The notes below the pieces were generated by a model. The model saw only the letters and a program-made list of their open reading frames with translations. It was not told the origin of the DNA and did no database searches. Positions 1-64,000 of a stretch of DNA of 64,000 nucleotides are shown in pieces. Location: NCBI GenBank assembly GCA_947173495.1, contig CAMWFQ010000019.1, positions 1 to 64,000 of the forward strand. The letters run 5' to 3'. Made by a program: the position numbers and the translations under genes. The stretch is from an uncultured Lachnospiraceae bacterium (GTDB lineage: Bacteria > Bacillota > Clostridia > Lachnospirales > Lachnospiraceae). The first letter of the stretch is position 1. Each line of letters starts with the position of its first letter.

Positions 1-21
1 GTTTTTCGGAACACGAAAAAC
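1..21. other. Perfect hairpin at window edge
   Basis: Arms GTTTTTCG (1-8) and CGAAAAAC (14-21) pair perfectly around a 5-base loop. It may be a terminator of a gene lying left of the window, but the flank is cut off. Confidence 0.3.
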
Positions 22-61
22 TACGTCATACTCAACAGGCTAAAGCCCATATAAAGAAAGA

Positions 62-80
62 CCTTCACAACTTGTGAAGG
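62..80 (-). terminator. Terminator after the LysR pair
   Basis: CCTTCACAA (62-70) and TTGTGAAGG (72-80) form a perfect hairpin. Read on the minus strand it is followed by a T-rich tract (TCTTTCTTTATA), as expected of a Rho-independent terminator 13 bases past the stop of the minus-strand LysR gene. Confidence 0.7.
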
Positions 81-92
81 CCTTTCTGGAAA

Positions 93-1013
93 TTATCCTT
101 TCCCTTTATCAAAATGTGTAGCAGCTTCCTGCATGCATTCCAAAAATGCACGCTCAATGGCACGCCGGTTTTTTTCTCCGCCGGAGCGGTATACAAGATT
201 AACCTCGAGCCGAAGCTCCGGTTCAATGGGCAGAACAACTAACGCTTCATTTTCATGTTCCGCTATATGTTTCTCCGCAAACTCCCGCATGAGGAGTGCA
301 ATTCCCATTTTCCTTGCTGCAAGATTCAGCAGATTTTCTCCCCGGAAAGCGGTAGCTGCTACCCGGGGCTTTACCCGCTCCTTATCAAAAATACTCATGC
401 TGATCTGATACATATAGCTCCTCTTTTCGAAGAGAAGCAGCGACTCTTCCCGTAGCGCATGCGCAGTCAGAACCTGACGGGCTGCCAATGGGTGCTCCCT
501 GTGAAGAGCCGCCGCCAGCATATCGCTCCCAAAACAAAGCCTTTCCACACCCACATGGGATCTTTCATGCTCCATTACAAATGCAAAGCTGCTTTCCATC
601 CGGTACAGTTGGTCCCAATTCTTAAATGTGTCTTCTTCATGTACCCGAACCTGATACTCCGGGTATTGTTTCATGAATTTCCGAAGCGCCTCCGAAATCG
701 CATCTTCTTTTGTCATGCCCAGAGATGCTACATGCAGCACATTTCCCATACGCTCCTGCTCATTATGCAGATGCTTCCTGCACGCCTCGTCCATTTGTAC
801 CATCTGACGCGCATAGTCCAGAAAAATCTCCCCATATCGATTCAACTTCATCTTACGTGAAGCGCGTTCGAACAGCTCCACATTCACTTCATCCTCAATA
901 CTCCTCAAATGCCTGGAAAGAGAGGATGGGGTAACGTAGAGCCGTTCAGAGGCTTCAAATAAATCCTCATACTCCGCCATTACAATAAAATCCTTCAAAT
1001 ATTCCAATTCCAT
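93..1013 (-). CDS. LysR-family transcriptional regulator
   Basis: A 306-residue protein of normal LysR length. The N-terminal winged helix-turn-helix covers about residues 1-62 (ASERLYVTPSSLSRHLRSIE at about 21-40), and the rest is the periplasmic-binding-like effector domain. The start follows GAGGAAG at a good distance. It lies 16 bases downstream of a second LysR gene on the same strand, so the two are probably co-transcribed; their effector domains are clearly different. LysR proteins usually sense a pathway metabolite and activate a neighbouring divergent operon, here by inference the catabolic operon starting at 2177. The effector cannot be told from sequence. Confidence 0.9.
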   Translation of the reverse strand: MELEYLKDFIVMAEYEDLFEASERLYVTPSSLSRHLRSIEDEVNVELFERASRKMKLNRYGEIFLDYARQMVQMDEACRKHLHNEQERMGNVLHVASLGMTKEDAISEALRKFMKQYPEYQVRVHEEDTFKNWDQLYRMESSFAFVMEHERSHVGVERLCFGSDMLAAALHREHPLAARQVLTAHALREESLLLFEKRSYMYQISMSIFDKERVKPRVAATAFRGENLLNLAARKMGIALLMREFAEKHIAEHENEALVVLPIEPELRLEVNLVYRSGGEKNRRAIERAFLECMQEAATHFDKGKG

Positions 1014-1029
1014 GAATTTCTTCCTCGTT

Positions 1030-1917
1030 TTACCGGGTTTCCCCCACAGATTTTCTCTTAGCCATTACGTATTGAATAAATTTTTCTGCCACCGGCAAAA
1101 TATTTTTTGCATGATAATACAGGTAAATGACGGTTTCAATCGGAGGTACAACCGGCACCTGGCAGACGCCTGCATGATCTATTTGTAATTCATTCTGTTT
1201 ATTCCTGATAGAAATTCCCAGGCCCTGCTCCACCATTTCCAGCGTATGCCGGCCGTTATTATCCATATAGGCAATTTTGGGTTCAAAACCGGCGCTGACG
1301 CACGCATCATATACCAGGCGGTGCATAAGGTTATTATGAGACGAGCAAATGAAAGTCTCGTCGCGCAGCTCGCTGATTTCTACCTGCTTTCTGGAAGCCA
1401 TAGGGTGGTTAATCGGCAGGAAAACGGCCATCCCCTCCACTATATACGGAATCCTGACCAGCTCTGAATACCGTTCATCCACTCCCCGTGCAAAAGCCAG
1501 GTCACACTCTTCCTTCTGCAGACGATCCAAAAGCAATGCGCTTTCCCCCTCTATGATATTGACAGTTACATTGGGATTTTCCTTTACAAAACCTGCGAGC
1601 AGGTCTCCTATCTTCAGCCTTCCAACAGCAGGAACCGAAGCAATCCTAAGAAGCGCATGCGAGTGAACCTGCATCTTCTTTAAAAATTCCTCCTTGATCG
1701 CTATTATTCTGCTTGCATACGGAAGCAACATCTCCCCTTGTTTGCTCAGGCTGATCCCCTGTTTGCCTCTGATAAAAAGCGGAGCTCCCAGTTCGCTCTC
1801 CAAAGCTTTTATATGTTTGGATAATACAGACTGGGAAATATACAATCTCTGGGACGCCTTTGTATAATTTCCAATCCGGGCAAGCTCTACAAATTCATTC
1901 AGATAATTGATCTCCAT
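1030..1917 (-). CDS. LysR-family regulator, divergent from catabolic operon
   Basis: A 295-residue LysR regulator beginning MEINYLNEFV; an ORF extension of 23 residues upstream is rejected because AAGGATAAG lies just before this ATG. The HTH is at about residues 16-40 (YTKASQRLYISQSVLSKHIK) and the effector-binding domain at about 85-290. It is transcribed away from the dehydrogenase gene at 2177, the classic arrangement of a LysR gene and its target. A CTTATT-N9-AATAAG dyad in the gap is a candidate binding site. The ligand is unknown. Confidence 0.9.
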   Translation of the reverse strand: MEINYLNEFVELARIGNYTKASQRLYISQSVLSKHIKALESELGAPLFIRGKQGISLSKQGEMLLPYASRIIAIKEEFLKKMQVHSHALLRIASVPAVGRLKIGDLLAGFVKENPNVTVNIIEGESALLLDRLQKEECDLAFARGVDERYSELVRIPYIVEGMAVFLPINHPMASRKQVEISELRDETFICSSHNNLMHRLVYDACVSAGFEPKIAYMDNNGRHTLEMVEQGLGISIRNKQNELQIDHAGVCQVPVVPPIETVIYLYYHAKNILPVAEKFIQYVMAKRKSVGETR

Positions 1918-2021
1918 AATCTTATCCTTCTTATTTCTGTTCCTGAAAATTCTGTGGTTTTCATTATTATACGCATTCTTCGACAATTTTAAAAGTATTT
2001 ATTCCATTCATGAGGCAGAGA

Positions 2022-2042
2022 CTTATTCCAATTTGTAATAAG
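2022..2042. promoter_or_regulatory. Candidate LysR box
   Basis: CTTATT (2022-2027) and AATAAG (2037-2042) form an interrupted dyad separated by 9 bases, a shape that fits the T-N11-A pattern of LysR sites. It lies between the divergent LysR gene and the catabolic operon, about 18 bases upstream of the predicted -35 box. Confidence 0.45.
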
Positions 2043-2059
2043 CCAAAACGATTTTCGAA

Positions 2060-2087
2060 TTGAATAGAATGGATAAAACTCTATAAT
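2060..2087 (+). promoter_or_regulatory. SigA-type promoter of the catabolic operon
   Basis: TTGAAT (2060-2065), a 16-base spacer and TATAAT (2082-2087). The predicted start near 2094 leaves a leader of about 80 bases before the first gene. The imperfect -35 and short spacer are compatible with an activator-dependent promoter. Confidence 0.6.
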
Positions 2088-2176
2088 TTAATCATAAAAA
2101 TTGTTTGAAATATCGGTGTATAACGGTATTCACAAGCAAAACGCCGTCAAAAAGCTTATTAAGGGGGGATGTAGAA

Positions 2177-3124
2177 ATGCAGCACTGTATCTATATGGTT
2201 CGAGACGAAGGTGAACTAATCTATAAATCAATGCTTGAAAAAGGATATACGGTTATTGTCGGGGATGGGAAAATGAACCTGGAATCTGTAAAGCAATGTG
2301 ATGCCCTGATACCCGGGAAAGCCCTTGTAACAGAAGAGGTGCTGCAAAATGCGCCAAATCTTAAAATCGTTTCCAAGTTCGGCGTGGGTATCGACAGAAT
2401 TGATATTCCCGCCTGTACGGCTCACAGAGTTTATGTGGCAAATACGCCTCTGGCAAACTACAATTCTGTCGCAGAGCATACAGTGGCGCTCATGCTTGCA
2501 GCTGCGAAACGAATTTATCCCATCTCTCTGCGGCTTCGCAATGAGTATCCTGACTGGATGGGCGCCCACGACTGCCAGGCATCGGAACTTTCCGGCAAAA
2601 CCCTCTCCTTAATTGGTTTCGGCAATATTGGAAGCCGTGTTGCCCACATGATCAGTGGTTTCCATATGAATATTATTGCCTATGATCCCTATATAGCCCC
2701 CTCGAAGATTCCGGACTATGTAACGCTGGTTCCTTCGCTGGAAGACGCCCTGCGCGCCGGCGATTTTATATCTATTCATGTTGCCGGCTCGGACAGCCGC
2801 ATCCACCTCATCAACATGGCGGAATTTAAGCTCATGAAGCCTTCCGCCATTATTGTAAATACGACACGCGGGTTCGTCATCAATGAGGCTGATTTAATCC
2901 AGGCACTAAGCACAGGTATGATTGCCGGAGCCGCCCTGGACGTTTTTACCACGGAGCCTGTGCAATCCGGCAATCCCTTATTGCTTATGGAAAATGTCAT
3001 TGCAACGCCGCACAGTGCGGCAAACACTCCGGAAGCAAGAATCCGGGCACAGATTGCATGCGCCGAAAATATTATTTCCTGCTTTGAGACAGGCCGGCCT
3101 GTAAATGCTCTGAATACACTATAA
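2177..3124 (+). CDS. D-isomer-specific 2-hydroxyacid dehydrogenase
   Basis: A 315-residue NAD-dependent dehydrogenase of the SerA/GhrA superfamily, interconverting a 2-hydroxyacid and a 2-ketoacid. The start is MQHCIYMVRD after AAGGGGGGAT; an upstream in-frame extension lacks a binding site. The central Rossmann domain shows GFGNIGS, and the catalytic residues are visible as Arg in NTTRG, Glu in TTEP and His in TPHSA. The substrate-binding N-terminus (GVGIDRID, VAEHTVAL) is typical. It is the first gene of an eight-gene operon, followed after 23 bases by a hydrolase. A role on a sugar-acid intermediate is inference; it is not likely to be biosynthetic SerA, since no ACT domain is present. Confidence 0.9.
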   Translation: MQHCIYMVRDEGELIYKSMLEKGYTVIVGDGKMNLESVKQCDALIPGKALVTEEVLQNAPNLKIVSKFGVGIDRIDIPACTAHRVYVANTPLANYNSVAEHTVALMLAAAKRIYPISLRLRNEYPDWMGAHDCQASELSGKTLSLIGFGNIGSRVAHMISGFHMNIIAYDPYIAPSKIPDYVTLVPSLEDALRAGDFISIHVAGSDSRIHLINMAEFKLMKPSAIIVNTTRGFVINEADLIQALSTGMIAGAALDVFTTEPVQSGNPLLLMENVIATPHSAANTPEARIRAQIACAENIISCFETGRPVNALNTL

Positions 3125-3147
3125 AAATAAACTCAGGAGGAAGAGAA

Positions 3148-4899
3148 ATGAACAAATACTATAATTATCCCGACTCTGACATCTGGCAGAGTCACCGATG
3201 GCAGGGTAAGATTGGCTGCGCCGATCCCTTAGTGCAATGGATAGAGACTCACGGCAAGCTTTCCGAAACCGGCTTTGTGCCCCCTGTCTGTGACGATCCC
3301 CACAGACATCCACACTACAGAGAAAAAACACACGGTATTGATCTGCCGGAGATTGTTCAATATTGGGCTGACCGGGGGATTCGTTATACCAGTCTGGAGC
3401 AGGGACGACAGGACTGGATCTCCATGGTTCCTGAAAAAGCTTTTTCAGACCGCAGCCGGAAGCTTCCGCTGCTTGTTTCCTTTTTTCACGAAGACACGCT
3501 GGATCCCTGGTACACCATGAAAACGATGTCCTATTATCGGAAATATAATGAAATGCTGGCCGTATCTCAGGACTTTATCATCGTCTATGTGGTAAGTTCG
3601 CGTGTGGATACAGACCGCATCTATATTAATCTAATGCAGGAGGCCTGCATCCTCTATCCCGTAGATCTGAATCGCATTTATCTGGATTTATCACCGGTTG
3701 CAGCCGCGGGTATGAAGCTGAAGGACATCCCCGGTTTTGTTTATAAAGATAAAGACGGTCACGAGATAGAAGATCCTGATGCCTGTATTGAGCGTTTTGG
3801 CAGCCTGAATCTTCCCGTAATCGACATCAGCGGGAGATGGGGGAATGCCGACAGCCTTTCCCGCGGCCTGGTCATGACCTACCGCATGAATGATGGCCGC
3901 TTTGACCGGGAATGGTTTCTTCACAGCGGTGTTGCGCGGCGCAGTTCTGAGGGACTCCTGATGGAAAATCGCTTTCTCTCGGTAGATGATGAGGGCTTTG
4001 GCGAATATTGGAATCATATGGGACTTTTATTTGAGGAAGGGGAAGCCCGCGGGGAGCGTTGGCTTGCATTTGTGCCAAAACAGGCTATGGAAGAACCTCA
4101 AAAAAAGCTGCCCGCTGTAATGCTTATGCAGGAAGTCTATCATGGAAACGAACATCTGGCTGTTACATCCTTAAGCTATTTCTATGAATACATGCATATT
4201 GCCGCGCAGGGTGAATGCATTCTGCTGTTCTTTGCCATGGAAGACTGGGATTCCAATGATCTTTTTGTTGATGTTCTCCAGGAGGCTGAAAATAAGTATC
4301 CCATTGATAGTACCCGCGTTTATATCACCGGCCATTCCCATGATGGCTGTTTCACATTCGAGTTTGCACGCCGCCATCCGGATATCATCGCTGCCGCCGC
4401 CACACTTGGAAATTCCGGCATCCTGATGCCTCCGGAAGTCTCCGGAGATAAATTTCTCTCTGTAGGCGACGACCGGCTGGAATCCATGTCCAGAATAGAT
4501 ATGCCGATGATTGTGGCCAACGCAATGTCTGAAGGGCATGTAGTTGCTCCGGATGATCCTGAACAATTTGCGTCCTGGGCCAGATTCTGGCAAAGACGTC
4601 TTACCGCGTCCAGATGCCCGATGAAAACTCCGGAGGAAATCCGTGCCGCCCGATACAGTAAAAACAAAGCTGAGCGTATCCTGGGCTTTCCCGCAGACTA
4701 TGCGGAAACTATTTGGGCAGATGGTGCGGAACACTATATGGCAGACGTTACAAATGTGGATGGCAACCGGCACTTACGTATCGTGACAAGCGAAAATATG
4801 CCGCATACCGTTACTCCCTTTATGATAGATATCACCTGGAATTTCCTCCGCAGATTTTCCAGAGACCAGGAAACCGGAGAAATTATAGAATTACAGTAG
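3148..4899 (+). CDS. Two-repeat alpha/beta hydrolase-like protein, paralogue 1
   Basis: A 583-residue cytoplasmic protein with no signal peptide. The C-terminal half looks like a PHB-depolymerase/LpqC-type esterase: RVYITGHSHDG puts a nucleophile at Ser397, HPDIIAAAATLGNSG follows, and NMPHTVTPF near the end could give the catalytic His. The N-terminal half repeats the same layout (YWADRG.., KLPLLV, SYYRKY, DRIYINLMQEA, LNRIYLD) but lacks the nucleophile motif, so the protein seems to be an internal duplication with one dead half. It is about 14 bases upstream of a paralogue with the same layout. The ribosome binding site is AGGAGG. The reaction is unknown; ester, lactone or related hydrolysis is inference. 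Confidence 0.8.
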   Translation: MNKYYNYPDSDIWQSHRWQGKIGCADPLVQWIETHGKLSETGFVPPVCDDPHRHPHYREKTHGIDLPEIVQYWADRGIRYTSLEQGRQDWISMVPEKAFSDRSRKLPLLVSFFHEDTLDPWYTMKTMSYYRKYNEMLAVSQDFIIVYVVSSRVDTDRIYINLMQEACILYPVDLNRIYLDLSPVAAAGMKLKDIPGFVYKDKDGHEIEDPDACIERFGSLNLPVIDISGRWGNADSLSRGLVMTYRMNDGRFDREWFLHSGVARRSSEGLLMENRFLSVDDEGFGEYWNHMGLLFEEGEARGERWLAFVPKQAMEEPQKKLPAVMLMQEVYHGNEHLAVTSLSYFYEYMHIAAQGECILLFFAMEDWDSNDLFVDVLQEAENKYPIDSTRVYITGHSHDGCFTFEFARRHPDIIAAAATLGNSGILMPPEVSGDKFLSVGDDRLESMSRIDMPMIVANAMSEGHVVAPDDPEQFASWARFWQRRLTASRCPMKTPEEIRAARYSKNKAERILGFPADYAETIWADGAEHYMADVTNVDGNRHLRIVTSENMPHTVTPFMIDITWNFLRRFSRDQETGEIIELQ

Positions 4900-4913
4900 A
4901 AAGGAGACTCATT

Positions 4914-6707
4914 ATGAATAATCTTTATTTTGACTATCCGGAACGTAAATATTGGGATCCAGATATGTGGACAGATTTCATCAGTCCTGTTTTCGGCCTT
5001 GTAAAATGGATTGGGTCTAATACCTCCATTGATCCTTCCCCCTACCCCTCTCCCGTAAACGGACTTTATGGTGCAGATGCCAAAGCCCTTGACTGCTATG
5101 ACCTGAAAACCAATGCGGTGAGTATCCCCGAGATTGTCCGTCACTGGAAGGACCGCGGCGTCTACTATGAATGCAGGAGTCAGGGCGGGCTTTACTGGCT
5201 GATCATGTGTCCCTGCAGATGTCTGGAGGACTTCGGAACCAAAATTCCCGCCCTGGTGGTTTTTCACACCACTGATGTCACAGATCCCTATTGGGCCATG
5301 AAAACTCTGGCGCATTATGAGACTTATAATGATATGGTTGCCCGGCAGCAGGACAAAATGATCTTTTATATCTGTTCCGACAAACCGGATACTGACCGTA
5401 TCTATGTAAATATTTTACAGGAAGCATTTGTTTTCGTCCCCGGAGATGTAAACCGCGTCTATATGGATGTCAGCGCAGTCTGCAATGCCGGCGTAAAGCT
5501 GGCCTCCATTCCTGAATTCACATACCGGGACAGCGAGGGAAATGTAACGGACCCCGATGCCTGTATCTTCAAGTTTGGCTCCGCTCAGATCCCGGCTCTC
5601 GACATTACAGCCCGCTGGGAAAACAAGACCAGCCTTACCAGAGATCAGGTTTCCATGGAGACCTGGAGTAACATAAACTATGATTTTGAAAGGGTTCTGC
5701 ACAGCGAAACCGGGCGTAAAATGGCTGAAGGCATTGCTTTGGAATACCGCTTTAACAAAACAACCGATCCCGACTTCCTTCAATACTGGGACAATATGGG
5801 CGTGAAGTACGAAAATCACGAAACTTCCTTTCATCGCTGGAAACTGGCTGTCCCGAAAAGCGCCTGTGATGATCCGGACGAAAAGCTTCCGGTTATCTGC
5901 ATTATGCAGGAGGTAAACCATGCCAATGAACATCTGGCCGTTACAGAAGCCAGTTATTTCTATGAATATTTCCGCCTCTGTGCCCAAGGCGCATGTATGC
6001 TGATTAATTTTGTCCTGGAAGATGCAGAGAGCAATGAGCTTCTGGTGGATATTATAAAAGAAGCAAAAGAGCTGTATCCCATGATGGATATGGCACGTAT
6101 CTATATTGCAGGACATTCTCACAACGGACATTACTCCCTTGCATTCGCCCTTCGTCATCCGGAATTGATTGCAGCGGTTGCTACCTACGGCAATCCTCCG
6201 GGACTGGCAAATATGGGTATTACTCCCATGTCCGAAGAACGCGCCGCCAAGGTAGCCGGATTTGATATGCCTGTCATCAATTTAGTCGGTATGTGCGAAC
6301 AGGGCTCCTATTTCCCTCAAAACTGCGACGGAACCGGCTACCGGTCCGAAAAATTTGCATACCGTATGTCCAGTTTTGAAGAACGGTATGCCGGCTGGCA
6401 GCTGCGCCTGAAAGCCTTTAATTGCCCGCCCACAACAAAGGAAAAGATGCTTGCGACGAAATACAGTGACGAAAAAGCGATTCGCGAGCTGGGCCTGCCG
6501 GGTGACCGCAGCCGGGTTCTGTATATGGATGGTTTTGAACTTTATGTTGTTGAGATTAAAAATTATGAGGGCAATTATCATCTGTGTATGGTGGGTATGG
6601 AGAATATGCCGCATAACACTACCCCTGCCCAGCAGGTTCTTTCCTGGAATTTCCTTCGCAGATTTGCAAGGGACCGGGAAACCGGAAAAATTATTGAAAT
6701 ATTGTAA
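4914..6707 (+). CDS. Two-repeat alpha/beta hydrolase-like protein, paralogue 2
   Basis: A 597-residue paralogue of the preceding gene. The start MNNLYFDYPE is preceded by AAAGGAGA and lies just after the upstream stop; a longer ORF reading into the upstream gene is rejected. The active half carries RIYIAGHSHNG with the putative nucleophile at Ser402 and ENMPHNTTP near the C-terminus. The N-terminal half repeats the fold elements (HWKDRGVYYE, KIPALVVF, DRIYVNILQEA, VNRVYMDVSAV) without the nucleophile. Two adjacent paralogues could form a heteromer or act on two successive bonds; this is inference. No signal peptide or membrane segment is seen. Confidence 0.8.
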   Translation: MNNLYFDYPERKYWDPDMWTDFISPVFGLVKWIGSNTSIDPSPYPSPVNGLYGADAKALDCYDLKTNAVSIPEIVRHWKDRGVYYECRSQGGLYWLIMCPCRCLEDFGTKIPALVVFHTTDVTDPYWAMKTLAHYETYNDMVARQQDKMIFYICSDKPDTDRIYVNILQEAFVFVPGDVNRVYMDVSAVCNAGVKLASIPEFTYRDSEGNVTDPDACIFKFGSAQIPALDITARWENKTSLTRDQVSMETWSNINYDFERVLHSETGRKMAEGIALEYRFNKTTDPDFLQYWDNMGVKYENHETSFHRWKLAVPKSACDDPDEKLPVICIMQEVNHANEHLAVTEASYFYEYFRLCAQGACMLINFVLEDAESNELLVDIIKEAKELYPMMDMARIYIAGHSHNGHYSLAFALRHPELIAAVATYGNPPGLANMGITPMSEERAAKVAGFDMPVINLVGMCEQGSYFPQNCDGTGYRSEKFAYRMSSFEERYAGWQLRLKAFNCPPTTKEKMLATKYSDEKAIRELGLPGDRSRVLYMDGFELYVVEIKNYEGNYHLCMVGMENMPHNTTPAQQVLSWNFLRRFARDRETGKIIEIL

Positions 6708-6722
6708 GGTGAGGAATCAACT

Positions 6723-8465
6723 ATGGAATATATTAACTTTTTCAGCCACGAAAAAATTTCTGACCGCCTGATTATTTTCAATGAAGGCTACTCGATGGTA
6801 CACCGTTTTACCATTGGCTGTATCCTGGGCGACCGGAAAATCATGATTATTGACGCCGGTCTTGGCATGACGGACAATTTCCGCCAGTATATCGAGAGTG
6901 TCGTAGGAACAGACAAGCCGTTTCTTCTTGCATGTACCCACCTGCACCCCGATCATGTGGGAAGCGCCATTCAGTTTGAGGAACGCTACTGCAGTCATCT
7001 TGATCAGGATAACCCTTCCCAGACAGCTTTTGCCTTCAGAGATGAGCAGCGACAGGCTGATCTGCAGGACTTTGCCCTGGACAGCCAGATTGTGATGGAA
7101 TACTGTAAATCTCACATGATCCGCAATAATCGCTGTGAATTTCTTGATATCAAAGACGGTGATATCTTTGACCTGGGAGGCGTTCAAATCGAAGCGATCT
7201 CCGTCCCCGGACACAGCAGGGGCTCTATGGCGTTCTATAACCGTGAGGAAAACTATTGTTTTACAGGAGACGCCATTAATACGGACACGCATCTCAAAAA
7301 GATGGATCGTGAGGGTTTTCGCCAATATAAAATAACGCTGGAAAAATTTATTTCCCGGGTAGATCATGATGTCACCATCTATCCGGCACATTTGCCAATG
7401 CCCATGACCATACAGGTTGCCGAAAATCTTCTTCTGATCTGTGACGATCTGATAAATAACCGTAATCTGCGGCGCGATCCCATGGGGGAGACAATTTTTC
7501 ACGGACGTCAGAATAATCGTGCCCTGCGTATGCATTACATTAACAACACCTGCATTGTTTATAACCGGGATATTCTTAACAGTGATCGAAGGATTTCTTT
7601 TCGGCCGACAAAAGACCTGAATTTTTACAGCCATGAAAAATGGACAGACCGGGTTTATACCGTTACCATTAATTTCTCTATGGTACACCGCATTACCCTC
7701 ATGGTCGTTATTGGGGACGATAAGATTCTCTGTATCGATTCCGGACACGGTATTGACTATAAGCTGACAGACTATATCCGCAGTTTTGCCGGCTACGAAA
7801 AACCGCTTTTCATGGCATGTACCCATGTGGGAATCGATCATGCCGGCGGCGGCGTACAGTTTAACCAGTATTATGTACATAAAAATGACTGGCCCAATCT
7901 GGAACGCAGTATGCCCAGATCCAAAAGGCTGGAAGACTGTCAGCCTTTCGCCCTCTATAATCAGGAATTCTATGAATACACAAAGGATAATATGTGTATG
8001 CCGCCTGATCCTGCAGGGCTTCGGGAGTTGAAAGACGGGGATATCTTTGATTTGGGCGGCGTTCAGGTTGTATGCATTTTTACGCCTGGGCACAGTCCCG
8101 GACATACTTCCTTCCTGGTCGAGGATGAAAACATTGTATTCACCGGCGATGCCATGAACATTGACACCCACTTAAAGAAACTGGACAGGCAGGGCATGCG
8201 GGAATATGCCGCTATGCTGGAGCATTTTATGACGCTCATCAAAGAGGATACTCTGATTTTTTCCTCACATCTGAACCGTCCGCACGACCTGAGCGTACCG
8301 CGAAATATTGCGACAGCCTGCCTTGACATTGCAGAAGGCCGGACAGAAGCCGATCCGCCTGCCGAGGCTATCCAGAAGCATCTCCCTGCCTTTCATAACC
8401 CGGCAATCAAGATGCATTACCATGGGAATTGCTGTGTCGTATACAATTCCGATTTAGTGAAATAA
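6723..8465 (+). CDS. Tandem metallo-beta-lactamase-fold protein
   Basis: A 580-residue protein made of two MBL-fold domains (about 1-290 and 291-580), each opening with INFFSHEK or LNFYSHEK. Domain 1 has the full metal motif THLHPDHVG (His73, His75, Asp77, His78), then GHSRG, TGDA and PAHLP. Domain 2 reads THVGIDHAGG, so the second His of HxHxDH is Gly370, while GHSPGH and TGDA are kept. Domain 1 therefore probably binds two metals and domain 2 is altered. MBL-fold enzymes of this kind hydrolyse esters, lactones or phosphoesters, or act as decarboxylases. Fifteen bases separate it from the hydrolase gene upstream. Substrate unknown. Confidence 0.85.
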   Translation: MEYINFFSHEKISDRLIIFNEGYSMVHRFTIGCILGDRKIMIIDAGLGMTDNFRQYIESVVGTDKPFLLACTHLHPDHVGSAIQFEERYCSHLDQDNPSQTAFAFRDEQRQADLQDFALDSQIVMEYCKSHMIRNNRCEFLDIKDGDIFDLGGVQIEAISVPGHSRGSMAFYNREENYCFTGDAINTDTHLKKMDREGFRQYKITLEKFISRVDHDVTIYPAHLPMPMTIQVAENLLLICDDLINNRNLRRDPMGETIFHGRQNNRALRMHYINNTCIVYNRDILNSDRRISFRPTKDLNFYSHEKWTDRVYTVTINFSMVHRITLMVVIGDDKILCIDSGHGIDYKLTDYIRSFAGYEKPLFMACTHVGIDHAGGGVQFNQYYVHKNDWPNLERSMPRSKRLEDCQPFALYNQEFYEYTKDNMCMPPDPAGLRELKDGDIFDLGGVQVVCIFTPGHSPGHTSFLVEDENIVFTGDAMNIDTHLKKLDRQGMREYAAMLEHFMTLIKEDTLIFSSHLNRPHDLSVPRNIATACLDIAEGRTEADPPAEAIQKHLPAFHNPAIKMHYHGNCCVVYNSDLVK

Positions 8466-8481
8466 GAAAGGGACAATAAAA

Positions 8482-9432
8482 ATGAAATCAAAAGTATTAG
8501 TGCAGCGAGAGCCCATTGAAGAATTGAGCAAAGCATACATGAAAGAGCTGAGGCTCTACAATAAAACAAAGAGGGAGTATGACGTTGATCCTTATGCAGA
8601 GGTCTTCCGGTTCCGTGACAATGTATACGGAATCTTCACCCACAGTGCAGATGGCATGGGGGATCCGTGGATGTATCTTATCATCGGACCGGAAAAGGCC
8701 ATGCTGATTGATACCAGCTTTGGCATCGGCAATCTGAAAGGACTTGTAGATGAAATTACCGGCGGCATGCCCCTGATTGTCGTGAACACTCATTCCTCTG
8801 TGGATCACTCCTATGGGAACTGCCAGTTCGACAAAGTGTACTGCCATAAAATAACCGCACCGTTCCTGGAAATGGAACAAACCCCGCATCTGTGGGATTT
8901 TCTTACAGATGAAAACGGAAATGGGATCTGGCTGGATTTTGATAAAAATGACATTATCCCCTTCAAAAAATATGAGATCGTTTCCTGCGAGAATCATCAC
9001 ATCTTTCATCTTGGCGATGATTATGACGTTGAGTTGATCTGGCTTCCCGGACATCATGCCGGGCATACCGGATTCCTGGACAAAAAAAGCCGAATCCTCT
9101 TCTGCGGAGATTCCTTCCTGAGCATGCGGGTAGGGATCAACGGTCCCCGCCCCGGTAAGCCCTATGGAGAATATTTTACGGTCCATGCCTTCCGGGATGA
9201 GCTGGAAAAATTAGTGCTGAGGCTGGATGAGTTCGATACTCTATTTCCAGGCCATTTTATTGTAGATATTGCCAACACTGTCATACCCAACATGCTGAAG
9301 GTCTGCCGCGATATCGTCGACAATCCTGAAAACTATGATTATATGTCGGTCGATACGCGCGGCCGAGAACAGAAATTCCGTTTTGTCAACGGACTCGGAA
9401 CGATTGCATATCGGGATGTGAGCGTAAAATAA
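8482..9432 (+). CDS. MBL-fold metallohydrolase with altered metal motif
   Basis: A 316-residue single-domain MBL-fold protein. The metal motif reads NTHSSVDHSYGN (His104, Asp108, His109), with Ser106 where the second His of HxHxDH is expected. The other ligands look present: PGHHAGHTGF, FCGDSF and FPGHF. It is related to the tandem protein just upstream and shares the same kind of substitution with that protein's second domain, so the change may be functional rather than decay. It starts 16 bases after the upstream gene with an AGAAAGGGAC binding site and belongs to the same operon. Confidence 0.85.
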   Translation: MKSKVLVQREPIEELSKAYMKELRLYNKTKREYDVDPYAEVFRFRDNVYGIFTHSADGMGDPWMYLIIGPEKAMLIDTSFGIGNLKGLVDEITGGMPLIVVNTHSSVDHSYGNCQFDKVYCHKITAPFLEMEQTPHLWDFLTDENGNGIWLDFDKNDIIPFKKYEIVSCENHHIFHLGDDYDVELIWLPGHHAGHTGFLDKKSRILFCGDSFLSMRVGINGPRPGKPYGEYFTVHAFRDELEKLVLRLDEFDTLFPGHFIVDIANTVIPNMLKVCRDIVDNPENYDYMSVDTRGREQKFRFVNGLGTIAYRDVSVK

Positions 9433-9452
9433 TTTTTCAAAGGAGGAGAAGG

Positions 9453-10361
9453 ATGATTACATTAAGCAGTGACCGTTTGAGAGTAGAAATTGCGGAGCCC
9501 GGCGTCTCTCCAAACAATAAAACCCGTTTTGACCGTGCCGGTTATATTTCGGATGTCATATTGGATGGCGGTATTTACTTCGCCGCTTCTGAACCCCGGA
9601 ACCTCGTTCATCCCTGTTCCGGCGGACGCGGCTTCTGCAATGAATTCCGCTTCGATGCCAGTGCTGAAGCTGCCATCGGAGAATATTTCCCCAAGCTTGG
9701 CGTAGGTCTTATTCGTAAGGAGGAAGACAAAAAATATATTTTTCACAGGGCCTATAAAGATGTACTTCCCTACCCGATCGAATATTCCTGCACAGCAAAT
9801 CAGGCTGTCTTCGTGACTTCTCCCATTCCCTGTCTGGGATACGCAGTCCGCACGACCAAAACAATCACCGTGGAAGGAAATTCCATAACTACAAAGATTA
9901 CTCTGGAAAATGTGGGAAACAAAGAAATTACCGTCAATGAATTTTGCCATAATTTCATCAGTATTGACGGAATGGCAGTCGGCTCTGATTATGAACTGAC
10001 TTCTCCCCGTTTCCCTGAAATAAAAAAAGAGCGGCTGAATAACCGGAGAGGCTTCTCCGGTTCCATGCGCGGCATCGGACGCGGAATCAGTTTCTGTGAG
10101 TTCACAGCGATCGATACCGATTATGCAGTTCTGGGATGTGACCTGGAACAGACTGTTCCCTTTACCTGGCGGATGATTCACAAAGGGGCGCGCGCGTACG
10201 TGGAAGGCGAGGACTATTTTATTCCCAAGTTTGTGTCCATCTGGGGGGTCGATCATATCATGTCGCCTGAAATTATTCATGAATTTACGGTCAAACCGGG
10301 CGGGGAGCATTCCTGGAAACGGGTATTGAGATTTAATACATATTACAGAGAGGTGAATTAA
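9453..10361 (+). CDS. Galactose mutarotase-like (aldose-1-epimerase fold) protein
   Basis: A 302-residue protein with the beta-sandwich look of the aldose epimerase superfamily: an N-terminal stretch RAGYISDVILDGGIYF, a core TITVEGNSITTKITLENVGNKEITVNEFCHNF and a C-terminal EFTVKPGGEHSWKRVLRF. The HNF motif in the core may contribute the catalytic His, but I cannot assign it firmly. Such proteins interconvert sugar anomers or bind carbohydrate. AGGAGGAGAAGG gives a strong start, and the stop is one base from the next gene, so translation is probably coupled. It is distinct from the DUF4432 protein at 13668-14735. Confidence 0.7.
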   Translation: MITLSSDRLRVEIAEPGVSPNNKTRFDRAGYISDVILDGGIYFAASEPRNLVHPCSGGRGFCNEFRFDASAEAAIGEYFPKLGVGLIRKEEDKKYIFHRAYKDVLPYPIEYSCTANQAVFVTSPIPCLGYAVRTTKTITVEGNSITTKITLENVGNKEITVNEFCHNFISIDGMAVGSDYELTSPRFPEIKKERLNNRRGFSGSMRGIGRGISFCEFTAIDTDYAVLGCDLEQTVPFTWRMIHKGARAYVEGEDYFIPKFVSIWGVDHIMSPEIIHEFTVKPGGEHSWKRVLRFNTYYREVN

Positions 10362-10362
10362 T

Positions 10363-11748
10363 ATGGGAAGTACTACTGCTGTCAGCACCAAAAAAGTGGG
10401 CTCCAATCTGACGGAAGGGCCTATTCTCAAAACCCTTCTGATTTTTGCAGGTCCTATCGTCTTAACAAACATCATCCAGCAACTCTACTCCATGGTCGAT
10501 TTGATGGTTATCGGACAGTTTGCCGGAAGCAACGGCACCGTAGGAGTCTCTTCCGGCGGTGAAATTGCCGATATGGTTACTCCAATCGCAACTGCCTTTT
10601 CCAGTGCCGGTCAGATTTACATTGCACAGCTGTTTGGCGCGCAGATGACAGAAAAAATTAAAAAGGGAGTTGGAACCTTACTTACCATGATGCTGTGTAT
10701 GTCCCTGGTTTTTATGTGCATTACCATTCTTCTCTGCGTGCCGATTCTGCATCTGCTCAATTGTCCAGCGGAAGCAATGTCTCAGGCCAAATCATACATG
10801 ATTATCTCGGCAGTCGGTATGCCATTTATCTTCGGCTACAATGCCGTATGCGGCATTCTGCGCGGAATGGGAGAATCCAAGCGTCCTCTGATTTTTATTA
10901 TCATTGCTGCAGTCATCAATATTGTTCTGGATATTATCTTTGTTGTAGTTTTCCGAATGGCGGCGGCAGGTACAGCTATTGCAACCGTCCTTGCGCAGTG
11001 CGGTTCGTTTACAGCCGCCTTTTACTTTATGTATAAGCGAAGGGAGCAGTTTGATTTCGACCTGAAGCGCTCTTATTTCAAAATTGATAAAAATGCCTTT
11101 GGCATTATTGTTCGTCAGGGTTTACCCCAGGCTACACGCTCAATGTTTGTGCGCTTCTCCCTCTTATGGGTGAACTCCCATATCAACAGCTATGGCCTTG
11201 TTGCCTCCGCCACAAACAGCATTGGAAACAAGCTCCAGAAATTCCTGGAAGTGTTTTCGTCAGGTGTGTCCGCCGCATCCGGAGCAATGGTCGGCCAGAA
11301 CCTTGGCGCCAAAAAGCCCGACCGGGCAGCCAAAACCGTATGGTGCACTTTCGGATGTACCTGTGTGTGTGCAGCCATTTTAACAATCCTTTCCCTGTCT
11401 ATACCCGAGCAGCTTTTTCGGGTTTTCACCAAAGACAGTGAGGTATTAGCGATGGGGGCTCTCTATATGCGTATTATCATATTCCATTTTATCTGGTCGG
11501 CGGTTGTGGGCGCTTTCCAGTCCATGGTAACCGGAAGCGGCTATGCCTCTATGAATTTCATGATCGGGATCCTAGACGGAGTCGTCTGTAAAGTCGGTTT
11601 CAGCTACCTGTTCGCAACGGTCATGGGCATGGGTTTATTTGGATACTTTCATGCCATTGCGTGGTCCAGAGCTCTTCCCGGTCTTATCTGCTTCATTTTC
11701 TTCATAAGTGGGAAATGGCGAAAACGAAAGCTGTTAAGTGAGCAATAA
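10363..11748 (+). CDS. MATE-family multidrug/metabolite transporter
   Basis: A 461-residue polytopic membrane protein with about twelve hydrophobic segments and the duplicated MATE layout: PILKTLLIFAGPIVLTNIIQQLYSMVDLMVIGQF at the start and the equivalent RQGLPQATRSMF near residue 250. MATE carriers are cation-coupled antiporters that export organic cations or metabolites. Position inside a catabolic operon suggests export of a product or of an inhibitory aglycone, or an uptake role; this is inference. It follows the mutarotase-like gene with a one-base gap. Confidence 0.9.
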   Translation: MGSTTAVSTKKVGSNLTEGPILKTLLIFAGPIVLTNIIQQLYSMVDLMVIGQFAGSNGTVGVSSGGEIADMVTPIATAFSSAGQIYIAQLFGAQMTEKIKKGVGTLLTMMLCMSLVFMCITILLCVPILHLLNCPAEAMSQAKSYMIISAVGMPFIFGYNAVCGILRGMGESKRPLIFIIIAAVINIVLDIIFVVVFRMAAAGTAIATVLAQCGSFTAAFYFMYKRREQFDFDLKRSYFKIDKNAFGIIVRQGLPQATRSMFVRFSLLWVNSHINSYGLVASATNSIGNKLQKFLEVFSSGVSAASGAMVGQNLGAKKPDRAAKTVWCTFGCTCVCAAILTILSLSIPEQLFRVFTKDSEVLAMGALYMRIIIFHFIWSAVVGAFQSMVTGSGYASMNFMIGILDGVVCKVGFSYLFATVMGMGLFGYFHAIAWSRALPGLICFIFFISGKWRKRKLLSEQ

Positions 11749-11769
11749 GTCAACAGGAGTAAATTATTT

Positions 11770-12639
11770 ATGGAATATATTACACTGAACAATGGTATAC
11801 AAATACCTGCAACCGGATTTGGCGTTTTCCGGATTCCGGAAGGAAAGGACTGTGTGAATGCTGTACTGGATGCGATTGAAAGCGGCCACCGTATGTTTGA
11901 CACGGCTCAGGGCTACTGGAATGAGTCGTCTGTAGGTGAAGCGATCCGCATAAGCAAAATAGAACGTCAAAGTCTCTTTTTGACCACAAAGATCTGGATG
12001 AGCCGCTATGAAGAGGCGGACGCTTACCGCTCCATATCTGAATCTATGGAAAAGCTGCAGACAGATTACCTGGATCTGGTACTTCTGCATCAGCCTGTGG
12101 CTGACTATTACAGCGCCTATCGCGCTTTAGAAAAGCTATACCTAGATGGAAAAGTCCGTGCTATCGGCGTCAGCAATTTCAGCCCGGCACAGCTGGCAGA
12201 CCTGTCCCTGTTTCATAAAATCACTCCGGCTGTCAACCAGATCAGACTTACTCCCTTTTTGCAGGAAGTTCCTGCAGAGGCTGTTCACAGAAAATATCAG
12301 GTCTGCATGGAAGCCTATGCGCCCCTTGGCGCCGGAGACCCGGAGCTTCTTACAAATCCGGTGCTCATTGCAATCGGAAATAAATATGGTAAGTCCCCTG
12401 CGCAGATCATTTTAAGATGGCTGTATCAGCGGCAAATTATTACGATTACCAAATCGACTCATATAGATCGGATGCGGTCAAATATTGCTCTTTTTGATTT
12501 TGCGCTGGACGCTGAAGATATCGGCCAGATTTCTGCTCTGAACAGGCAGCGGGACAATCCCCCTGCAGAAAATCCTGCTGATTATCCCGAAAAAATGAAA
12601 AGTCTTATGGAGCGGGAAGCCTATCGCTTCGCAAAATAA
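11770..12639 (+). CDS. Aldo/keto reductase
   Basis: A 289-residue NADPH-type aldo/keto reductase of the AKR5-like group. The active-site residues can be seen: Asp and Tyr in FDTAQGYWNE, Lys in FLTTKIW and His in LVLLHQP; cofactor binding is at ITITKSTHIDRMRSN. It reduces or oxidises a carbonyl/alcohol pair on a sugar-like or small-aldehyde substrate, not defined here. It is the last gene of the plus-strand operon, 21 bases after the MATE gene, and is followed by the shared hairpin terminator. Confidence 0.9.
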   Translation: MEYITLNNGIQIPATGFGVFRIPEGKDCVNAVLDAIESGHRMFDTAQGYWNESSVGEAIRISKIERQSLFLTTKIWMSRYEEADAYRSISESMEKLQTDYLDLVLLHQPVADYYSAYRALEKLYLDGKVRAIGVSNFSPAQLADLSLFHKITPAVNQIRLTPFLQEVPAEAVHRKYQVCMEAYAPLGAGDPELLTNPVLIAIGNKYGKSPAQIILRWLYQRQIITITKSTHIDRMRSNIALFDFALDAEDIGQISALNRQRDNPPAENPADYPEKMKSLMEREAYRFAK

Positions 12640-12682
12640 TCTTTACAGTTTCCATATTCATCCGACCTATTTTCAATATATT

Positions 12683-12749
12683 TTATTCCTCCTGTCGAGC
12701 CAAATGGACATGCAGGCATGTCCGCTTGGCTCGTTGCTTGCGGGAATAA
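12683..12749. terminator. Bidirectional terminator between two convergent operons
   Basis: Nested inverted repeats: TTATTCC (12683-12689) with GGAATAA (12743-12749), GAGCCAA (12697-12703) with TTGGCTC (12726-12732), and GGACATGC (12706-12713) with GCATGTCC (12716-12723). It sits exactly between the plus-strand operon ending at 12639 and the minus-strand operon ending at 12752, and has A/T-rich flanks on both sides. Confidence 0.65.
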
Positions 12750-12751
12750 AT

Positions 12752-13606
12752 TTACAGATTAAACTCTCTCCTTAATGTCTCCTCCATAATATCCACAGGC
12801 GCTTCTACCCCTGTCCAAAGCGTAAAGTTCAATGCACCCTGGTTTACAAGCATCCCCAGACCATTGATCGTCTTCGCCCCGCGTTTCTTTGCCTCCTGTA
12901 AAAACAAAGAATTCGGATCGTTAAAAATCACATCCGTTACGACCATTCCAGGCGCTATGGTATCATAATCTATATCAGGCTTCTCATTGACATTGGGATA
13001 TAAACCTACCGATGTAGCATTTGACAATATATCAGTGTCTGCAGGCACGCAGAATGATTTGTCCCACATTATAAACTCTGCTTCCGCCGAAGTTCTGTCA
13101 CGCAGCAGTTTAACCAGTTCTTCTCCCTGCTCCCGTATAATATTGGCAATTGTAATTTTTCTGGCTCCTGCCATCGCACACTCCACGCTGATCGCACGCG
13201 CTGCTCCTCCTGCTCCCAAAATCGTTACGTGCTTTCCTTTGACGGAAATATTTGCCTTCTCTAATGAAGTAAGATAACCCTTACCATCTGTGTTTTCCCC
13301 CCACAGACGCCCTCCGTTATTTACCACCATATTCACCGCTCCAATAATCTGCGCAGCAGGCGACAGCTCGTCTAAATATTTTAACACCTCCACTTTATGT
13401 GGAATTGTCAGATTAATCCCCCGCATATTCATTGCACGAACTCCCGACATTGCTTCTTTAAGGTCTCCCGGCTCTACTTTGACAGTAAGATATCTATAAT
13501 TCAGTCCTTTCGCAGCAAAGGCCGCTTCCTCCATCACCCCGGTAGGATTTTCATCGACAGGGCAGCCGAACCCGCCTACCAGTTCAGCTCTATAATTATT
13601 TGGCAT
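12752..13606 (-). CDS. Shikimate dehydrogenase-like oxidoreductase (AroE paralogue)
   Basis: A 284-residue protein of the shikimate/quinate dehydrogenase family. The catalytic Lys71 (NLTIPHK), Asp107 (NTDG) and the nucleotide loop GAGGAA at 131-136 are present, as is GLGMLVNQGALNF. The N-terminal substrate motif normally HSxSP is replaced by GCPVDENPTG (residues 14-23), so the paired Ser residues that hold shikimate are missing. It lies at the end of a transport/catabolic operon rather than among aro genes. An oxidoreductase for a shikimate-like or cyclitol substrate is therefore more likely than biosynthetic AroE, though this is inference. Confidence 0.85.
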   Translation of the reverse strand: MPNNYRAELVGGFGCPVDENPTGVMEEAAFAAKGLNYRYLTVKVEPGDLKEAMSGVRAMNMRGINLTIPHKVEVLKYLDELSPAAQIIGAVNMVVNNGGRLWGENTDGKGYLTSLEKANISVKGKHVTILGAGGAARAISVECAMAGARKITIANIIREQGEELVKLLRDRTSAEAEFIMWDKSFCVPADTDILSNATSVGLYPNVNEKPDIDYDTIAPGMVVTDVIFNDPNSLFLQEAKKRGAKTINGLGMLVNQGALNFTLWTGVEAPVDIMEETLRREFNL

Positions 13607-13667
13607 AATTCTTCTCCTTTTCTATCATACGCTGTAAAATTTTCACCTCTGTATTCCGCACATCCTC

Positions 13668-14735
13668 TCATGCAATTTTCCCCTCATAAAAGCGGATCGC
13701 TTCACAGATCTCCTCCTCTCCCTCATGCACTGTTACTGTAACACTGAAGTTACAGCTTTCCCCCGCTTTCAGAACAGGCAGGGTTCCCTGTTTCCGATTC
13801 TTTTCTCTTCCTATGGGGGGACAGTTCATCGGTTCTAAGGTAACCAGATAGTTTCCGCTGCAAAGATGTTTCCACAGGCTGAGTCTTGGAAGACTGGCCG
13901 CACTAAACTGCAGGGTAATGCCCAGGCCCAGCTTCAGATTATATAATGTCGCCCTTGTTTCCCCGTTCCTGTTGTTCATGCAATGCGTATATGCACGCTC
14001 TTTATAGCCGGCTTCCGGCACATCAAATACGTATGCCTGTTCAATCGTCTGCTTTGCTAATGGTGAAGTCCCTTCTACTGATTGTGCATCTGCGCAAAAC
14101 CGTGCGTCCGGCCCTACCAGCGGATAGCCAAAATTCATATGGTAAATCAGCATAAGGGGACTCGGATCTGCCCCTAAATTTGTAATTCTATCCTCAATAT
14201 GGATTTCATTTTTCCCGAAGATGGACCAAATATGGCGCTCCAGCAAAATATGATCGGCCAGGGGAAAAGCATATCTGATTTTTCCTCTTATATGTATATA
14301 GTACGTATCTTCTTTCCACTCACCCCAGGTACATATTTCTTCTCCGGGGGTATGTCCAATACTACCGTGAAGTCCGTATTCTATGCCTTCATCACAGCTT
14401 GGCGGCCCCGCTGTGTGTAAACCGCAGGTGGTAAGAAGTCCGCCTGTAAAAGTGTCGCGCCAGTGCATATCAGCGCTATTGCAATAAGCCGGAGCCGCAA
14501 CACCGGCATTTGATATCCAGGATAGCGGAACGCCTTTATAAATCATTTCTGCAATATCACAGCAACGATCCGGAAGAACCGTATAGGATAAACCTGTGCC
14601 TGTATGGACCTCCACAGCCTCTGTACCTTTTCCTCTTCCTTCACTGAATCGATATTTCTTAAAAGGAGCGGCATGATTTTCACTGCTCATATATTGCAGA
14701 AATTCTTTTCTGTCCAATTCATACCACATCCGCAT
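13668..14735 (-). CDS. DUF4432-family mutarotase-like protein
   Basis: A 355-residue protein of the DUF4432 family, related in fold to aldose-1-epimerases. Recognisable motifs are LPDRCCDIAEM, GVPLSWISNAG, WRDTFTGGLLTTCGL, GLHGSIGH and LEPMNCPPIG. The start MRMWYELDRK follows GAAGGGGTGAG; 31 upstream in-frame residues overlap the preceding gene and are excluded. Only four bases separate it from the aldo/keto reductase. The family is common in sugar catabolic clusters of Firmicutes, and some members isomerise or epimerise sugars; the substrate here is unknown. Confidence 0.85.
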   Translation of the reverse strand: MRMWYELDRKEFLQYMSSENHAAPFKKYRFSEGRGKGTEAVEVHTGTGLSYTVLPDRCCDIAEMIYKGVPLSWISNAGVAAPAYCNSADMHWRDTFTGGLLTTCGLHTAGPPSCDEGIEYGLHGSIGHTPGEEICTWGEWKEDTYYIHIRGKIRYAFPLADHILLERHIWSIFGKNEIHIEDRITNLGADPSPLMLIYHMNFGYPLVGPDARFCADAQSVEGTSPLAKQTIEQAYVFDVPEAGYKERAYTHCMNNRNGETRATLYNLKLGLGITLQFSAASLPRLSLWKHLCSGNYLVTLEPMNCPPIGREKNRKQGTLPVLKAGESCNFSVTVTVHEGEEEICEAIRFYEGKIA

Positions 14736-14739
14736 ATTC

Positions 14740-15723
14740 TCACCCCTTCTTTTCCTGAACTGCCGGCTTTGCTGAGCTTGACAAATCTGCTTTCCCTTCA
14801 TCCAAAATAGACATTCGATATAATTCATACCATTCCGCTCTATTTAAGGTTACCTCTGCCGCACGACAAATATCTCGTAATCTGCCCGCATTGGTTGTCC
14901 CTATTAACGGCTGAATATGCGCCGGATGCCGTAGCAGCCATGCAATTGCAATAACAGAGGGGGAAACATTTTTTTCTTCCGCCATACGGTTTACGGCTGC
15001 ATTTAAATTGGGATATCCTTCATTTCCCATAAATACACCTCCGTAAAATCCAAACTGAAACGGACTCCATGCCTGGACCGTCATATTCTTCAGGCGGCTG
15101 TAAGTAAGCGCATCCCCTGTCTTATCCACGTTTGCCGCATCTTTAAGGCGCATTGTGAAACTGGAATCAATGAGATCTGTATGGGCAACACTGATCTGTA
15201 GCTGATTAATTATCAAATGCTGGTTAATATATTTTTGCAGTAATTCTATCTGCAGCGGTCGATGGTTACTGACACCAAAAAAGCGTACTTTTCCACTTTG
15301 ATGTAACCGGTCAAATGCTTCCGCTACTTCCTCTGGTTCGACCAGTGTATCTGCCTGATGCAGTAAATATGTATCCAGATAATCTGTATTCAGTCTTTTT
15401 AAACTCTTTTCTACAGATGTAATAATGTAGTCTCTTGAAGAATCATTATAAAGTGTCTGAACCTCGTCCCGCACCAATGTACATTTAGACTGAAGCTGAA
15501 TTTTTTCACGCAGGGAAGAATGTAAATCCAGAATCTGCCCAAACATCTCCTCTGATTTTCCCATTCCATAGACATCTGCATGATCAAAAAAAGTAATTCC
15601 TTCTTCCAGTGCCGTATTCACTGTACCGGATGCAGTTTCCATATCTACACGCGCAATACGCATACATCCCATTGCCAACACGCTGGTCTCTAATTCTCCA
15701 TTTCCGATTTTCATTGTTTTCAT
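14740..15723 (-). CDS. Aldo/keto reductase (YdhF-like)
   Basis: A 327-residue NADP-dependent aldo/keto reductase. Catalytic residues are visible: Asp and Tyr in FFDHADVYGMGKSE, Lys in IQLQSKC and His in DTYLLHQAD; the C-terminal IQPLIGTTNAGRLRD binds the cofactor phosphate. The start MKTMKIGNGE is chosen because GGAGGAAATACAT precedes it. It is different from the AKR at 11770-12639 (a different subfamily) although the two operons converge. It comes 17 bases after the LIV transporter ATPase gene and four bases before the DUF4432 gene. Confidence 0.9.
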   Translation of the reverse strand: MKTMKIGNGELETSVLAMGCMRIARVDMETASGTVNTALEEGITFFDHADVYGMGKSEEMFGQILDLHSSLREKIQLQSKCTLVRDEVQTLYNDSSRDYIITSVEKSLKRLNTDYLDTYLLHQADTLVEPEEVAEAFDRLHQSGKVRFFGVSNHRPLQIELLQKYINQHLIINQLQISVAHTDLIDSSFTMRLKDAANVDKTGDALTYSRLKNMTVQAWSPFQFGFYGGVFMGNEGYPNLNAAVNRMAEEKNVSPSVIAIAWLLRHPAHIQPLIGTTNAGRLRDICRAAEVTLNRAEWYELYRMSILDEGKADLSSSAKPAVQEKKG

Positions 15724-15740
15724 ATGTATTTCCTCCATTT

Positions 15741-16454
15741 CTAATTCAGGCCTCCAAAATAAGCCTCCTGTACTTTTTCAGAATTTAAAAGCACTTCTGC
15801 CGCATCATTTAACACTATCCTTCCTGTTTCAAGAACATAGGCGCGATTTGAATTTTTCAGGGCAACCCTGGCATTTTGTTCTACAAGAAGGATCGTTGTT
15901 CCCATTGTCCTGATATGTTGAATCATTTCAAAAATCTCATTAATAATTAACGGGGCCAGCCCAAGCGAAGGTTCATCGAGTAATAACAGCTTTGGTTTTC
16001 CCATCATAGCCCTTCCGACCGCCAACATTTGTTGCTCGCCGCCGGAAAGTGTTCCTGCCAGTTGATCTTTACGATCTTTAAGCCTTGGAAACAGCTCATA
16101 AACTATTTGCATACTGTCCTGTATCTCTTCATCAGGACGCAAATATGCTCCCATCACTAAATTGTCCTTTACACTAAATTTGGGAAAAACCTGTCTTCCC
16201 TCCGGCACAAGGATAATCCCTTTCTGGACCATTATACGGGTATCGCAATTTGTAATATCCTCTCCTCCAAACCAGACTTTTCCACTATCACAGTGTTTTA
16301 ACCCCATGATTGTACGCATAGTAGTACTTTTTCCTGCACCATTTGCACCTATCAGAGTTACGATTTCTCCTTCATTGACCTCCAGATTTATCTCCTTAAG
16401 CACCTGAATATTGCCATAACTGGCAGTTACCTGTTCCAACCTTAACAATGCCAT
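15741..16454 (-). CDS. LIV-type ABC transporter ATP-binding protein (LivF-like)
   Basis: A 237-residue ATPase of the branched-chain amino acid (HAAT) ABC family. Walker A is GANGAGKST (near residue 36), the signature LSGGEQQ (near 137) and Walker B LLLLDEPSLGLAP. LivF-type length and the LLVEQNA switch region support the assignment. The start directly abuts the stop of the LivG-like gene. It powers uptake together with the two permeases and the lipoprotein; the substrate need not be an amino acid, since this family also imports amides, urea and aromatic acids. Confidence 0.95.
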   Translation of the reverse strand: MALLRLEQVTASYGNIQVLKEINLEVNEGEIVTLIGANGAGKSTTMRTIMGLKHCDSGKVWFGGEDITNCDTRIMVQKGIILVPEGRQVFPKFSVKDNLVMGAYLRPDEEIQDSMQIVYELFPRLKDRKDQLAGTLSGGEQQMLAVGRAMMGKPKLLLLDEPSLGLAPLIINEIFEMIQHIRTMGTTILLVEQNARVALKNSNRAYVLETGRIVLNDAAEVLLNSEKVQEAYFGGLN

Positions 16455-17225
16455 CTACGTTTCGTCCTTTCCTAAATAGGCCTCAACTACAACAGGATTT
16501 TTTTTCACCTCCTGTGGCGTTCCTTTTCCAATCAACCTTCCATTATCCAAAACATACAATCTCCTGCAAATATTCATAACAAACTTCATATCATGTTCTA
16601 TAAGGAGAACCGTATATCCCATTTCTTTTAGCTGCCCTACCCGATGCATTAACTCCTGCGTTTCCTGCTCGTTCATACCGGCTGCCGGTTCATCGAGAAG
16701 GAGTAATTTAGGCCGTGCCGCCATAGCACGCACGATTTCCAGCTCACGTTGTTTCCCATAAGGAAGCGCACCAGCCATTTCATAACGCTGGTCATACAAA
16801 TCAAAAATTTTTAGTATCTTCTCTGCGTTTTCCTGACATTCTGTCATCTCTCTGCGTTTACGGGGTGTGTCAAATATGGAGTCGAGCAGATTGCTTTTCG
16901 TATGTACATGCATCCCTGCAATTACATTATCCAGAACTGTCATTTTCCGGAATAAACGAATATTCTGAAACGTACGTGCAAATCCCTGTTTTGTAATCTG
17001 ATATGGTTTCCAGCCGGTAACGTCTTTTCCTGCAAGCTCCACTGTGCCTTCTGTTGGTTTATAGATACCTGTAATACAATTAAACAGCGTAGTTTTTCCT
17101 GCGCCATTGGGGCCAATGACACCAACTATTTCACCGGAATCCACTTCCATGTTTACGTCTTCCAATGCCACTAACCCGCCAAATTTCTGTGTGATATGAT
17201 CTACTTTTAAGATTTTTTCCACCAA
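16455..17225 (-). CDS. LIV-type ABC transporter ATP-binding protein (LivG-like)
   Basis: A 256-residue ATPase with Walker A GPNGAGKTT, Walker B LLLLDEPAAGMN and the LivG-specific QNIRLFRKMTVLDNVIAGMH segment. The usual LSGGQ signature is replaced by GALPYGKQRELEIVRAMA, as is normal for LivG. It overlaps the upstream permease gene by 19 bases and abuts the LivF gene, so the ATPases are translated together. It forms the heterodimeric motor of the importer. Confidence 0.95.
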   Translation of the reverse strand: MVEKILKVDHITQKFGGLVALEDVNMEVDSGEIVGVIGPNGAGKTTLFNCITGIYKPTEGTVELAGKDVTGWKPYQITKQGFARTFQNIRLFRKMTVLDNVIAGMHVHTKSNLLDSIFDTPRKRREMTECQENAEKILKIFDLYDQRYEMAGALPYGKQRELEIVRAMAARPKLLLLDEPAAGMNEQETQELMHRVGQLKEMGYTVLLIEHDMKFVMNICRRLYVLDNGRLIGKGTPQEVKKNPVVVEAYLGKDET

Positions 17226-18229
17226 ATGGCCCCCCTTTTCTTTCCGCCGTCCTTTAGAGGTTTCAGCTTATCCCGCTGTCCTAAATATTTAAAATTAACA
17301 GCGCCCAACAGACCATCCGGTTTTACCATCATCAGCACAACCAATATTATTCCATAAATCAGCTGGCGGTATGTTGCTAATCCTCTTAACAGTTCCGGAA
17401 TAACAGAAAGCGTAATTGCCCCAATAAAGCTTCCAACCAAATTACCCAGGCCTCCAAAAATTACCATAACCAGTAATTCGTTTGATTTATTATTTGTGAA
17501 GCTTGTCGGATCTATATATCCTGTGTATTGAGCATACAGCGCTCCCGCCAGTCCGGCAAAGCATGATGCCACAGCGAACACAAGAATCTTATACCTGAAA
17601 ATATTTATCCCCATAGATTCTGCGGCGACCTCATCGTCACGCACAGCCAGAATTGCATATCCTATACGTGAATTCATTATATTTCGAATTACTATTACCG
17701 TTAAAATCACCAGTGCCAGCGCCAGAAAATAAAATTCTCTTTGTGTACTGATCCTTAATCCAAAAAAACCGGGTTTAGGAATTGTCATTATCCCAAGGGG
17801 GCCGCGGGTCACCTCCATCCAGTTCAGCTCTACTATACGCATGATCTCACAAAATACCATTGTAACTATGACAAAATAGTAACCTTTCAGCTTCAGTGTC
17901 GGTAAGCCCAGCAATATTCCGAACAAGCCTGCCACAACCATTGCTGCCGGGAAAGTGACTTGAGCCGGCATATTTAATTTCGTGGACAGTATTGCTGCCG
18001 TATAGGCTCCGATTCCAAAGAATGCGGCATGTCCAAAGGACATCTGCCCCAACAGCCCCGTCATCATATTCAGACTTAGCACAAGAATGATATTCATCTG
18101 GGCCACAACACATATCCTTAATACATACGTTGATGTTACGCAAAATGGAATAAGGCAGGTGATCACCAATACAGCTCCTGTTATGGCTGCATGGTGTCTT
18201 TGCAGTTTTGTACAAAAACCTTCCAACAT
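17207..18229 (-). CDS. LIV-type ABC transporter permease (LivM-like)
   Basis: A 340-residue membrane permease with about ten hydrophobic segments. The LivM signature is clear: LSLNMMTGLLGQMSFGHAAFFGIGAYTAA, then AVRDDEVAAESMGIN (the ATPase-coupling loop) and VMVIFGGLGNLVGSFIGA. The C-terminus is basic (KPLKDGGKKRGAIWWKKS). It is 15 bases downstream of the LivH-like gene and overlaps the LivG gene. Confidence 0.95.
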   Translation of the reverse strand: MLEGFCTKLQRHHAAITGAVLVITCLIPFCVTSTYVLRICVVAQMNIILVLSLNMMTGLLGQMSFGHAAFFGIGAYTAAILSTKLNMPAQVTFPAAMVVAGLFGILLGLPTLKLKGYYFVIVTMVFCEIMRIVELNWMEVTRGPLGIMTIPKPGFFGLRISTQREFYFLALALVILTVIVIRNIMNSRIGYAILAVRDDEVAAESMGINIFRYKILVFAVASCFAGLAGALYAQYTGYIDPTSFTNNKSNELLVMVIFGGLGNLVGSFIGAITLSVIPELLRGLATYRQLIYGIILVVLMMVKPDGLLGAVNFKYLGQRDKLKPLKDGGKKRGAIWWKKS

Positions 18230-18244
18230 TTATCTTATCCCTCC

Positions 18245-19123
18245 TTATACCTTATTAATTTGCTTTTGTCCGAACAGTCCGGTTGGCTTAAACAATAACA
18301 CAATAATCAGTATCGTAAACGCAATTGCATCACGATAACCCGTGCTGATATAGCCGGCTGCAATTGTCTCGATAATTCCTATAATCAATCCGCCAATAAC
18401 CGCTCCCGGCAAAACCCCCACACCTCCCAATATTGCTGCGGCAAATGTTTTCATCCCAATCATCGTTCCCATGTTCACATCTACAGTTTGATAGTACATC
18501 CCTACCATAGTGCCGGAAATACATGCTAAAATACCGCTTATAATAAACGTGAAGGCAATGACACTGTTAATATTTATCCCCATCAGTCTGGCTGCTTCTA
18601 CATTTTGAGAGGTACTTCGCATTGCTTTTCCCAGCTTTGTCCCATATACGATTATTGACAGAATCGCCATTAAAGAAAAGGCAACTACCATGATGATTAC
18701 CTGCGTCCAGCTTACAATTGCATTGCCGATATAAAATCTCCCCAGATCAATTTGATTGGGAAAAGACTTACTTTCACTCCCGAATATAAGCATAATGCCA
18801 TTGTCAAATATCATTGACATTCCCAATGTTGTGATCAGTCCTGCTAATTTAGGAGCATTTTTTCTGCGAAGCCGTCGCAATGCAAAGCGGTCCAGACAGT
18901 ATCCGGCTATACCTGTCAGAATAATACTCATCAGGAGGGCGACAAAGAAATGATGACCTGTTGCATTATACAGCATCAGTGTAAAGTATGCTCCCAGCAT
19001 ATACAGCGAGCTGTTTGCAAAATTCGTCAGCTCCAGCACCCCGAACACCATTGTAAATCCAATGGATACCAATGCATATGTACTGCCAATTGTCAGTCCG
19101 TTAATAATCTGCTGCAACAGCAT
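18245..19123 (-). CDS. LIV-type ABC transporter permease (LivH-like)
   Basis: A 292-residue permease starting MLLQQIINGLTIGSTYAL, chosen over an upstream start because AAGGAGG lies 8 bases before. The LivH pattern GFTMVFGVLELTNFANSSLYMLGAY is at the N-terminus and STSQNVEAARLMGINI is the coupling loop. A long stem-loop precedes it, separating it from the binding protein gene, a common way to keep the binding protein in excess. Confidence 0.95.
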   Translation of the reverse strand: MLLQQIINGLTIGSTYALVSIGFTMVFGVLELTNFANSSLYMLGAYFTLMLYNATGHHFFVALLMSIILTGIAGYCLDRFALRRLRRKNAPKLAGLITTLGMSMIFDNGIMLIFGSESKSFPNQIDLGRFYIGNAIVSWTQVIIMVVAFSLMAILSIIVYGTKLGKAMRSTSQNVEAARLMGININSVIAFTFIISGILACISGTMVGMYYQTVDVNMGTMIGMKTFAAAILGGVGVLPGAVIGGLIIGIIETIAAGYISTGYRDAIAFTILIIVLLFKPTGLFGQKQINKV

Positions 19124-19142
19124 AAGTAAACCTCCTTTTTCT

Positions 19143-19201
19143 GTAATGCCCTCAAGCACCAGCCAGCTCAACTAAAGCAAAGCTGGCGCTTATGGCATTA
19201 C
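19143..19201. other. Intercistronic stem-loop between binding protein and permease genes
   Basis: GTAATGCC (19143-19150) pairs with GGCATTAC (19194-19201), and AAGCaCCAGC (19154-19163) pairs with GCTGGcGCTT (19182-19191). Such a structure can stabilise the upstream message or attenuate transcription into the permease genes. Confidence 0.5.
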
Positions 19202-19209
19202 TGCCCCAA

Positions 19210-20457
19210 TTAATTTATGCGGTAAAAATTTCCATCTTTCATTTCAAAAACGTATACTCCTTTTATCATTTCTTTACTTTCGTTAAACTGCATGTCATAT
19301 CCGGATACTCCCTCAAATCCCCGTAATGCTGCAATCTCATCCCGCAATGCTGTACTGTCCGTTCCTACCTTCTCTATACATTGCATCATAATATTCACGG
19401 CATCAAATGACTGCGCAGCAAATCCGTCCGGCACCTCGTCAAACGTCTCTTCATAGCTTTTTACAAAAGCCTCTGTATTTGCATCAAGTTCTGCGTTCTC
19501 TAATACAGAAGGCATAAAACAGGGATTTGTGCTTAATATAATAGTTCCATCAATCTGTGAACCAACCAGTTCAATAAACTCTTCATTCAGGCATGTTGCC
19601 GGCCCCACAAAAAGTGCATCCAGTTCCAGATTCCTCGCCTGCAGGAAAATCTGTGCCGCATCACTGTAATTTGCTGAAATATAAAGCATATCCGGCTCCT
19701 GAGTCTTAATCTTGGAAATGATCGGCGAAAAGTCTTTCGTAGTCCCTGGCACAAATGCTTCATTCGCTACAATTTCTCCTCCTAATTCCTCCCAGCGCTT
19801 TGCAAAAAGTTCTGTGGCCTGAACTCCAAAATCCGTATTCTGATAGATTATAGCTGCTTTTTTGTCATCTCCATACCGTTCCATCAGCTCCTCTGCAAAC
19901 ATTGCCCCTTCATATTTCTGACTGATCACACAAGAAAAAATATAGTCACCCATTGTTGGAAAATCGGTGTGGGAGGCCGTCGGACTCAAAAGCAATAACT
20001 TGTTTTCTTCAAATACAGGCGCTGCTGCCATTGCACATGAAGAATTAAAGCTTCCAAGACCTGCAATCACGGTTTCATCCGCGATAATTTTATTTGCAAC
20101 ATTCACTGATTCTGTTGGATCACCTTTATCATCATTGAATTCAACTATATAGTTTGTTCCGTTTTCCTCATTGTACTGGTCCATGGCCAGCTGCGCTCCC
20201 TTTTGCAGAGAGAGACCATACTGCATCAGATCACCGGTCAGCGGAAGGAAAAACGCCAGTTTATTTTTTCCCATATCATCTGTCTGATTTTCGTCAGCCT
20301 GAATTGTTTCCTCTCCCCCTTCGGACTTCACCTCTGTTTTTTCTTCGGAAATTTCAGCTGAATTGTTCCCGGTATCAGGTTTCTGTGCTCCACAACCTGT
20401 AATTAATGATGCCATAACTACTGCTGCCATACCCATTGTCAAAAAACTTCTTTTCAC
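19210..20457 (-). CDS. LIV-type ABC transporter substrate-binding lipoprotein
   Basis: A 415-residue exported lipoprotein. The signal peptide ends in the lipobox LITGC (Cys22), followed by an acidic, low-complexity linker to about residue 64 and the two-lobed Peripla_BP_6 domain (KLAFFLPLTGDLMQYGLSLQKGAQLA). It captures the imported compound at the cell surface. It is the second gene of the minus-strand operon, after the URO-D-like gene, and ahead of the permeases. The substrate is undetermined; leucine-type binding proteins of this family also bind aromatics, amides and short-chain acids. Confidence 0.95.
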   Translation of the reverse strand: MKRSFLTMGMAAVVMASLITGCGAQKPDTGNNSAEISEEKTEVKSEGGEETIQADENQTDDMGKNKLAFFLPLTGDLMQYGLSLQKGAQLAMDQYNEENGTNYIVEFNDDKGDPTESVNVANKIIADETVIAGLGSFNSSCAMAAAPVFEENKLLLLSPTASHTDFPTMGDYIFSCVISQKYEGAMFAEELMERYGDDKKAAIIYQNTDFGVQATELFAKRWEELGGEIVANEAFVPGTTKDFSPIISKIKTQEPDMLYISANYSDAAQIFLQARNLELDALFVGPATCLNEEFIELVGSQIDGTIILSTNPCFMPSVLENAELDANTEAFVKSYEETFDEVPDGFAAQSFDAVNIMMQCIEKVGTDSTALRDEIAALRGFEGVSGYDMQFNESKEMIKGVYVFEMKDGNFYRIN

Positions 20458-20529
20458 GATGTTTCCTCCTGCTTTTATTATTATTTAAATCTGTATCTCT
20501 GCTATTTTACCTGTCAGGTATACGAATGC

Positions 20530-21549
20530 TCATTCCTCAAGGGATATTTCATTAACGGCCTCCCGTAAAATATTGAATTTGTATTCAGGAATATGAGTCG
20601 GAACTACGCATCCCGGTCCCACAATAAAGCGATCGCCCGCCTGCTCTTTTGCATCTCTGATACGCCTTTTAAAGAAATCCTTCAGTTCATCCCGATCATT
20701 ACAGTCAAAATCATGTGCCTGCTCGATACCGCCAATCAAAATCTTATCTGTCAACTTGCGCATATCCGCCAGGCTGTAGTTTCCAAGATGATCTTCCCAG
20801 TTAAAAGCCTGTACCGGATAGTCCGCTACTGTTTCCATCATCAGATTATCAAAACCGTGAACATGTAAAACATTAAACCATGACTTATCTTTAATGGCCT
20901 CCAGTACCTGCAGATCATATTTTCGCACATATCTATTATGTTCTTCCGGAGTAAGGAAATTACTTGACCCAAACTGGTCTGCCAGAAAAATCCCGTCTGC
21001 GCCTGCCTCTATTAAAGCCACCGTGAAATCAACTGTCATTTCCGTTAACCGCTCTAATGCCGTTTCAATGATTTCCGGATGATTCCTTAACTGCGCTACA
21101 ATCATTTCACGCCGGGGATAGCCGCCCGTCATTTCGCCGGCTGTCGTAAACGGGCTGAAGACTGTACCCAAAATGGGCACCGTACCTTTGTAGTAATCTG
21201 TTAAACGTTTTGTAAATTCAATTTCCCGCTTCCAGGCGCCACTCTTCGTGGAAAGAGGCTTTAAATTTTTCCACTCATACGGGTCATTAATCGGGAAACG
21301 TACCATCCTGGGCATATCAATTTCATTTGAAGGCCATTCGATCTGGCATCCCGCATCCTCAATAAAGTAAAATCCATTATGGCATATCTTAATAAAATCC
21401 CATTCATTTTCTTTATTAATTTGCACGGTCTTCTTAAAAAAGTCATCCTGATTTCGGTCTACCATTGTAGTATGCTTCCATATGGCGGCCGGAATACGAT
21501 CCACAGCTCTGCCGTCAAGCAGTGCCTTAATTCGTTCTGTTGAATTCAT
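20530..21549 (-). CDS. Uroporphyrinogen decarboxylase / MtaA methyltransferase-family protein
   Basis: A 339-residue TIM-barrel protein of the URO-D superfamily, which includes haem-pathway HemE and zinc methyltransferases such as MtaA/MtbA. HemE is unlikely because no haem genes are near and the substrate Arg pattern at the N-terminus is not seen. The zinc site of MtaA-type enzymes (HxC..C) reads His229-Val-His231 and Cys314 in VGPGCVVP. There is no corrinoid protein gene nearby. It is the first gene of the LIV operon, directly behind a strong promoter with LacI-type operators, so it probably acts on the imported substrate, for example as a demethylase or lyase (inference). Confidence 0.8.
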   Translation of the reverse strand: MNSTERIKALLDGRAVDRIPAAIWKHTTMVDRNQDDFFKKTVQINKENEWDFIKICHNGFYFIEDAGCQIEWPSNEIDMPRMVRFPINDPYEWKNLKPLSTKSGAWKREIEFTKRLTDYYKGTVPILGTVFSPFTTAGEMTGGYPRREMIVAQLRNHPEIIETALERLTEMTVDFTVALIEAGADGIFLADQFGSSNFLTPEEHNRYVRKYDLQVLEAIKDKSWFNVLHVHGFDNLMMETVADYPVQAFNWEDHLGNYSLADMRKLTDKILIGGIEQAHDFDCNDRDELKDFFKRRIRDAKEQAGDRFIVGPGCVVPTHIPEYKFNILREAVNEISLEE

Positions 21550-21579
21550 TCTTTTCCTCCTAACTCGTTTCAGATTCTT

Positions 21580-21613
21580 ATTATTTAAACGTTTGCGTAA
21601 ACGTTTAAATAAT
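21580..21613 (-). promoter_or_regulatory. Double LacI-type operator at the LIV operon start
   Basis: Perfect 15-base inverted repeat, ATTATTTAAACGTTT (21580-21594) and AAACGTTTAAATAAT (21599-21613), around GCGT. Each arm carries an AAACGTTT core, the same core as the operator at the divergent lacI-like gene. It covers the predicted start of minus-strand transcription, so binding would block initiation. Confidence 0.75.
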
Positions 21614-21619
21614 GATTAA

Positions 21620-21648
21620 AGTATATATTGCCATATTTTATATGTCAA
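21620..21648 (-). promoter_or_regulatory. SigA promoter of the URO-D/LIV operon
   Basis: Minus-strand TTGACA (21648-21643), a 17-base spacer and TATACT (21625-21620): near consensus. The predicted start falls at about 21613, at the edge of the operator repeat. Confidence 0.75.
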
Positions 21649-21712
21649 TTGGTATATAATTACAAAATAAATTGTCGGTTTTTGTTCATAAAGGATAAAA
21701 TTATTTTCATTA

Positions 21713-21740
21713 TTGACGTATCAGGCGGATATGCTATACT
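21713..21740 (+). promoter_or_regulatory. SigA promoter of the LacI-family regulator
   Basis: TTGACG (21713-21718), a 16-base spacer and TATACT (21735-21740). The start is expected near 21747, inside the downstream palindrome. Confidence 0.7.
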
Positions 21741-21744
21741 AGAG

Positions 21745-21756
21745 TTAAACGTTTAA
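21745..21756 (+). promoter_or_regulatory. LacI-type operator, autoregulatory
   Basis: TTAAACGTTTAA is a perfect 12-base palindrome with a central CG, typical of LacI/GalR operators. It overlaps the predicted transcription start of the regulator gene, implying autorepression, and matches the cores of the double operator at 21580-21613. Confidence 0.75.
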
Positions 21757-21780
21757 TTTTTGTTTACTTTGGAGGTTACT

Positions 21781-22767
21781 ATGTCTACAATGCGCGATAT
21801 TGCCGAACTTTCCGGTGTTTCGGTCGCTACTGTCTCTCATGTCTTAAATAATACACGTTTTGTTTCCGAGTCCACCCGTCAAAAAGTGTTGGATGTTGTT
21901 GACAAATTGGGATATCGCCCTGATGCTATTGCAAGAAGTTTTAAGACAGGAAAAAAGAAGCTTATTGGCATTATCGTACCAGATATTTCCAATCCTGTGT
22001 GGGCTTTAATGATCGAAGCCGTCGAAGCAGTTATCTCCGACCATGGTTACCGGCTTCTTATCTGTAATACCAAGGAAACGGAGGCTCATGAGTTAGAGCA
22101 TGTGCATAGTCTCACCAGCGGTCTTGTAGACGGATTAATCATTGCCAGTACGCTGTCTGATTATAATCAGCTTGTCTCGGAAATTCCTTCCGGCTTTCCT
22201 GTTGTCTTTCTGGATCGAAAGCTCAAAAATTGTCCTCATGACATGGTACTTCCTTCTGATATGCCTTCCATATACGAAGGAATCGAGCATCTTATTACCG
22301 AAGAGGGACACAAACGCATTGGGTTCATTACTGGGTTAATGAGGATTTCTACCAGCACGGAGCGGCTGACCGCATATCGCAGCGCTATGCATGATTACGG
22401 TCTGACAATCGAGGAGGGTTTTATCCAGGAAGGAAACAGTATGGCAAAAAGTTCGCTGATACTAGTCCAAAACTTACTTCAGCTAAAATGTACCGCTATT
22501 GTAGTATCTAACAATATTATGGCGGATGATGTACTGTTCTATTTAAATGAAAAGGGGATTCGTCTTAATAAAGACATCAGCATTTTGGGACAGGGAATTG
22601 AAAGGCAGCGCAATTACATATTACGCCAAATGAACTTATTTGTGCAGCCCACCACTGAAATGGGACGGGCCGCCGGGCAGCAGATCCTTAACCGGATCAA
22701 GAACCCTGAACTTCCCATTCAGCAAATTATTCTAAACAGTACTCTTTATCGCTGCCCGCAAACCTGA
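21781..22767 (+). CDS. LacI/GalR-family transcriptional regulator
   Basis: A 328-residue repressor. The start MSTMRDIAELSG follows GGAGG; the longer in-frame reading is rejected. The HTH and hinge are typical: IAELSGVSVATVSHVLNNTRFVSESTRQKVLDVVDKLGYRPDAIARSF (about 6-55), followed by the sugar-binding-protein-like effector domain (KLIGIIVPDISNPVWALM). It diverges from the URO-D/LIV operon and precedes the FGGY kinase by 38 bases. Palindromes at both divergent starts make it the probable regulator of both transcription units. The inducer should be the transported compound or its phosphate. Confidence 0.95.
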   Translation: MSTMRDIAELSGVSVATVSHVLNNTRFVSESTRQKVLDVVDKLGYRPDAIARSFKTGKKKLIGIIVPDISNPVWALMIEAVEAVISDHGYRLLICNTKETEAHELEHVHSLTSGLVDGLIIASTLSDYNQLVSEIPSGFPVVFLDRKLKNCPHDMVLPSDMPSIYEGIEHLITEEGHKRIGFITGLMRISTSTERLTAYRSAMHDYGLTIEEGFIQEGNSMAKSSLILVQNLLQLKCTAIVVSNNIMADDVLFYLNEKGIRLNKDISILGQGIERQRNYILRQMNLFVQPTTEMGRAAGQQILNRIKNPELPIQQIILNSTLYRCPQT

Positions 22768-22805
22768 GTTTTCCTGGAATCAGATTCTATCGGAAAGGAT
22801 GTTAT

Positions 22806-24290
22806 ATGACAAAAGATTTACTTCTTGTATTCGATTGTATTACTTCCGGATTGACAGCATACTTATTTCATTTCACTGGCAGCCTGATTGTCCAACACCA
22901 CGTATCTCTCTCTGTTTCAGTAGATGGCAGGAAGGCAGAGCAAAATCCTTTAGATTGGTGGTGCGCGCTCTGTCATGCAACAAAGAAGGTTCTGGAACTT
23001 GCTCCTGTAAAATCTGTTAACAGAATTGCTGCCATATCTTTCAGTGCGCAGAGCCAGGTTTGCCTGTGCCTGAATGCCGACGGCCATCCTCTTTATCCGG
23101 CCATAACCTGGTCGGACACCCGTTCCGCCGAAGTAGTAAACCCTGTTTCAAGTATTCCCCCACAGGAACATTATTATATGACAGGACTTTGGGATGAACC
23201 CTCCTCCAGCATTCGAAAATTAATCTGGCTGCGTGAAAAGTATCCGGCACTTTATGCTTCTACCCATTATGTGCTACAATGTAAAGATTACCTTGTTTAT
23301 CGTCTTACGGATAATCTATGTACTGATTATACGGATGCATCAAGCACACACGCTTTAGATATCAATTGCATGGACTGGTGCGAGCCTGTATTGCAGGCAG
23401 CCGGTGTTCCACGTAAAATATTTCCCCCCATTTTTTATTCCAATGAAATAGTTGGAACCATTACCTCAAAAGCTTCCGGCGCTACAGGACTTTGCACGGA
23501 CATTCCTGTGGTTCTTGGCGCAGGGGATGTTCTCTGCTCCGCTGTTGGAGCGGGCTGCACAGAGCCGGGGCAAATCTTTCTCGGCTTAGGTTCCAGTTCC
23601 TGGATGGCACAATGCCGTAATAAGCCTGTGTACAATATCCCAAATGTTATTAACAACCCTCATGCCGTTCCCGGCCTCTTTTTATGTTTCACCCCCGTAC
23701 CGGAGGCTGGGGTTACTTTTAAATGGCTGAAAAACGAAATTCTATGCTATGGGCCGGAAGGTCACTCCCCTGTAAATCCTTTTCTAAATATTTATCCCTA
23801 TACAAATATGGAAACTTTTATAGAAAAGAGCATTCCCGGAGCGAACGGCCTGTTCTTTCTTCCTCATATAATGGGCGTAGAAGTTAACGAGCCGCATGCC
23901 GCTATACTGGGTCTGACCTGGCGTCATACACAAGCTGATATTGTACGCGCTGCTTTGGAAGGTATCTGTTTTGAATTAAAAAAACGGTGGATAAACTTCA
24001 CCACACATTCACCTGCTTCAGAGCTTATTGTCGTTGGGCCGGCCCAAAAAGAGGAAATCTGGCTGCAGCTTCTTTCAAATATCCTGAATATAACTGTTTA
24101 TAATACCACGCACACTAGCACAACAGATGCTATTGGTGCCGCCATTATCGCCGGCCAGGCCATCGGTCTGTATCAAAGCTTCTCTCAGTCTAATCGCTTC
24201 TATAGCATAAAGCATACTTTTCATCCTCAGCCAGAGCAAAGTATATTTTATCAAAAAAAATTTGAGGAATATCTTAAAATAAATTTCTAA
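22806..24290 (+). CDS. FGGY-family carbohydrate kinase
   Basis: A 494-residue kinase with the two actin-like FGGY domains. The N-terminal phosphate loop is LVFDCITSGLTAYLF (Asp10), followed by ISFSAQSQVCLCL, ITWSDTRS, GAGDVLCSAVGAG and LGLGSSSWM; the C-terminal domain has NEPHAAILGLTWRHTQADIVRAALEGICFELK. The family phosphorylates sugars and polyols (xylulose, ribulose, gluconate, glycerol, erythritol). The P-loop is somewhat divergent (ITSGL instead of GTSxxK), so the substrate cannot be assigned. Genomic position behind LacI suggests it phosphorylates the compound imported by the divergent operon. Confidence 0.9.
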   Translation: MTKDLLLVFDCITSGLTAYLFHFTGSLIVQHHVSLSVSVDGRKAEQNPLDWWCALCHATKKVLELAPVKSVNRIAAISFSAQSQVCLCLNADGHPLYPAITWSDTRSAEVVNPVSSIPPQEHYYMTGLWDEPSSSIRKLIWLREKYPALYASTHYVLQCKDYLVYRLTDNLCTDYTDASSTHALDINCMDWCEPVLQAAGVPRKIFPPIFYSNEIVGTITSKASGATGLCTDIPVVLGAGDVLCSAVGAGCTEPGQIFLGLGSSSWMAQCRNKPVYNIPNVINNPHAVPGLFLCFTPVPEAGVTFKWLKNEILCYGPEGHSPVNPFLNIYPYTNMETFIEKSIPGANGLFFLPHIMGVEVNEPHAAILGLTWRHTQADIVRAALEGICFELKKRWINFTTHSPASELIVVGPAQKEEIWLQLLSNILNITVYNTTHTSTTDAIGAAIIAGQAIGLYQSFSQSNRFYSIKHTFHPQPEQSIFYQKKFEEYLKINF

Positions 24291-24393
24291 TTTGTTCCTT
24301 AAAATTTTTATAACGATGAAAAATACATAGACGCCTCCCCCTTCCCGGGTGTAAAATAAAAAACGGGTCAAACAAACTTCAGGGAGATTTCTT

Positions 24394-25641
24394 ATGCGTG
24401 AAAAAAAAGAAGAACATACTTACCTTGAGATAAACGGCGATTATCGAATGCGGGAACTGGATCAAAGCGATCTGGAACAGTTCAATTCTCTTCTCCAATA
24501 TGCTTTCCAGGTAACTTCTTATGATTTGTTTCAAACAGGCTGGAAGCCGGATGAGATCAAGTCCGCCAAACGGCCTATTCTGGAGGAGGCCTTTGCACTG
24601 GGCTGGTTCTATCGGGAACGGCTTGCCTCCATGATTGTTGTTTATCCCATGAAGGTCAACATTCATGACGAAATTATGGATATGGGAGGCCTTACAGGCG
24701 TTGCCACTTATCCTGAGTATACCGGAAGAGGACTGATTCATTCTCTCATGCGTCATGTACTGGATTATATGCACCGGCAGGAGATGCCGATTTCCTTTCT
24801 TTATCCTTATTCCATACCCTTCTACCGAAAAATGGGGTGGGAAATTGTCTCGGACAAGCTGTCTTTTACTGTAAAAGATACGCAGCTTCCCAAGGCCCGT
24901 CCTGTGGAGGGCATGGTTGAGCGGGTCAGTCTGGATTCCACAGATTACCACAACGTACATTCTTATTTTGCCCTGCAACGCCATGGATGCCTGATTCGCG
25001 ACAGTTTATCCTGGGAGGAATACTGGCGCTGGGATAATGACGATATGATCGTTGCTGTTTATTACAACAAGGAGCATAAGCCTTTGGGCTATGTGGTTTA
25101 TTATATTGCCAACGATATTTTTTATATCAAGGAAATGGTTTATTTAAATATCGAGGCTAACTACGGGCTGTGGAATTATATCAGCGCTCACTTCTCCATG
25201 ATCGAACAGGTCAAAGGTGACAATTACTCGGGAGAGCCCATGGCTTATCTGTTTGAAGACAGTGAGATTACAGAATCTATTTCTCCCTATATCATGGCAA
25301 GGATCGTGAATGTACGGGATTTTCTGGAATACTATCCTTATCAGATACAGCCGGAAGATTTTAAGATTCATTTTAAGGTTCATGACAAAATGGCTATCTG
25401 GAATGAAGGCGACTTTATGGTGTCATGGCATGACGGTGAAACTTTCTGTGAGCAGGTGGAGGATAACCAGTCTATTAATGTGGTAGAGCTGGATGTCAAT
25501 ACCCTCACGGCGATGCTGATGGGCTATAAACGTCCTTCTTACCTTTATGAGCATGAAAAGATCCATACAGAATATTATATGCTGACCTGGTTAGAGCGTC
25601 TGATTCCGGTTGAGAAGCCGTATTTCTCGGATTATTTTTAG
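24394..25641 (+). CDS. Eis-like GNAT N-acetyltransferase
   Basis: A 415-residue protein of the enhanced-intracellular-survival type: an N-terminal GNAT domain (about 18-160) with the acetyl-CoA loop GVATYPEYTGRGLIHSL, a second GNAT-like domain, and a C-terminal SCP2-like domain (about 310-400). Eis proteins acetylate amines, including aminoglycosides in some organisms. SFLYPYSIPFYRKMGW is characteristic. It has its own upstream gap of about 100 bases and is not clearly part of the kinase operon. The substrate is unknown. Confidence 0.9.
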   Translation: MREKKEEHTYLEINGDYRMRELDQSDLEQFNSLLQYAFQVTSYDLFQTGWKPDEIKSAKRPILEEAFALGWFYRERLASMIVVYPMKVNIHDEIMDMGGLTGVATYPEYTGRGLIHSLMRHVLDYMHRQEMPISFLYPYSIPFYRKMGWEIVSDKLSFTVKDTQLPKARPVEGMVERVSLDSTDYHNVHSYFALQRHGCLIRDSLSWEEYWRWDNDDMIVAVYYNKEHKPLGYVVYYIANDIFYIKEMVYLNIEANYGLWNYISAHFSMIEQVKGDNYSGEPMAYLFEDSEITESISPYIMARIVNVRDFLEYYPYQIQPEDFKIHFKVHDKMAIWNEGDFMVSWHDGETFCEQVEDNQSINVVELDVNTLTAMLMGYKRPSYLYEHEKIHTEYYMLTWLERLIPVEKPYFSDYF

Positions 25642-25669
25642 AAGTTGTTTTACTTGGAAGGGTAATTGA

Positions 25670-25708
25670 GCGCAGGGTGCGTGCTGCTACGCAGCATGCA
25701 CCCTGCGC
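25670..25708. terminator. Strong GC hairpin between convergent genes
   Basis: An 18-base arm at 25670-25687 (GCGCAGGGTGCGTGCTGC) pairs with 25691-25708 across a 3-base loop with one G-T pair. It lies between the acetyltransferase and the convergent MFS gene. No long T tract follows on either strand, so termination is likely but not certain. Confidence 0.5.
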
Positions 25709-25751
25709 GCGAGTGAGGCGAGAAAGAAAAGCGACTAAGAAAAAAACTTCC

Positions 25752-26942
25752 CTACTCGATTCTGTCTGCCATTTCTCCGGATCTTCTGCGATCACATCCA
25801 AGCCGAAGATATCTCCCGCAGCATATGACCAGAATTCCGCCTGTCGCACACAGCACTGCACCAAAGAGAAATGTCCGCGAAAGATTTTTCTCGGCCAGTC
25901 CTCCAAATACAACATTTGTTCCTGCTCCTACGCTGTCAATGACCACTGCATTCATGCTCAGCGCTGTAGCGCGGTTCTGTGTTTTTACCTGACGATTCTG
26001 CATCTCTGTCTGTAAGGGCTGAAACAGGCTGTATGCGATCCGCAGGGCAAGAATTCCCCCTATTGATATCCATGCATTATCTGTAAACGCCAGCAAGCCG
26101 CAGGCCAGTGTCGAAGCTCCATAAAGCACCAGAACCGTCCTTCTCTCTCCGATTTTCTTCGTCAGTGCTGCTGACCAGACACTGCATAGTCCGGCTATTG
26201 TTACAACTATATAAATATAACCGATGACAGTGGGGGAAAGGCCGCATTTTACATACTGCAGCTGATTGAGAAAAACAGTAATGGTCTGATGGGATTCCCC
26301 AAGCAGTGCCACTCCCAGAAGAAACAGCAGCAGCCGTCTCTCTTTTCCTGTCTCTTTTAACAGTAGTAAAATGCTTCTGGCATCAGGCTTTCTTTCCCCA
26401 GATATATTTACTTCCTGCAGTCCCAATGCCAGTATTGCTGCTGCACCGTAGCTTACAACTGTAAGCAGCCCGGCCAGCTGATAGTCGTTTCCCGCTGCCA
26501 TGGAAAACACAAGCGCTGCTATCAGCAGCCCTGCTGTTCCCAGACTGTTATAGATGCCGAATATCTTCTGGCTTTTTCCTTCCTCACAGGATAAATACAA
26601 GAAGCCCGTATCCACACCGGACAGCCCGGCTATTACTACGCTGAGCATTATACGTTCTGCGAGGAATGCAAAGAAATCATCCGCCTGCCAGAATACAATT
26701 TTTGACAGAAAATAGAGTGCACAGCAAAATACGATGGTGCGCTTATATCCGATTCTGTCCGCAATAATCCCCCAGGGAAATTCCAGAATCAGGCAAAGAA
26801 TAAGAGAAATGCTTTCAATAACTGTGATCTGTAAAATAGAAACACCATGAGCCTGGCGGTACAGTGATGCAACGGGCCCATAGAATACCATCCCCTGCAA
26901 AAGGGCAATGGCGTACATAATATAAATATTTCGTTTGTTCAT
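25752..26942 (-). CDS. MFS transporter
   Basis: A 396-residue membrane protein with about twelve hydrophobic segments. The MFS loop motif is seen as FPWGIIADRIGYKRTIVFC after segment 2, and a second copy LTKKIGERRTVLVL after segment 8. It resembles drug or metabolite efflux carriers. It is on the same strand as, and 95 bases behind, the M20 amidohydrolase, so it could be the end of the peptide operon or a separate unit. Substrate unknown. Confidence 0.9.
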   Translation of the reverse strand: MNKRNIYIMYAIALLQGMVFYGPVASLYRQAHGVSILQITVIESISLILCLILEFPWGIIADRIGYKRTIVFCCALYFLSKIVFWQADDFFAFLAERIMLSVVIAGLSGVDTGFLYLSCEEGKSQKIFGIYNSLGTAGLLIAALVFSMAAGNDYQLAGLLTVVSYGAAAILALGLQEVNISGERKPDARSILLLLKETGKERRLLLFLLGVALLGESHQTITVFLNQLQYVKCGLSPTVIGYIYIVVTIAGLCSVWSAALTKKIGERRTVLVLYGASTLACGLLAFTDNAWISIGGILALRIAYSLFQPLQTEMQNRQVKTQNRATALSMNAVVIDSVGAGTNVVFGGLAEKNLSRTFLFGAVLCATGGILVICCGRYLRLGCDRRRSGEMADRIE

Positions 26943-27037
26943 AAGAGACGATTATCCTTTCTGAATTTTGAATACAACAAATACCGGCTTCTTATATGCG
27001 CCGGTCAACCATCATGTAAACTGGTTTTTTGTCGTAG

Positions 27038-28180
27038 TCAAATCAGATTGTTCATAATGCCTCCCATTAACTTTGCCAGATATTCTGCTGCCGGCAGGAT
27101 CACGCTCTCATCAACCTGAAATCCCGGCTGATGGATCCGCTCTCCCTTTCCGGTTCCGATCTTAATGTAGCATCCCGGAATCTTCTCCTCATAAAAGGCA
27201 AAGTCATCACCGCCCAGAGAGCTTTCTTCCGGCACCACCGAAAATCCGCACTCTTCTGCCATCAGAATACTTTCTTCTGCCATCCCGCCATCGTTATAAG
27301 TTGCCGGACAGCCTGCTATCCATTCCACTTCCGCTTCCGCGCCAAATGCATGAGATGTGTGAAGAGCAATCTCCCTCACTCTTTTTTCAAACAGAATCCT
27401 GTCTTCCCTTTCCATGGTACGCACAGTTCCTTCCAGCACAGCGCTCTCAGGTATCACATTCCAGGTATTTCCAGCCTGAAATCTTGTAACGCTCACCAGT
27501 GCAGGGTGAAAGGCGTTTATATTTCTTGTCACCACTGTCTGTAACGCCTGAACAATAGCCGCGGCAACAGGAATCGGGTCTGTGCCATCGTCAGGATGAG
27601 CTCCATGGCATCCTGTTCCCTTTATGGTGATTACAAACCTGTCCACCGCAGCTGTTACATATCCTTCCCGGATTCCCAGCACACCCACATCATTGGTGGG
27701 ATCTGCATGAATTCCCCAGATCTGCTCCACATCTGCCAGCACATCTGTTTCCAGTATCTTAAGAGCGCCCACAGAGGTCTCCTCTCCGGGCTGAAAAATA
27801 AATTTCACATCTCCCGCAAGCTCATCTTTTCGACCCTGCAGCAGCACGGCGCATCCGATTCCTGCTATTATATGAAAATCGTGTCCGCAGGCATGCATCT
27901 TTCCCTCACAGCAGGAAGCGTAAGTAAGCCCGGTCTCTTCCTTCACCGGCAGTGCATCAATGTCGCACCGCAGGGCCTGTACCGGTCCGTTCTTACTCCC
28001 CCGGACTATCGCTATAACGCCCGTCTCCAATGGATACGGAAGGATCTCTATCCCGGATTCCGTCAGGATTTCCCTGATCTTCTCTGTCGTTTTATTCTCC
28101 TCATAGGACAGCTCCGGATGCATATGAAACCACTCAAAGTCTGATATCAGCTTCTCTTCCAGTTCTTTCCGGTTGTACAT
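27038..28180 (-). CDS. M20-family amidohydrolase
   Basis: A 380-residue metallopeptidase of the M20D aminoacylase/carboxypeptidase group. Metal-binding motifs are visible: GKMHACGHDFH, FQPGEETSVGALKI and IHADPTNDVG, with the dimerisation domain in the middle (KGTGCHGAHPDDGTDPI). The start MYNRKELEEK follows GAGGAGG; eight upstream in-frame residues are excluded. Such enzymes remove acyl groups from N-acyl amino acids or split dipeptides. It follows the ABC permease gene by 54 bases, so it probably processes what the transporter imports. Confidence 0.95.
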   Translation of the reverse strand: MYNRKELEEKLISDFEWFHMHPELSYEENKTTEKIREILTESGIEILPYPLETGVIAIVRGSKNGPVQALRCDIDALPVKEETGLTYASCCEGKMHACGHDFHIIAGIGCAVLLQGRKDELAGDVKFIFQPGEETSVGALKILETDVLADVEQIWGIHADPTNDVGVLGIREGYVTAAVDRFVITIKGTGCHGAHPDDGTDPIPVAAAIVQALQTVVTRNINAFHPALVSVTRFQAGNTWNVIPESAVLEGTVRTMEREDRILFEKRVREIALHTSHAFGAEAEVEWIAGCPATYNDGGMAEESILMAEECGFSVVPEESSLGGDDFAFYEEKIPGCYIKIGTGKGERIHQPGFQVDESVILPAAEYLAKLMGGIMNNLI

Positions 28181-28234
28181 ATGCAGATCCTCCTCTCTGA
28201 ACATCCATGCACGGCTGGCCGGCCAGTGCCTCTT

Positions 28235-29209
28235 TTACCTTCCGCTGTTGGGATCCAACGCATCCCTGAGCGCATCGCCAATGAAATTAATCGCCATCAC
28301 CAGAACCACAATCAGAACCCCTGCAGGTATCCAAAGCCATGGCTGCTTCGTAAGCACTGTCAGGGACTGGGCGCCATTGAGCATATTCCCCAGACTTGCC
28401 GTAGGCGGCTGAACCCCCAGTCCCAAAAAGCTCAGCGCCGCTTCATCCAGCATAGAAAGCGCCAGCACGGAGGTTGCGTACACCAGAATAGGCGCCACCG
28501 TATTGGGAAGAATCTCTGAAAAGAGAATGTGTCTCAAGGGCATTCCGGCCACAATATTTCCCTTTATAAAATTTGTCTCCCTGAGGTTTAACACATTTCC
28601 CCGGACCAGTCTTGCTATTCCGGGCCAGTCTACAAATCCCAGTATTAAAATAATGTTCCAGAGTCCCGGCTTGAAAATAGCTGCCGCTACAAGAACCAGT
28701 AAGATGTAGGGGAAGGACATCACCATATCGGTAAAACGCATGATGAGCATATCTGCCGTGCCTCCAAAATAGCCGGCTATCAACCCCAGTACTACTCCTA
28801 CTATCGTCGAGATCAGTGTTGCCATGATCCCTACCAGAAGAGAAATCCTCATGGCATACAGGAGCCTGCTGAGTACATCTCTTCCGATCTGATCCGTTCC
28901 CAGCCAGAATTCTTTACTGGGCGCTCCGCTGAAAGGTCCTACAATATCATCCGGCCGGTAAGGCGCAAGCACAGGTGCAAGCAGTGCCGCTCCGCCCAGC
29001 AGTATCACTACCACTATGCTGATCATTGCCAGATGATGATGTCTGAAGCGGCGGAATACCGTCTGCAGATAACTTTCGTTGGTCAGATCCTTTTTTGCAC
29101 TTTCCCCTCCAGGTTTATCTTCTGCCGGAGAGGATTCTGAAATTTCATTTACTTTGTGTTCACTTTCACGGACATTCCTTTTCTGAACCCGTACCTTACT
29201 CTTTCCCAT
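28235..29209 (-). CDS. Peptide/nickel-type ABC permease (DppC-like)
   Basis: A 324-residue permease with a charged cytoplasmic N-terminus of about 75 residues (many Glu/Lys), then six hydrophobic segments. DppC motifs: APYRPDDIVGPF, WLGTDQIGRDVLSRLLYAMRISLLVG and the coupling loop REANFI-like LRETNFIKGNIVAGMPLRHILFSEILPN. The start MGKSKVRVQK follows GGGAGG. It is the inner-membrane partner of the DppB-like gene just upstream (13-base gap). Confidence 0.95.
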   Translation of the reverse strand: MGKSKVRVQKRNVRESEHKVNEISESSPAEDKPGGESAKKDLTNESYLQTVFRRFRHHHLAMISIVVVILLGGAALLAPVLAPYRPDDIVGPFSGAPSKEFWLGTDQIGRDVLSRLLYAMRISLLVGIMATLISTIVGVVLGLIAGYFGGTADMLIMRFTDMVMSFPYILLVLVAAAIFKPGLWNIILILGFVDWPGIARLVRGNVLNLRETNFIKGNIVAGMPLRHILFSEILPNTVAPILVYATSVLALSMLDEAALSFLGLGVQPPTASLGNMLNGAQSLTVLTKQPWLWIPAGVLIVVLVMAINFIGDALRDALDPNSGR

Positions 29210-29222
29210 ATCGCCCTCCCGT

Positions 29223-30170
29223 CTAATCAAGCTGAATCGTCGGGTCCACCAGCGCATACAAAATGTCTGTAATCAGATTTGCTGCCAGAACCACCACTGC
29301 CGACAAAAGGCATACACCCATAATCACAGGATAATCTCTGCTTGTAATAGCACTCATGGTCATAAGACCAAGCCCCGGCCAGGAAAATACCTGTTCAATA
29401 ATAACAGCTCCGCCGAACAAAACCGGAATCTCCATGCCGATCACTGTCACAATAGGAACCAGCGCATTACGCAGCGCATGTTTATTGATCACCTTAAAAT
29501 GTCCGATCCCTTTTGCGCGGGCTGTACGCAGATAATCCTGTTGCAAAATTTCAAGCACTGCACTTCTGATATATCTGATATTGCTTCCCGCCATGGATGT
29601 CGCCAGCACAATAACCGGCATGACCATATGCCTTGCAACATCCGCGAATCCGCCTTTTGTTCCCAGCGTAGTCATTCCGCTGGAAGGGAGCCAGCCCAGC
29701 TTTACCGTAAAAATATAAATCAAAAGCAGTGACAGAAAAAATCCGGGAACACTGCTTCCCAGAAAAGAGAAAGTAACCACTGCATAATCTCCTTTGGAGT
29801 ACTGATGAATGGCGCTGTATATTCCTGCCGGAATGGCCATGAGCAAACTCACAATAAGAGAAACACCCATCAGCAGCAACGTCGGTCCCAAATGAGTCCC
29901 TATCATCTCGCTGACAGACTGATAGGACTTGACGGAATAGCCCAGATTTCCGTGAAGAAGCTGTCCCAGCCAGACAAAATACTGAATATAAAAGGGCTTA
30001 TCCAGTCCTAACGCAATTTTTTTTGCTTCCACAGCTGCCTGGGAAACTCTCGGCCCCTGGAGCATTTCCAGCGGGCTTCCAGCCATACACATGATAGCAT
30101 AATCGATGATTGTAATGCCAATCAGCACCGGAATAGCGATTAAAATTCTTTTGATAATATACTTACCCAA
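29223..30170 (-). CDS. Peptide/nickel-type ABC permease (DppB-like)
   Basis: A 315-residue permease with the DppB pattern: ITIIDYAIMCMAGSPLEML near the start, then YIRSAVLEILQQDYLRTARAKGIGHFKVINKHALRNALVPIVTVIG, the ATPase-coupling loop. The start is TTG, placed directly behind AGGAGGAGGAGA, and it overlaps the stop of the ATPase gene by 8 bases, which implies translational coupling. Together with the DppC-like protein it forms the membrane channel. Confidence 0.95.
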   Translation of the reverse strand: MGKYIIKRILIAIPVLIGITIIDYAIMCMAGSPLEMLQGPRVSQAAVEAKKIALGLDKPFYIQYFVWLGQLLHGNLGYSVKSYQSVSEMIGTHLGPTLLLMGVSLIVSLLMAIPAGIYSAIHQYSKGDYAVVTFSFLGSSVPGFFLSLLLIYIFTVKLGWLPSSGMTTLGTKGGFADVARHMVMPVIVLATSMAGSNIRYIRSAVLEILQQDYLRTARAKGIGHFKVINKHALRNALVPIVTVIGMEIPVLFGGAVIIEQVFSWPGLGLMTMSAITSRDYPVIMGVCLLSAVVVLAANLITDILYALVDPTIQLD

Positions 30171-31173
30171 TCTCCTCCTCCTTTGTCATTACAATCGGAC
30201 AGGCCGCTTCATGAGAAGAAGCCTTTTCCATTTTCTGAAGCCCTGGCTCTTTCTGTCTGCAAGTTTCCACAGCATAAGGACACCGGGGATGAAAGCGGCA
30301 CCCCGCCGGAGGATGCGTGCTGTCGCCTATCTCTCCTTCAAGCAGACGGCGCTCCCTCCTCTTTTCCTCCGGATCCGGTACTGGAACCGCATTTAAAAGC
30401 GCTTTTGTATAAGGATGCGCCGGATGGTGAAAAATCTCCTTTGCATCGCCCATCTCCACGATTTTTCCCAAATACATGACTGCGATTCTGTCACTGACAT
30501 AATTTACTGCTCCCAGACCATGTCCCACGAACAGAAGCGTAAGGTTCAGTTCCTTTTGCAGACTTTTCAATAAATTCAGAATCTGTGCCTGAATCGATAC
30601 ATCCAAAGCGCTTACCGGCTCATCACATACTATAAATTTCGGATTCAGGGAAAGTGCTCTGGCAATCCCGATCCTCTGCCTCTGTCCTCCGGAAAATTCA
30701 TGGGGATATCTGCCAAGCGTATTTCGCGACAATCCCACCATATCCAGAATTCTGATCATGTCCTTCTCTACGCTTTCTCTGGTCGATATGCCATGATAGA
30801 GCATGGGCTGAGAAAGGATTTCAAAAATATGCTTTCTGGGATTTAATGAGGAATAGGGATCCTGAAACACCATTTGAAGCCGGGTTCTGATCTTTTGCAT
30901 CTCATCTTTTTTCAGTAACGAAAGGTCTCTTCCCTCAAAAAAAATCTTTCCCTCCGTGGGTTTTTCCAGTCCCACCAGCTGCCTTCCGATGGTGGATTTT
31001 CCGCAGCCGGACTCTCCTACCAGTCCCAGGGTTTCTCCCTCCCTGATAAAAAAGCTCACCCCATCCACTGCCTTCACATATCCGGTGGTGTGATTAATAA
31101 TTCCTCCCTTTATGGGATAATATACTTTTAAATTCTCCGCCCGCACCAGGGGAACAGTTTCCTCAGTTTTCAT
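30163..31173 (-). CDS. Oligopeptide ABC ATPase (OppF/DppF-like)
   Basis: A 336-residue ATPase with Walker [10 protein letters not shown], signature [15 protein letters not shown] and Walker [15 protein letters not shown]. The C-terminal oligo_HPY region is present with [14 protein letters not shown], which is the Fe-S/Cys motif found in this family. The ATG overlaps the upstream stop as ATGA, so start [10 protein letters not shown] is preferred. It forms the heterodimeric motor with the OppD-like protein. Confidence 0.95.
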
Positions 31174-32150
31174 GTGGGTATTCCCCCTTCCTTCATGACG
31201 ATACACTTTGCCTTATGTCCCGGACCAAATTCGTAATCCTCCTGGGGACGGCTGCATTCTTCTCTTCTGTATCTGCACCTGTCGGCAAACCGGCATCCTT
31301 TAATTTCATCATAGCTCTCCGGCACAATACCGGGAATAGCTGTCAGCTCTCTCTCCGATGAATCCTTTATCGTAGGAACGGTATCAAGAAGCGCTCTGGT
31401 ATAAGGATGCCTGGGATGTTCAAAAAGATCTTTTACAGACGCCTCTTCTATAATCTGTCCCGCATACATGACAAGAACCCTGTCCGCCGTGTTGGCCACC
31501 AGGCCGATATCATGGGTAATCAGTATCATGGACATCCCGGTTTCCTTCTGCAGCTCTGAAAGCAGCTTCATGATCTGCGCCTGAATCGTCACATCCAGCG
31601 CCGTAGTTGGTTCGTCTGCAATCAAAAGCCGGGGATTACAGGACAACGCCATGGCAATCATCACTCTCTGACGCATTCCTCCGGAAAGCGTATGAGGATA
31701 CTTTTTCATCGTTTCCCGGGCATTGGGCATTCCTACTTTCTCCAGCAGCATCTGCGCGCGTTCCGCCGCTTCCTTCCGGGACAAATGCATATGGGTCCTG
31801 ATGCTCTCTGTAATCTGGTTTCCCACGGTAAATACAGGATTCAGAGACGTAAGCGGATCCTGAAAAATCATGGTGATCTCATTGCCGCGAATCTGATCCA
31901 GTTCCTTTTCTGTCATGGAAAGAAGGTTCCTACTGTCAAACAGGACAGAACCGTCAGTGACAGTTCCGCCCCTTCCCAATAATCCCATAATTGACAGTGA
32001 GGTAACACTTTTTCCGCATCCTGATTCCCCTACGATACAGACGACTTCACCTTCATCTACATGAAAGTGAATATGATCCACACTGATATTTTTACCATAA
32101 TCACCCCTAAAGGTGGTGGTCAGTCCCTGCACTTCCAATAAATGTGACAT
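31170..32150 (-). CDS. Oligopeptide ABC ATPase (OppD/DppD-like)
   Basis: A 326-residue ATPase with Walker [10 protein letters not shown], signature LSGGMRQRVMIAMAL, Walker B LLIADEPTTALDVT and the C-terminal motif CRFADRCRYRREEC. It starts 66 bases after the binding protein gene, a gap that holds a small GC-rich stem, and overlaps the OppF-like gene by four bases. Confidence 0.95.
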   Translation of the reverse strand: MSHLLEVQGLTTTFRGDYGKNISVDHIHFHVDEGEVVCIVGESGCGKSVTSLSIMGLLGRGGTVTDGSVLFDSRNLLSMTEKELDQIRGNEITMIFQDPLTSLNPVFTVGNQITESIRTHMHLSRKEAAERAQMLLEKVGMPNARETMKKYPHTLSGGMRQRVMIAMALSCNPRLLIADEPTTALDVTIQAQIMKLLSELQKETGMSMILITHDIGLVANTADRVLVMYAGQIIEEASVKDLFEHPRHPYTRALLDTVPTIKDSSERELTAIPGIVPESYDEIKGCRFADRCRYRREECSRPQEDYEFGPGHKAKCIVMKEGGIPT

Positions 32151-32216
32151 GGCATTTCCTCATTTCCAATCTGTAGCGGCTCCCACCGGCGCTTCCGGCA
32201 GCCGGCGGAAAGTCTT

Positions 32217-33914
32217 TTACTCAACAATATCCCAGTTCTGCACATCGTTGAAGAAGCCATAGGCGCTGGGCTGTGCGCCGCTTAAACGCTTGTTCACTGC
32301 TCCCTGTGCACTGATAATATATACGGAGAACATAGGAACATCCTCCTGAACCTTTTTGTCTACAACAGAATATAATTTTTTGATCTCTTCCACATCGCTG
32401 GTCTGCTGGGTTCCTGCCAGCGCTTCGCTGATCTCAGCACTGGAATACCCTGTCCAGCTTCCCTCGCCGCTTAAGAGCCAGTCTACATCAGGATAAGGGT
32501 CCACCGGTGCGTAAGTATACTGCACTGCCAGGATATCATAATCTGTGGTTCCTGCAACTGTCATAAGAGTGGCCAGATCCACCGTCTGTACTTCTACCTT
32601 GATTCCCACTGCTGCCCACTGTGCTACCAGCACCTGAGCACCATTTACAAAGGTACCATCTCCGGAGTTTACATAAAAGCGAAGTGTCTGAGAGCCATCC
32701 CAGCCTGCTTCCTCGAGCAGCGCTTTTGCTTTTTCCGGATCATAAGAGATGGGGGTGACTCCTTCATCAAAAAACGGACTTGCCGATGATACGAAACCAT
32801 CTACCACTTCACCGTGTCCCTTAAGAAGCTGATCCACCAGCTGCTGTCTGTCTATTGCATACAGCAGTGCCTGACGCACCCGCGCATCCGGAAGATTGGC
32901 TGTCTGGATAAACGCAGACTGATTTGTGATAGGAGCCCCGTATACAGTCTCCACATTTTCAAGCGCCTCAATACTGTCGAAATCTTCCTGCGGAACTGCC
33001 GTCATGGTATGATGCGTAATATCAATTTCTCCTGACTGAAGGCCCGCATAGATCTGACTGGCATCCATGATCCGGATATTCAGCTTGTCGATCTTAGGCG
33101 CTCCTTTCCAGTAATCCCTGTTTGCCTCATAGGATATATAATGATTATTATCATAGTCTGTCAGAAAGAACGGACCGCTGATCACATCCGGACAGTTAAA
33201 CCACTCTGTTGTCAACAGCTCTTCTTCACTGAACTGTTCGATCACGTGCTTCGGCATGGTATGCAGATATCTGGCATAGGTATTCTCGAAAGTTGTAAGC
33301 GCCATGGGATATTTGGATGTGAACTTTACTGTTTTTTCGTCAACAATCTGAATTCCTTCCACGCTCTCGGCTCCCTGCTCTACGAAGCCATCATCTCCCA
33401 CACCCTCAAATGCATAAAGCATTAAGGTTGTATTATTAACAACAGGACTTGCAAGGCGGCGTACAGTATACTCCACATCCTCCGCCGTCACCGGCGTTCC
33501 ATCCGACCATACTGCCGCATCATCAATATGCACGATAAAATTAATATTATCTTCTGTCGTAATGGAATCTGCCAGCATATTCTGGAAGTTTAAATCCTTA
33601 TCCAGCTCCACCAGCGGCAGGAACATTAAGCCTACTGCATACTTATTAATCTCGGTCTGATCAATTACAAAAGGATTGATTCCTCCCAGTGAATCTGTAA
33701 CTCCTACATTTACGATCTTTCCTCCTTCGGCATCTGCCGGAGCCTTATCTCCTGATTCGTCAGAGCCCTGATTCGTCTCTGTACTTTGGGCCGCTTCGTT
33801 CTGTCCGGTGCCTTCCGGGGCATTTTCATTCCCGGAAGAAGAGCAACCCGCCATTGTCAACGCAAGTGCCAGAATCAGCACAAGGCTTATTACATTTTTA
33901 ATTGATTTTTTCAT
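32217..33914 (-). CDS. Peptide ABC transporter substrate-binding lipoprotein
   Basis: A 565-residue SBP_bac_5 (DppA/OppA-type) binding protein. The signal peptide ends in the lipobox LTMAGC, followed by a Ser/Gly/Asn/Glu-rich linker to about residue 65. The binding domain starts near KIVNVGVTDSLGGINPF, with AAVWSDGTPVTAEDVEYTVRRL and LPDARVRQALLYAIDRQQLVDQLLKGHGE typical of the family. The start MKKSIKNVIS follows GGAGGCGGAG. It is the first gene of a seven-gene unit and lies behind a consensus promoter. The ligand is probably a peptide or peptide-like compound. Confidence 0.95.
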   Translation of the reverse strand: MKKSIKNVISLVLILALALTMAGCSSSGNENAPEGTGQNEAAQSTETNQGSDESGDKAPADAEGGKIVNVGVTDSLGGINPFVIDQTEINKYAVGLMFLPLVELDKDLNFQNMLADSITTEDNINFIVHIDDAAVWSDGTPVTAEDVEYTVRRLASPVVNNTTLMLYAFEGVGDDGFVEQGAESVEGIQIVDEKTVKFTSKYPMALTTFENTYARYLHTMPKHVIEQFSEEELLTTEWFNCPDVISGPFFLTDYDNNHYISYEANRDYWKGAPKIDKLNIRIMDASQIYAGLQSGEIDITHHTMTAVPQEDFDSIEALENVETVYGAPITNQSAFIQTANLPDARVRQALLYAIDRQQLVDQLLKGHGEVVDGFVSSASPFFDEGVTPISYDPEKAKALLEEAGWDGSQTLRFYVNSGDGTFVNGAQVLVAQWAAVGIKVEVQTVDLATLMTVAGTTDYDILAVQYTYAPVDPYPDVDWLLSGEGSWTGYSSAEISEALAGTQQTSDVEEIKKLYSVVDKKVQEDVPMFSVYIISAQGAVNKRLSGAQPSAYGFFNDVQNWDIVE

Positions 33915-33980
33915 AATCTCCGCCTCCATAATACAGCACCAGGCGCCTTAGCACCCGATGCCGATTTTAATAGTTGGTTC

Positions 33981-34009
33981 ATTATACTGTTACACCGTCC
34001 AAATGTCAA
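33981..34009 (-). promoter_or_regulatory. Consensus SigA promoter of the peptide ABC operon
   Basis: Minus-strand TTGACA (34009-34004), a 17-base spacer and TATAAT (33986-33981): both boxes match consensus exactly. Transcription should start near 33974, about 60 bases before the binding-protein start codon. Confidence 0.8.
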
Positions 34010-34149
34010 TATTATCGCTGAAAATCCCTTCTCTGCAGACAATTTTATGTCGCGCCGGATGCCTTCTTCTGCCTTCTGTATCCACAGCATTCCCGGCGCC
34101 ACGCCTCGTCAAACTAAATTTTTCCAATTTTATTATCTTTCGGGAATCC

Positions 34150-34178
34150 TTGACAAACAGCCGAAACAGCAGTATATT
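34150..34178 (+). promoter_or_regulatory. SigA promoter of the C39-like gene
   Basis: TTGACA (34150-34155), a 17-base spacer and TATATT (34173-34178). The predicted start near 34185 leaves a leader of about 55 bases before the ATG at 34240. Confidence 0.65.
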
Positions 34179-34239
34179 ACAATCACTTTGCAACATACAA
34201 TACTACAACAGATTCGACAGGTTTGTCGCGGAGTACATC

Positions 34240-34860
34240 ATGAAAAATTTATTATGCTACCAGACCTCAGAATATGACTGCGGACCTGTTACCATATTAA
34301 ACGGGATCCGCTATCTTTATGAACGAGAAGAGATTTACCCCGATCTTATTAAATTTATTATGCTATACTGCATGGATACTTATAATGAAGCGGGCGAGCT
34401 TTGTAAACGCGGCACCTCTGCCGCCGCTCTGGAGTACATGAGCTGCTGGCTGAATCATTTTGCCCAGGTAAAAAACTTTCCTCTCCACTGTGAACATTTT
34501 TCCAGGGAAAGTGTATCCATCACGCCCGGCAGCCCTGTCATGGCCGCGCTTGAAAAAGGCGGTGTGGTGGTTCTTCATCTCTTTCTGGAAGTGCCTCATT
34601 ATGTGCTTTTGACCGGTATCGAGAATGACCGTGTCCTGCTGTTTGATCCTTTTTATGAAGAAGCGGACGATCCTGAGCTGGACGAAGAATATAACACGCA
34701 TGAAATTTCCTTTATCTTTGACCAGCCTAAAAAGGCAAACCGTTCTGTTGCCATTGAACGAATGAACCGTACCTCCAGGGATTACTATGAAATGGGTGAA
34801 ATTTCCTGCAGAGAGGCTTTGGTGATGTATCATACCAATATACCCGATCTTGCTCTGTAA
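34240..34860 (+). CDS. C39-like papain-fold protein
   Basis: A 206-residue protein. The N-terminus CYQTSEYDCGPVTILNGIRYL has the Cys (Cys14) context of C39 peptidase-like domains, and PHYVLLTGIENDRVLLFDPF supplies His120 and Asp136, completing a plausible triad. It lacks the ABC transporter parts of bacteriocin exporters and has no signal peptide, so it is a stand-alone cytoplasmic member. A longer in-frame reading from 33958 covers the promoter and is rejected; GGAG sits 9 bases before this ATG. Function is unknown; protease or acyl-transfer activity is possible. Confidence 0.75.
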   Translation: MKNLLCYQTSEYDCGPVTILNGIRYLYEREEIYPDLIKFIMLYCMDTYNEAGELCKRGTSAAALEYMSCWLNHFAQVKNFPLHCEHFSRESVSITPGSPVMAALEKGGVVVLHLFLEVPHYVLLTGIENDRVLLFDPFYEEADDPELDEEYNTHEISFIFDQPKKANRSVAIERMNRTSRDYYEMGEISCREALVMYHTNIPDLAL

Positions 34861-35061
34861 AAATATTTATATTCAATCGGAATTGGAGAAAAAATATGTA
34901 GGCGCCATCTGTTTTGCAGACGGCAATTATTCATGTGTTTGCTGTTGCCTTTTCATCCTCTATCATCAGTATTATTCTCCTGGGTCTTTGTCCTCTTCCG
35001 GTTTTTATGATGCCGGGCAGACGTGTCACAGTGCGTATTTATCAGAATTATTTTTCCGCTT

Positions 35062-35607
35062 TTACTGCTCCATCTGCCTTCCCAGAAATCCTGCTGCCGA
35101 CTGAACCAGTTTTTGCTCCACTTCACCCATTTTTCCCTTTTCCCCATTATCGATCAGCACCACTCCGCCAATCATATCTCCCTCGCAGATAATGGGGCTG
35201 ATAGCTTCCTGTTCAAAATCATCTGTAACATCCTGGGTAATCGGAATAAAATTGGCGTCGTCTTTAGAGGCAATGATCATTTCTCTTTTGTTCAGCTTTT
35301 CCTCCAGTTCCTTACTGATAGATTTACCAAGAGCGCTTTTAAATCCTCCTGAAACCGCAATAAACTGATCTCTGTCCGCGATCAGGGCAATCCGGCCTGA
35401 TACCTGAGCCAGACTTTCCGCATACTGCTTTGCAAATGTATTCATTTCTCCAATGGGAGAATACTTCTTTAATATAATTTCTCCTTCCCGGTCGGTAAAT
35501 ATTTCTAATGGATCACTCTCTCTGATCCTTAATGTTCTTCTGATCTCCTTGGGTATCACTATGCGGCCCAAATCATCTATCCGCCTGACAATGCCTGTTG
35601 CCTTCAT
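35062..35607 (-). CDS. spoVT: Stage V sporulation protein T
   Basis: A 181-residue regulator. The N-terminal AbrB/SpoVT swapped-hairpin DNA-binding domain is at 1-50 (MKATGIVRRIDDLGRIVIPKEIRRTLRI) and the C-terminal GAF-like domain at about 58-180 (SGRIALIADRDQFIAVSG). Length and both domains match SpoVT, which tunes late, SigG-dependent gene expression in the forespore. The start follows GGAGGAAG. It ends about 200 bases from the convergent C39-like gene, a gap without a clear gene. Its presence argues for a spore-forming host. Confidence 0.95.
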   Translation of the reverse strand: MKATGIVRRIDDLGRIVIPKEIRRTLRIRESDPLEIFTDREGEIILKKYSPIGEMNTFAKQYAESLAQVSGRIALIADRDQFIAVSGGFKSALGKSISKELEEKLNKREMIIASKDDANFIPITQDVTDDFEQEAISPIICEGDMIGGVVLIDNGEKGKMGEVEQKLVQSAAGFLGRQMEQ

Positions 35608-35710
35608 TTATTACTTCCTCCATTTCCTATAGTAAACTTAATACCTCTTCGCATTGGTCATGGAGTTATTATCTGTAAAAAATGGAGAATTATTCTTTCT
35701 TTTTTCGGTT

Positions 35711-36628
35711 TCAAATTCCTTCGCAGTCAAATTCCGGCACGAAGCTCTCCTGCGCCGTACTGCCTTCCTGAATAAATGCATTTTCGACACCCAGTTCTAT
35801 CATGTAATTCACCACGGCTTCATATTCTCTTTTAGTCACTTTTCTGCTGATCTCTTTGTACAGAGGATTTTTTCCCAGCTCCGCAAAAGGTGTATATTGA
35901 TTCATCAGGCTGATATATACGCTGTCCCCATAGGTTTCATACACGTGCCGGATCACCTCTCTGGCATTTTTCCTGTGCCCCGGCAATAGCAGATGCCTGA
36001 CGATAACGCCGCCGGTCATCATCCCTTCATCATTAAAAACCGGCTTGCCGGCTGCTTTGACCATCTCCTCAAGCGCTGCCTTTGCCACTGAAGGATAATC
36101 CGGCGCCGATGAATATTTTTCGGCAATACGTTCATCCATATATTTAAAATCTGTCAGGAAAACATCTACGATTCCTGACAGACTCCTGATCGCCTCTCTC
36201 TTTTCATACCCGCTGCCGTTGTAAACCACCGGAATACGAAGCCCTCTCCTTTTTGCTTCCGCCAAAGCTTTGCCAATCTGGAGCACGTAGTGATCCGGCG
36301 TGACCAGATTGATATTGGCGGCTCCCTTTTCCTGCAGCTCCAGAAAAATCTCCGCCATCCTTTCTACGGAAACCTGCTTTCCCCTTCTTCCTGCGGCAAT
36401 CTCATGATTTTGACAGTAAATACAGCGCAGGTTACAGCCCGAAAAAAATACTGCTCCGGAACCGCGCTCTCCCGATATACAGGGCTCTTCCCACATATGC
36501 AGCGCTGCCCTTGCCAGAAAAATCCTGTCATCCTCAAGACAATACCCTTTTTTCCCCTTTTTCCGTTCCGCCCCGCATTCTCTCGGGCACAGATTACAGG
36601 GGCTGTCCGTCAATCCTTTCCCATCCAT
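35711..36628 (-). CDS. PflX-like radical SAM protein
   Basis: A 305-residue radical SAM protein of the COG1313/PflX group. The N-terminal CNLCPRECGAER..GYC Cys cluster is followed by the SAM-cluster motif SGCNLRCIYCQN (Cys65, Cys69, Cys72). A PVVYNGSGYEKREAI segment and GHRKNAREVIRHV follow. The start MDGKGLTDSP is chosen because GGTGGAGCGG precedes it; 66 upstream in-frame residues overlap the neighbouring gene's end and lack a binding site. No partner glycyl-radical enzyme is nearby, so the target is unknown. Confidence 0.85.
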   Translation of the reverse strand: MDGKGLTDSPCNLCPRECGAERKKGKKGYCLEDDRIFLARAALHMWEEPCISGERGSGAVFFSGCNLRCIYCQNHEIAAGRRGKQVSVERMAEIFLELQEKGAANINLVTPDHYVLQIGKALAEAKRRGLRIPVVYNGSGYEKREAIRSLSGIVDVFLTDFKYMDERIAEKYSSAPDYPSVAKAALEEMVKAAGKPVFNDEGMMTGGVIVRHLLLPGHRKNAREVIRHVYETYGDSVYISLMNQYTPFAELGKNPLYKEISRKVTKREYEAVVNYMIELGVENAFIQEGSTAQESFVPEFDCEGI

Positions 36629-36695
36629 ATTTTCCGCTCCACCCTGAAAACAGCCTGCTTTTGGCTCCTGTACAGCCCATCCACATACCGGCAGT

Positions 36696-38093
36696 CTACT
36701 CTTCGCCATACAGCTCATTCCATTCGTCCCGGGGAATCGCCGTAATATTCCCCACATCATAATAACTCTCATAAAACAGGTTGATCCAGTATTCCTTGTC
36801 GTCCTCCAGATCGGAATCATGGGCATTGCTGTAGGGATTCCGAAAAGCTTCCCGCAGCTTTGGAACCACTACGATTCCGTCTCCATCCGGATCCGCCTTC
36901 TCCTCCCGGATCAGAGTGATGCGCTCCTGCTCCTCTCTGTAGATTCTGGCCAGATTGACCAGATTATCCAGATAGGTAAAGAACAGCCATACACACAATA
37001 CGCTGACCAGACTGTATTTGACTGCCCGGATGGTCTGTTCATGATCTGACACATCCACAATCCCCTGAATGCAGGCGATAAACAAAAAGATTCCTGCACC
37101 GAAATAGGCCCTGTCCATGGGCGTGGGCGCCATGGCAAGCGCATAACTGGTAGCAACCGCCGCTGTCAAAAACAATACGGTTTCATTCTGCCGTACCTGC
37201 TGCCAGCGCTGCAGCTTTTTCTGCAGCACCAGGAAGACCAGCACAATGACCACAATAACGATTACCGGAAAAAACAGCTTTCTCAGATTGATGGTGATCT
37301 TATAAATCCTGGAAAAAAGTCCCACTATCCCAGCGTATTCACCCTCCGACATAGTCTCGCTTCTGTTCCTTATCCCCGGCGCGGAGATCATTCCAAGCAT
37401 ACCGCAGCACATTCCCGCCACTCCAGAAATCATAAAGGGATAAACGCTTCTTGCCTTTTTCTTCCGTCTCTCCCACCAGAAATTCAGTCCGAACATCAGC
37501 ACAAGCATCAGCCCGCCGCCCGAAGTATTCTCGTTACACCAGCCAGCCAGCACACCGAAAGGGAACGTCACCACCGCAAGCAGAGCCTGATGCCTGATCT
37601 TCTCCGGCCGCTCCAGGAAATGCCGGTACAAGGTGACAAATCCCAAAATAAACACACTGCCCCACAGATAATTACAGGCGCCGCAGATCCAGAGCATGGT
37701 CTGTCCAAAATCCACCGCAAATCTCCACAAAAAGGTGATAATAAGGAGCAGCACAAAAATATCATTTTTTCTTCTGCGGCGTATATTTGCGTACATTAAG
37801 AGCACCAGCGCCATAAACATGAAGCTGTTTACCAGATTATATACCTGCTTGTCCACCGACAGTGACAGCCTGACATTGAACTGTCCGATCACTCTTCCGC
37901 TGTTTGACAGATATTCCCCGTACTGCTGCTTCACCAGATCCCACAAGGAGGAAGCCTCACGCACATTACAGGCGTAGGCATAATCGTCTGACATATAAGG
38001 CGTCAGAATATTATACGCATAAATCATTACAAATGCGGCAAACAGAATGAAAATAAATACATGCTTTCTGTGTTTTTCCATAAAACCGGTCAT
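36696..38093 (-). CDS. DUF6056-family membrane protein
   Basis: A 465-residue membrane protein with about eleven hydrophobic segments. The opening LTPYMSDDYAYACNVREASSLWDLVKQQY and NSGRVIGQFNVRLSLSV pattern is that of DUF6056, a family with the layout of GT-C glycosyltransferases, where the DD pair after the first segment would lie at the outer face. The C-terminal 70 residues are soluble. It may transfer sugars onto a cell-envelope polymer; this is inference. It follows a GNAT gene by 19 bases. Confidence 0.75.
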   Translation of the reverse strand: MTGFMEKHRKHVFIFILFAAFVMIYAYNILTPYMSDDYAYACNVREASSLWDLVKQQYGEYLSNSGRVIGQFNVRLSLSVDKQVYNLVNSFMFMALVLLMYANIRRRRKNDIFVLLLIITFLWRFAVDFGQTMLWICGACNYLWGSVFILGFVTLYRHFLERPEKIRHQALLAVVTFPFGVLAGWCNENTSGGGLMLVLMFGLNFWWERRKKKARSVYPFMISGVAGMCCGMLGMISAPGIRNRSETMSEGEYAGIVGLFSRIYKITINLRKLFFPVIVIVVIVLVFLVLQKKLQRWQQVRQNETVLFLTAAVATSYALAMAPTPMDRAYFGAGIFLFIACIQGIVDVSDHEQTIRAVKYSLVSVLCVWLFFTYLDNLVNLARIYREEQERITLIREEKADPDGDGIVVVPKLREAFRNPYSNAHDSDLEDDKEYWINLFYESYYDVGNITAIPRDEWNELYGEE

Positions 38094-38112
38094 CTCTTCT
38101 TTTCCTTCTTTT

Positions 38113-38895
38113 CTACGGATTCTTTATCATATTTTCAATAAATTCATCTTTCTTCGCGGTCACTTCCACCCAGCCCGGCCGGAATCCGCTTCGAATGGCA
38201 TTTCTGACGGATTTCACATTCGACCATGCCGCACAGTAAAAGGGGACAAGTCCTCTCTCGAAAGTCTCTCTGGCAAGCCTGTTTGTAAGCGCTGACGCTA
38301 TCCCCTGTCTCCGGTATTCCGGAAGCACATCCACACCGATCTGCCACATGGTATCGCAATCTGCAGAACAGCCTGCAAGCCCGACCAGCCCTCCCTGGTC
38401 AAACGCTCCGACGGCCAGCCGGTCCAAATGCTTTCGGTCCGCGCACAGCGCATTCTTCCATTCCGGGAGATACAATTCTGCAAACTCCTTCTCCTCCAGA
38501 ACGCGAAGCTCATATGCACAGCTTTGGCTGTATCGGAAAATTTCCTTTTCATCGGGAAGAAAGTAATCCGCCATAAAGCAAACTCTCGCCCCTGCCCTCT
38601 CCAGTATCCGATTCAGGGGATACAGTCCCGGCGTTTCAAAGCAGTTCTCAATGCCGGGAACACTGTTTATAAACCTTTCTATTTCCGGAAGAAGCTCCGC
38701 CGCTCCTGTCGCTACTATGTTCGTTCCATAGGATACCAGATTGCAGATATGGGGCAGCTTCAGATACCGCCTGGCCCGGTCATCCGCAATTGATTCATGG
38801 ACATTGTTATGGTCTGATAAAAAATCCTCCGGCGCACAGTTACAGTCACAGGCCGACTGCTGCAATGCAATTTTCAGTATGGTATCATTGTTCAT
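38113..38895 (-). CDS. GNAT-family N-acetyltransferase
   Basis: A 260-residue protein with an N-terminal region of unknown fold and a C-terminal GNAT domain (about 130-250). The acetyl-CoA loop VLPEYRRQGIASALTNRLARETFERG and ending SVRNAIRSGFRPGWVEV are clear. The start MNNDTILKIA follows GAAAGGA; a longer reading overlaps the AlkD-like gene out of frame and is rejected. It lies 28 bases downstream of that truncated gene. Substrate unknown. Confidence 0.85.
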   Translation of the reverse strand: MNNDTILKIALQQSACDCNCAPEDFLSDHNNVHESIADDRARRYLKLPHICNLVSYGTNIVATGAAELLPEIERFINSVPGIENCFETPGLYPLNRILERAGARVCFMADYFLPDEKEIFRYSQSCAYELRVLEEKEFAELYLPEWKNALCADRKHLDRLAVGAFDQGGLVGLAGCSADCDTMWQIGVDVLPEYRRQGIASALTNRLARETFERGLVPFYCAAWSNVKSVRNAIRSGFRPGWVEVTAKKDEFIENMIKNP

Positions 38896-38923
38896 GGGGT
38901 TTGTCCTTTCTTCCAGGAGTTTA

Positions 38924-39391
38924 TCATACCAGGAACTTACCGGCCAGCAGTTTAACTGCCACCTCCGGATGCTCCCTGAAATAGGGACGGCTTGTCCAAA
39001 CCCGCAGTCCTTCTGACGCAGCTCTGCGAATGTTCGCGCTTTTATCGGCAAACCATTCCCTTATCGTTGCCAGTGCATTCTCATATCCGATCTTTGCGCA
39101 ATAATTATCGAATGCCATCGCCAATATTTCCTGCACCTTCCAGCTCTCATGCAGACTTACCGTATCATGAAGAAAAGTGAGCGCCTCCGGGTATTCATCT
39201 GCTATATAGCCGGCCAGAAATACCCCCACCTCCTGTATCTGAAAATTATCAGACTGATACAGGATTGGATATATTTCATAGCATTCCTGAGCCGTATGCT
39301 CTTTATAAAGTTTTTTTGCTTCCGTCTTTACAAGCTTCAAACTGTCCTTGTCAGGAATCAGTTCGGAAAGGTATTGTACGTAATGATTCAT
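38924..39391 (-). pseudogene. Truncated AlkD-like DNA alkylation repair protein
   Basis: A 155-residue HEAT-like repeat protein resembling DNA alkylation repair (AlkD-type) glycosylases: ESWKVQEILAMAFDNYC and AASEGLRVWTSRPYFREHPEVAVKLL are the family motifs. Family members are usually about 210-240 residues and continue with another repeat block after this point; here the frame ends with AGKFLV and no further homologous sequence is seen in the 28 bases before the next gene. The 3' end was probably lost by deletion. It has an AAGGAG binding site and may still be translated; full function is doubtful. Confidence 0.6.
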
Positions 39392-39409
39392 TTTTTCTGA
39401 TACTCCTTG

Positions 39410-41221
39410 TTAAAGAGACTTATAATATTTTTCAATCATTGCAGCCATCAGTTTTCTTCTTTCTACTAAAAATCCATCATAATTGTCAACATCCATATTA
39501 ATAACTTCTCCTGGTATGGCATTTTCAGCAAGATTCATCATCAATTCATTTTCATCCGTAATATTTCCAATCTGCACACTCTTTGTCTTGCACTGCTTGA
39601 GGATGACACTAAAGTATTCACATGGCGGATCATCACTGATTGCTTTATTGACCTGTGTATCCAGATAAGTATAATTTGCCACCTGATTATATCTTCCCTT
39701 TGCATCCACGCCGTTTTTCTTAAGATATGCTTTCGGGAAGATATGATGCATATCACCAGAAATTGTGATAAGATCAGAAATCATTGTTCCCTTCATAAGC
39801 ATAGAGCTACTCTTCAGATAATCCTGTGCCGCAAGGAATGTATTAAAAGCAGGGCTATTAACTGATGTGGTTTCCAGGTTTTGCGGAAGTGTTACCTTCC
39901 AGAACGTATCTGATAGTGCTGATGCCTCAGCTTCCTGCTCAAACTGCAAAAACCCTTTTTCTGCGATATTTCTTATATCCCGACTCATAACGGATTCGGG
40001 CGAACCTACATATCTACCTGTAAGTGTTGAAAGTACAAACCACTTTTGAACGAGATGTTTAATCTGTCCCTGATGAATACTGGGATCATCCTGCAGCTTT
40101 AAATACAAAGTGTATGCAAAATCCAACGTCATTTGTGAGTTAAGAAGCTTACTGGACCTAAAACCTGCTCCCTTTATAGCAAGAACAAATTGTTCAAAAC
40201 TGTACTCATTAACAAACTTCAGGATTCCACCCTTCAGTCTCTCATATGAAACCTCGACAACCTCATCCCTATATTCTCTCGTTTCAAAATCTCTGCCTGA
40301 AAGCAGACTTACAAGATCCGAAATTCTTCCACGATTAAAGCTATACATAAAAGCTACACGAAGCATATCACCATAATCAGGATCGTAGATGTCTTCATTA
40401 TCTTTTGCCAACCAACAAATTTTTGATGCAAATTCACTCTTCTCAAACTCTTTATCCTTGATCATCTGTGGATAAAAATCCGGTTTCACAGCCAAATGGC
40501 AGAAATAATCAACCACCTTCCGAAGCATATTACCACCATGTATTGTATCCGAAGCCATTTTTGACATAACGAAATCTGACTGACTAAGTGGTGTTCCTCT
40601 GGAATTGATCCGAATAAAAATTTCAGTAACCTCATCAATATCAAGAGAGTGGTCCAGTTCAATCACTCCTATCTGGCGGTTTGCAACACTCTTAAGTTTG
40701 AGCAAAATCTCTGACAGCTCATCCAGATCTATCCCCTCATTTACCTGTGCATATTCATTTTCAAATGCACGTTGGCGAAAATCAGCTTTAAACAGCTCCG
40801 ATATATCTGGTATCCACTTTTTGTCCTTAAGGTGAGATGCATCCTGAACAGCAAATTTCTTGGTGGGATCATCTGCAAGTGGATTGAATGCTATCTTAAT
40901 CCTACCTTTGTTAAAGTCCTCGTCAAGCACTTCCATACCAGAAAGGGCTGCCATAAGTGCCGTTATTCTCTGTTGACCGTCAATAAGAACATGTTTTCCA
41001 TTCGCCATGGTTCCATCTTTTGTCTGTACATCAGGATTTTTCCATGTGATAATGTACCCAGTCGGATACCCGTTATAAAGGGAATCTATCAAATCTCTCA
41101 CCTGACTCCTTTTCCATACAAAAGGCCGCTGAATTTCAGGAATTACAAACTGCCCCGCCTCTATCAGCCCCAGGACTGCACTGACTGAATACTGCATTAA
41201 TGTAAATTTCTCACCAACCAT
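39410..41221 (-). CDS. DUF262/HNH (GmrSD-like) nuclease-type protein
   Basis: A 603-residue protein with the N-terminal DUF262 ParB-like fold (VIPEIQRPFVWKRSQVRDLIDSLYNGYPTGYI; IDGQQR at about 80-85, the NTP-handling motif) and a C-terminal DUF1524-like HNH region (MHHIFPKAYLKK near 492, then NQVANYTYLDTQVNKAI). This is the architecture of GmrSD/BrxU/SspE-related proteins, which restrict modified phage DNA or act in anti-phage defence. The start MVGEKFTLMQ follows GGGAGA; it overlaps a 21-codon ORF by 11 bases, suggesting translational coupling. Nearest upstream genes are a small orphan ORF and a toxin-antitoxin pair on the same strand. Specificity is unknown. Confidence 0.85.
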   Translation of the reverse strand: MVGEKFTLMQYSVSAVLGLIEAGQFVIPEIQRPFVWKRSQVRDLIDSLYNGYPTGYIITWKNPDVQTKDGTMANGKHVLIDGQQRITALMAALSGMEVLDEDFNKGRIKIAFNPLADDPTKKFAVQDASHLKDKKWIPDISELFKADFRQRAFENEYAQVNEGIDLDELSEILLKLKSVANRQIGVIELDHSLDIDEVTEIFIRINSRGTPLSQSDFVMSKMASDTIHGGNMLRKVVDYFCHLAVKPDFYPQMIKDKEFEKSEFASKICWLAKDNEDIYDPDYGDMLRVAFMYSFNRGRISDLVSLLSGRDFETREYRDEVVEVSYERLKGGILKFVNEYSFEQFVLAIKGAGFRSSKLLNSQMTLDFAYTLYLKLQDDPSIHQGQIKHLVQKWFVLSTLTGRYVGSPESVMSRDIRNIAEKGFLQFEQEAEASALSDTFWKVTLPQNLETTSVNSPAFNTFLAAQDYLKSSSMLMKGTMISDLITISGDMHHIFPKAYLKKNGVDAKGRYNQVANYTYLDTQVNKAISDDPPCEYFSVILKQCKTKSVQIGNITDENELMMNLAENAIPGEVINMDVDNYDGFLVERRKLMAAMIEKYYKSL

Positions 41222-41276
41222 AGTATTTTTCTCCCGTTTCAAATTCCTCAAGGCGGAGGTGCCAGCAACGTGTCAT
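41211..41276 (-). CDS. 21-codon ORF coupled to the DUF262 gene
   Basis: An ATG at 41276 stands 7 bases behind a perfect AGGAGGTGA ribosome binding site and opens a 21-residue frame beginning MTRCWHLRLEEF and ending YYGW. Its stop lies 11 bases inside the DUF262 gene, so it could be a leader peptide or a coupling device for that gene, or a genuine microprotein. No homology is known to me. Confidence 0.4.
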   Translation of the reverse strand: MTRCWHLRLEEFETGEKYYGW

Positions 41277-41283
41277 GGTTGGT

Positions 41284-41502
41284 TCACCTCCTGTATCTTA
41301 AAGTATTTTCCAAGGCCCTCTCTTGTTCGTCCAAACCCGTTCCATTCTCTTGTTTTCCTTTAATTTCCCAATATGCTTTGCAATCGGCATTCTGATCAGT
41401 TACAGTAAATCCGGACTTTTCATAAATGATATTCGCTTTTACAGAAAAGGCTGCTATGAAAATCGCGGCTCCCAGTTCATTGCCGGAGGCCGCATTATTC
41501 AT
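41284..41502 (-). CDS. Small orphan protein between antitoxin and DUF262 genes
   Basis: A 72-residue frame (MNNAASGNELGAAIFIAAFSV...) beginning 13 bases after the antitoxin stop; a TTG 12 bases further upstream is an alternative start. The binding site (GGGTAA) is weak. The C-terminal half is rich in Glu, Asn and Lys and contains no motif I recognise; IYEKSGF recalls the end of a GNAT fold but too little remains to say more. It could be a small module component or a gene remnant. Confidence 0.35.
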   Translation of the reverse strand: MNNAASGNELGAAIFIAAFSVKANIIYEKSGFTVTDQNADCKAYWEIKGKQENGTGLDEQERALENTLRYRR

Positions 41503-41514
41503 TTTACCCAGCAA

Positions 41515-42519
41515 TTAATTCAGTTGTATATCCTTCGCATAAGCATAAGAAATTATCTCGCCTTTTTTTGTAGCGGTATAGCCCTTTTCTTTATGAGAAT
41601 AATCCGAGATATCGGAGGATCCGAAATTCTTGAATTTTTCGTAAATTCGCTCAAGTACCTCTGTCTCAGTATCAGAAAGAATTCCCTCAGGGAAATCATT
41701 GTCTGGAATTACCTGATGTTTCTCATAAACACCGTCATAAAAAACTTCAATATGGGCAATATGATCCGCTGCCATTTTCCCGAGAACCATGTCAAAATTG
41801 TCTGGTACTGGTCCATAAGGAAGATGAGCATACTTCAGACCAGAGATAGATATTCCATTTTCTTTATAAAAGATCATATCTGAATAGTTGAGCAGCTTCA
41901 TTAATTTTGTCTTAAGCAATTCGGGGTTTTTATGCGCAAAAAACAGAACCATTGCACAGAGTTTTTCGTAATCAAACCCTTTAAATCCATTTTCTTCACA
42001 AGGGGCTTTTGAGAAAAACAGATCAAAAAAGTGTCTGCCCATTCGATACTCTGTGTCCTGTTCCAATTTTTCGACCGTTTCAAGCAATCTGACTATCTGT
42101 TTTTCGTCAAGAGCAACTTCATTCTCAGTAAGATAGGTGCGCATGTTTTCAGGCTCACGTAAGAATAGCAGCAAACTATTATGTGCTCGATCCTGAACAG
42201 CACCGTTTTCGTATCTGCGAATAGTCTTGTCTCCCCAGTTTAAAAGCTTTGCGAAGCTTCTCTGGCTAAGACCATACTGCTCTCTTATCTTTCTTATTTC
42301 TTCCGGAAGAAGAAGTTTATGTCTCCTTCTGTATTCATTGTAGGCATTGATAAGCGTCGCCGGATCAAGCTCCTCATTGAAAAGTTCTTCACCGCACTCA
42401 GCACATACCATCACCTGTGCATCGACTTCGATGTCTTCTCCACATACATTGAAGATCTCTTGCCGAGTTATTATTTTCGTTTCAACTTCCCTTCCACATA
42501 CTTCACAATAATCCATCAT
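41515..42519 (-). CDS. MqsA-like antitoxin with HTH and Panacea (SocA/DUF4065) domain
   Basis: A 334-residue protein with three parts. Residues 1-50 form a YgiT/MqsA-type zinc ribbon (CEVCGREVE...CAECGEEL). Residues 70-115 are an HTH (IRKIREQYGLSQRSFAKLLNWGDKTIRRYENGA). Residues about 195-325 are the Panacea/SocA-like domain (LMKLLNYSDMIFYKENGISISGLKYAHLPYGPVPDNFDMVL), known from antitoxins that neutralise many unrelated toxins. The start follows AAAGGAGG. It lies 18 bases downstream of the MqsR-like toxin gene; the HTH would also autoregulate the pair. The combination of an MqsA half and a Panacea half is notable. Confidence 0.85.
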   Translation of the reverse strand: MMDYCEVCGREVETKIITRQEIFNVCGEDIEVDAQVMVCAECGEELFNEELDPATLINAYNEYRRRHKLLLPEEIRKIREQYGLSQRSFAKLLNWGDKTIRRYENGAVQDRAHNSLLLFLREPENMRTYLTENEVALDEKQIVRLLETVEKLEQDTEYRMGRHFFDLFFSKAPCEENGFKGFDYEKLCAMVLFFAHKNPELLKTKLMKLLNYSDMIFYKENGISISGLKYAHLPYGPVPDNFDMVLGKMAADHIAHIEVFYDGVYEKHQVIPDNDFPEGILSDTETEVLERIYEKFKNFGSSDISDYSHKEKGYTATKKGEIISYAYAKDIQLN

Positions 42520-42537
42520 TGCCGTAACCTCCTTTGC

Positions 42538-42882
42538 CTAGCTATAATCATCCTCATGGAAACTAAGGCATTTGAGGATATCCTTTCCATTTCGGTTTTG
42601 TATTTTCAATTTCACATAAAACTGCTCACCGTCAACAGTTTTCTTAAACTCCCATATATCACCAGGCTGGCTTCTGTCCAAGTCTTGCTTTGGGCCTTTG
42701 AAGTAATCTCCAATCATTAGCCCAAGCATTTCGTCTTTCGCATCTTTGACCGTAAGTCCATGATCTGATAGGGCTTGTAGATTTTTCCCTCTCGGAACAA
42801 ACACATAATCCCCCGCTGCAATTAGCCTTTTCGCCTGAGCAAGGAATGATGAGATGTCCGACGTGCTCGCTTGATTACTCAC
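42538..42882 (-). CDS. MqsR-like mRNA interferase toxin
   Basis: A 114-residue protein starting at GTG behind CGGAGGTGA. The pattern LGLMIGDYFKGPKQD...GDIWEF...GEQFYVKLKIQ...LKCLSFHED aligns with MqsR (LGLSESDFYK...IWQDVY...GQVYLKITV...IVSFKE), whose Lys, Gln and Tyr residues around these positions act in RNA cleavage. The toxin precedes its antitoxin, as in mqsRA. A consensus promoter lies directly upstream. Activity is predicted from similarity only. Confidence 0.75.
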   Translation of the reverse strand: MSNQASTSDISSFLAQAKRLIAAGDYVFVPRGKNLQALSDHGLTVKDAKDEMLGLMIGDYFKGPKQDLDRSQPGDIWEFKKTVDGEQFYVKLKIQNRNGKDILKCLSFHEDDYS

Positions 42883-42905
42883 TCAGTCACCTCCGTGTAC
42901 TTTAT

Positions 42906-42933
42906 ATTATACCCACAATTCTTTTAATGTCAA
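42906..42933 (-). promoter_or_regulatory. SigA promoter of the toxin-antitoxin module
   Basis: Minus-strand TTGACA (42933-42928), a 16-base spacer and TATAAT (42911-42906), with exact consensus boxes. The predicted start falls about 10-15 bases before the toxin GTG, so the leader is very short. Confidence 0.75.
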
Positions 42934-42935
42934 CA

Positions 42936-42961
42936 AAAATGCGGTCATCTGACCGCATTTT
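42936..42961 (-). terminator. Terminator of the MerR gene
   Basis: AAAATGCGGTCA (42936-42947) and TGACCGCATTTT (42950-42961) pair perfectly with a 2-base spacer; on the minus strand the stem runs into TTTTTG. It separates the MerR gene from the toxin-antitoxin promoter. Confidence 0.75.
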
Positions 42962-43036
42962 CATAATAATAGAAGACTCACGGGATGTGAATTTTATTAT
43001 TTTAATAATCCCCTGGAGCTTGAGTTCGGCCTTTGA

Positions 43037-43765
43037 TCAGCTGCAGTAAATCCGGATCGCTTTCTTTACAAATTCCGCTGTCCCTTCACCGCCCATTGCA
43101 TCTATATTTTGGGTAAAATCTCCTCCGGCCGCGTACATTTCTCCCAGCCCGGAAAGGATCTCATCCGTGCAGGTATAGTAATGCTTCGTGATACAGGCCT
43201 GGAGCCCTGAGACCAGAATCTGTGCTTTGTCAGATGCCGGGTCCTGATTCCTGATTTTCCCAAATTCGGCAAATACTGACATAAGTTGAACGCCCAATTT
43301 TTGCTCCTCCTCTGTTGTCCGGCCTTCAGATTTTTCCTGATACTCCTTATATGCCGGGGTCTCTCCCCAGGATGCTTTCGCCTGTGCCGCATACTCCTCA
43401 TATTTCTTCTTATCAAACGCTTCAAAATTCATAAAATATTTCCCTCCTGATGTTTTTAATTCACGTGCAAGTTCAATCAGGTTTTCAATATGCTCCTTTT
43501 TAAGCATCAGCAGAGTGATTTGCTGTTCCAATGCTTTGCTTCTGTCAAAATCCGGACTTTCCATAATTTTCCTGATATCCTTCAAAGGAAACTCCAATTC
43601 CCTGAACAGTAAAATCTCCTGCAGGCGTTCCAGATCTGTATCGTCATACAGACGGTAACCTGCTTCGGTGTGTTCTGCGGGATGCAGAAGCCCGATTTTG
43701 TCATAATACTGCAGAGTGCGTATACTCACTCCGGCAAGTCTGCTCACTTCATGTACTGTCTTCAT
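43037..43765 (-). CDS. MerR-family regulator with TipAS domain
   Basis: A 242-residue regulator. The N-terminal MerR winged helix (VHEVSRLAGVSIRTLQYYDKIGLLHPAEHTEAGYRLY, about 3-40) is followed by a coiled coil (about 75-115) and a C-terminal TipAS-type ligand domain (about 120-240), known to trap thiopeptides and other hydrophobic ligands in related proteins. The 19-base promoter spacer upstream points to autoregulation. No obvious target gene is adjacent. The ligand is unknown. Confidence 0.9.
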   Translation of the reverse strand: MKTVHEVSRLAGVSIRTLQYYDKIGLLHPAEHTEAGYRLYDDTDLERLQEILLFRELEFPLKDIRKIMESPDFDRSKALEQQITLLMLKKEHIENLIELARELKTSGGKYFMNFEAFDKKKYEEYAAQAKASWGETPAYKEYQEKSEGRTTEEEQKLGVQLMSVFAEFGKIRNQDPASDKAQILVSGLQACITKHYYTCTDEILSGLGEMYAAGGDFTQNIDAMGGEGTAEFVKKAIRIYCS

Positions 43766-43790
43766 TGGCGTTTCCTCCCCGTGTGATGCC

Positions 43791-43821
43791 AGTATAAACT
43801 ATTACGTTGGGTAGGGGTCAA
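43791..43821 (-). promoter_or_regulatory. MerR-type promoter with 19-base spacer
   Basis: Minus-strand TTGACC (43821-43816) and TATACT (43796-43791) are separated by 19 bases. Over-long spacers of 19-20 bases are the mark of promoters activated by MerR proteins through DNA twisting. It sits directly upstream of the MerR/TipAS gene. No clean dyad is seen in the spacer. Confidence 0.6.
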
Positions 43822-43900
43822 GGGGTATTTAATAAACTGATCATCGAATGTAGATCAGATGTTGATTGGAATGAGATCGGATTGCAAATGGGAAGGTAAA

Positions 43901-44562
43901 TTAAGTCTCTGACACTTTCGTTTTCTTCAAAGCCTGATATATCTCTTCTTTAATCTGTTCTATCAGTCTATTCATGGTCTTTTCAAAGTTCTTTTTGACT
44001 TCGCATTGCCTGGATGTTTTTCCAAACAAAACAACATTGAGCATATCTGTTTCATTAGCATACGTATAAAATATTTGTGCAGGTGTCAATTCTGGCGGAT
44101 CAAATTGTCCTTAATTGCATCTGTTTGTATTCTGTAATATAACTTAGAAATTTCTCTGTTTAAATTCCAATTAAGAGATAAACGGCTATTCTCATCTGTC
44201 TTTAATCTCCGATGATCCTTCATAATATATAACTGAAATTCAGGAGAAATCCAGGTTGCAAAAGACATCGCAATATCACTATGAGCATATGTTCCACCAT
44301 AACGTCCCGCTTTTGAAACAATGCCAATGGCATTCGCAGCTTCTATCCACTTCTTTGGCGACATTGTAAATGCGTTTGCTCCTGCCTGTTTTCTAAACCC
44401 CTCGAATTCGAGGGGTTTAAAATCTGGATTGTAAAGTCTTTCCCATCATCCCAGAAATTCTATCACATCTCGATTTCTCACCCAATTTTGTATAACCGCT
44501 GTTGGGTCATCGCTTTTATATCGAGCTATGTCTGTCAATGAAATAAATTCGATCATTATCAT
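43901..44562 (-). pseudogene. Broken KilA-N domain gene
   Basis: Three consecutive reading-frame pieces belong to one KilA-N protein: N-terminus from 44562 (FISLTDIARYKSDDPTAVIQNWVRNRDVIEFLG), middle (MSPKKWIEAANAIGIVSKAGRYGGTYAHSDIAMSFATWISPEFQLYIMKDHRRLK) and C-terminus (TPAQIFYTYANETDMLNVVLFGKT). The first two are in the same frame, interrupted by one TGA at 44446-44448; reading through gives WERLYNPDFKPLEFEGF. The second and third differ by a missing base near 44095-44105 (ILIPPELTPA expected). KilA-N proteins are common in phages and mobile elements, so this is a decayed mobile remnant. Confidence 0.8.
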
Positions 44563-44638
44563 CTTCCCACATTTTCCAACATGCTTCAATAATAAAATTT
44601 GATGCAGCATCATACAAAATTCAATCTTCACATTTATA

Positions 44639-46075
44639 TTACTCTGATGATTTATGGGATAAAAGCACCACCGTCTCCACATGCCCCGTCATCGGAAACA
44701 TATCCACCCCCCGGACTCTCTCAACCTCATATCCCCCTTCCCGCAGTACCTTCAGGTCTCTGGCCAAAGTAGCACTGTCGCAGCTCACATATACGATCCT
44801 CTCAGGCGCGATCTTCAGCATGGTCTCCAGGCAGGCGCCATCGCACCCCTTTCTGGGCGGATCCACCACGATCACATCCGCGGAAATGCTTTCCTTTTCA
44901 AATTTCTCAGGAAGGATCTTCTCCGCCTTCCCCAACAGGAACTGCGCATTTCTGATGCCGTTATCCGCACAGTTTCTTTTTGCATCCTCCACGGCCTGGG
45001 GCACCACCTCCACCCCGTAGACCTGCCCGGCTCTTTCTGCCATGAACAGGGAGATGGTCCCGATGCCGCAGTACAGATCCCATACCGTCTCCTTTCCGGT
45101 GAGGGCGGCGTAATCCAGGGCCAGGCTGTAGAGCTTTTCCGTCTGCACAGGGTTCACCTGATAAAAAGACAGGGGGGATATGGCAAATGTGATCCCCCGA
45201 CCGATTCTATCAAAATCTCTATGGACATCTCGCACGTAAATCGTATCCTGAATGGTATCTCTCCCCCAGATGGTGCTGACATCCTTTCCCATGATCACAT
45301 TGGTTTTTTCCGGGTTAAAGCTCAGCGACAGGCTTGTCATATTTTTGACGGCTGAGAGCCGCCGGATCAGTTCCTCCCGGGCCGGCAGACTGCTCTCGCT
45401 TCCCTTTTTTCCATTGATCACAATACACACCATGATTTCTCCGCCGGCAAAGCCCTTGCGGATCAGCACGTGGCGGATCAGTCCCTCTCCTGTGACCTCA
45501 TTGTAGGCGGGTACCCGGTACTCCTTCATATACGCAAGAATCGTCTCCAGGATTTCCGTATTTTCCTCCGCTCCCAGCTCGCATCTCGTATTGGCTATAA
45601 TGGAATGGGTCCTGCCTGCATAAAATCCGGCCACAGGATTTCCCGATCTGTCTGCGCCGATGGGATACTGGGCCTTGTTTCTGTAATGAAAGGGCTCTTC
45701 CATCCCCACAATGGGCTCCATAATCTCGTCCAGCAGATCCGGGGAGAGGCCGCCGATGCGGATCAGATTATTTCTGATTTTGGATTCCTTGAATTTGAGC
45801 TGCTGTTCATAGCTCATGGTCTGAATCTGGCAGCCGCCGCACTGCCTGTGAAAAGCGCATCTTGGCTCTACACGAAAAGGAGAAGGTGTGAGCACCTTCT
45901 CTAATCTTCCATAAGCATAATTCTTTTTGACCCGGGTCACACGAATCTGTACCCGGTCTCCGATCACCGTATCTTTTACAAAAAAGGGATAGCCCTCATA
46001 CTTCCCGATTCCCTCTCCTTCGGCAGTCATATCTGTGATTTCTACCGTCAGAATCTGATTTTTCGTATAATCCAT
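44639..46075 (-). CDS. rlmD: 23S rRNA (uracil-C5)-methyltransferase
   Basis: A 478-residue RlmD/RumA-type enzyme that methylates a uracil of 23S rRNA using SAM. It has an N-terminal TRAM domain (MTAEGEGIGKYEGYPFFVKDTVIGDRVQIRV), Fe-S ligands in CAFHRQCGGCQIQ, the SAM motif VWDLYCGIGTISLFM and the catalytic Cys in DPPRKGCD. The start MDYTKNQIL behind AAGGATGATT is preferred over a start six bases upstream. It is the first intact gene right of the KilA-N remnant. A paralogue RlmCD-type specificity cannot be excluded. Confidence 0.9.
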   Translation of the reverse strand: MDYTKNQILTVEITDMTAEGEGIGKYEGYPFFVKDTVIGDRVQIRVTRVKKNYAYGRLEKVLTPSPFRVEPRCAFHRQCGGCQIQTMSYEQQLKFKESKIRNNLIRIGGLSPDLLDEIMEPIVGMEEPFHYRNKAQYPIGADRSGNPVAGFYAGRTHSIIANTRCELGAEENTEILETILAYMKEYRVPAYNEVTGEGLIRHVLIRKGFAGGEIMVCIVINGKKGSESSLPAREELIRRLSAVKNMTSLSLSFNPEKTNVIMGKDVSTIWGRDTIQDTIYVRDVHRDFDRIGRGITFAISPLSFYQVNPVQTEKLYSLALDYAALTGKETVWDLYCGIGTISLFMAERAGQVYGVEVVPQAVEDAKRNCADNGIRNAQFLLGKAEKILPEKFEKESISADVIVVDPPRKGCDGACLETMLKIAPERIVYVSCDSATLARDLKVLREGGYEVERVRGVDMFPMTGHVETVVLLSHKSSE

Positions 46076-46139
46076 AATCATCCTTCATTTCTGCTTAACC
46101 TGTGAGATTTTTTCCCGCAAGGGTATTTGGCTTTTCACC

Positions 46140-47084
46140 CTACTCCATCTTCGTTCCCCGCAGGTTGGAATCAAACAGCCGGTTAAAGCCCAGCCATCCC
46201 GTTTCATTGGTGTTGTCCAGTATCTCCGTAAAGGTCTGCAGCTTTGCATCCGTATTGTCTGCAAAATTAAGAGCCAGCGCCTCCATGATGGCCGGCTTTT
46301 TGGGAGAGCCGAATTCATACTCTCCGTGATGCGCCAGCAGGCAGTGCTTCAGCTCGCTGGCAAGGAGTACCGGAAATCCGGGGATTTTTCTGATCTTTTC
46401 TGCAATCATCTCTGTTCCGATCACGATATGGCCCAGGAACTGTCCTTCATCCGTATAGTCGTTCCGGGGGAAGGGGGAGATCTCTCTGGTCTTTCCGATG
46501 TCATGGCAGATCGCTGCCGTGATCAAAAGATCCCTGTTCAGTTTCGGGTAGGCGCCGCAGTAATATTCACACAATCTGGTCACACTTAATGTATGCTGCA
46601 ACAATCCTCCCACAAATCCATGATGCACCGTTTTGGCGGCGGAGGATTGCTTAAATGATTTTACAAAATTTTCATCCTTGATAAAAAATGCCTGCAGGAG
46701 CTGCTTCAAATAGGGATTTTCGATTCCCTTCACATATCCCAGAAGCTCTTTAAACATGTCTTCTATATTATATTGGCTCACCGGAACATAATCGGCTGCG
46801 TTATATTCTCCCTCCCGGCATTTTCTGATCCTCTTGATATTTACCTGCAGAGCCCCCTGGAAGCTGGTCACGTCGCCATATACTTCTATATAATCCAACG
46901 CATCAAATTCGGCAATCCCCGCATTATTGGGATCCCATATCTTTGCATCTATGGTTCCTGTTTTATCCTGCAGAATAAGATTTTCATAGGGCTTTCCATT
47001 TTTGGTAATGGCCGACTGTTTATGCTTGCACATATAAATATCAAACATTCTGTCGCCATCTTTGTATTCCTTAATATACTTCAT
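46140..47084 (-). CDS. yhaM: 3'-5' exoribonuclease YhaM-like, OB plus HD domains
   Basis: A 314-residue protein with an N-terminal OB-fold (DIYMCKHKQSAITKNGKPYENLILQDKTGTIDAKIWD) and a C-terminal HD domain with metal ligands at HHGFVGGLLQHTLSV and the core AAICHDIGKTREI, HHGEYEFG. This is the YhaM layout; YhaM trims mRNA and DNA 3' ends in Firmicutes. Fifty-eight bases separate its stop from the rlmD start, so the two could be co-transcribed. Confidence 0.9.
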   Translation of the reverse strand: MKYIKEYKDGDRMFDIYMCKHKQSAITKNGKPYENLILQDKTGTIDAKIWDPNNAGIAEFDALDYIEVYGDVTSFQGALQVNIKRIRKCREGEYNAADYVPVSQYNIEDMFKELLGYVKGIENPYLKQLLQAFFIKDENFVKSFKQSSAAKTVHHGFVGGLLQHTLSVTRLCEYYCGAYPKLNRDLLITAAICHDIGKTREISPFPRNDYTDEGQFLGHIVIGTEMIAEKIRKIPGFPVLLASELKHCLLAHHGEYEFGSPKKPAIMEALALNFADNTDAKLQTFTEILDNTNETGWLGFNRLFDSNLRGTKME

Positions 47085-47120
47085 ACTTTTCCCCAGAGCC
47101 GCCGGCTCATTTCCTTTCCT

Positions 47121-48443
47121 CTATTCCGGTTTCAGTCCAAGTACTGCCTCTGCTTCCATTTCTATATATCCGTCCGGGCCCTGCCGCATCAGAGAGATCG
47201 ATACCGTCTTCTCAGGCTCCTCCAGCAGAAGCGCCTTTACCAGATCCTGATAAGTTTCTATCTCTGTCCTGTTCAGCTCTACGATCACATCTCCGCTCTG
47301 GATTCCGGCATCCATTGCAGGTGAATCCATATCGATCTCTGTAATATATGCGCCAAAAGGAACTCCCAGCTCCCGGTTTGCATCTTCCGTCACATCCGCC
47401 CCGTAAACACCGAAGTAGGCAATGTCTCTGTCATTCGAAAGGCTTTGCATGACCTCCCTCAAATCTGAGACTCCGATAGCGCTGATCATATTTTTCATAT
47501 CAGAAGAATTATGAGACATATCAATAATGCCTACTGCCTGGCCGCGCAGATTGATTAACATACCGCTGGCATTACTGCTTCCGCACATGTCTGTGGTCAT
47601 ATATTTATAGCTGGAATCCGGAAGTCTGATCCCGTTTCCCGTTGAGGTTATGATCCCGTAGCACAGGGAACTGTCTGAACCTGTGAATCTGCCCAGGGCA
47701 ATGACAGGCGTCCCAAGAAGGCTGCTTCCTGAAGTCCCCAGACTGACCGGCTGCGCCATATCCAGCGTACTGCTCTTCATACCGACCTTTGATATAGAGA
47801 TAATTCCATAGCCTGTATTACTGTCCTTTTTTTTGATAGAAGCCTGATATTCTTCTCCATCATTGAAAGTAACCTTTAAAAAATCTGCATCCTTAATACT
47901 TTTTACATCTGCCAGGATCAGCAGTTCTTTTCCATTATCGGCTACTACCGCGCCGGAAACGGCTCCTTCACTCTCATATTCATTGTCAAGCCATCCCACA
48001 TCTGATGTGACCCCTACGACAGTCACCATGGATTTTTCCACTTCTCTTGCCAGCTTCTTAATATCACTGTAAAGCGATATATAGTCCTCAACTCCGAACT
48101 TCACCTCGGACAAAACCTGGGCTATCTGCTCATCCTGCAGTGCCGGCGGTTCTGTCGGTTCAGGCTGCATCTGGGAATCATCTGCAATCATGTTTTCCGG
48201 AAGAATCTCATCTTCCCCTGTCTGTTCTACCAGCACCACCGTCTCAGGCTCCTCCTCCGGATAGAGCTTATTACTTAAAACAGGTTCCAGGAGTAAAAAA
48301 GTAAAACAGGCAATCATGCCAAAAATCACAGCCATTGCCGCCGTAATCAGCGTTCGCCTTACCAGCTTTCTTTTATTTAAGGGTCTGTGCTTAATCGTTT
48401 CCTTCATAAAATCAGAAGGATTCTGATTTCTGTTCTCTTCCAT
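47121..48443 (-). CDS. HtrA-like protein with PDZ domain and lost catalytic triad
   Basis: A 440-residue membrane-anchored protein: short basic N-terminus, one membrane segment (about 31-52), an acidic Pro/Glu linker, a trypsin-like domain (about 138-330) and a PDZ domain (about 345-430; GAYITEIDMDSPAMDAGIQSGDVIVELN). Aligned by eye to HtrA/DegP, the catalytic His, Asp and Ser positions read Lys181 (LADVKSIKDAD), Gly211 (SNTGYGIISI) and Ala292 (SSNASGMLIN). It is therefore a pseudoprotease, probably a scaffold or chaperone at the outer face of the membrane. It begins 214 bases from the tRNA terminator. Confidence 0.8.
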   Translation of the reverse strand: MEENRNQNPSDFMKETIKHRPLNKRKLVRRTLITAAMAVIFGMIACFTFLLLEPVLSNKLYPEEEPETVVLVEQTGEDEILPENMIADDSQMQPEPTEPPALQDEQIAQVLSEVKFGVEDYISLYSDIKKLAREVEKSMVTVVGVTSDVGWLDNEYESEGAVSGAVVADNGKELLILADVKSIKDADFLKVTFNDGEEYQASIKKKDSNTGYGIISISKVGMKSSTLDMAQPVSLGTSGSSLLGTPVIALGRFTGSDSSLCYGIITSTGNGIRLPDSSYKYMTTDMCGSSNASGMLINLRGQAVGIIDMSHNSSDMKNMISAIGVSDLREVMQSLSNDRDIAYFGVYGADVTEDANRELGVPFGAYITEIDMDSPAMDAGIQSGDVIVELNRTEIETYQDLVKALLLEEPEKTVSISLMRQGPDGYIEMEAEAVLGLKPE

Positions 48444-48621
48444 CCGCTTAACCTTTCCGCAGCAGGCTCTGCCTTTTCAGCTTTTCTGCTGCCTCTCTTC
48501 CCGTAAACGGCATAAATGTTCTGTCATTTAAGTCCGGAGAATCCCTTATGATAGTATGGCCCCAATCTTGGCGGCTTGCATACTTTGACGCTTTAGCGTG
48601 ACCAGGTCTTCCCTATAAGAT

Positions 48622-48653
48622 GAAAAAGTGTGCGTCAAGACGCACACTTTTTC
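48622..48653 (-). terminator. Terminator of tRNA-Pro
   Basis: GAAAAAGTGTGCG (48622-48634) and CGCACACTTTTTC (48641-48653) pair perfectly around a 6-base loop, giving a strong stem ending in CTTTTTC on the minus strand, 5 bases past the tRNA 3' end. Confidence 0.85.
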
Positions 48654-48657
48654 TCTA

Positions 48658-48731
<74 letters not shown>

Positions 48732-48749
48732 CAACCTACAACACAAAAT

Positions 48750-48778
48750 ATCATACAATTTTTGCGCCCGGTTGTCAA
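48750..48778 (-). promoter_or_regulatory. tRNA-Pro promoter
   Basis: Minus-strand TTGACA (48778-48773), a 17-base spacer and TATGAT (48755-48750); the start near 48743 gives a 12-base leader before the tRNA. Confidence 0.75.
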
Positions 48779-48844
48779 CGGCTTTTTTAATCTCTTACCT
48801 GGCTGAATCGTTATCGGAAGCAAACATATTCTCTTCCCCTGTCT

Positions 48845-50953
48845 TTATCCCAAAAGCAGATAAACCACCGTAATGATCAGTCCGATACAGAACAGCAGCA
48901 GTCCAAAAGACAGGCTTCTGCTGATAATCGTTCCGACCTCGGAGATTTCTTCATATTTCATGGCATATTTATGCTCATAATCCACCTCTTTCGGATTCCT
49001 TTTCCGGACAACCGCATTGGCCGCTCTCTGCATCCCATTGGCCATACATCCCAGTACATGGGTGAGAGGCGTTCCCTCCTCCAGCTCATGAGGAAGCTTA
49101 CTGTCTCTGTATATGGTCTTGCGCAATAACACCACCAGGCTGTCCACCAGACTATCCAGCACCCTGCAGGCCACTCCGAACACGAAGGGAAGCGCTCTCA
49201 GAAGAAGAGGCCGATAGATCAGATTCTCCAGATCCAGATACGGATACCAGCGATTTACATAAACTGTTTTTCCTTCTTTCTTTTTCATGAGCCAGAGCCT
49301 TACAACCAGAAAATAAATGACAATGCCAATCGTGATGGATATAAAAGCCCCTTTCAAATTAGCAAGAGAAAACCATGGCATTCTCCCATAAGCAGCAACG
49401 CCATTTACCATAAATCCATGTCCCAGATCCGCCAGGGGATTCATGACTTTGTCCGGAAAAAGACCCATGACCGGAAGCAGCAGCGCGCTCAGGCTTAAAG
49501 CAGCTGCACTGGTTTTATTCATATAGCTTCCTTTTCGGGCATTATATTTTTCCTGCAGCGCCGGATCATTATTTTTTTCAAGAAACAGCGCTATATAAAG
49601 TTTGGCCATATATGCCACTGTCAGACCACCGCTTATAAGGAACGCCCACTCGATTCCTTTCATGACATTGGCACTGAAGATACCGGATACTTCCCCTTCC
49701 TTCAGCAGCTCCAGATATTCCACAATACTTTCATGAATCAGGGTCTTGCTGATGTACCCGTTCCAGAGAGGGATTCCTCCGATCCCCAGCGCTCCCATGA
49801 GAAAAATACCATTCAGAAGCGGCTTATTTCTGCCGAATCCCCGGACTTCATTTAAGTTCCGCGTATGAGTGTTCATAAATACCGCTCCCGCAGCCATAAA
49901 CAGAACAAGCTTGATGAGGGAATGGTTAACCATATGAAGAATGCTTCCTCTGACTGCAAGGGCATTTTCCCTCCCCAGAAGCCCTGACATTCCCACTCCC
50001 ACCAGAATAAATCCGATCTGCGAAACAGAGGAACACGCCAGAACTCCCTTTAAATCAATCGAAAACAGGGCAAGTACTGCTCCCGTTATCATGGTGCAGA
50101 CTCCTATCATCAGCAAGAGGCTCCCCCAGATGTCCTCACCTGCAAACAGATAGCCTGTCAGGATCAGAATGCCGAACATGCCTGCCTTAGTGAGAATTCC
50201 TGATAAAAGCGCTGAAGCCGGCGCCGGAGCAACCGGGTGCGCTTTGGGAAGCCAGATATGGAGCGGAAATGCCCCGGCCTTGGCGCCAAATCCCACCAGC
50301 ATACAAATACCTGCCGCCCACAGCTTCTTTTCCTCCACAGAACCGGCCGATAACCGTGCCGACAACCCTCTCAGCTCGCCAAAACGCAGCGTCCCTGTCA
50401 CACTATACAGCAGAAAGATCCCCATAAGCATGGTGAGGCCGCCAATGACTGCCACTGCCAGATACGTTTCCGCCGCTCTTATAGCGTCCTTTTTTTCATC
50501 ATGGACTACCCATACGTAAGAAGTAAATGACATAATTTCAAAGAAAAGAAAGGTAGTATAAAAATCGGCTGACAAGAATACGCCCTCCGTGGCACCCAGT
50601 GTCAGGAGCAGGAAAAAATAATAGCGGTTTCTGTTACGATAGTGGGCAAAATATTCCCTGGAAAACAGAGTACTCATAAACCACATAAAGGATGCGATCG
50701 TCCCATACAATGCCCGGAAGCCATCCCACGTAACATACAGTCCCAGTCCGCACACCTCCGGTATCTCATAAACCGTCTGTTCGCTTCCCTTCATGATATA
50801 ATGAAGAAAAAGGAAGAGAAAGAGTCCAAATTCCACTCCTGTCACTGCATCAGCAAAATAATCTCTTATCCTTTTACTTTTCTTTCCTGCCAAATAGCAG
50901 ACAATTGCTGCCGTCATAGGAAAAAATACCGCTGTATAAAGCAAAAATCTCAT
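48845..50953 (-). CDS. NuoL/MrpA-like large antiporter subunit
   Basis: A 702-residue proton-conducting membrane protein, larger than its three relatives upstream. It has about 14 core segments plus a C-terminal extension with one further segment. Key residues of the antiporter core are present: Glu in TTFLFFEIMSFTSYVWVVHDE and Lys in VGFGAKAGAFPLHIWLPKAHPVAPAPASALLSG. The start MRFLLYTAVF follows GGGAGG. It is the last gene of the ten-gene operon and lies 13 bases after the preceding antiporter gene. Confidence 0.9.
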   Translation of the reverse strand: MRFLLYTAVFFPMTAAIVCYLAGKKSKRIRDYFADAVTGVEFGLFLFLFLHYIMKGSEQTVYEIPEVCGLGLYVTWDGFRALYGTIASFMWFMSTLFSREYFAHYRNRNRYYFFLLLTLGATEGVFLSADFYTTFLFFEIMSFTSYVWVVHDEKKDAIRAAETYLAVAVIGGLTMLMGIFLLYSVTGTLRFGELRGLSARLSAGSVEEKKLWAAGICMLVGFGAKAGAFPLHIWLPKAHPVAPAPASALLSGILTKAGMFGILILTGYLFAGEDIWGSLLLMIGVCTMITGAVLALFSIDLKGVLACSSVSQIGFILVGVGMSGLLGRENALAVRGSILHMVNHSLIKLVLFMAAGAVFMNTHTRNLNEVRGFGRNKPLLNGIFLMGALGIGGIPLWNGYISKTLIHESIVEYLELLKEGEVSGIFSANVMKGIEWAFLISGGLTVAYMAKLYIALFLEKNNDPALQEKYNARKGSYMNKTSAAALSLSALLLPVMGLFPDKVMNPLADLGHGFMVNGVAAYGRMPWFSLANLKGAFISITIGIVIYFLVVRLWLMKKKEGKTVYVNRWYPYLDLENLIYRPLLLRALPFVFGVACRVLDSLVDSLVVLLRKTIYRDSKLPHELEEGTPLTHVLGCMANGMQRAANAVVRKRNPKEVDYEHKYAMKYEEISEVGTIISRSLSFGLLLFCIGLIITVVYLLLG

Positions 50954-50966
50954 ATTCAGATCCTCC

Positions 50967-52445
50967 CTAATAGACTCCTCCCGCCACATCGGTAAAAAAC
51001 CTTACAACAGGCGCGGAATAAAGTCCGAATATTACAATAAATGCTGTAAACACAAACAGCGGAATCAACATTTTCCATCCAGGATCCGTTACGTTGTCAA
51101 GCGCTCCCTTCAAAGCTGCCTCACGTTCAGACTCCCTGTCCGGAAAAAAGGCTCTCATCACAATGGTAAGCATATAGATTGCTGTTAAAAGCGCCGATAT
51201 CAGCAGGGCAGCTATTCCCCCATATGCAATCCTGTTGCCGCTGACCACAGCAGCTGATGCCAGATTCCATTTACTGATAAACCCTGCCAAAGGCGGCACC
51301 CCTGTAAGGGCAAGAGCCGACACTGTATAGACTCCGAACACACAGGGCATTTTATATCCCATTCCATCCAACTCATGCACATAGCTCTTTCCTGTCTGAT
51401 GCATGATTGCCCCCACGCAGAAAAAAGAGCTGATCTTCATCACTGCATGAAAAACCATATGAGAAAGCGCCCCCACCATACCCATGGGTGTCATCAGTGT
51501 CACTCCAAACAGAATATAGGACAGATTGCTGACTGTGGAGTAAGCCAGTCTTCTTTTTAAGTGAGTCTCCTTCACCGCGCGGCTGCATCCATAAACGATG
51601 GTGATCATGACAATAATCATCACTATATCCTGCGCCCAGGTTCCTTTCAGGAACTCTGCGCCGAAGCTGTAATAGGTCAGACGAATAATGGCAAATGCCC
51701 CGGATTTTACCACTGCCACCGCATGCAGCAGAGCCGTCACCGGTGTGGGAGCCACACCTGCATCCGGCAGCCAGGAATTAAACGGACAGATCGCCGCCTT
51801 CACGCCAAATCCCATAAAAGCTATCACATAAATCAAAAGAAGTACATTGGTTCTGCTGCCTATCTTTTCAGGATCCAGCACGCCGCCCAGCATAAAATCT
51901 GTGGTGGTGCCGTAGATTATGATAAAGATCAGCCCGATAAAGGCAAACGCCGCTCCGCCCAGGGAATAGTACAGATACTTTCTGCTGGCCAGTATTGCTT
52001 CTCTTGTCAGCGTGTGCATTACCAGAGGAACTGTCACCAGCGTCAGAAGCTCATAAAAGAAATACATGGTAAGCAGATTCGCCGCAAAGGAAATACCCAG
52101 CGTTACGCCATAGGTTATCGTATAAAACAGAAAAAAAACCTTTTCGTGCTCTTCTTTCTCCATATATTCAAACGCATACAGCGTGGCAAAAGGCCACAGG
52201 GCGGATACCAGCCCGCCAAAGACCATACCCATACCATCCACTTCAAAGCTGATAGAAAGATTTCCTGTAAAATTGGCCAGCGTAAATATATTTTCCGGAC
52301 GGTGAAGCAACAGCTGCCACACTAAAATACTGTTCAGAATCACCATACTTTCCAGAAAGATTTCCATTTGGCTGCGCTTTTTAAACGGGACCAGGAGAAC
52401 CAGAGCGCCTGCTGCCACAGGGAGTAAAATTACCGATAATATCAT
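50967..52445 (-). CDS. NuoM/MrpD-like antiporter subunit 3
   Basis: A 492-residue, 14-segment membrane protein. The conserved Glu is in LLTMYFFYELLTLVTVPLVMHT and the Lys in MGFGVKAAICPFNSWLPDAGVAPTPVTALLHAV. The start MILSVILLPV follows GGAAAGGAGAG, 16 bases after the previous gene. Such subunits carry protons or sodium ions across the membrane in Mrp antiporters, Mbh hydrogenases and complex I. It is one of four in this operon. Confidence 0.9.
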   Translation of the reverse strand: MILSVILLPVAAGALVLLVPFKKRSQMEIFLESMVILNSILVWQLLLHRPENIFTLANFTGNLSISFEVDGMGMVFGGLVSALWPFATLYAFEYMEKEEHEKVFFLFYTITYGVTLGISFAANLLTMYFFYELLTLVTVPLVMHTLTREAILASRKYLYYSLGGAAFAFIGLIFIIIYGTTTDFMLGGVLDPEKIGSRTNVLLLIYVIAFMGFGVKAAICPFNSWLPDAGVAPTPVTALLHAVAVVKSGAFAIIRLTYYSFGAEFLKGTWAQDIVMIIVMITIVYGCSRAVKETHLKRRLAYSTVSNLSYILFGVTLMTPMGMVGALSHMVFHAVMKISSFFCVGAIMHQTGKSYVHELDGMGYKMPCVFGVYTVSALALTGVPPLAGFISKWNLASAAVVSGNRIAYGGIAALLISALLTAIYMLTIVMRAFFPDRESEREAALKGALDNVTDPGWKMLIPLFVFTAFIVIFGLYSAPVVRFFTDVAGGVY

Positions 52446-52461
52446 GACCCTCTCTCCTTTC

Positions 52462-53934
52462 CTAAACAATCTTTTCTATGATCTGTGACAGATATTCCAC
52501 AATATGTCCCGGAAACAGTCCCATTAGCACAGATAATATCGTAAGTATCAACACAGGCGCCATCATAAATGCAGATGGCTCTTTTTTCTCCACTGATGTA
52601 TAATCAAAGCTCTCCCCCGGGAAAAAGCCATCCAACGCAACCGGAAGAAGATACCCTGCCGTAAGGAGCGCGCTGATCAGAAGAATCGCAGGCCCCAGCC
52701 AGCTGAAAACAGGAATTCCGGAAGAAAGAGCCCCCGTTGCCAAATACCATTTGCTGATGAAACCGCCTGTTGGAGGAATCCCGATAAGGCCCAGGGAGAC
52801 AATCGTATAACACCACATCAGCATCGGCATCTCTTTTCCAATGCCTCTAAGCTCCTTCGCCTTTGTCCTGCCTGTCTGATAGATTACTGCTCCCACACAC
52901 AGAAAAAGTGCTGCCTTAATAAAGCTGTGACACAATACATGAAGGAGTCCTCCTGTAACGGAATCCCCCTCCATCACCGAAAGGCCGAACAGGATATAGG
53001 AAAGCTGGCTGACGGTAGAATAGGCAAGCCTCTTTTTCATCACAGGCTCTCTGTAAGCCAGCATGGATCCCATAAAAACCGTCAGAAGCGTCAGAATCAT
53101 CCAGACTGACTGCACCCACGTCCCCCGCAAAAAAGACGCGCCAAAAATATAATAGACGATACGAATAATACCCAATATCCCGGCCTTTACAATCACGGCG
53201 GAAAGAAGGGCTGAAGCCGGTGCCGGAGCCACAGGATGCGCAGTCGGCAGCCATGCGTGCATGGGAAGCATCCCGGCTTTTACCCCGAAACCAATCAGCA
53301 TCACAAATGCGATTCCCAGCAAAATACCCTGATGCTCCGCTGCCGCCGTATTGCTGATCACACCTCCCGCACTGAAAGTCAGCGTATTTCCATACTGTTC
53401 AATAAAGTAAAGTCCAAACAGGCACAGATATGCACCGCACAGGGAATAAAACAGATACTTCAGCCCTGCCATAACCGCTTCCCTGCTTCTGTTATGAATG
53501 ACCAACGGTACAGATGAGATCGTCAGTAATTCAAAGAACAGATAGAACGTGATCAGATTTCCCGAAAAACAAAGCGCCAGAAGCACACCGAGTACAATCA
53601 GGAAAAAACCATAGTAACGTTTTTCCTTTTCCTCATGCTTCATATATTCAAAAGAAAACACTCCGGTGCAGACAGACACTGTCAGAACCATAACAGAAAA
53701 AACCACACTCAGCTCGTCCACTCGGAACAGAATAGGCAGTCTGTCCGTCAGATTGAACAACGTGATCATTTCTCCTCCCATAAGAGTTATGGCCAGGATC
53801 GTCAAGACCGTCGTAACAATCAGAACCAGACTGACCGTCAGAAGCAGACTCTTCCGGTTTCTCATATCTTTTCCTGCAAGCAGAAAGATCCCTGCAAAAA
53901 CCGGGAAAAATATTGATAATATGATATAAAGCAT
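52462..53934 (-). CDS. NuoM/MrpD-like antiporter subunit 2
   Basis: A 490-residue, 14-segment relative of its two neighbours. Conserved residues are Glu in LITFYLFFELLTISSVPLVIHN and Lys in IGFGVKAGMLPMHAWLPTAHPVAPAPASALLSAVIVKAG. It starts 14 bases after the upstream antiporter gene. Similarity to subunit 3 is higher than to subunit 1, which suggests a local duplication. Confidence 0.9.
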   Translation of the reverse strand: MLYIILSIFFPVFAGIFLLAGKDMRNRKSLLLTVSLVLIVTTVLTILAITLMGGEMITLFNLTDRLPILFRVDELSVVFSVMVLTVSVCTGVFSFEYMKHEEKEKRYYGFFLIVLGVLLALCFSGNLITFYLFFELLTISSVPLVIHNRSREAVMAGLKYLFYSLCGAYLCLFGLYFIEQYGNTLTFSAGGVISNTAAAEHQGILLGIAFVMLIGFGVKAGMLPMHAWLPTAHPVAPAPASALLSAVIVKAGILGIIRIVYYIFGASFLRGTWVQSVWMILTLLTVFMGSMLAYREPVMKKRLAYSTVSQLSYILFGLSVMEGDSVTGGLLHVLCHSFIKAALFLCVGAVIYQTGRTKAKELRGIGKEMPMLMWCYTIVSLGLIGIPPTGGFISKWYLATGALSSGIPVFSWLGPAILLISALLTAGYLLPVALDGFFPGESFDYTSVEKKEPSAFMMAPVLILTILSVLMGLFPGHIVEYLSQIIEKIV

Positions 53935-53948
53935 AACTGCAAACCTCC

Positions 53949-55442
53949 CTAGGAGAACATAGCAAGACCCTGCTCAATTAAATCCGTAACCGGCTGAGAA
54001 CTTACGCCCAGAATTACATTTAATGCAATAAAACAGATCAGCATCGCCACATAAGATTTCATATCCTTAAATGTAACCGTATCATATCTGTTTCCTCCCA
54101 CCGGCGTATAAATACGTATCACTGTTTTCATAAAATATATGGCATTCAATATGGTACTGATTCCCAGCACGATCAATGCCGGCAACATCTTTATTTCATT
54201 CTGTACTGCGGCCTGTGCAAACAGCAGTTTACTGATAAATCCTGAAAATAACGGCACACCTACCATAGACAGGGCGCCCACTGTAAATGCTGCACCCGCC
54301 CACTTATTCCGGTAAGCAGCTCCTGTCAGATGCCTGAATTTCCTGCTTCCATCACTTACATCCGTAAGACCGATAGCCGCTATGAACAGCAGAGACTTGG
54401 TCGCCGCATGAGAAAGAACATGGAAAATGCTCGCGCTCATTCCTGCCTGTGTTCCCATACCAATGCCCATATAAATATAACCGATCTGTGCTACCGATGA
54501 AAAAGCGATCATCCTCCTCACATCATTTTCCTTGATTGCACTTAAGGAACCGAAAACCATACCCATCAATCCAAAAATAAATAACATGTCTATGATCCGG
54601 CTGTTGTAAAAAATAGGGAAGCCGATCACTCTGTAGATGATTTTGATCAGCAGAAATATATAGCCCTTTGAAACCAGGCTCGACAAAATCGCCGCGGAGG
54701 ATACCGTAGAATAGCCATATGCATCCGGCAGCCACGCATGAAAAGGAAAAAGCGCGCTTTTGATGGACAATCCGACTGAAATAAGCGCTATTGTCACCAG
54801 AAGAGGAATCTTGTACTCCCCCGATGCATAGAGTATTTCTACCTGTTCCTTGATATTGCTCATCAGAAGATGCCCTGTCAGATCATAAAGCATACAAATT
54901 CCCATAAGCAAAAGTCCAGAACCCAGAAGGCTCATAATCATATATCTTGCCGCTGCTTCAATAGTTCTTCCATTCTGTCTGATCATAATGAGGCCGCAGG
55001 CGGCGATGGTATTGATCTCCACAAAAACATATGCGGTAAACAAATCGTTCGTATACACCAGCGCAAGCAGAGAGGAGAGCAGAAGATCCGCAAGCACATA
55101 ATAAAGATAGGTCTTACCCTCCTCCACCTCATCTGCAAGCTTCTTCCGTCCTCCCTCCAGAGACAACAACATGATCACACAGAAAAATAATGCCGTAAGG
55201 GCTTCCAGTACCCCTGCCCGGATCTCATTCCCCCAGGGCGCCGGAAACTTCCCCATCACATAGACATATGACTCCCCTGTTTCAAGGAGATACCCCAATG
55301 TACATGCATTTAAAACAATCTCCGCCAGTATCAGAGCTGTGTTGATCCATCTGGCCGCCTTTTTTTTCAGTCCTGAACTGATAATCCCCGCAAACAGGCA
55401 CAACAGAATAGAGACTGCAGGAAAGTTCTGTACAAGCTCCAT
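53949..55442 (-). CDS. NuoN/MrpD-like antiporter subunit 1
   Basis: A 497-residue, 14-segment membrane protein. The Glu is in LFTAYVFVEINTIAACGLIMI and the Lys in SVGLSIKSALFPFHAWLPDAYGYSTVSSAAILSSLVSKGY, the MbhH/MrpD-type wording. It abuts the NuoK-like gene, and this position (after MrpC) is that of MrpD or MbhH, so it is the most likely core antiporter subunit. Confidence 0.9.
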   Translation of the reverse strand: MELVQNFPAVSILLCLFAGIISSGLKKKAARWINTALILAEIVLNACTLGYLLETGESYVYVMGKFPAPWGNEIRAGVLEALTALFFCVIMLLSLEGGRKKLADEVEEGKTYLYYVLADLLLSSLLALVYTNDLFTAYVFVEINTIAACGLIMIRQNGRTIEAAARYMIMSLLGSGLLLMGICMLYDLTGHLLMSNIKEQVEILYASGEYKIPLLVTIALISVGLSIKSALFPFHAWLPDAYGYSTVSSAAILSSLVSKGYIFLLIKIIYRVIGFPIFYNSRIIDMLFIFGLMGMVFGSLSAIKENDVRRMIAFSSVAQIGYIYMGIGMGTQAGMSASIFHVLSHAATKSLLFIAAIGLTDVSDGSRKFRHLTGAAYRNKWAGAAFTVGALSMVGVPLFSGFISKLLFAQAAVQNEIKMLPALIVLGISTILNAIYFMKTVIRIYTPVGGNRYDTVTFKDMKSYVAMLICFIALNVILGVSSQPVTDLIEQGLAMFS

Positions 55443-55817
55443 TTACAGCCCCTCCTTTTTCAGCCGGATAGAAATTTCATCCAGATTCAGCGTCTGATAA
55501 CGTTGATACAGGCGGATCGTTATCGAAAGCATCAGAGCGCTGACCGATACGGATACCACAATGCCGGTCAGAACCAGACCGCTGGGAATCGGATTGATAT
55601 AAGCCTCCACACTTTGAACCCCATCTGTAACAATAGGCGCTACTCTGCCTGCAATATATCCTTTTTCCGCCAGAAACAGATAAATTGCGGTATCCATAAT
55701 ATTCAGTCCGATAATTTTTTTAATCAGATTACTCTGAAGCAGCAGATTCCCGAATCCGATTCCGAAAAGGATCATGGACACTGCTTCCCCATAATTGCTG
55801 AAAAGATTCGTTCCCAT
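55443..55817 (-). CDS. NuoK/MrpC-like subunit
   Basis: A 124-residue protein with three membrane segments: SMILFGIGFGNLLLQSNLIKKIIGLNIMDTAIYLFLAEKGY, then a loop with VEAYINPIPSGLVLTGIVVSVSVSALMLSITIRLYQRY. PxPQALVLTAIV-type wording (here PIPSGLVLTGIV) is the MrpC/MbhG mark. The start MGTNLFSNYG behind GGAGGTC is chosen. Its stop abuts the next gene. Confidence 0.9.
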   Translation of the reverse strand: MGTNLFSNYGEAVSMILFGIGFGNLLLQSNLIKKIIGLNIMDTAIYLFLAEKGYIAGRVAPIVTDGVQSVEAYINPIPSGLVLTGIVVSVSVSALMLSITIRLYQRYQTLNLDEISIRLKKEGL

Positions 55818-55818
55818 A

Positions 55819-56784
55819 TCACAGACCTCCTCTCCGGAACAAAGCATAAAACGCATACATCGTACACGCTACTTCCAGTCCTACACAGATATCTATAGGC
55901 AGAATAATACCCCCACTTAAAATACGTCCCGGAAGCCCCAGGGGAATATGGTTCTCAATTCCGTTAGCCCCCGTAATATAAAAATAGGAGCCAATGATAC
56001 CATACATGCAAAGTGCCGTAATTTTCGCAATTTTATAAACATGCTCATCAAAAAATCTCTGGGTTTTCCGGAAACCAAAAGCACTGGTATACAGGATCAG
56101 TCCAGCTCCCAGGATCGCTCCTCCTGAAAACCCCCCGCCGGGTGATAAATGCCCGTTAAGAATAATATAAATACCAAAAATAAAAATAATCGGGCACAGA
56201 ATAAAAGCGGTTCCCTGCAGGATAACATCATTTTTGGGTTCAAATCGTCTGTCACCACTATGTGCTTCTATCTTTTTCAAAATTGCATCATCTATCATTA
56301 AAAGAACCATCACGCAGCAGGTTGCGATAAAAAGCACGTTGGTCTCTCCAAAGGTATCGAATGCTCTGTAGGTAAGGATCATACCTGCAACTATGTTCAG
56401 GGCGCCTGTCTCCTGAAGCCCGTTTTCAATATACCTTTCTGAAACTATATTGTTATCCGGATTGGAAGGATTTCCTGTTCTGGGTAAATAGGAAACCGTA
56501 TATAACAAAAGTCCTACCAGAACGATACAGAACAGTATCGCGGATGCCACATAAATTTTGTTGAAAAACTTGAGCATCCTGTTTTTATCCACATCATAAA
56601 TTTTGTCCCGGATCATCTGACGCTCATCCATACGATCCAGAATTGTTGCAACCGGAGTCTCTGTCTCCTTCTGAGGCTGCATCTCCACTTCTCCCAGATA
56701 GGGATCCTTACTTCCCGACAACCATCTGAAAAAATGAAAAGCCGCCGTTTTTTCATATTCGCTTTGTGGTCTTAATTTGCTCAA
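55819..56784 (-). CDS. Fused MbhE and MnhB/MbhF-like subunit
   Basis: A 321-residue protein. A soluble N-terminus of about 70 residues precedes a first MbhE-like part (GALNIVAGMILTYRAFDTFGETNVLFIATCC, about 125-160) and an MnhB domain (FILCPIIFIFGIYIILNGHLSPGGGFSGGAILGAGLILY, about 200-310). In Mbh operons these are separate genes; here they are fused. The start is TTG, overlapping the upstream stop as TTGA behind AGGGGGAGA. Confidence 0.85.
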   Translation of the reverse strand: MSKLRPQSEYEKTAAFHFFRWLSGSKDPYLGEVEMQPQKETETPVATILDRMDERQMIRDKIYDVDKNRMLKFFNKIYVASAILFCIVLVGLLLYTVSYLPRTGNPSNPDNNIVSERYIENGLQETGALNIVAGMILTYRAFDTFGETNVLFIATCCVMVLLMIDDAILKKIEAHSGDRRFEPKNDVILQGTAFILCPIIFIFGIYIILNGHLSPGGGFSGGAILGAGLILYTSAFGFRKTQRFFDEHVYKIAKITALCMYGIIGSYFYITGANGIENHIPLGLPGRILSGGIILPIDICVGLEVACTMYAFYALFRRGGL

Positions 56785-57104
56785 GGAGCTTCTCCCCCTT
56801 CCTCATCAGATATCTCAACACTTTCTTCCATAGAAATAGCAGGCGTTTTTTCATCCGCTTCTTTCTCGATCTGAATCGCGTGTATTTTCTTTAAGGTTGA
56901 AAAAAATAAAATACTGGTCACTCCCGCTCCCACTGCCGCCTCTGTAATTGCGAGATCCGGCGATTCCAGGCAAACCCATATCACTGACATTACCAGGCTG
57001 TAAGACATATAGATCAGCACAGAATTCAGCAGATTCTTGGAAAAACTGACGGATATGGCGCATACGATCAAAAATCCCATGAGAATACATTGAAACAACG
57101 TCAT
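56781..57104 (-). CDS. DUF4040/MbhD-like subunit
   Basis: A 107-residue protein with two to three hydrophobic segments. LNSVLIYMSYSLVMSVIWVCLESPDLAITEAAVGAGVTSILFFSTLKK matches the MbhD/MrpA C-terminal module (DUF4040), whose PDxAxTEAAVG is diagnostic. An acidic tail follows. It overlaps the MrpG gene by four bases. Confidence 0.9.
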   Translation of the reverse strand: MTLFQCILMGFLIVCAISVSFSKNLLNSVLIYMSYSLVMSVIWVCLESPDLAITEAAVGAGVTSILFFSTLKKIHAIQIEKEADEKTPAISMEESVEISDEEGGEAP

Positions 57105-57499
57105 ATCTGCTCATCCCCCTTTTCTTTTTCCCCTGATTCTTTTTTTATCTCATCATTCAGCTCCGCAAGGTCAGCGTATATGCGGCAGTGATTCTCCAGC
57201 TTCTCATTGGTCATAACCTCCAGTCTTGCCAGAAGATGGGACGAGACAGGAGAGGAAAACCACAAGAATATTACGATGAGCATAATCTTCAGGGTGGTAA
57301 AATTAAGCCCTGAAAAAATCATCAGCCCTACAAGAGAAAAGCTGATCCCCAGCGTATCCCCCATAGCCGCCGCATGCATCCGGTTCAAAACATAATTCAT
57401 ACGGAAGACTCCGAACAGCTCAACCAGAAAAATGATAAGGCCGCTGATCAGGAGCGCCGCTCCCAGAATCAATCTGATCCACTCAAAAATTTCCATCAT
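57101..57499 (-). CDS. mrpG: MrpG/MnhG-like subunit
   Basis: A 132-residue protein with three membrane segments. FGVFRMNYVLNRMHAAAMGDTLGISFSLVGLMI is the MrpG signature (the DxxxRxHAA..TLG pattern). The start MMEIFEWIRL follows GGGAGAAGAG and overlaps the MrpF gene by 17 bases. A 22-residue upstream extension is excluded. Confidence 0.9.
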   Translation of the reverse strand: MMEIFEWIRLILGAALLISGLIIFLVELFGVFRMNYVLNRMHAAAMGDTLGISFSLVGLMIFSGLNFTTLKIMLIVIFLWFSSPVSSHLLARLEVMTNEKLENHCRIYADLAELNDEIKKESGEKEKGDEQI

Positions 57500-57839
57500 T
57501 ATTCTCTTCTCCCTTTTGATTGCTTTTACCTGCCTGATGAATCTTCCGCTGATAATTTTCCGCATAGACGCCTATATAAACTTTGGAGAGCACATTCACT
57601 GCCAGAAAGCTTACCATTGCATAGATCAGGCAGATATCTACCAGAAATCCTTCTTTCAGCATCAGGGAAAGCACTGTGATCATTACCATAACCATAGTTC
57701 CCATCATATTCACGGCCATAATACGGTCCGCCACCCGGGGTCCTCTCACCGCACGGATCAGGCAGGCAAACAACATAACAGCAAGAATAACCAGAACAGC
57801 TATGTACATATTCTGATAAACATTTTCCAAAAAACTCAT
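57483..57839 (-). CDS. mrpF: MrpF/MnhF-like subunit
   Basis: A 118-residue protein with three membrane segments. The MrpF motif RAVRGPRVADRIMAVNMMGTMVMVMI is clear, followed by FLVDICLIYAMVSFLAVNVLSKVY. The start MSFLENVYQN behind GGGAG is preferred; an ATG at 57854 right after the mrpE stop is also possible. MrpF is thought to be part of the ion path in the small-subunit cluster. Confidence 0.9.
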   Translation of the reverse strand: MSFLENVYQNMYIAVLVILAVMLFACLIRAVRGPRVADRIMAVNMMGTMVMVMITVLSLMLKEGFLVDICLIYAMVSFLAVNVLSKVYIGVYAENYQRKIHQAGKSNQKGEENNDGNF

Positions 57840-57855
57840 CTCTTCTCCCTGCATT

Positions 57856-58320
57856 CTACTCCGCCCTTTCCATCTTCTTCAATAAATCTACAAATATAGA
57901 GCTCTCTATTCCCTCCGCCAGGCTTTTATCCAGGCAGTGTACCACATACTCATCATCTTCAAGAAGAACCGTTATCGTGCCCGGCGTCAGCGTAATAGAA
58001 TTCGCAAGTGTAATCCTGGCCGGTGTCGTTCTTAAATCTGTTTTAAATCGCACAATGGCAGGCTCAATCTCGTATCTGGATGACATGATCATTCTGATCA
58101 CAGCAAAATTAGCCTTAATAATCTCCTTCACCAGCGTAAACGCATAATGCAGAATCTGAAACAGCTTTTTTGCCAGCATCAGATCCGTTCCGGGACTGTA
58201 ATCCAGAAATTTGCAGATAAACCAGTAGACTGCCCCTGATATTACAAGACCGAACGCTGCTATCTCCAATGTAAACTGTCCGTTAAATATAACCCAGATC
58301 AGAAAAAACAGGACAAACAT
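57856..58320 (-). CDS. mrpE: MrpE/MnhE-like subunit
   Basis: A 154-residue protein with two N-terminal membrane segments and a soluble domain. FLIWVIFNGQFTLEIAAFGLVISGAVYWF and FKTDLRTTPARITLANSITLTPGTITVLLEDDEYVVHCLD are the MrpE family motifs. The start MFVLFFLIWV behind GGAGG is preferred over one six residues upstream. It is the first gene of the Mbh/Mrp-like operon and lies 33 bases after trxA, so trxA may be co-transcribed. Confidence 0.9.
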   Translation of the reverse strand: MFVLFFLIWVIFNGQFTLEIAAFGLVISGAVYWFICKFLDYSPGTDLMLAKKLFQILHYAFTLVKEIIKANFAVIRMIMSSRYEIEPAIVRFKTDLRTTPARITLANSITLTPGTITVLLEDDEYVVHCLDKSLAEGIESSIFVDLLKKMERAE

Positions 58321-58353
58321 CTTCCTTTTCCTCCACATAGAAACAGGTGTGGC

Positions 58354-58674
58354 TTACGCCAGCACCTGCTTTATTTTTTCTTCTAATTCATTTTTAGGTA
58401 TGGCACCTATTGCAGTTTCCACGAGCTCGCCATTTTTAAAAAACAGGAAGGTAGGTATGGACATGATCTTGAACCTTCCGGACAATTCCGGATTTTCATC
58501 GGTATTGCACTTTCCTATCTTACATTTACCACTGTAGCTTTCCGCAAGTTCTTTTACCAGCGGCGCCATCATTTTGCAGGGCCCGCACCAGTCTGCATAA
58601 AAATCCACCAGAACCGGTATACTGCTTTCTTTCACTTCTGCTTCAAAATTGCTGTCTGTAATTTTCAATTCCAT
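58354..58674 (-). CDS. trxA: Thioredoxin
   Basis: A 106-residue thioredoxin with the active site WCGPC (Cys30, Cys33), the Asp and Lys positions VDFYADW and GKCNTDENPEL, and the cis-Pro in MSIPTFLFF. It reduces protein disulfides in the cytoplasm, fed by thioredoxin reductase. The start follows AAAGGAG. No trxB is in the window. Confidence 0.95.
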   Translation of the reverse strand: MELKITDSNFEAEVKESSIPVLVDFYADWCGPCKMMAPLVKELAESYSGKCKIGKCNTDENPELSGRFKIMSIPTFLFFKNGELVETAIGAIPKNELEEKIKQVLA

Positions 58675-58746
58675 ATAATACTCCTTTCCTGAACCATTTA
58701 CAATTATTATTTTACCTTTTTTATCATTTTCTTAACACTGTCTTTA

Positions 58747-59391
58747 TTATTGTTGTCTTTTAATGATGTATTTATAAATCGGATTTCCCTTTGACGAAAA
58801 CTTTTCTTCATATTCCGTCATAATATTTCCCTCCATCATTTTCCTGTCCCTGTGAAGATCATAAGAGACCTCCACGATCTCCCACCCTGCCAGCGGAACC
58901 TGTTCCAGAGCAAATTCAAACAATTCCTTATTATCCGTTTTAAACTCAAGCGTTCCGTCCTTTTTCAAAATCCGGTCGTATCTTTCCAGAAATTCCTTCG
59001 AGGGAAGCCGCCTTTTCGCATGCCTCTCCTTCGGCCAGGGATCTGAAAAATTCAGATAAATCCTCTGCACCTCCTGTCTCTCAAAAACCTCCGTGATATT
59101 TTCAGCCTCCATCCGAAGAAACAAAAGATTCGACAGAGGAGTTTCCTCCATCTTCTGTAACGCTCTTAAAAGAACACTGGAATATTTTTCAATTCCTATG
59201 TAATTAATCTCAGGATTTTGGGCTGCCATTTCATGAATAAATTTTCCTTTTCCCATTCCGATCTCTATCCGAAGCGGATTTGCACTGCCGAAAATATCCT
59301 GCCATTTTCCTTTTGCTCTTTCAGGTTCATGAACCACCAGAGCGCTTTGTGCAATTATCTCCTTTGAACCTGAAATATTTCTGAGCCTCAT
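58747..59391 (-). CDS. trmB: tRNA (guanine-N7-)-methyltransferase
   Basis: A 214-residue SAM-dependent enzyme that makes m7G46 in tRNA. TrmB motifs: IEIGMGKGKFIHEMA (SAM binding), YIGIEKYSSVLLRALQK, IYLNFSDPWPKERHAKRRL and the C-terminal TEYEEKFSSKGNPIYK. Length is typical. It is separated from trxA by about 70 A/T-rich bases and diverges from the carboxypeptidase gene. Confidence 0.95.
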   Translation of the reverse strand: MRLRNISGSKEIIAQSALVVHEPERAKGKWQDIFGSANPLRIEIGMGKGKFIHEMAAQNPEINYIGIEKYSSVLLRALQKMEETPLSNLLFLRMEAENITEVFERQEVQRIYLNFSDPWPKERHAKRRLPSKEFLERYDRILKKDGTLEFKTDNKELFEFALEQVPLAGWEIVEVSYDLHRDRKMMEGNIMTEYEEKFSSKGNPIYKYIIKRQQ

Positions 59392-59511
59392 CCTTTTATA
59401 CCCCTTTATGAGCCTTCATTTTACAACACTTTTCAACATATTAAAAGGGAAAATTTAAAGGAAATAGGTCTTGTCAACAGGAATAGCAAAATGTAAACTA
59501 TAAATGATAGG

Positions 59512-59535
59512 AAACGTCAACTAAATTTGACGTTT
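59512..59535. repeat. Inverted repeat in trmB-carboxypeptidase gap
   Basis: AAACGTCAA (59512-59520) and TTGACGTTT (59527-59535) pair perfectly around CTAAAT. It lies about 120 bases upstream of the carboxypeptidase start and could be an operator or an RNA hairpin. A moderate promoter TTGTCA-17-TAAACT (59471-59499) precedes it. Confidence 0.5.
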
Positions 59536-59580
59536 ATGATCGTTTTTACCGGACATAATGATAAGGACAAACCACAAAGG

Positions 59581-59616
59581 AGCACACTGTGAAAAATGAA
59601 TTTTTCACAGTGTGCT
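59581..59616 (+). repeat. Long perfect hairpin upstream of the carboxypeptidase gene
   Basis: Seventeen-base arms AGCACACTGTGAAAAAT (59581-59597) and ATTTTTCACAGTGTGCT (59600-59616) with 2 bases between. It ends 8 bases before the GGAGG binding site and has no T tract after it, so it is more likely a 5' leader structure than a terminator. Confidence 0.55.
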
Positions 59617-59635
59617 GGCAGCATGGAGGATTACT

Positions 59636-61117
59636 ATGTATTTTTACAGATCAGGGCGTATAAAAGCCCTGTTGTTTTCGTTTTTATATATATTCCTTTT
59701 TTTATCCGCCAGTCTGAGTGTTTGCGCGGAGCCGGTGACCACTGAAGATTTTCAGGCTGAAGCCGAGGCGCGTAAATCTCTCCCTGTCCAGACCAATGAA
59801 ATTGAAAACTGGCCTGTAGGACCATCCATCGGGGCGCAGTCCGCCATCCTTTTAGAAGCCAATACCGGTGTGATCCTCTATGCCAAAAACATAGATGAAA
59901 AACTTTATCCTGCCAGCACGACCAAGCTTATGACATGCCTTCTTGCCGCTGAAAACAGTAAGATGGATGAAATCGTCACCTTTTCTCACGATGCCGTTTT
60001 CAGTATTGAACCCGGCAGCTCTAACATCGGCATGGATCAGAACCAGTCTATGCCCATGGAGGAATGCCTTTACGGCATCCTGGTAGCCTCCGCCAATGAA
60101 GTGGCGAATGCCGTAGCGGAACATATTGCGGGGAGCATGGATGCATTTGCTGTTATGATGAATGAAAAGGCGGACGAGCTTGGCTGCAAAAACACCCATT
60201 TTGCCAACGCCCACGGACTTCATGACGATAATCATTATACCTCGGCCTATGACCTTGCGCTGATTGCCAGGGCTTTTTTCCAGAATGATCATCTCTCCAA
60301 AATCGGCAATACCGCCTCCCACCATTTCGAGGCCACGGATACACAGCCTGATGATTTTATCAAGCGAAATAAACATCTGCTGATCACCGGGGAAATCCCC
60401 TGTGAGGGGATTAAGGGCGGCAAAACCGGATTCACCTCTCTCTCCCGGCAGACCCTTGTTACCTGCGCCGAACAAAACGGTATGAAGCTGATCTGCGTTA
60501 TTATGAAGGAGGAATCCCCTGAACAGTTCTATGATACGACCAAACTGTTTGAATATGGATTTAACAACTTTTCGGTGGTCAATGTAAAGGAAAACGAAAC
60601 GAATTATTCCATACAGAATTCCAACTTTTTTAATACCTCCAATGATATATTTGGTAATTCCAACCCGATCCTGGCTTTAAATCCGGACAGCTATCTGATC
60701 ATGCCAAAAACCACTGCCTTTCATGAGCTGGATTCTGTCATTTCTTATGATACAGAAGAAGAAAATGAAGTTGCTCTCATCAACTATTATTATCATGATT
60801 CTTATGTTGGAACTGCAACAGTGGACCTGGCAAAAGAAACCGCTGTCTATGAATTTACAGAAAACTCCGGCGAGGCAGGCGATCTGGGAACAAAAGAGCC
60901 AAACATAATCATTATTAATATAAAAACCGTGCTTTTCATTGTTCTGGCAATTGCCTTCGTATTAATCGCAATCTGTATGATCCGCTCTGTCATCAATAAC
61001 TACAATTTTCTTAACAACAGCAAAACCATCCGAAGAAGCAGCCGGAGGCAGCGGAGAAAAAACCGGAAAGGAGGACCTCATTTTCCCTCTTCCCGGTTTA
61101 ATGGCTTTGACCTTTGA
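59636..61117 (+). CDS. D-alanyl-D-alanine carboxypeptidase (DacF-like)
   Basis: A 493-residue low-molecular-weight penicillin-binding protein that trims the terminal D-Ala of peptidoglycan. After a signal peptide (about 1-31, SLSVCAEP) the S11 domain shows the SxxK site STTK (Ser94, Lys97), SAN (152-154) and KTG (263-265). A C-terminal extension carries a membrane segment (VLFIVLAIAFVLIAICMI) and a basic tail, anchoring it with a C-terminal helix. The start MYFYRSGRIK follows GGAGG. Its 3' end overlaps the convergent exonuclease gene by 20 bases. Confidence 0.95.
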   Translation: MYFYRSGRIKALLFSFLYIFLFLSASLSVCAEPVTTEDFQAEAEARKSLPVQTNEIENWPVGPSIGAQSAILLEANTGVILYAKNIDEKLYPASTTKLMTCLLAAENSKMDEIVTFSHDAVFSIEPGSSNIGMDQNQSMPMEECLYGILVASANEVANAVAEHIAGSMDAFAVMMNEKADELGCKNTHFANAHGLHDDNHYTSAYDLALIARAFFQNDHLSKIGNTASHHFEATDTQPDDFIKRNKHLLITGEIPCEGIKGGKTGFTSLSRQTLVTCAEQNGMKLICVIMKEESPEQFYDTTKLFEYGFNNFSVVNVKENETNYSIQNSNFFNTSNDIFGNSNPILALNPDSYLIMPKTTAFHELDSVISYDTEEENEVALINYYYHDSYVGTATVDLAKETAVYEFTENSGEAGDLGTKEPNIIIINIKTVLFIVLAIAFVLIAICMIRSVINNYNFLNNSKTIRRSSRRQRRKNRKGGPHFPSSRFNGFDL

Positions 61118-62033
61118 CCCTGCCATGATCCTTTTTCTGAAGGATTTTGTCACAGTCCTGTTCTGATATGAATTTGGAAGTTTTTATTACATATACTTTA
61201 TTATTCTCCGACCTGCGGATCCTGATTTTAGACTTCATATATCCATGAACAGGGCAGTAGGAAACACTATAGTAGTGTTTTCCATTAGGAGAAAACCAGC
61301 GTATTTTTCTGCGGATATTTTTGTGGCAGAGATAGCATTTTGTACTGGTCACCTCCCTGTCCTCCAGGGCTGTCTGCTTATCCGGAAATTCTCTGGAAAT
61401 ATATTTCATGTAATCATGAAACATCACATGTATTTCTTCTTTCCTGTTACCGGGCAGAACATAAGTATCTATTGAGTAATTTCCCAGAACGCTTTCCTTA
61501 ATGCCGGCCAGTATCCTGGCCGTATAGCCGGCATCGCTTAATGCCCTGTGAAAGGGAATATTCTTTTCAATGTTCAGATAATCTATGGCATATTCCAGGC
61601 TTCTTCTCTGCTTTCCATCCTCATACGCAATACTGAACAGCTTCTGTACATCCAGAAACTTCAGAGGAGTGCGGCTCAAGGGCTCTGTATTATAATAATG
61701 CATATTTCTCTGTAGCTCATACAGATCAAGAGGCCCCCAGGTACAGAATATATAATCTTCTCCACACCACTTCAGGAATTCGTCTATTACCTCCCCAAAG
61801 GGACGGCCCTTTTGCAGGTCCTGCATATGAAGGTGGATCAGATCCCCGGTGATCTTATGCATATACTGATAGACGGCAGGCTTGATCAGCTGAGTATACT
61901 GATCAAAAACTGTCATGTCGTGTCCCAGCTTCACCGCACCTATATCAATAATTTCAAAGGGCATTTCCTTTACTTCGGGCTCTTTTCCTGCATTGCCCTG
62001 ATTCCACTCCAGATCCAGTACAATATAATTCAT
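61098..62033 (-). CDS. KapD-like DEDDh exonuclease
   Basis: A 311-residue protein with an exonuclease domain at about 1-180: YIVLDLEWNQ (Asp7, Glu9), TWGPLDLYELQRNM and HRALSDAGYTARIL complete the DEDDh set. The remaining C-terminus carries a CYLCHKNIRRKIRW...YCPVHG Cys cluster, likely a zinc site. Similar proteins are called KapD, linked to the KinA pathway in Bacillus. The start MNYIVLDLEW behind GGAG is preferred over a start nine bases upstream. It overlaps the carboxypeptidase tail-to-tail. Confidence 0.85.
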   Translation of the reverse strand: MNYIVLDLEWNQGNAGKEPEVKEMPFEIIDIGAVKLGHDMTVFDQYTQLIKPAVYQYMHKITGDLIHLHMQDLQKGRPFGEVIDEFLKWCGEDYIFCTWGPLDLYELQRNMHYYNTEPLSRTPLKFLDVQKLFSIAYEDGKQRRSLEYAIDYLNIEKNIPFHRALSDAGYTARILAGIKESVLGNYSIDTYVLPGNRKEEIHVMFHDYMKYISREFPDKQTALEDREVTSTKCYLCHKNIRRKIRWFSPNGKHYYSVSYCPVHGYMKSKIRIRRSENNKVYVIKTSKFISEQDCDKILQKKDHGRVKGQSH

Positions 62034-62171
62034 GATCCACATTCTCCGGTTTTATTTTTTTCATCATACCACAGAAAAGAAAAACAGAAAACCATTTGCT
62101 TCTTTCGTTTTTGAATGATACCATATATTATTATCTGCCTGCATCAGAGTATTTTATCATGGAGGATTATT

Positions 62172-63914
62172 ATGAAAAAAGAAAATCTGAAAAAATTTTT
62201 GTCCTATTATCGTCCCTACAAAAAGATTTTTGCGGCGGATATGTTTTTTGCCTGCCTGGGAGCTGCCGTGACTCTGATCATCCCTCTGATCATCCGCTAT
62301 ATCACCAGCGATGTGATCTATCGGGAAATGGAGGAGTCCTTACATACGATTCTGATTCTGACCGGCATCATGGCTGCCCTGATCATTCTGGAATTTTACT
62401 GTAATTATTTCATCGCCTATTACGGCCACATCATGGGGGCAAAGATGGAATACAACATGCGCAATGAAATCTTCGCCCACTATCAGAGGCTTTCCTTCAG
62501 CTTTTTTGATAATCAGAAGGTGGGACAACTTATGAGCCGTGTCACAAACGATCTGTTTGATATCAGCGAGTTGTTTCATCACGGCCCCGAGGATATTGTG
62601 ATTTCTATCATTAAACTGGCAGGCTCCTTCACGATCCTTCTTACCATCAACTGGCGTCTGGCCCTGGTGGCTTTTGCCGTAGTCCCCCTTATGCTGGCTT
62701 ATGCCTTTTATTTCAATGTACGTATGAAACGCGCTTTCGTAAAAAACAGGGCGCGGATTGCCGATATCAATGCCCAGATCGAGGATAACCTCTCCGGCAT
62801 CCGTGTGGTGAAATCATTTGCCAACGAAGAAATGGAAATGGACAAGTTCAGAGTTGGAAACAACCGATTTGTAGAGAGCAAAAGGGAAAGCTACCGTTAT
62901 ATGGGCCTGTATCATTCGGGCCTGGGCGCTTTCACTACCTTTATCAGCGTGATTGTTATTGCAACAGGAGCGGTTTTTATCACCCGGAGTATTATTTCCG
63001 TCACCGATCTGATCACCTTCCTGCTTTACATCAACAATTTCACGGAGCCTATTAAAAAGCTGATCAGCTTTACGGAGCAGTTCCAGAACGGCGCCTCCGG
63101 CTATACCAGATTTCTGGAGATCCTGGAGATCCATCCCGATATTGAGGATAAACCTGATGCCAAAGAGCTGTTGAAGGCAAAAGGAGATATTTCCTTTGAG
63201 AATGTTTTCTTCCATTATGAGGATCATTCGGAGACAGTTCTTTCCAATTTAAATCTTCATGTAAATGCGGGAGAATACATTGCTCTGGTAGGAACCTCCG
63301 GTGTGGGAAAATCCACCCTCTGCAGTCTGATCCCCAGGTTTTATGACGTTTCCTCCGGCCGGATCCTGCTTGACGGCACCGACATCAGGGATTATACCCT
63401 GAAAAGCCTCCGGAACAACATCGGTATTGTCCAGCAGGATGTCTATCTCTTTACAGGAAGCGTGATGGATAACATCCGCTACGGCCGCCCCGGCGCCACC
63501 GACGCAGAAATTGTGGCCGCTGCCCAGAATGCCAACGCCCATGAATTTATCATGAATCTTCCGGAAGGATATGACACCAACATCGGACAGCGTGGAGTAA
63601 AACTCTCCGGCGGTCAGAAGCAGCGCCTGTCCATTGCAAGAGTCTTTCTGAAAAATCCGCCTGTTCTCATTTTTGACGAGGCCACATCGGCTCTCGACAA
63701 CGAAAGTGAAAAGGTCGTACAGGAATCTCTTGAAAAACTGGCGAGAAACCGTACCACCTTTGTGATCGCCCACAGACTCTCAACAATACGCAATGCTGAG
63801 AAAATTCTGGTACTTTCCGAAAACGGCATTGCCGAGAGCGGGACTCATGAGGAACTGCTTTCCCGGAACGGGATCTACGCTGATCTGTATCAGCTTCAGT
63901 TTAGAACCCGCTGA
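62172..63914 (+). CDS. ABC exporter-type half-transporter
   Basis: A 580-residue fused protein: an N-terminal six-segment ABC1 membrane domain (about 15-300) and a C-terminal ATPase with Walker A GTSGVGKST (374), signature LSGGQKQR (478) and Walker B VLIFDEATSALD. It works as a homo- or heterodimer, exporting lipids, drugs or peptides. The start MKKENLKKFL follows GGAGG; a longer reading is excluded. No partner gene is seen downstream before the window ends. Substrate unknown. Confidence 0.9.
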   Translation: MKKENLKKFLSYYRPYKKIFAADMFFACLGAAVTLIIPLIIRYITSDVIYREMEESLHTILILTGIMAALIILEFYCNYFIAYYGHIMGAKMEYNMRNEIFAHYQRLSFSFFDNQKVGQLMSRVTNDLFDISELFHHGPEDIVISIIKLAGSFTILLTINWRLALVAFAVVPLMLAYAFYFNVRMKRAFVKNRARIADINAQIEDNLSGIRVVKSFANEEMEMDKFRVGNNRFVESKRESYRYMGLYHSGLGAFTTFISVIVIATGAVFITRSIISVTDLITFLLYINNFTEPIKKLISFTEQFQNGASGYTRFLEILEIHPDIEDKPDAKELLKAKGDISFENVFFHYEDHSETVLSNLNLHVNAGEYIALVGTSGVGKSTLCSLIPRFYDVSSGRILLDGTDIRDYTLKSLRNNIGIVQQDVYLFTGSVMDNIRYGRPGATDAEIVAAAQNANAHEFIMNLPEGYDTNIGQRGVKLSGGQKQRLSIARVFLKNPPVLIFDEATSALDNESEKVVQESLEKLARNRTTFVIAHRLSTIRNAEKILVLSENGIAESGTHEELLSRNGIYADLYQLQFRTR

Positions 63915-64000
63915 AAAACTTATGTACCTTTTTAAAGTATCATTCTATGCCTGATTATTCGATCCATCTTACCACATCACCTTTGCCGAACTGCTTATCG

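What the first reader, a model, noticed from the sequence alone, without database searches (positions are those of the whole stretch)
2177..12639. Eight-gene catabolic operon with unfamiliar enzyme set
Tight spacing (1-23 bases) joins a 2-hydroxyacid dehydrogenase, two large two-repeat hydrolases, a tandem and a single MBL-fold protein, a mutarotase-like protein, a MATE carrier and an aldo/keto reductase under one promoter beside a LysR gene. I recognise each fold but not the set as a known pathway. The mix fits breakdown of a glycoside- or lactone-like natural compound, with export of a product.
Basis: partly seen in the sequence, partly recalled or inferred. Interest (0 to 1): 0.7.

Follow-up and report, generated by a model that had tools for sequence, protein, structure and literature searches.

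The report
Probable ester-degradation gene operon
A bacterium of the family Lachnospiraceae carries an eight-gene set, partly shared with scattered relatives, that probably dismantles ester- and lactone-bearing sugar compounds with enzyme types I found no description of, so it may mark an unexplored chemical ability of such bacteria.

Summary
The operon is real: eight genes at 2177-12639 with gaps of 23, 14, 15, 16, 20, 1 and 21 bases, beside two LysR genes. The two large hydrolases match no Pfam family. Each is an internal duplication: a C-terminal esterase domain with a full triad (H1: Ser397, Glu462, His553) behind a pseudo-domain that lost the nucleophile elbow. The tandem MBL protein joins one half with the complete metal motif to one lacking its second histidine; two relatives carry a similar pair as separate adjacent genes.

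The exact operon was not found elsewhere, but its core recurs. Of 19 loci with the twin hydrolase (window included), 14 have an MBL gene within 10 kb, 9 an Opp-type binding protein and 11 a MATE or MFS carrier. All 5 genomes with a full-length hydrolase, of 397 family genomes, carry the close MBL subfamily within 10 kb of it; only 10 of 397 have that subfamily. Relatives add carboxylesterases, a lactonase-like propeller, and rhamnose isomerase. A likely importer orthologue lies on another contig of this genome.

Best reading: import, deacylation and delactonisation of acylated sugar-containing compounds, sugar use, and export of the remainder. The substrate is unknown. New variant of a known kind.

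The parts
93..1013 (-). LysR-family regulator 2
   Evidence: Pfam HTH_1 and LysR_substrate; LysR pairs also stand before the importer genes in L040 and L096
1030..1986 (-). LysR-family regulator 1, divergent from the operon; likely start at 1917
   Evidence: Pfam HTH_1 and LysR_substrate
1966..2093 (.). divergent promoter region: sigma-70-like sites at 2060-2087 (+) and 1993-1966 (-)
   Evidence: consensus scan, 10 of 12 each; consensus only
2177..3124 (+). D-isomer-specific 2-hydroxyacid dehydrogenase (HADH)
   Evidence: Pfam 2-Hacid_dh and 2-Hacid_dh_C; 39% to an HADH gene beside the L095 cluster
3148..4899 (+). H1, twin-domain serine esterase-like protein, 583 aa: pseudo N domain, C domain with full triad
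   Evidence: AF2 model pLDDT 92.1; Foldseek to PHB depolymerase/feruloyl esterases; Ser397, Glu462, His553 conserved
4914..6707 (+). H2, twin-domain serine esterase-like protein, 597 aa, separate clade from H1
   Evidence: 44% to H1; 69% to L021, 60% to L028, 58% to L022; tree
6723..8465 (+). tandem MBL-fold protein, 580 aa: half 1 HLHPDH (complete), half 2 HVGIDH (second His absent)
   Evidence: Pfam Lactamase_B; 69% to L028 over full length; half 1 is 58-60% identical to separate genes in L095 and L022
8482..9432 (+). single MBL-fold protein, HSSVDH motif (second His replaced)
   Evidence: Pfam Lactamase_B; 76% to L095
9453..10361 (+). mutarotase-like protein, no Pfam family
   Evidence: AF2 model, best-ranked Foldseek hits mostly mutarotases/aldose 1-epimerases; 69% to L021
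10363..11748 (+). MATE-family carrier
   Evidence: Pfam MatE; 72% to L021, 63% to L095
11770..12639 (+). aldo/keto reductase, nearest DkgA/DkgB by score
   Evidence: Pfam Aldo_ket_red; NCBIfam DkgA below its cut-off, 201 of 425 bits
12682..12750 (.). hairpin between the convergent genes AKR and aroE-like
   Evidence: RNA fold of 12637-12755, -34.5 kcal/mol, no control

Best explanation
The operon encodes the intracellular part of an import-deacylate-delactonise-export pathway for acylated, sugar-containing compounds, most likely plant-derived. Inferred order of steps: an Opp-type ABC importer (a likely orthologue lies elsewhere in this genome) brings the compound in; the twin-domain serine esterases H1 and H2 cut acyl-ester bonds; the MBL proteins open a lactone or cut a further ester; the mutarotase-like protein equilibrates the freed sugar; HADH and AKR reduce or oxidise hydroxy-acid, keto or aldehyde products; the MATE carrier expels the part that is not used. 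Shown here: gene order, folds, catalytic-residue patterns, co-occurrence and the importer's similarity. Inferred: substrate class, order of steps, direction of transport and the regulatory role of LysR.
For: H1/H2 keep Ser-Glu-His in the C domain and the H1 model resembles PHB-depolymerase, feruloyl and acetylxylan esterases. Neighbours in related loci are rich in further esterases: COesterase in L028, L036, L095 and L096, a CE1-type Esterase in L023, a DLH/BD-FAE-like one in L096, YdjC in L021. Genome G223 (L096, L097) is not among the 13 hydrolase-bearing genomes; there other esterases stand beside the same MBL-mutarotase-MATE-importer set, as if filling the slot. Sugar side: mutarotase fold; propeller lactonase in L027, L095, L096; L-rhamnose isomerase over the NF002203 cut-off in L032 and L036, with a class II aldolase and an FGGY kinase in L036. 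Transport: Opp binding protein within 10 kb in 9 of 19 twin-hydrolase loci, MATE or MFS in 11 of 19; own-genome set at G000:C33:208-5745, 75-81% identical to L096 except its binding protein (50%). Co-occurrence: the 5 genomes with a full-length hydrolase all fall among the 10 of 397 with the close MBL subfamily, hypergeometric 3e-9.
Against: No substrate is shown. HADH and AKR are not conserved as orthologues, so their steps may be strain-specific. No importer lies in the operon; the set on C33 shares no end overlap with C19. An MBL gene is absent within 10 kb of the hydrolase in 5 of 19 loci, and the L042 member counted as MBL has lost its metal motif. The FGGY kinase of L036 does not score as a rhamnulokinase (65.7 of 528 bits), and L036's isomerase is just under the second model's cut-off (574 of 585). 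A GH5 gene beside the hydrolase in L034 shows glycosidic bonds may matter there. MATE carriers are best known as drug exporters (recalled), which also fits detoxification. The score limits of the 5-of-10 test were set after seeing the scores (gap from 232 to 111 bits); at E 1e-15 as many as 55 of 397 genomes match the MBL query.
Confidence: 0.5

Rival explanations
1. Detoxification: the operon inactivates an ester- or lactone-bearing antimicrobial natural product and pumps out what remains; LysR senses the toxin.
For: MATE carrier in the operon, MFS or MATE in 11 of 19 loci, patchy distribution: none of 36 same-genus genomes has a full-length copy, 5 of 397 family genomes do. MBL-fold enzymes act on plant benzoxazolinones: a Fusarium MBL1 degrades BOA (stated in a passage of PMC11297187).
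Against: An Opp-type importer accompanies the genes in 9 of 19 loci, and sugar-catabolic genes (RhaA, aldolase II, FGGY kinase) stand beside them in L032 and L036; a detoxifier needs neither.
Confidence: 0.2
2. Phenolic-ester special case of the best reading: hydrolysable tannin, chlorogenic-type or other hydroxycinnamate esters; esterases free the aromatic acid, the sugar or cyclitol is used, the aromatic part is reduced, decarboxylated or exported.
For: Fold near to feruloyl esterases among others; fumarate/urocanate-reductase-like FAD protein with FMN_bind in L021; UbiD decarboxylase in L035; aroE-like gene next to the operon.
Against: No UbiD found in the window's own genome; I saw the FAD/FMN_bind reductase only in L021 and UbiD only in L035; the aroE-like gene is on the other strand, convergent.
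Confidence: 0.25
3. Side-chain removal from hemicellulose: H1/H2 are acetylxylan or feruloyl esterases acting on imported xylo-oligosaccharides.
For: CE1-like fold; one record title names goat omasum (L041), and isolate prefixes of others suggest rumen or termite gut (recalled, not in the titles).
Against: One glycoside hydrolase (GH5, L034) among 38 neighbours scanned in other twin-hydrolase loci; does not explain MBL, MATE and HADH.
Confidence: 0.12

Closest known systems
CE1 / PHB-depolymerase-type esterases (e.g. PDB 8daj, 9byu, 3wyd)
   Same: alpha/beta-hydrolase fold, nucleophile Ser after a strand, acid and His at the expected places
   Different: no Pfam hit; NCBIfam far below cut-off (31 of 150 bits); motif G-H-S-H-[ND]-G rather than GxSxG; a second, inactive-looking repeat in front; best TM normalised to the query 0.33 in the 50 hits listed
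MBL-fold lactonases (AiiA, BxdA) and glyoxalase II-like hydrolases
   Same: HxHxDH with downstream His, Asp, His in half 1 of the tandem protein; BxdA is a lactonase in a plant-compound gene cluster (PMC11297187, passages)
   Different: half 2 and the single MBL lack the second His; all listed scores below NCBIfam cut-offs; homology to BxdA itself not tested
Galactose mutarotase / aldose 1-epimerase superfamily
   Same: fold, TM to query 0.57-0.59 with 3dcd, 3q1n and 4bze; two homologues outside the module lie near GH9 and GH94 genes
   Different: no Pfam match; 6-14% identity over the 50 Foldseek hits listed, which also include YidC and GH36 proteins of like fold
Gut C-glycoside deglycosylation clusters (dgp/dfg)
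   Same: Lachnospiraceae, plant compounds, small oxidoreductases
   Different: no Gfo/Idh/MocA oxidoreductase among the window proteins scanned, though one stands in L031 (Pfam) and its homologue in L035; the words esterase and lactamase do not occur as word starts in the main text of PMC11170127

Membership tests
CE1/PHB-depolymerase-type esterase (H1, H2) | passes a curated family cut-off | tested here: not met
   Pfam none; NF050058 31.2 of 150 bits for H1 and 22.9 for H2
CE1/PHB-depolymerase-type esterase (H1, H2) | Ser-acid-His triad on the hydrolase fold | tested here: met
   Ser397 and His553 invariant in 26 rows, Glu462 in at least 90%; fold of H1; activity not tested
CE1/PHB-depolymerase-type esterase (H1, H2) | strict GxSxG elbow | tested here: not met
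   GHSH[ND]G in the full-length twin members bar L025 (GHSHNA)
MBL-fold hydrolase, tandem protein half 1 | complete HxHxDH plus His, Asp, His ligands | tested here: met
   HLHPDH, PGHS, GDA, AH
MBL-fold hydrolase, tandem half 2 and single MBL | complete HxHxDH | tested here: not met
   HVGIDH and HSSVDH
N-acyl homoserine lactonase (AiiA type) | passes NCBIfam cut-off | tested here: not met
   AttM 45 of 390 bits, AiiA 32 of 375 bits
Mutarotase superfamily | fold | tested here: met
   Foldseek hits
Mutarotase superfamily | aldose 1-epimerase activity and catalytic His/Glu | not tested
   conserved His and Glu exist but were not mapped onto GalM
dgp/dfg C-deglycosylation system | Gfo/Idh/MocA oxidase plus DgpBC lyase | tested here: not met
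   no Gfo/Idh/MocA domain in the ten proteins scanned; DgpBC homology not tested

The most novel reading that the evidence does not exclude
A previously undescribed kind of catabolic module for acylated sugar compounds, marked by two new protein architectures: an esterase made of a pseudo-esterase and an active esterase domain, and an asymmetric MBL pair in which one partner keeps and the other lacks the second zinc histidine, encoded as two genes in some bacteria and as one fused gene in others. In both, an inactive copy may serve to hold a bulky substrate or to shape the partner's site.
Probability: 0.45. Interest if true: 0.7.

Novelty: new variant of a known kind. Interest (0 to 1): 0.5.

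Why it matters
Much bacterial chemistry on plant and dietary compounds has no assigned genes (general knowledge). Here a set of co-occurring enzymes, the signature one without a Pfam family or a full-length PDB counterpart, with importer and carrier genes, gives a testable entry: two enzymes to purify, a regulator to probe and named strains with related clusters (Diplocloster agilis, D. modestus, Faecalicatena faecalis) to grow.

Tried and rejected
A single-protein scan of genome contigs found no relative; the four-row alignment then gave 26 loci. I considered that C33 (importer) abuts C19 (this operon), since LysR-LysR-importer is the order in L040 and L096 and both contigs begin at these genes; a test for shared contig ends found none, and a hairpin with a T-rich tail seen by eye after the second LysR gene would close that unit, so the join is unproven. 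I considered the C-glycoside systems (rejected) and urolithin/ellagic-type lactone chemistry (UbiD seen only in one relative, none in the own genome). The Opp binding protein gave no substrate hint: among the 60 of 97 hits shown are opine, heme, dipeptide, nickel and chitin binders alike. The cupin-like family of relatives gave no Pfam hit (one member), no NCBIfam hit (one member) and no PDB hit (profile of eight). Eight paper searches (one search was about agrocinopine import) listed no description of the set. Recent transfer is not plain from G+C: operon 47.5% against 44.9% for the rest, near the top of the range of equal windows (42.3-47.7%).

Counting notes: the 19 loci are those held with at least one hydrolase of 500 aa or more by my ORF caller, the window included, duplicates of the same contig removed (L017, L033, L048) and the broken L037 left out. 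L021, L023 and L027 come from one MAG, and L028 and L042 from another; several flanks are cut by contig ends. Only the binding protein counts as importer: L095's lies just outside the 10 kb, and L024 holds other importer genes but its contig ends before a binding protein. The window's own AKR was added by hand to that table, and AKR there means fold, not orthologue. The ORF caller merged or clipped some starts (H1 was hidden by an upstream start of H2 and put back by hand). L022 and L036 carry Anaerolineales and Acidobacteriaceae labels, but they are MAG contigs and could be misbinned. That the window's family is Lachnospiraceae follows from G051 (same family), whose contig length equals that of the Diplocloster agilis record; that it lives in a gut is my assumption.
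Full report
What is there. The window is G000:C19:1-64000 of a 4.58 Mb genome in 52 contigs. Between 2177 and 12639 eight genes run on the plus strand with gaps of 23, 14, 15, 16, 20, 1 and 21 bases. Two LysR genes lie on the minus strand just before. Pfam recognises the 2-hydroxyacid dehydrogenase, both MBL proteins, the MATE carrier and the aldo/keto reductase, but neither large hydrolase nor the mutarotase-like protein.

The large hydrolases. H1 (583 aa) and H2 (597 aa) are 44% identical. Weak NCBIfam hits point to PHB-depolymerase-type esterases, far below cut-off, and phmmer to PDB gives LC-Est1C at 4.8e-7 over 51 residues. An AlphaFold model of H1 from 26 family rows has pLDDT 92.1; Foldseek finds PHB depolymerase, feruloyl and acetylxylan esterases, with TM to query of at most 0.33 in the 50 rows shown, as for a match to part of the protein. 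The halves are homologous (hhalign 99.6%, E 9.8e-25, 21 members), and the alignment shows a gap in the N half where the C half has its nucleophile elbow. In the C half, the Ser of GHSH[ND]G and the His of the NMPH-like motif are invariant in 26 rows, and Glu462 is at least 90% conserved. So each protein is most simply a pseudo-esterase domain fused to an active one. The catalytic assignment is from sequence and fold; no activity is shown. A tree puts H1 and H2 in two separate supported sets (5 rows, 100/99; 6 rows, 100/100). L028 also has a neighbouring pair with one from each set, while the pairs of L021 and L024 come from one set each, so the pairing is old or repeatedly re-formed.

The MBL proteins. 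The 580-aa protein has two MBL halves. Half 1 keeps HxHxDH (HLHPDH); half 2 lacks the second His (HVGIDH). L028 and L025 show the same pattern in one gene (HLHPDH/HVGIDH, HCHSDH/HGAIDH); in L024 it is half 1 that looks damaged. In L095 and L022 a like pair stands as two adjacent genes (HNHPDH then HGAIDH; HLHPDH then HGNIDH). The first of each is clearly nearest half 1 (58% and 60%); the second shares the missing His with half 2 but is about equally like either half (45% to half 2 and 44% to half 1 in L095; 45% and 48% in L022). So fusion of two genes is one reading and duplication within a gene another. The single MBL has HSSVDH, while relatives vary at that place (HSHFDH, HATFDH, HCSxDH). 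I read the pair as two partners that are both needed; this is inference.

The other genes. The mutarotase-like model (pLDDT 81.5, five rows) has mutarotases and aldose 1-epimerases as most of its best-ranked hits. It is 69% identical to L021, 51% to L071 and 29-37% to copies in L095, L096 and L097. In a phylum sample 5 of 398 genomes match at E 1e-8 or better, the window's own included. The MATE carrier is 72% identical in L021 and 59-63% in L095, L096 and L097.

Distribution. In a search of 98 genomes (own plus relatives) 10 match H1 at E 0.001, but none of 36 same-genus genomes has a full-length copy; the best there is a partial match at E 2.4e-24. In 397 family genomes 13 match the profile at 1e-20, of which 5 have a full-length hydrolase. 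The single MBL query matches 55 of 397 genomes at 1e-15; the close subfamily (at least 40% identity and 230 bits; next hit 111 bits) occurs in 10 of 397. All 5 full-length hydrolase genomes are among these 10 (hypergeometric 3e-9; limits set after seeing the scores), and in all 5 the two genes lie 1.8 to 9.5 kb apart (coordinates). Public genomes gave 26 loci, including Diplocloster agilis, D. modestus and Faecalicatena faecalis, other Lachnospiraceae, and MAGs labelled Anaerolineales and Acidobacteriaceae.

Neighbourhood. Over 19 loci with a twin hydrolase, the window included: MBL 14 of 19 (one of them, in L042, without metal motif), Opp-type binding protein 9, MATE 8, AKR-fold 7, MFS 6, cupin-like 6, LysR 5, GntR 5, FMN-dependent dehydrogenase 4, mutarotase-like 3, COesterase 3, HADH 3, YdjC 3, propeller lactonase 2, FGGY kinase 2, GFO oxidoreductase 2, LacI 1. 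The fullest counterpart is L095: importer, COesterase, MBL (76% to the window's), MBL pair, mutarotase-like, propeller lactonase, H2-type hydrolase, MATE, and an HADH further on. L028 has tandem MBL (69%), COesterase, H1-type, H2-type, alcohol dehydrogenase, AKR and a further single-domain relative. L096 and L097, of genome G223, which is not among the 13 matched genomes, hold importer, other esterases, MBL, mutarotase-like and MATE. L032 and L036 carry L-rhamnose isomerase over the NF002203 cut-off, L036 with a class II aldolase and an FGGY kinase that does not score as a rhamnulokinase.

Importer. The window has no such importer next to the operon, but G000:C33:208-5745 encodes a full set: permeases 78% and 77%, ATPases 81% and 75%, binding protein 50% identical to L096, followed by an S10-type serine hydrolase and a zinc alcohol dehydrogenase. 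Whether C33 and C19 are neighbours in the genome is open.

Mechanism. The simplest account is import, cleavage of several acyl-ester bonds, lactone or ester cleavage by MBL enzymes, entry of the freed sugar into metabolism and export of the rest. Esterases of different families stand beside the same companions, which argues that ester cleavage is the constant job. The sugar side rests on the mutarotase fold, and on propeller lactonase, rhamnose isomerase and kinases in relatives; the own genome has one rhamnose isomerase, on C25, not linked. Glycosidases are rare: 1 of 38 neighbours scanned with Pfam in other twin-hydrolase loci is one, GH5 in L034; not all neighbours were scanned. Detoxification, phenolic esters in particular, and hemicellulose deacylation remain as rivals.

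Known systems. [quoted passage not shown] Two Fusarium gene clusters for benzoxazolinone detoxification are the subject of PMC4726666 (search listing and start of abstract only). Catenibacillus C-deglycosylation clusters differ (PMC11170127, abstract text and passages shown by the search). In what I saw, none has this set. Opine import in Agrobacterium uses a related binding protein, AccA (PMC4526662, start of abstract only). Absence from print is limited to the named searches of an open-access library.

Verdict. Real, conserved as a flexible module rather than as an exact operon, functionally unassigned, chemically plausible as an acylated-sugar degrader. Interest 0.5.

Noticed in passing
12752-24290: Convergent minus-strand set: URO-D-like protein, Liv-type ABC transporter (binding protein by Pfam, the rest by eye), aldo/keto reductase, DUF4432, and an aroE-like shikimate dehydrogenase (over the TIGR00507 cut-off) whose N-terminal motif, read by eye, lacks the usual Ser-x-Ser; a regulator that clusters with a LacI protein and an FGGY kinase follow at 21760-24290. 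A second catabolic-looking island.
   Followed up: partly
L018:1200-6488: Genes that read by eye as nitrogenase-like reductase subunits with an ABC transporter lie beside the hydrolase-MBL-cupin cluster of this contig, on the other strand.
   Followed up: no
L026:11873-13087, L032:11796-12968, L036:18505-19691: A pair of cupin-like proteins (about 209 and 170-183 aa) with an invariant AxxEFHLGEG motif in eight aligned members, no Pfam, NCBIfam or PDB match in the members searched; at least one stands beside the twin hydrolase in 6 of 19 loci.
   Followed up: partly
L024:2668-4524: Tandem MBL homologue whose first half has lost several metal ligands (NGRRDH, GV), the reverse of the window's asymmetry.
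   Followed up: no
G223 (L096, L097): One family genome holds five copies of the close MBL subfamily at several places but is not among the genomes with a twin hydrolase.
   Followed up: partly
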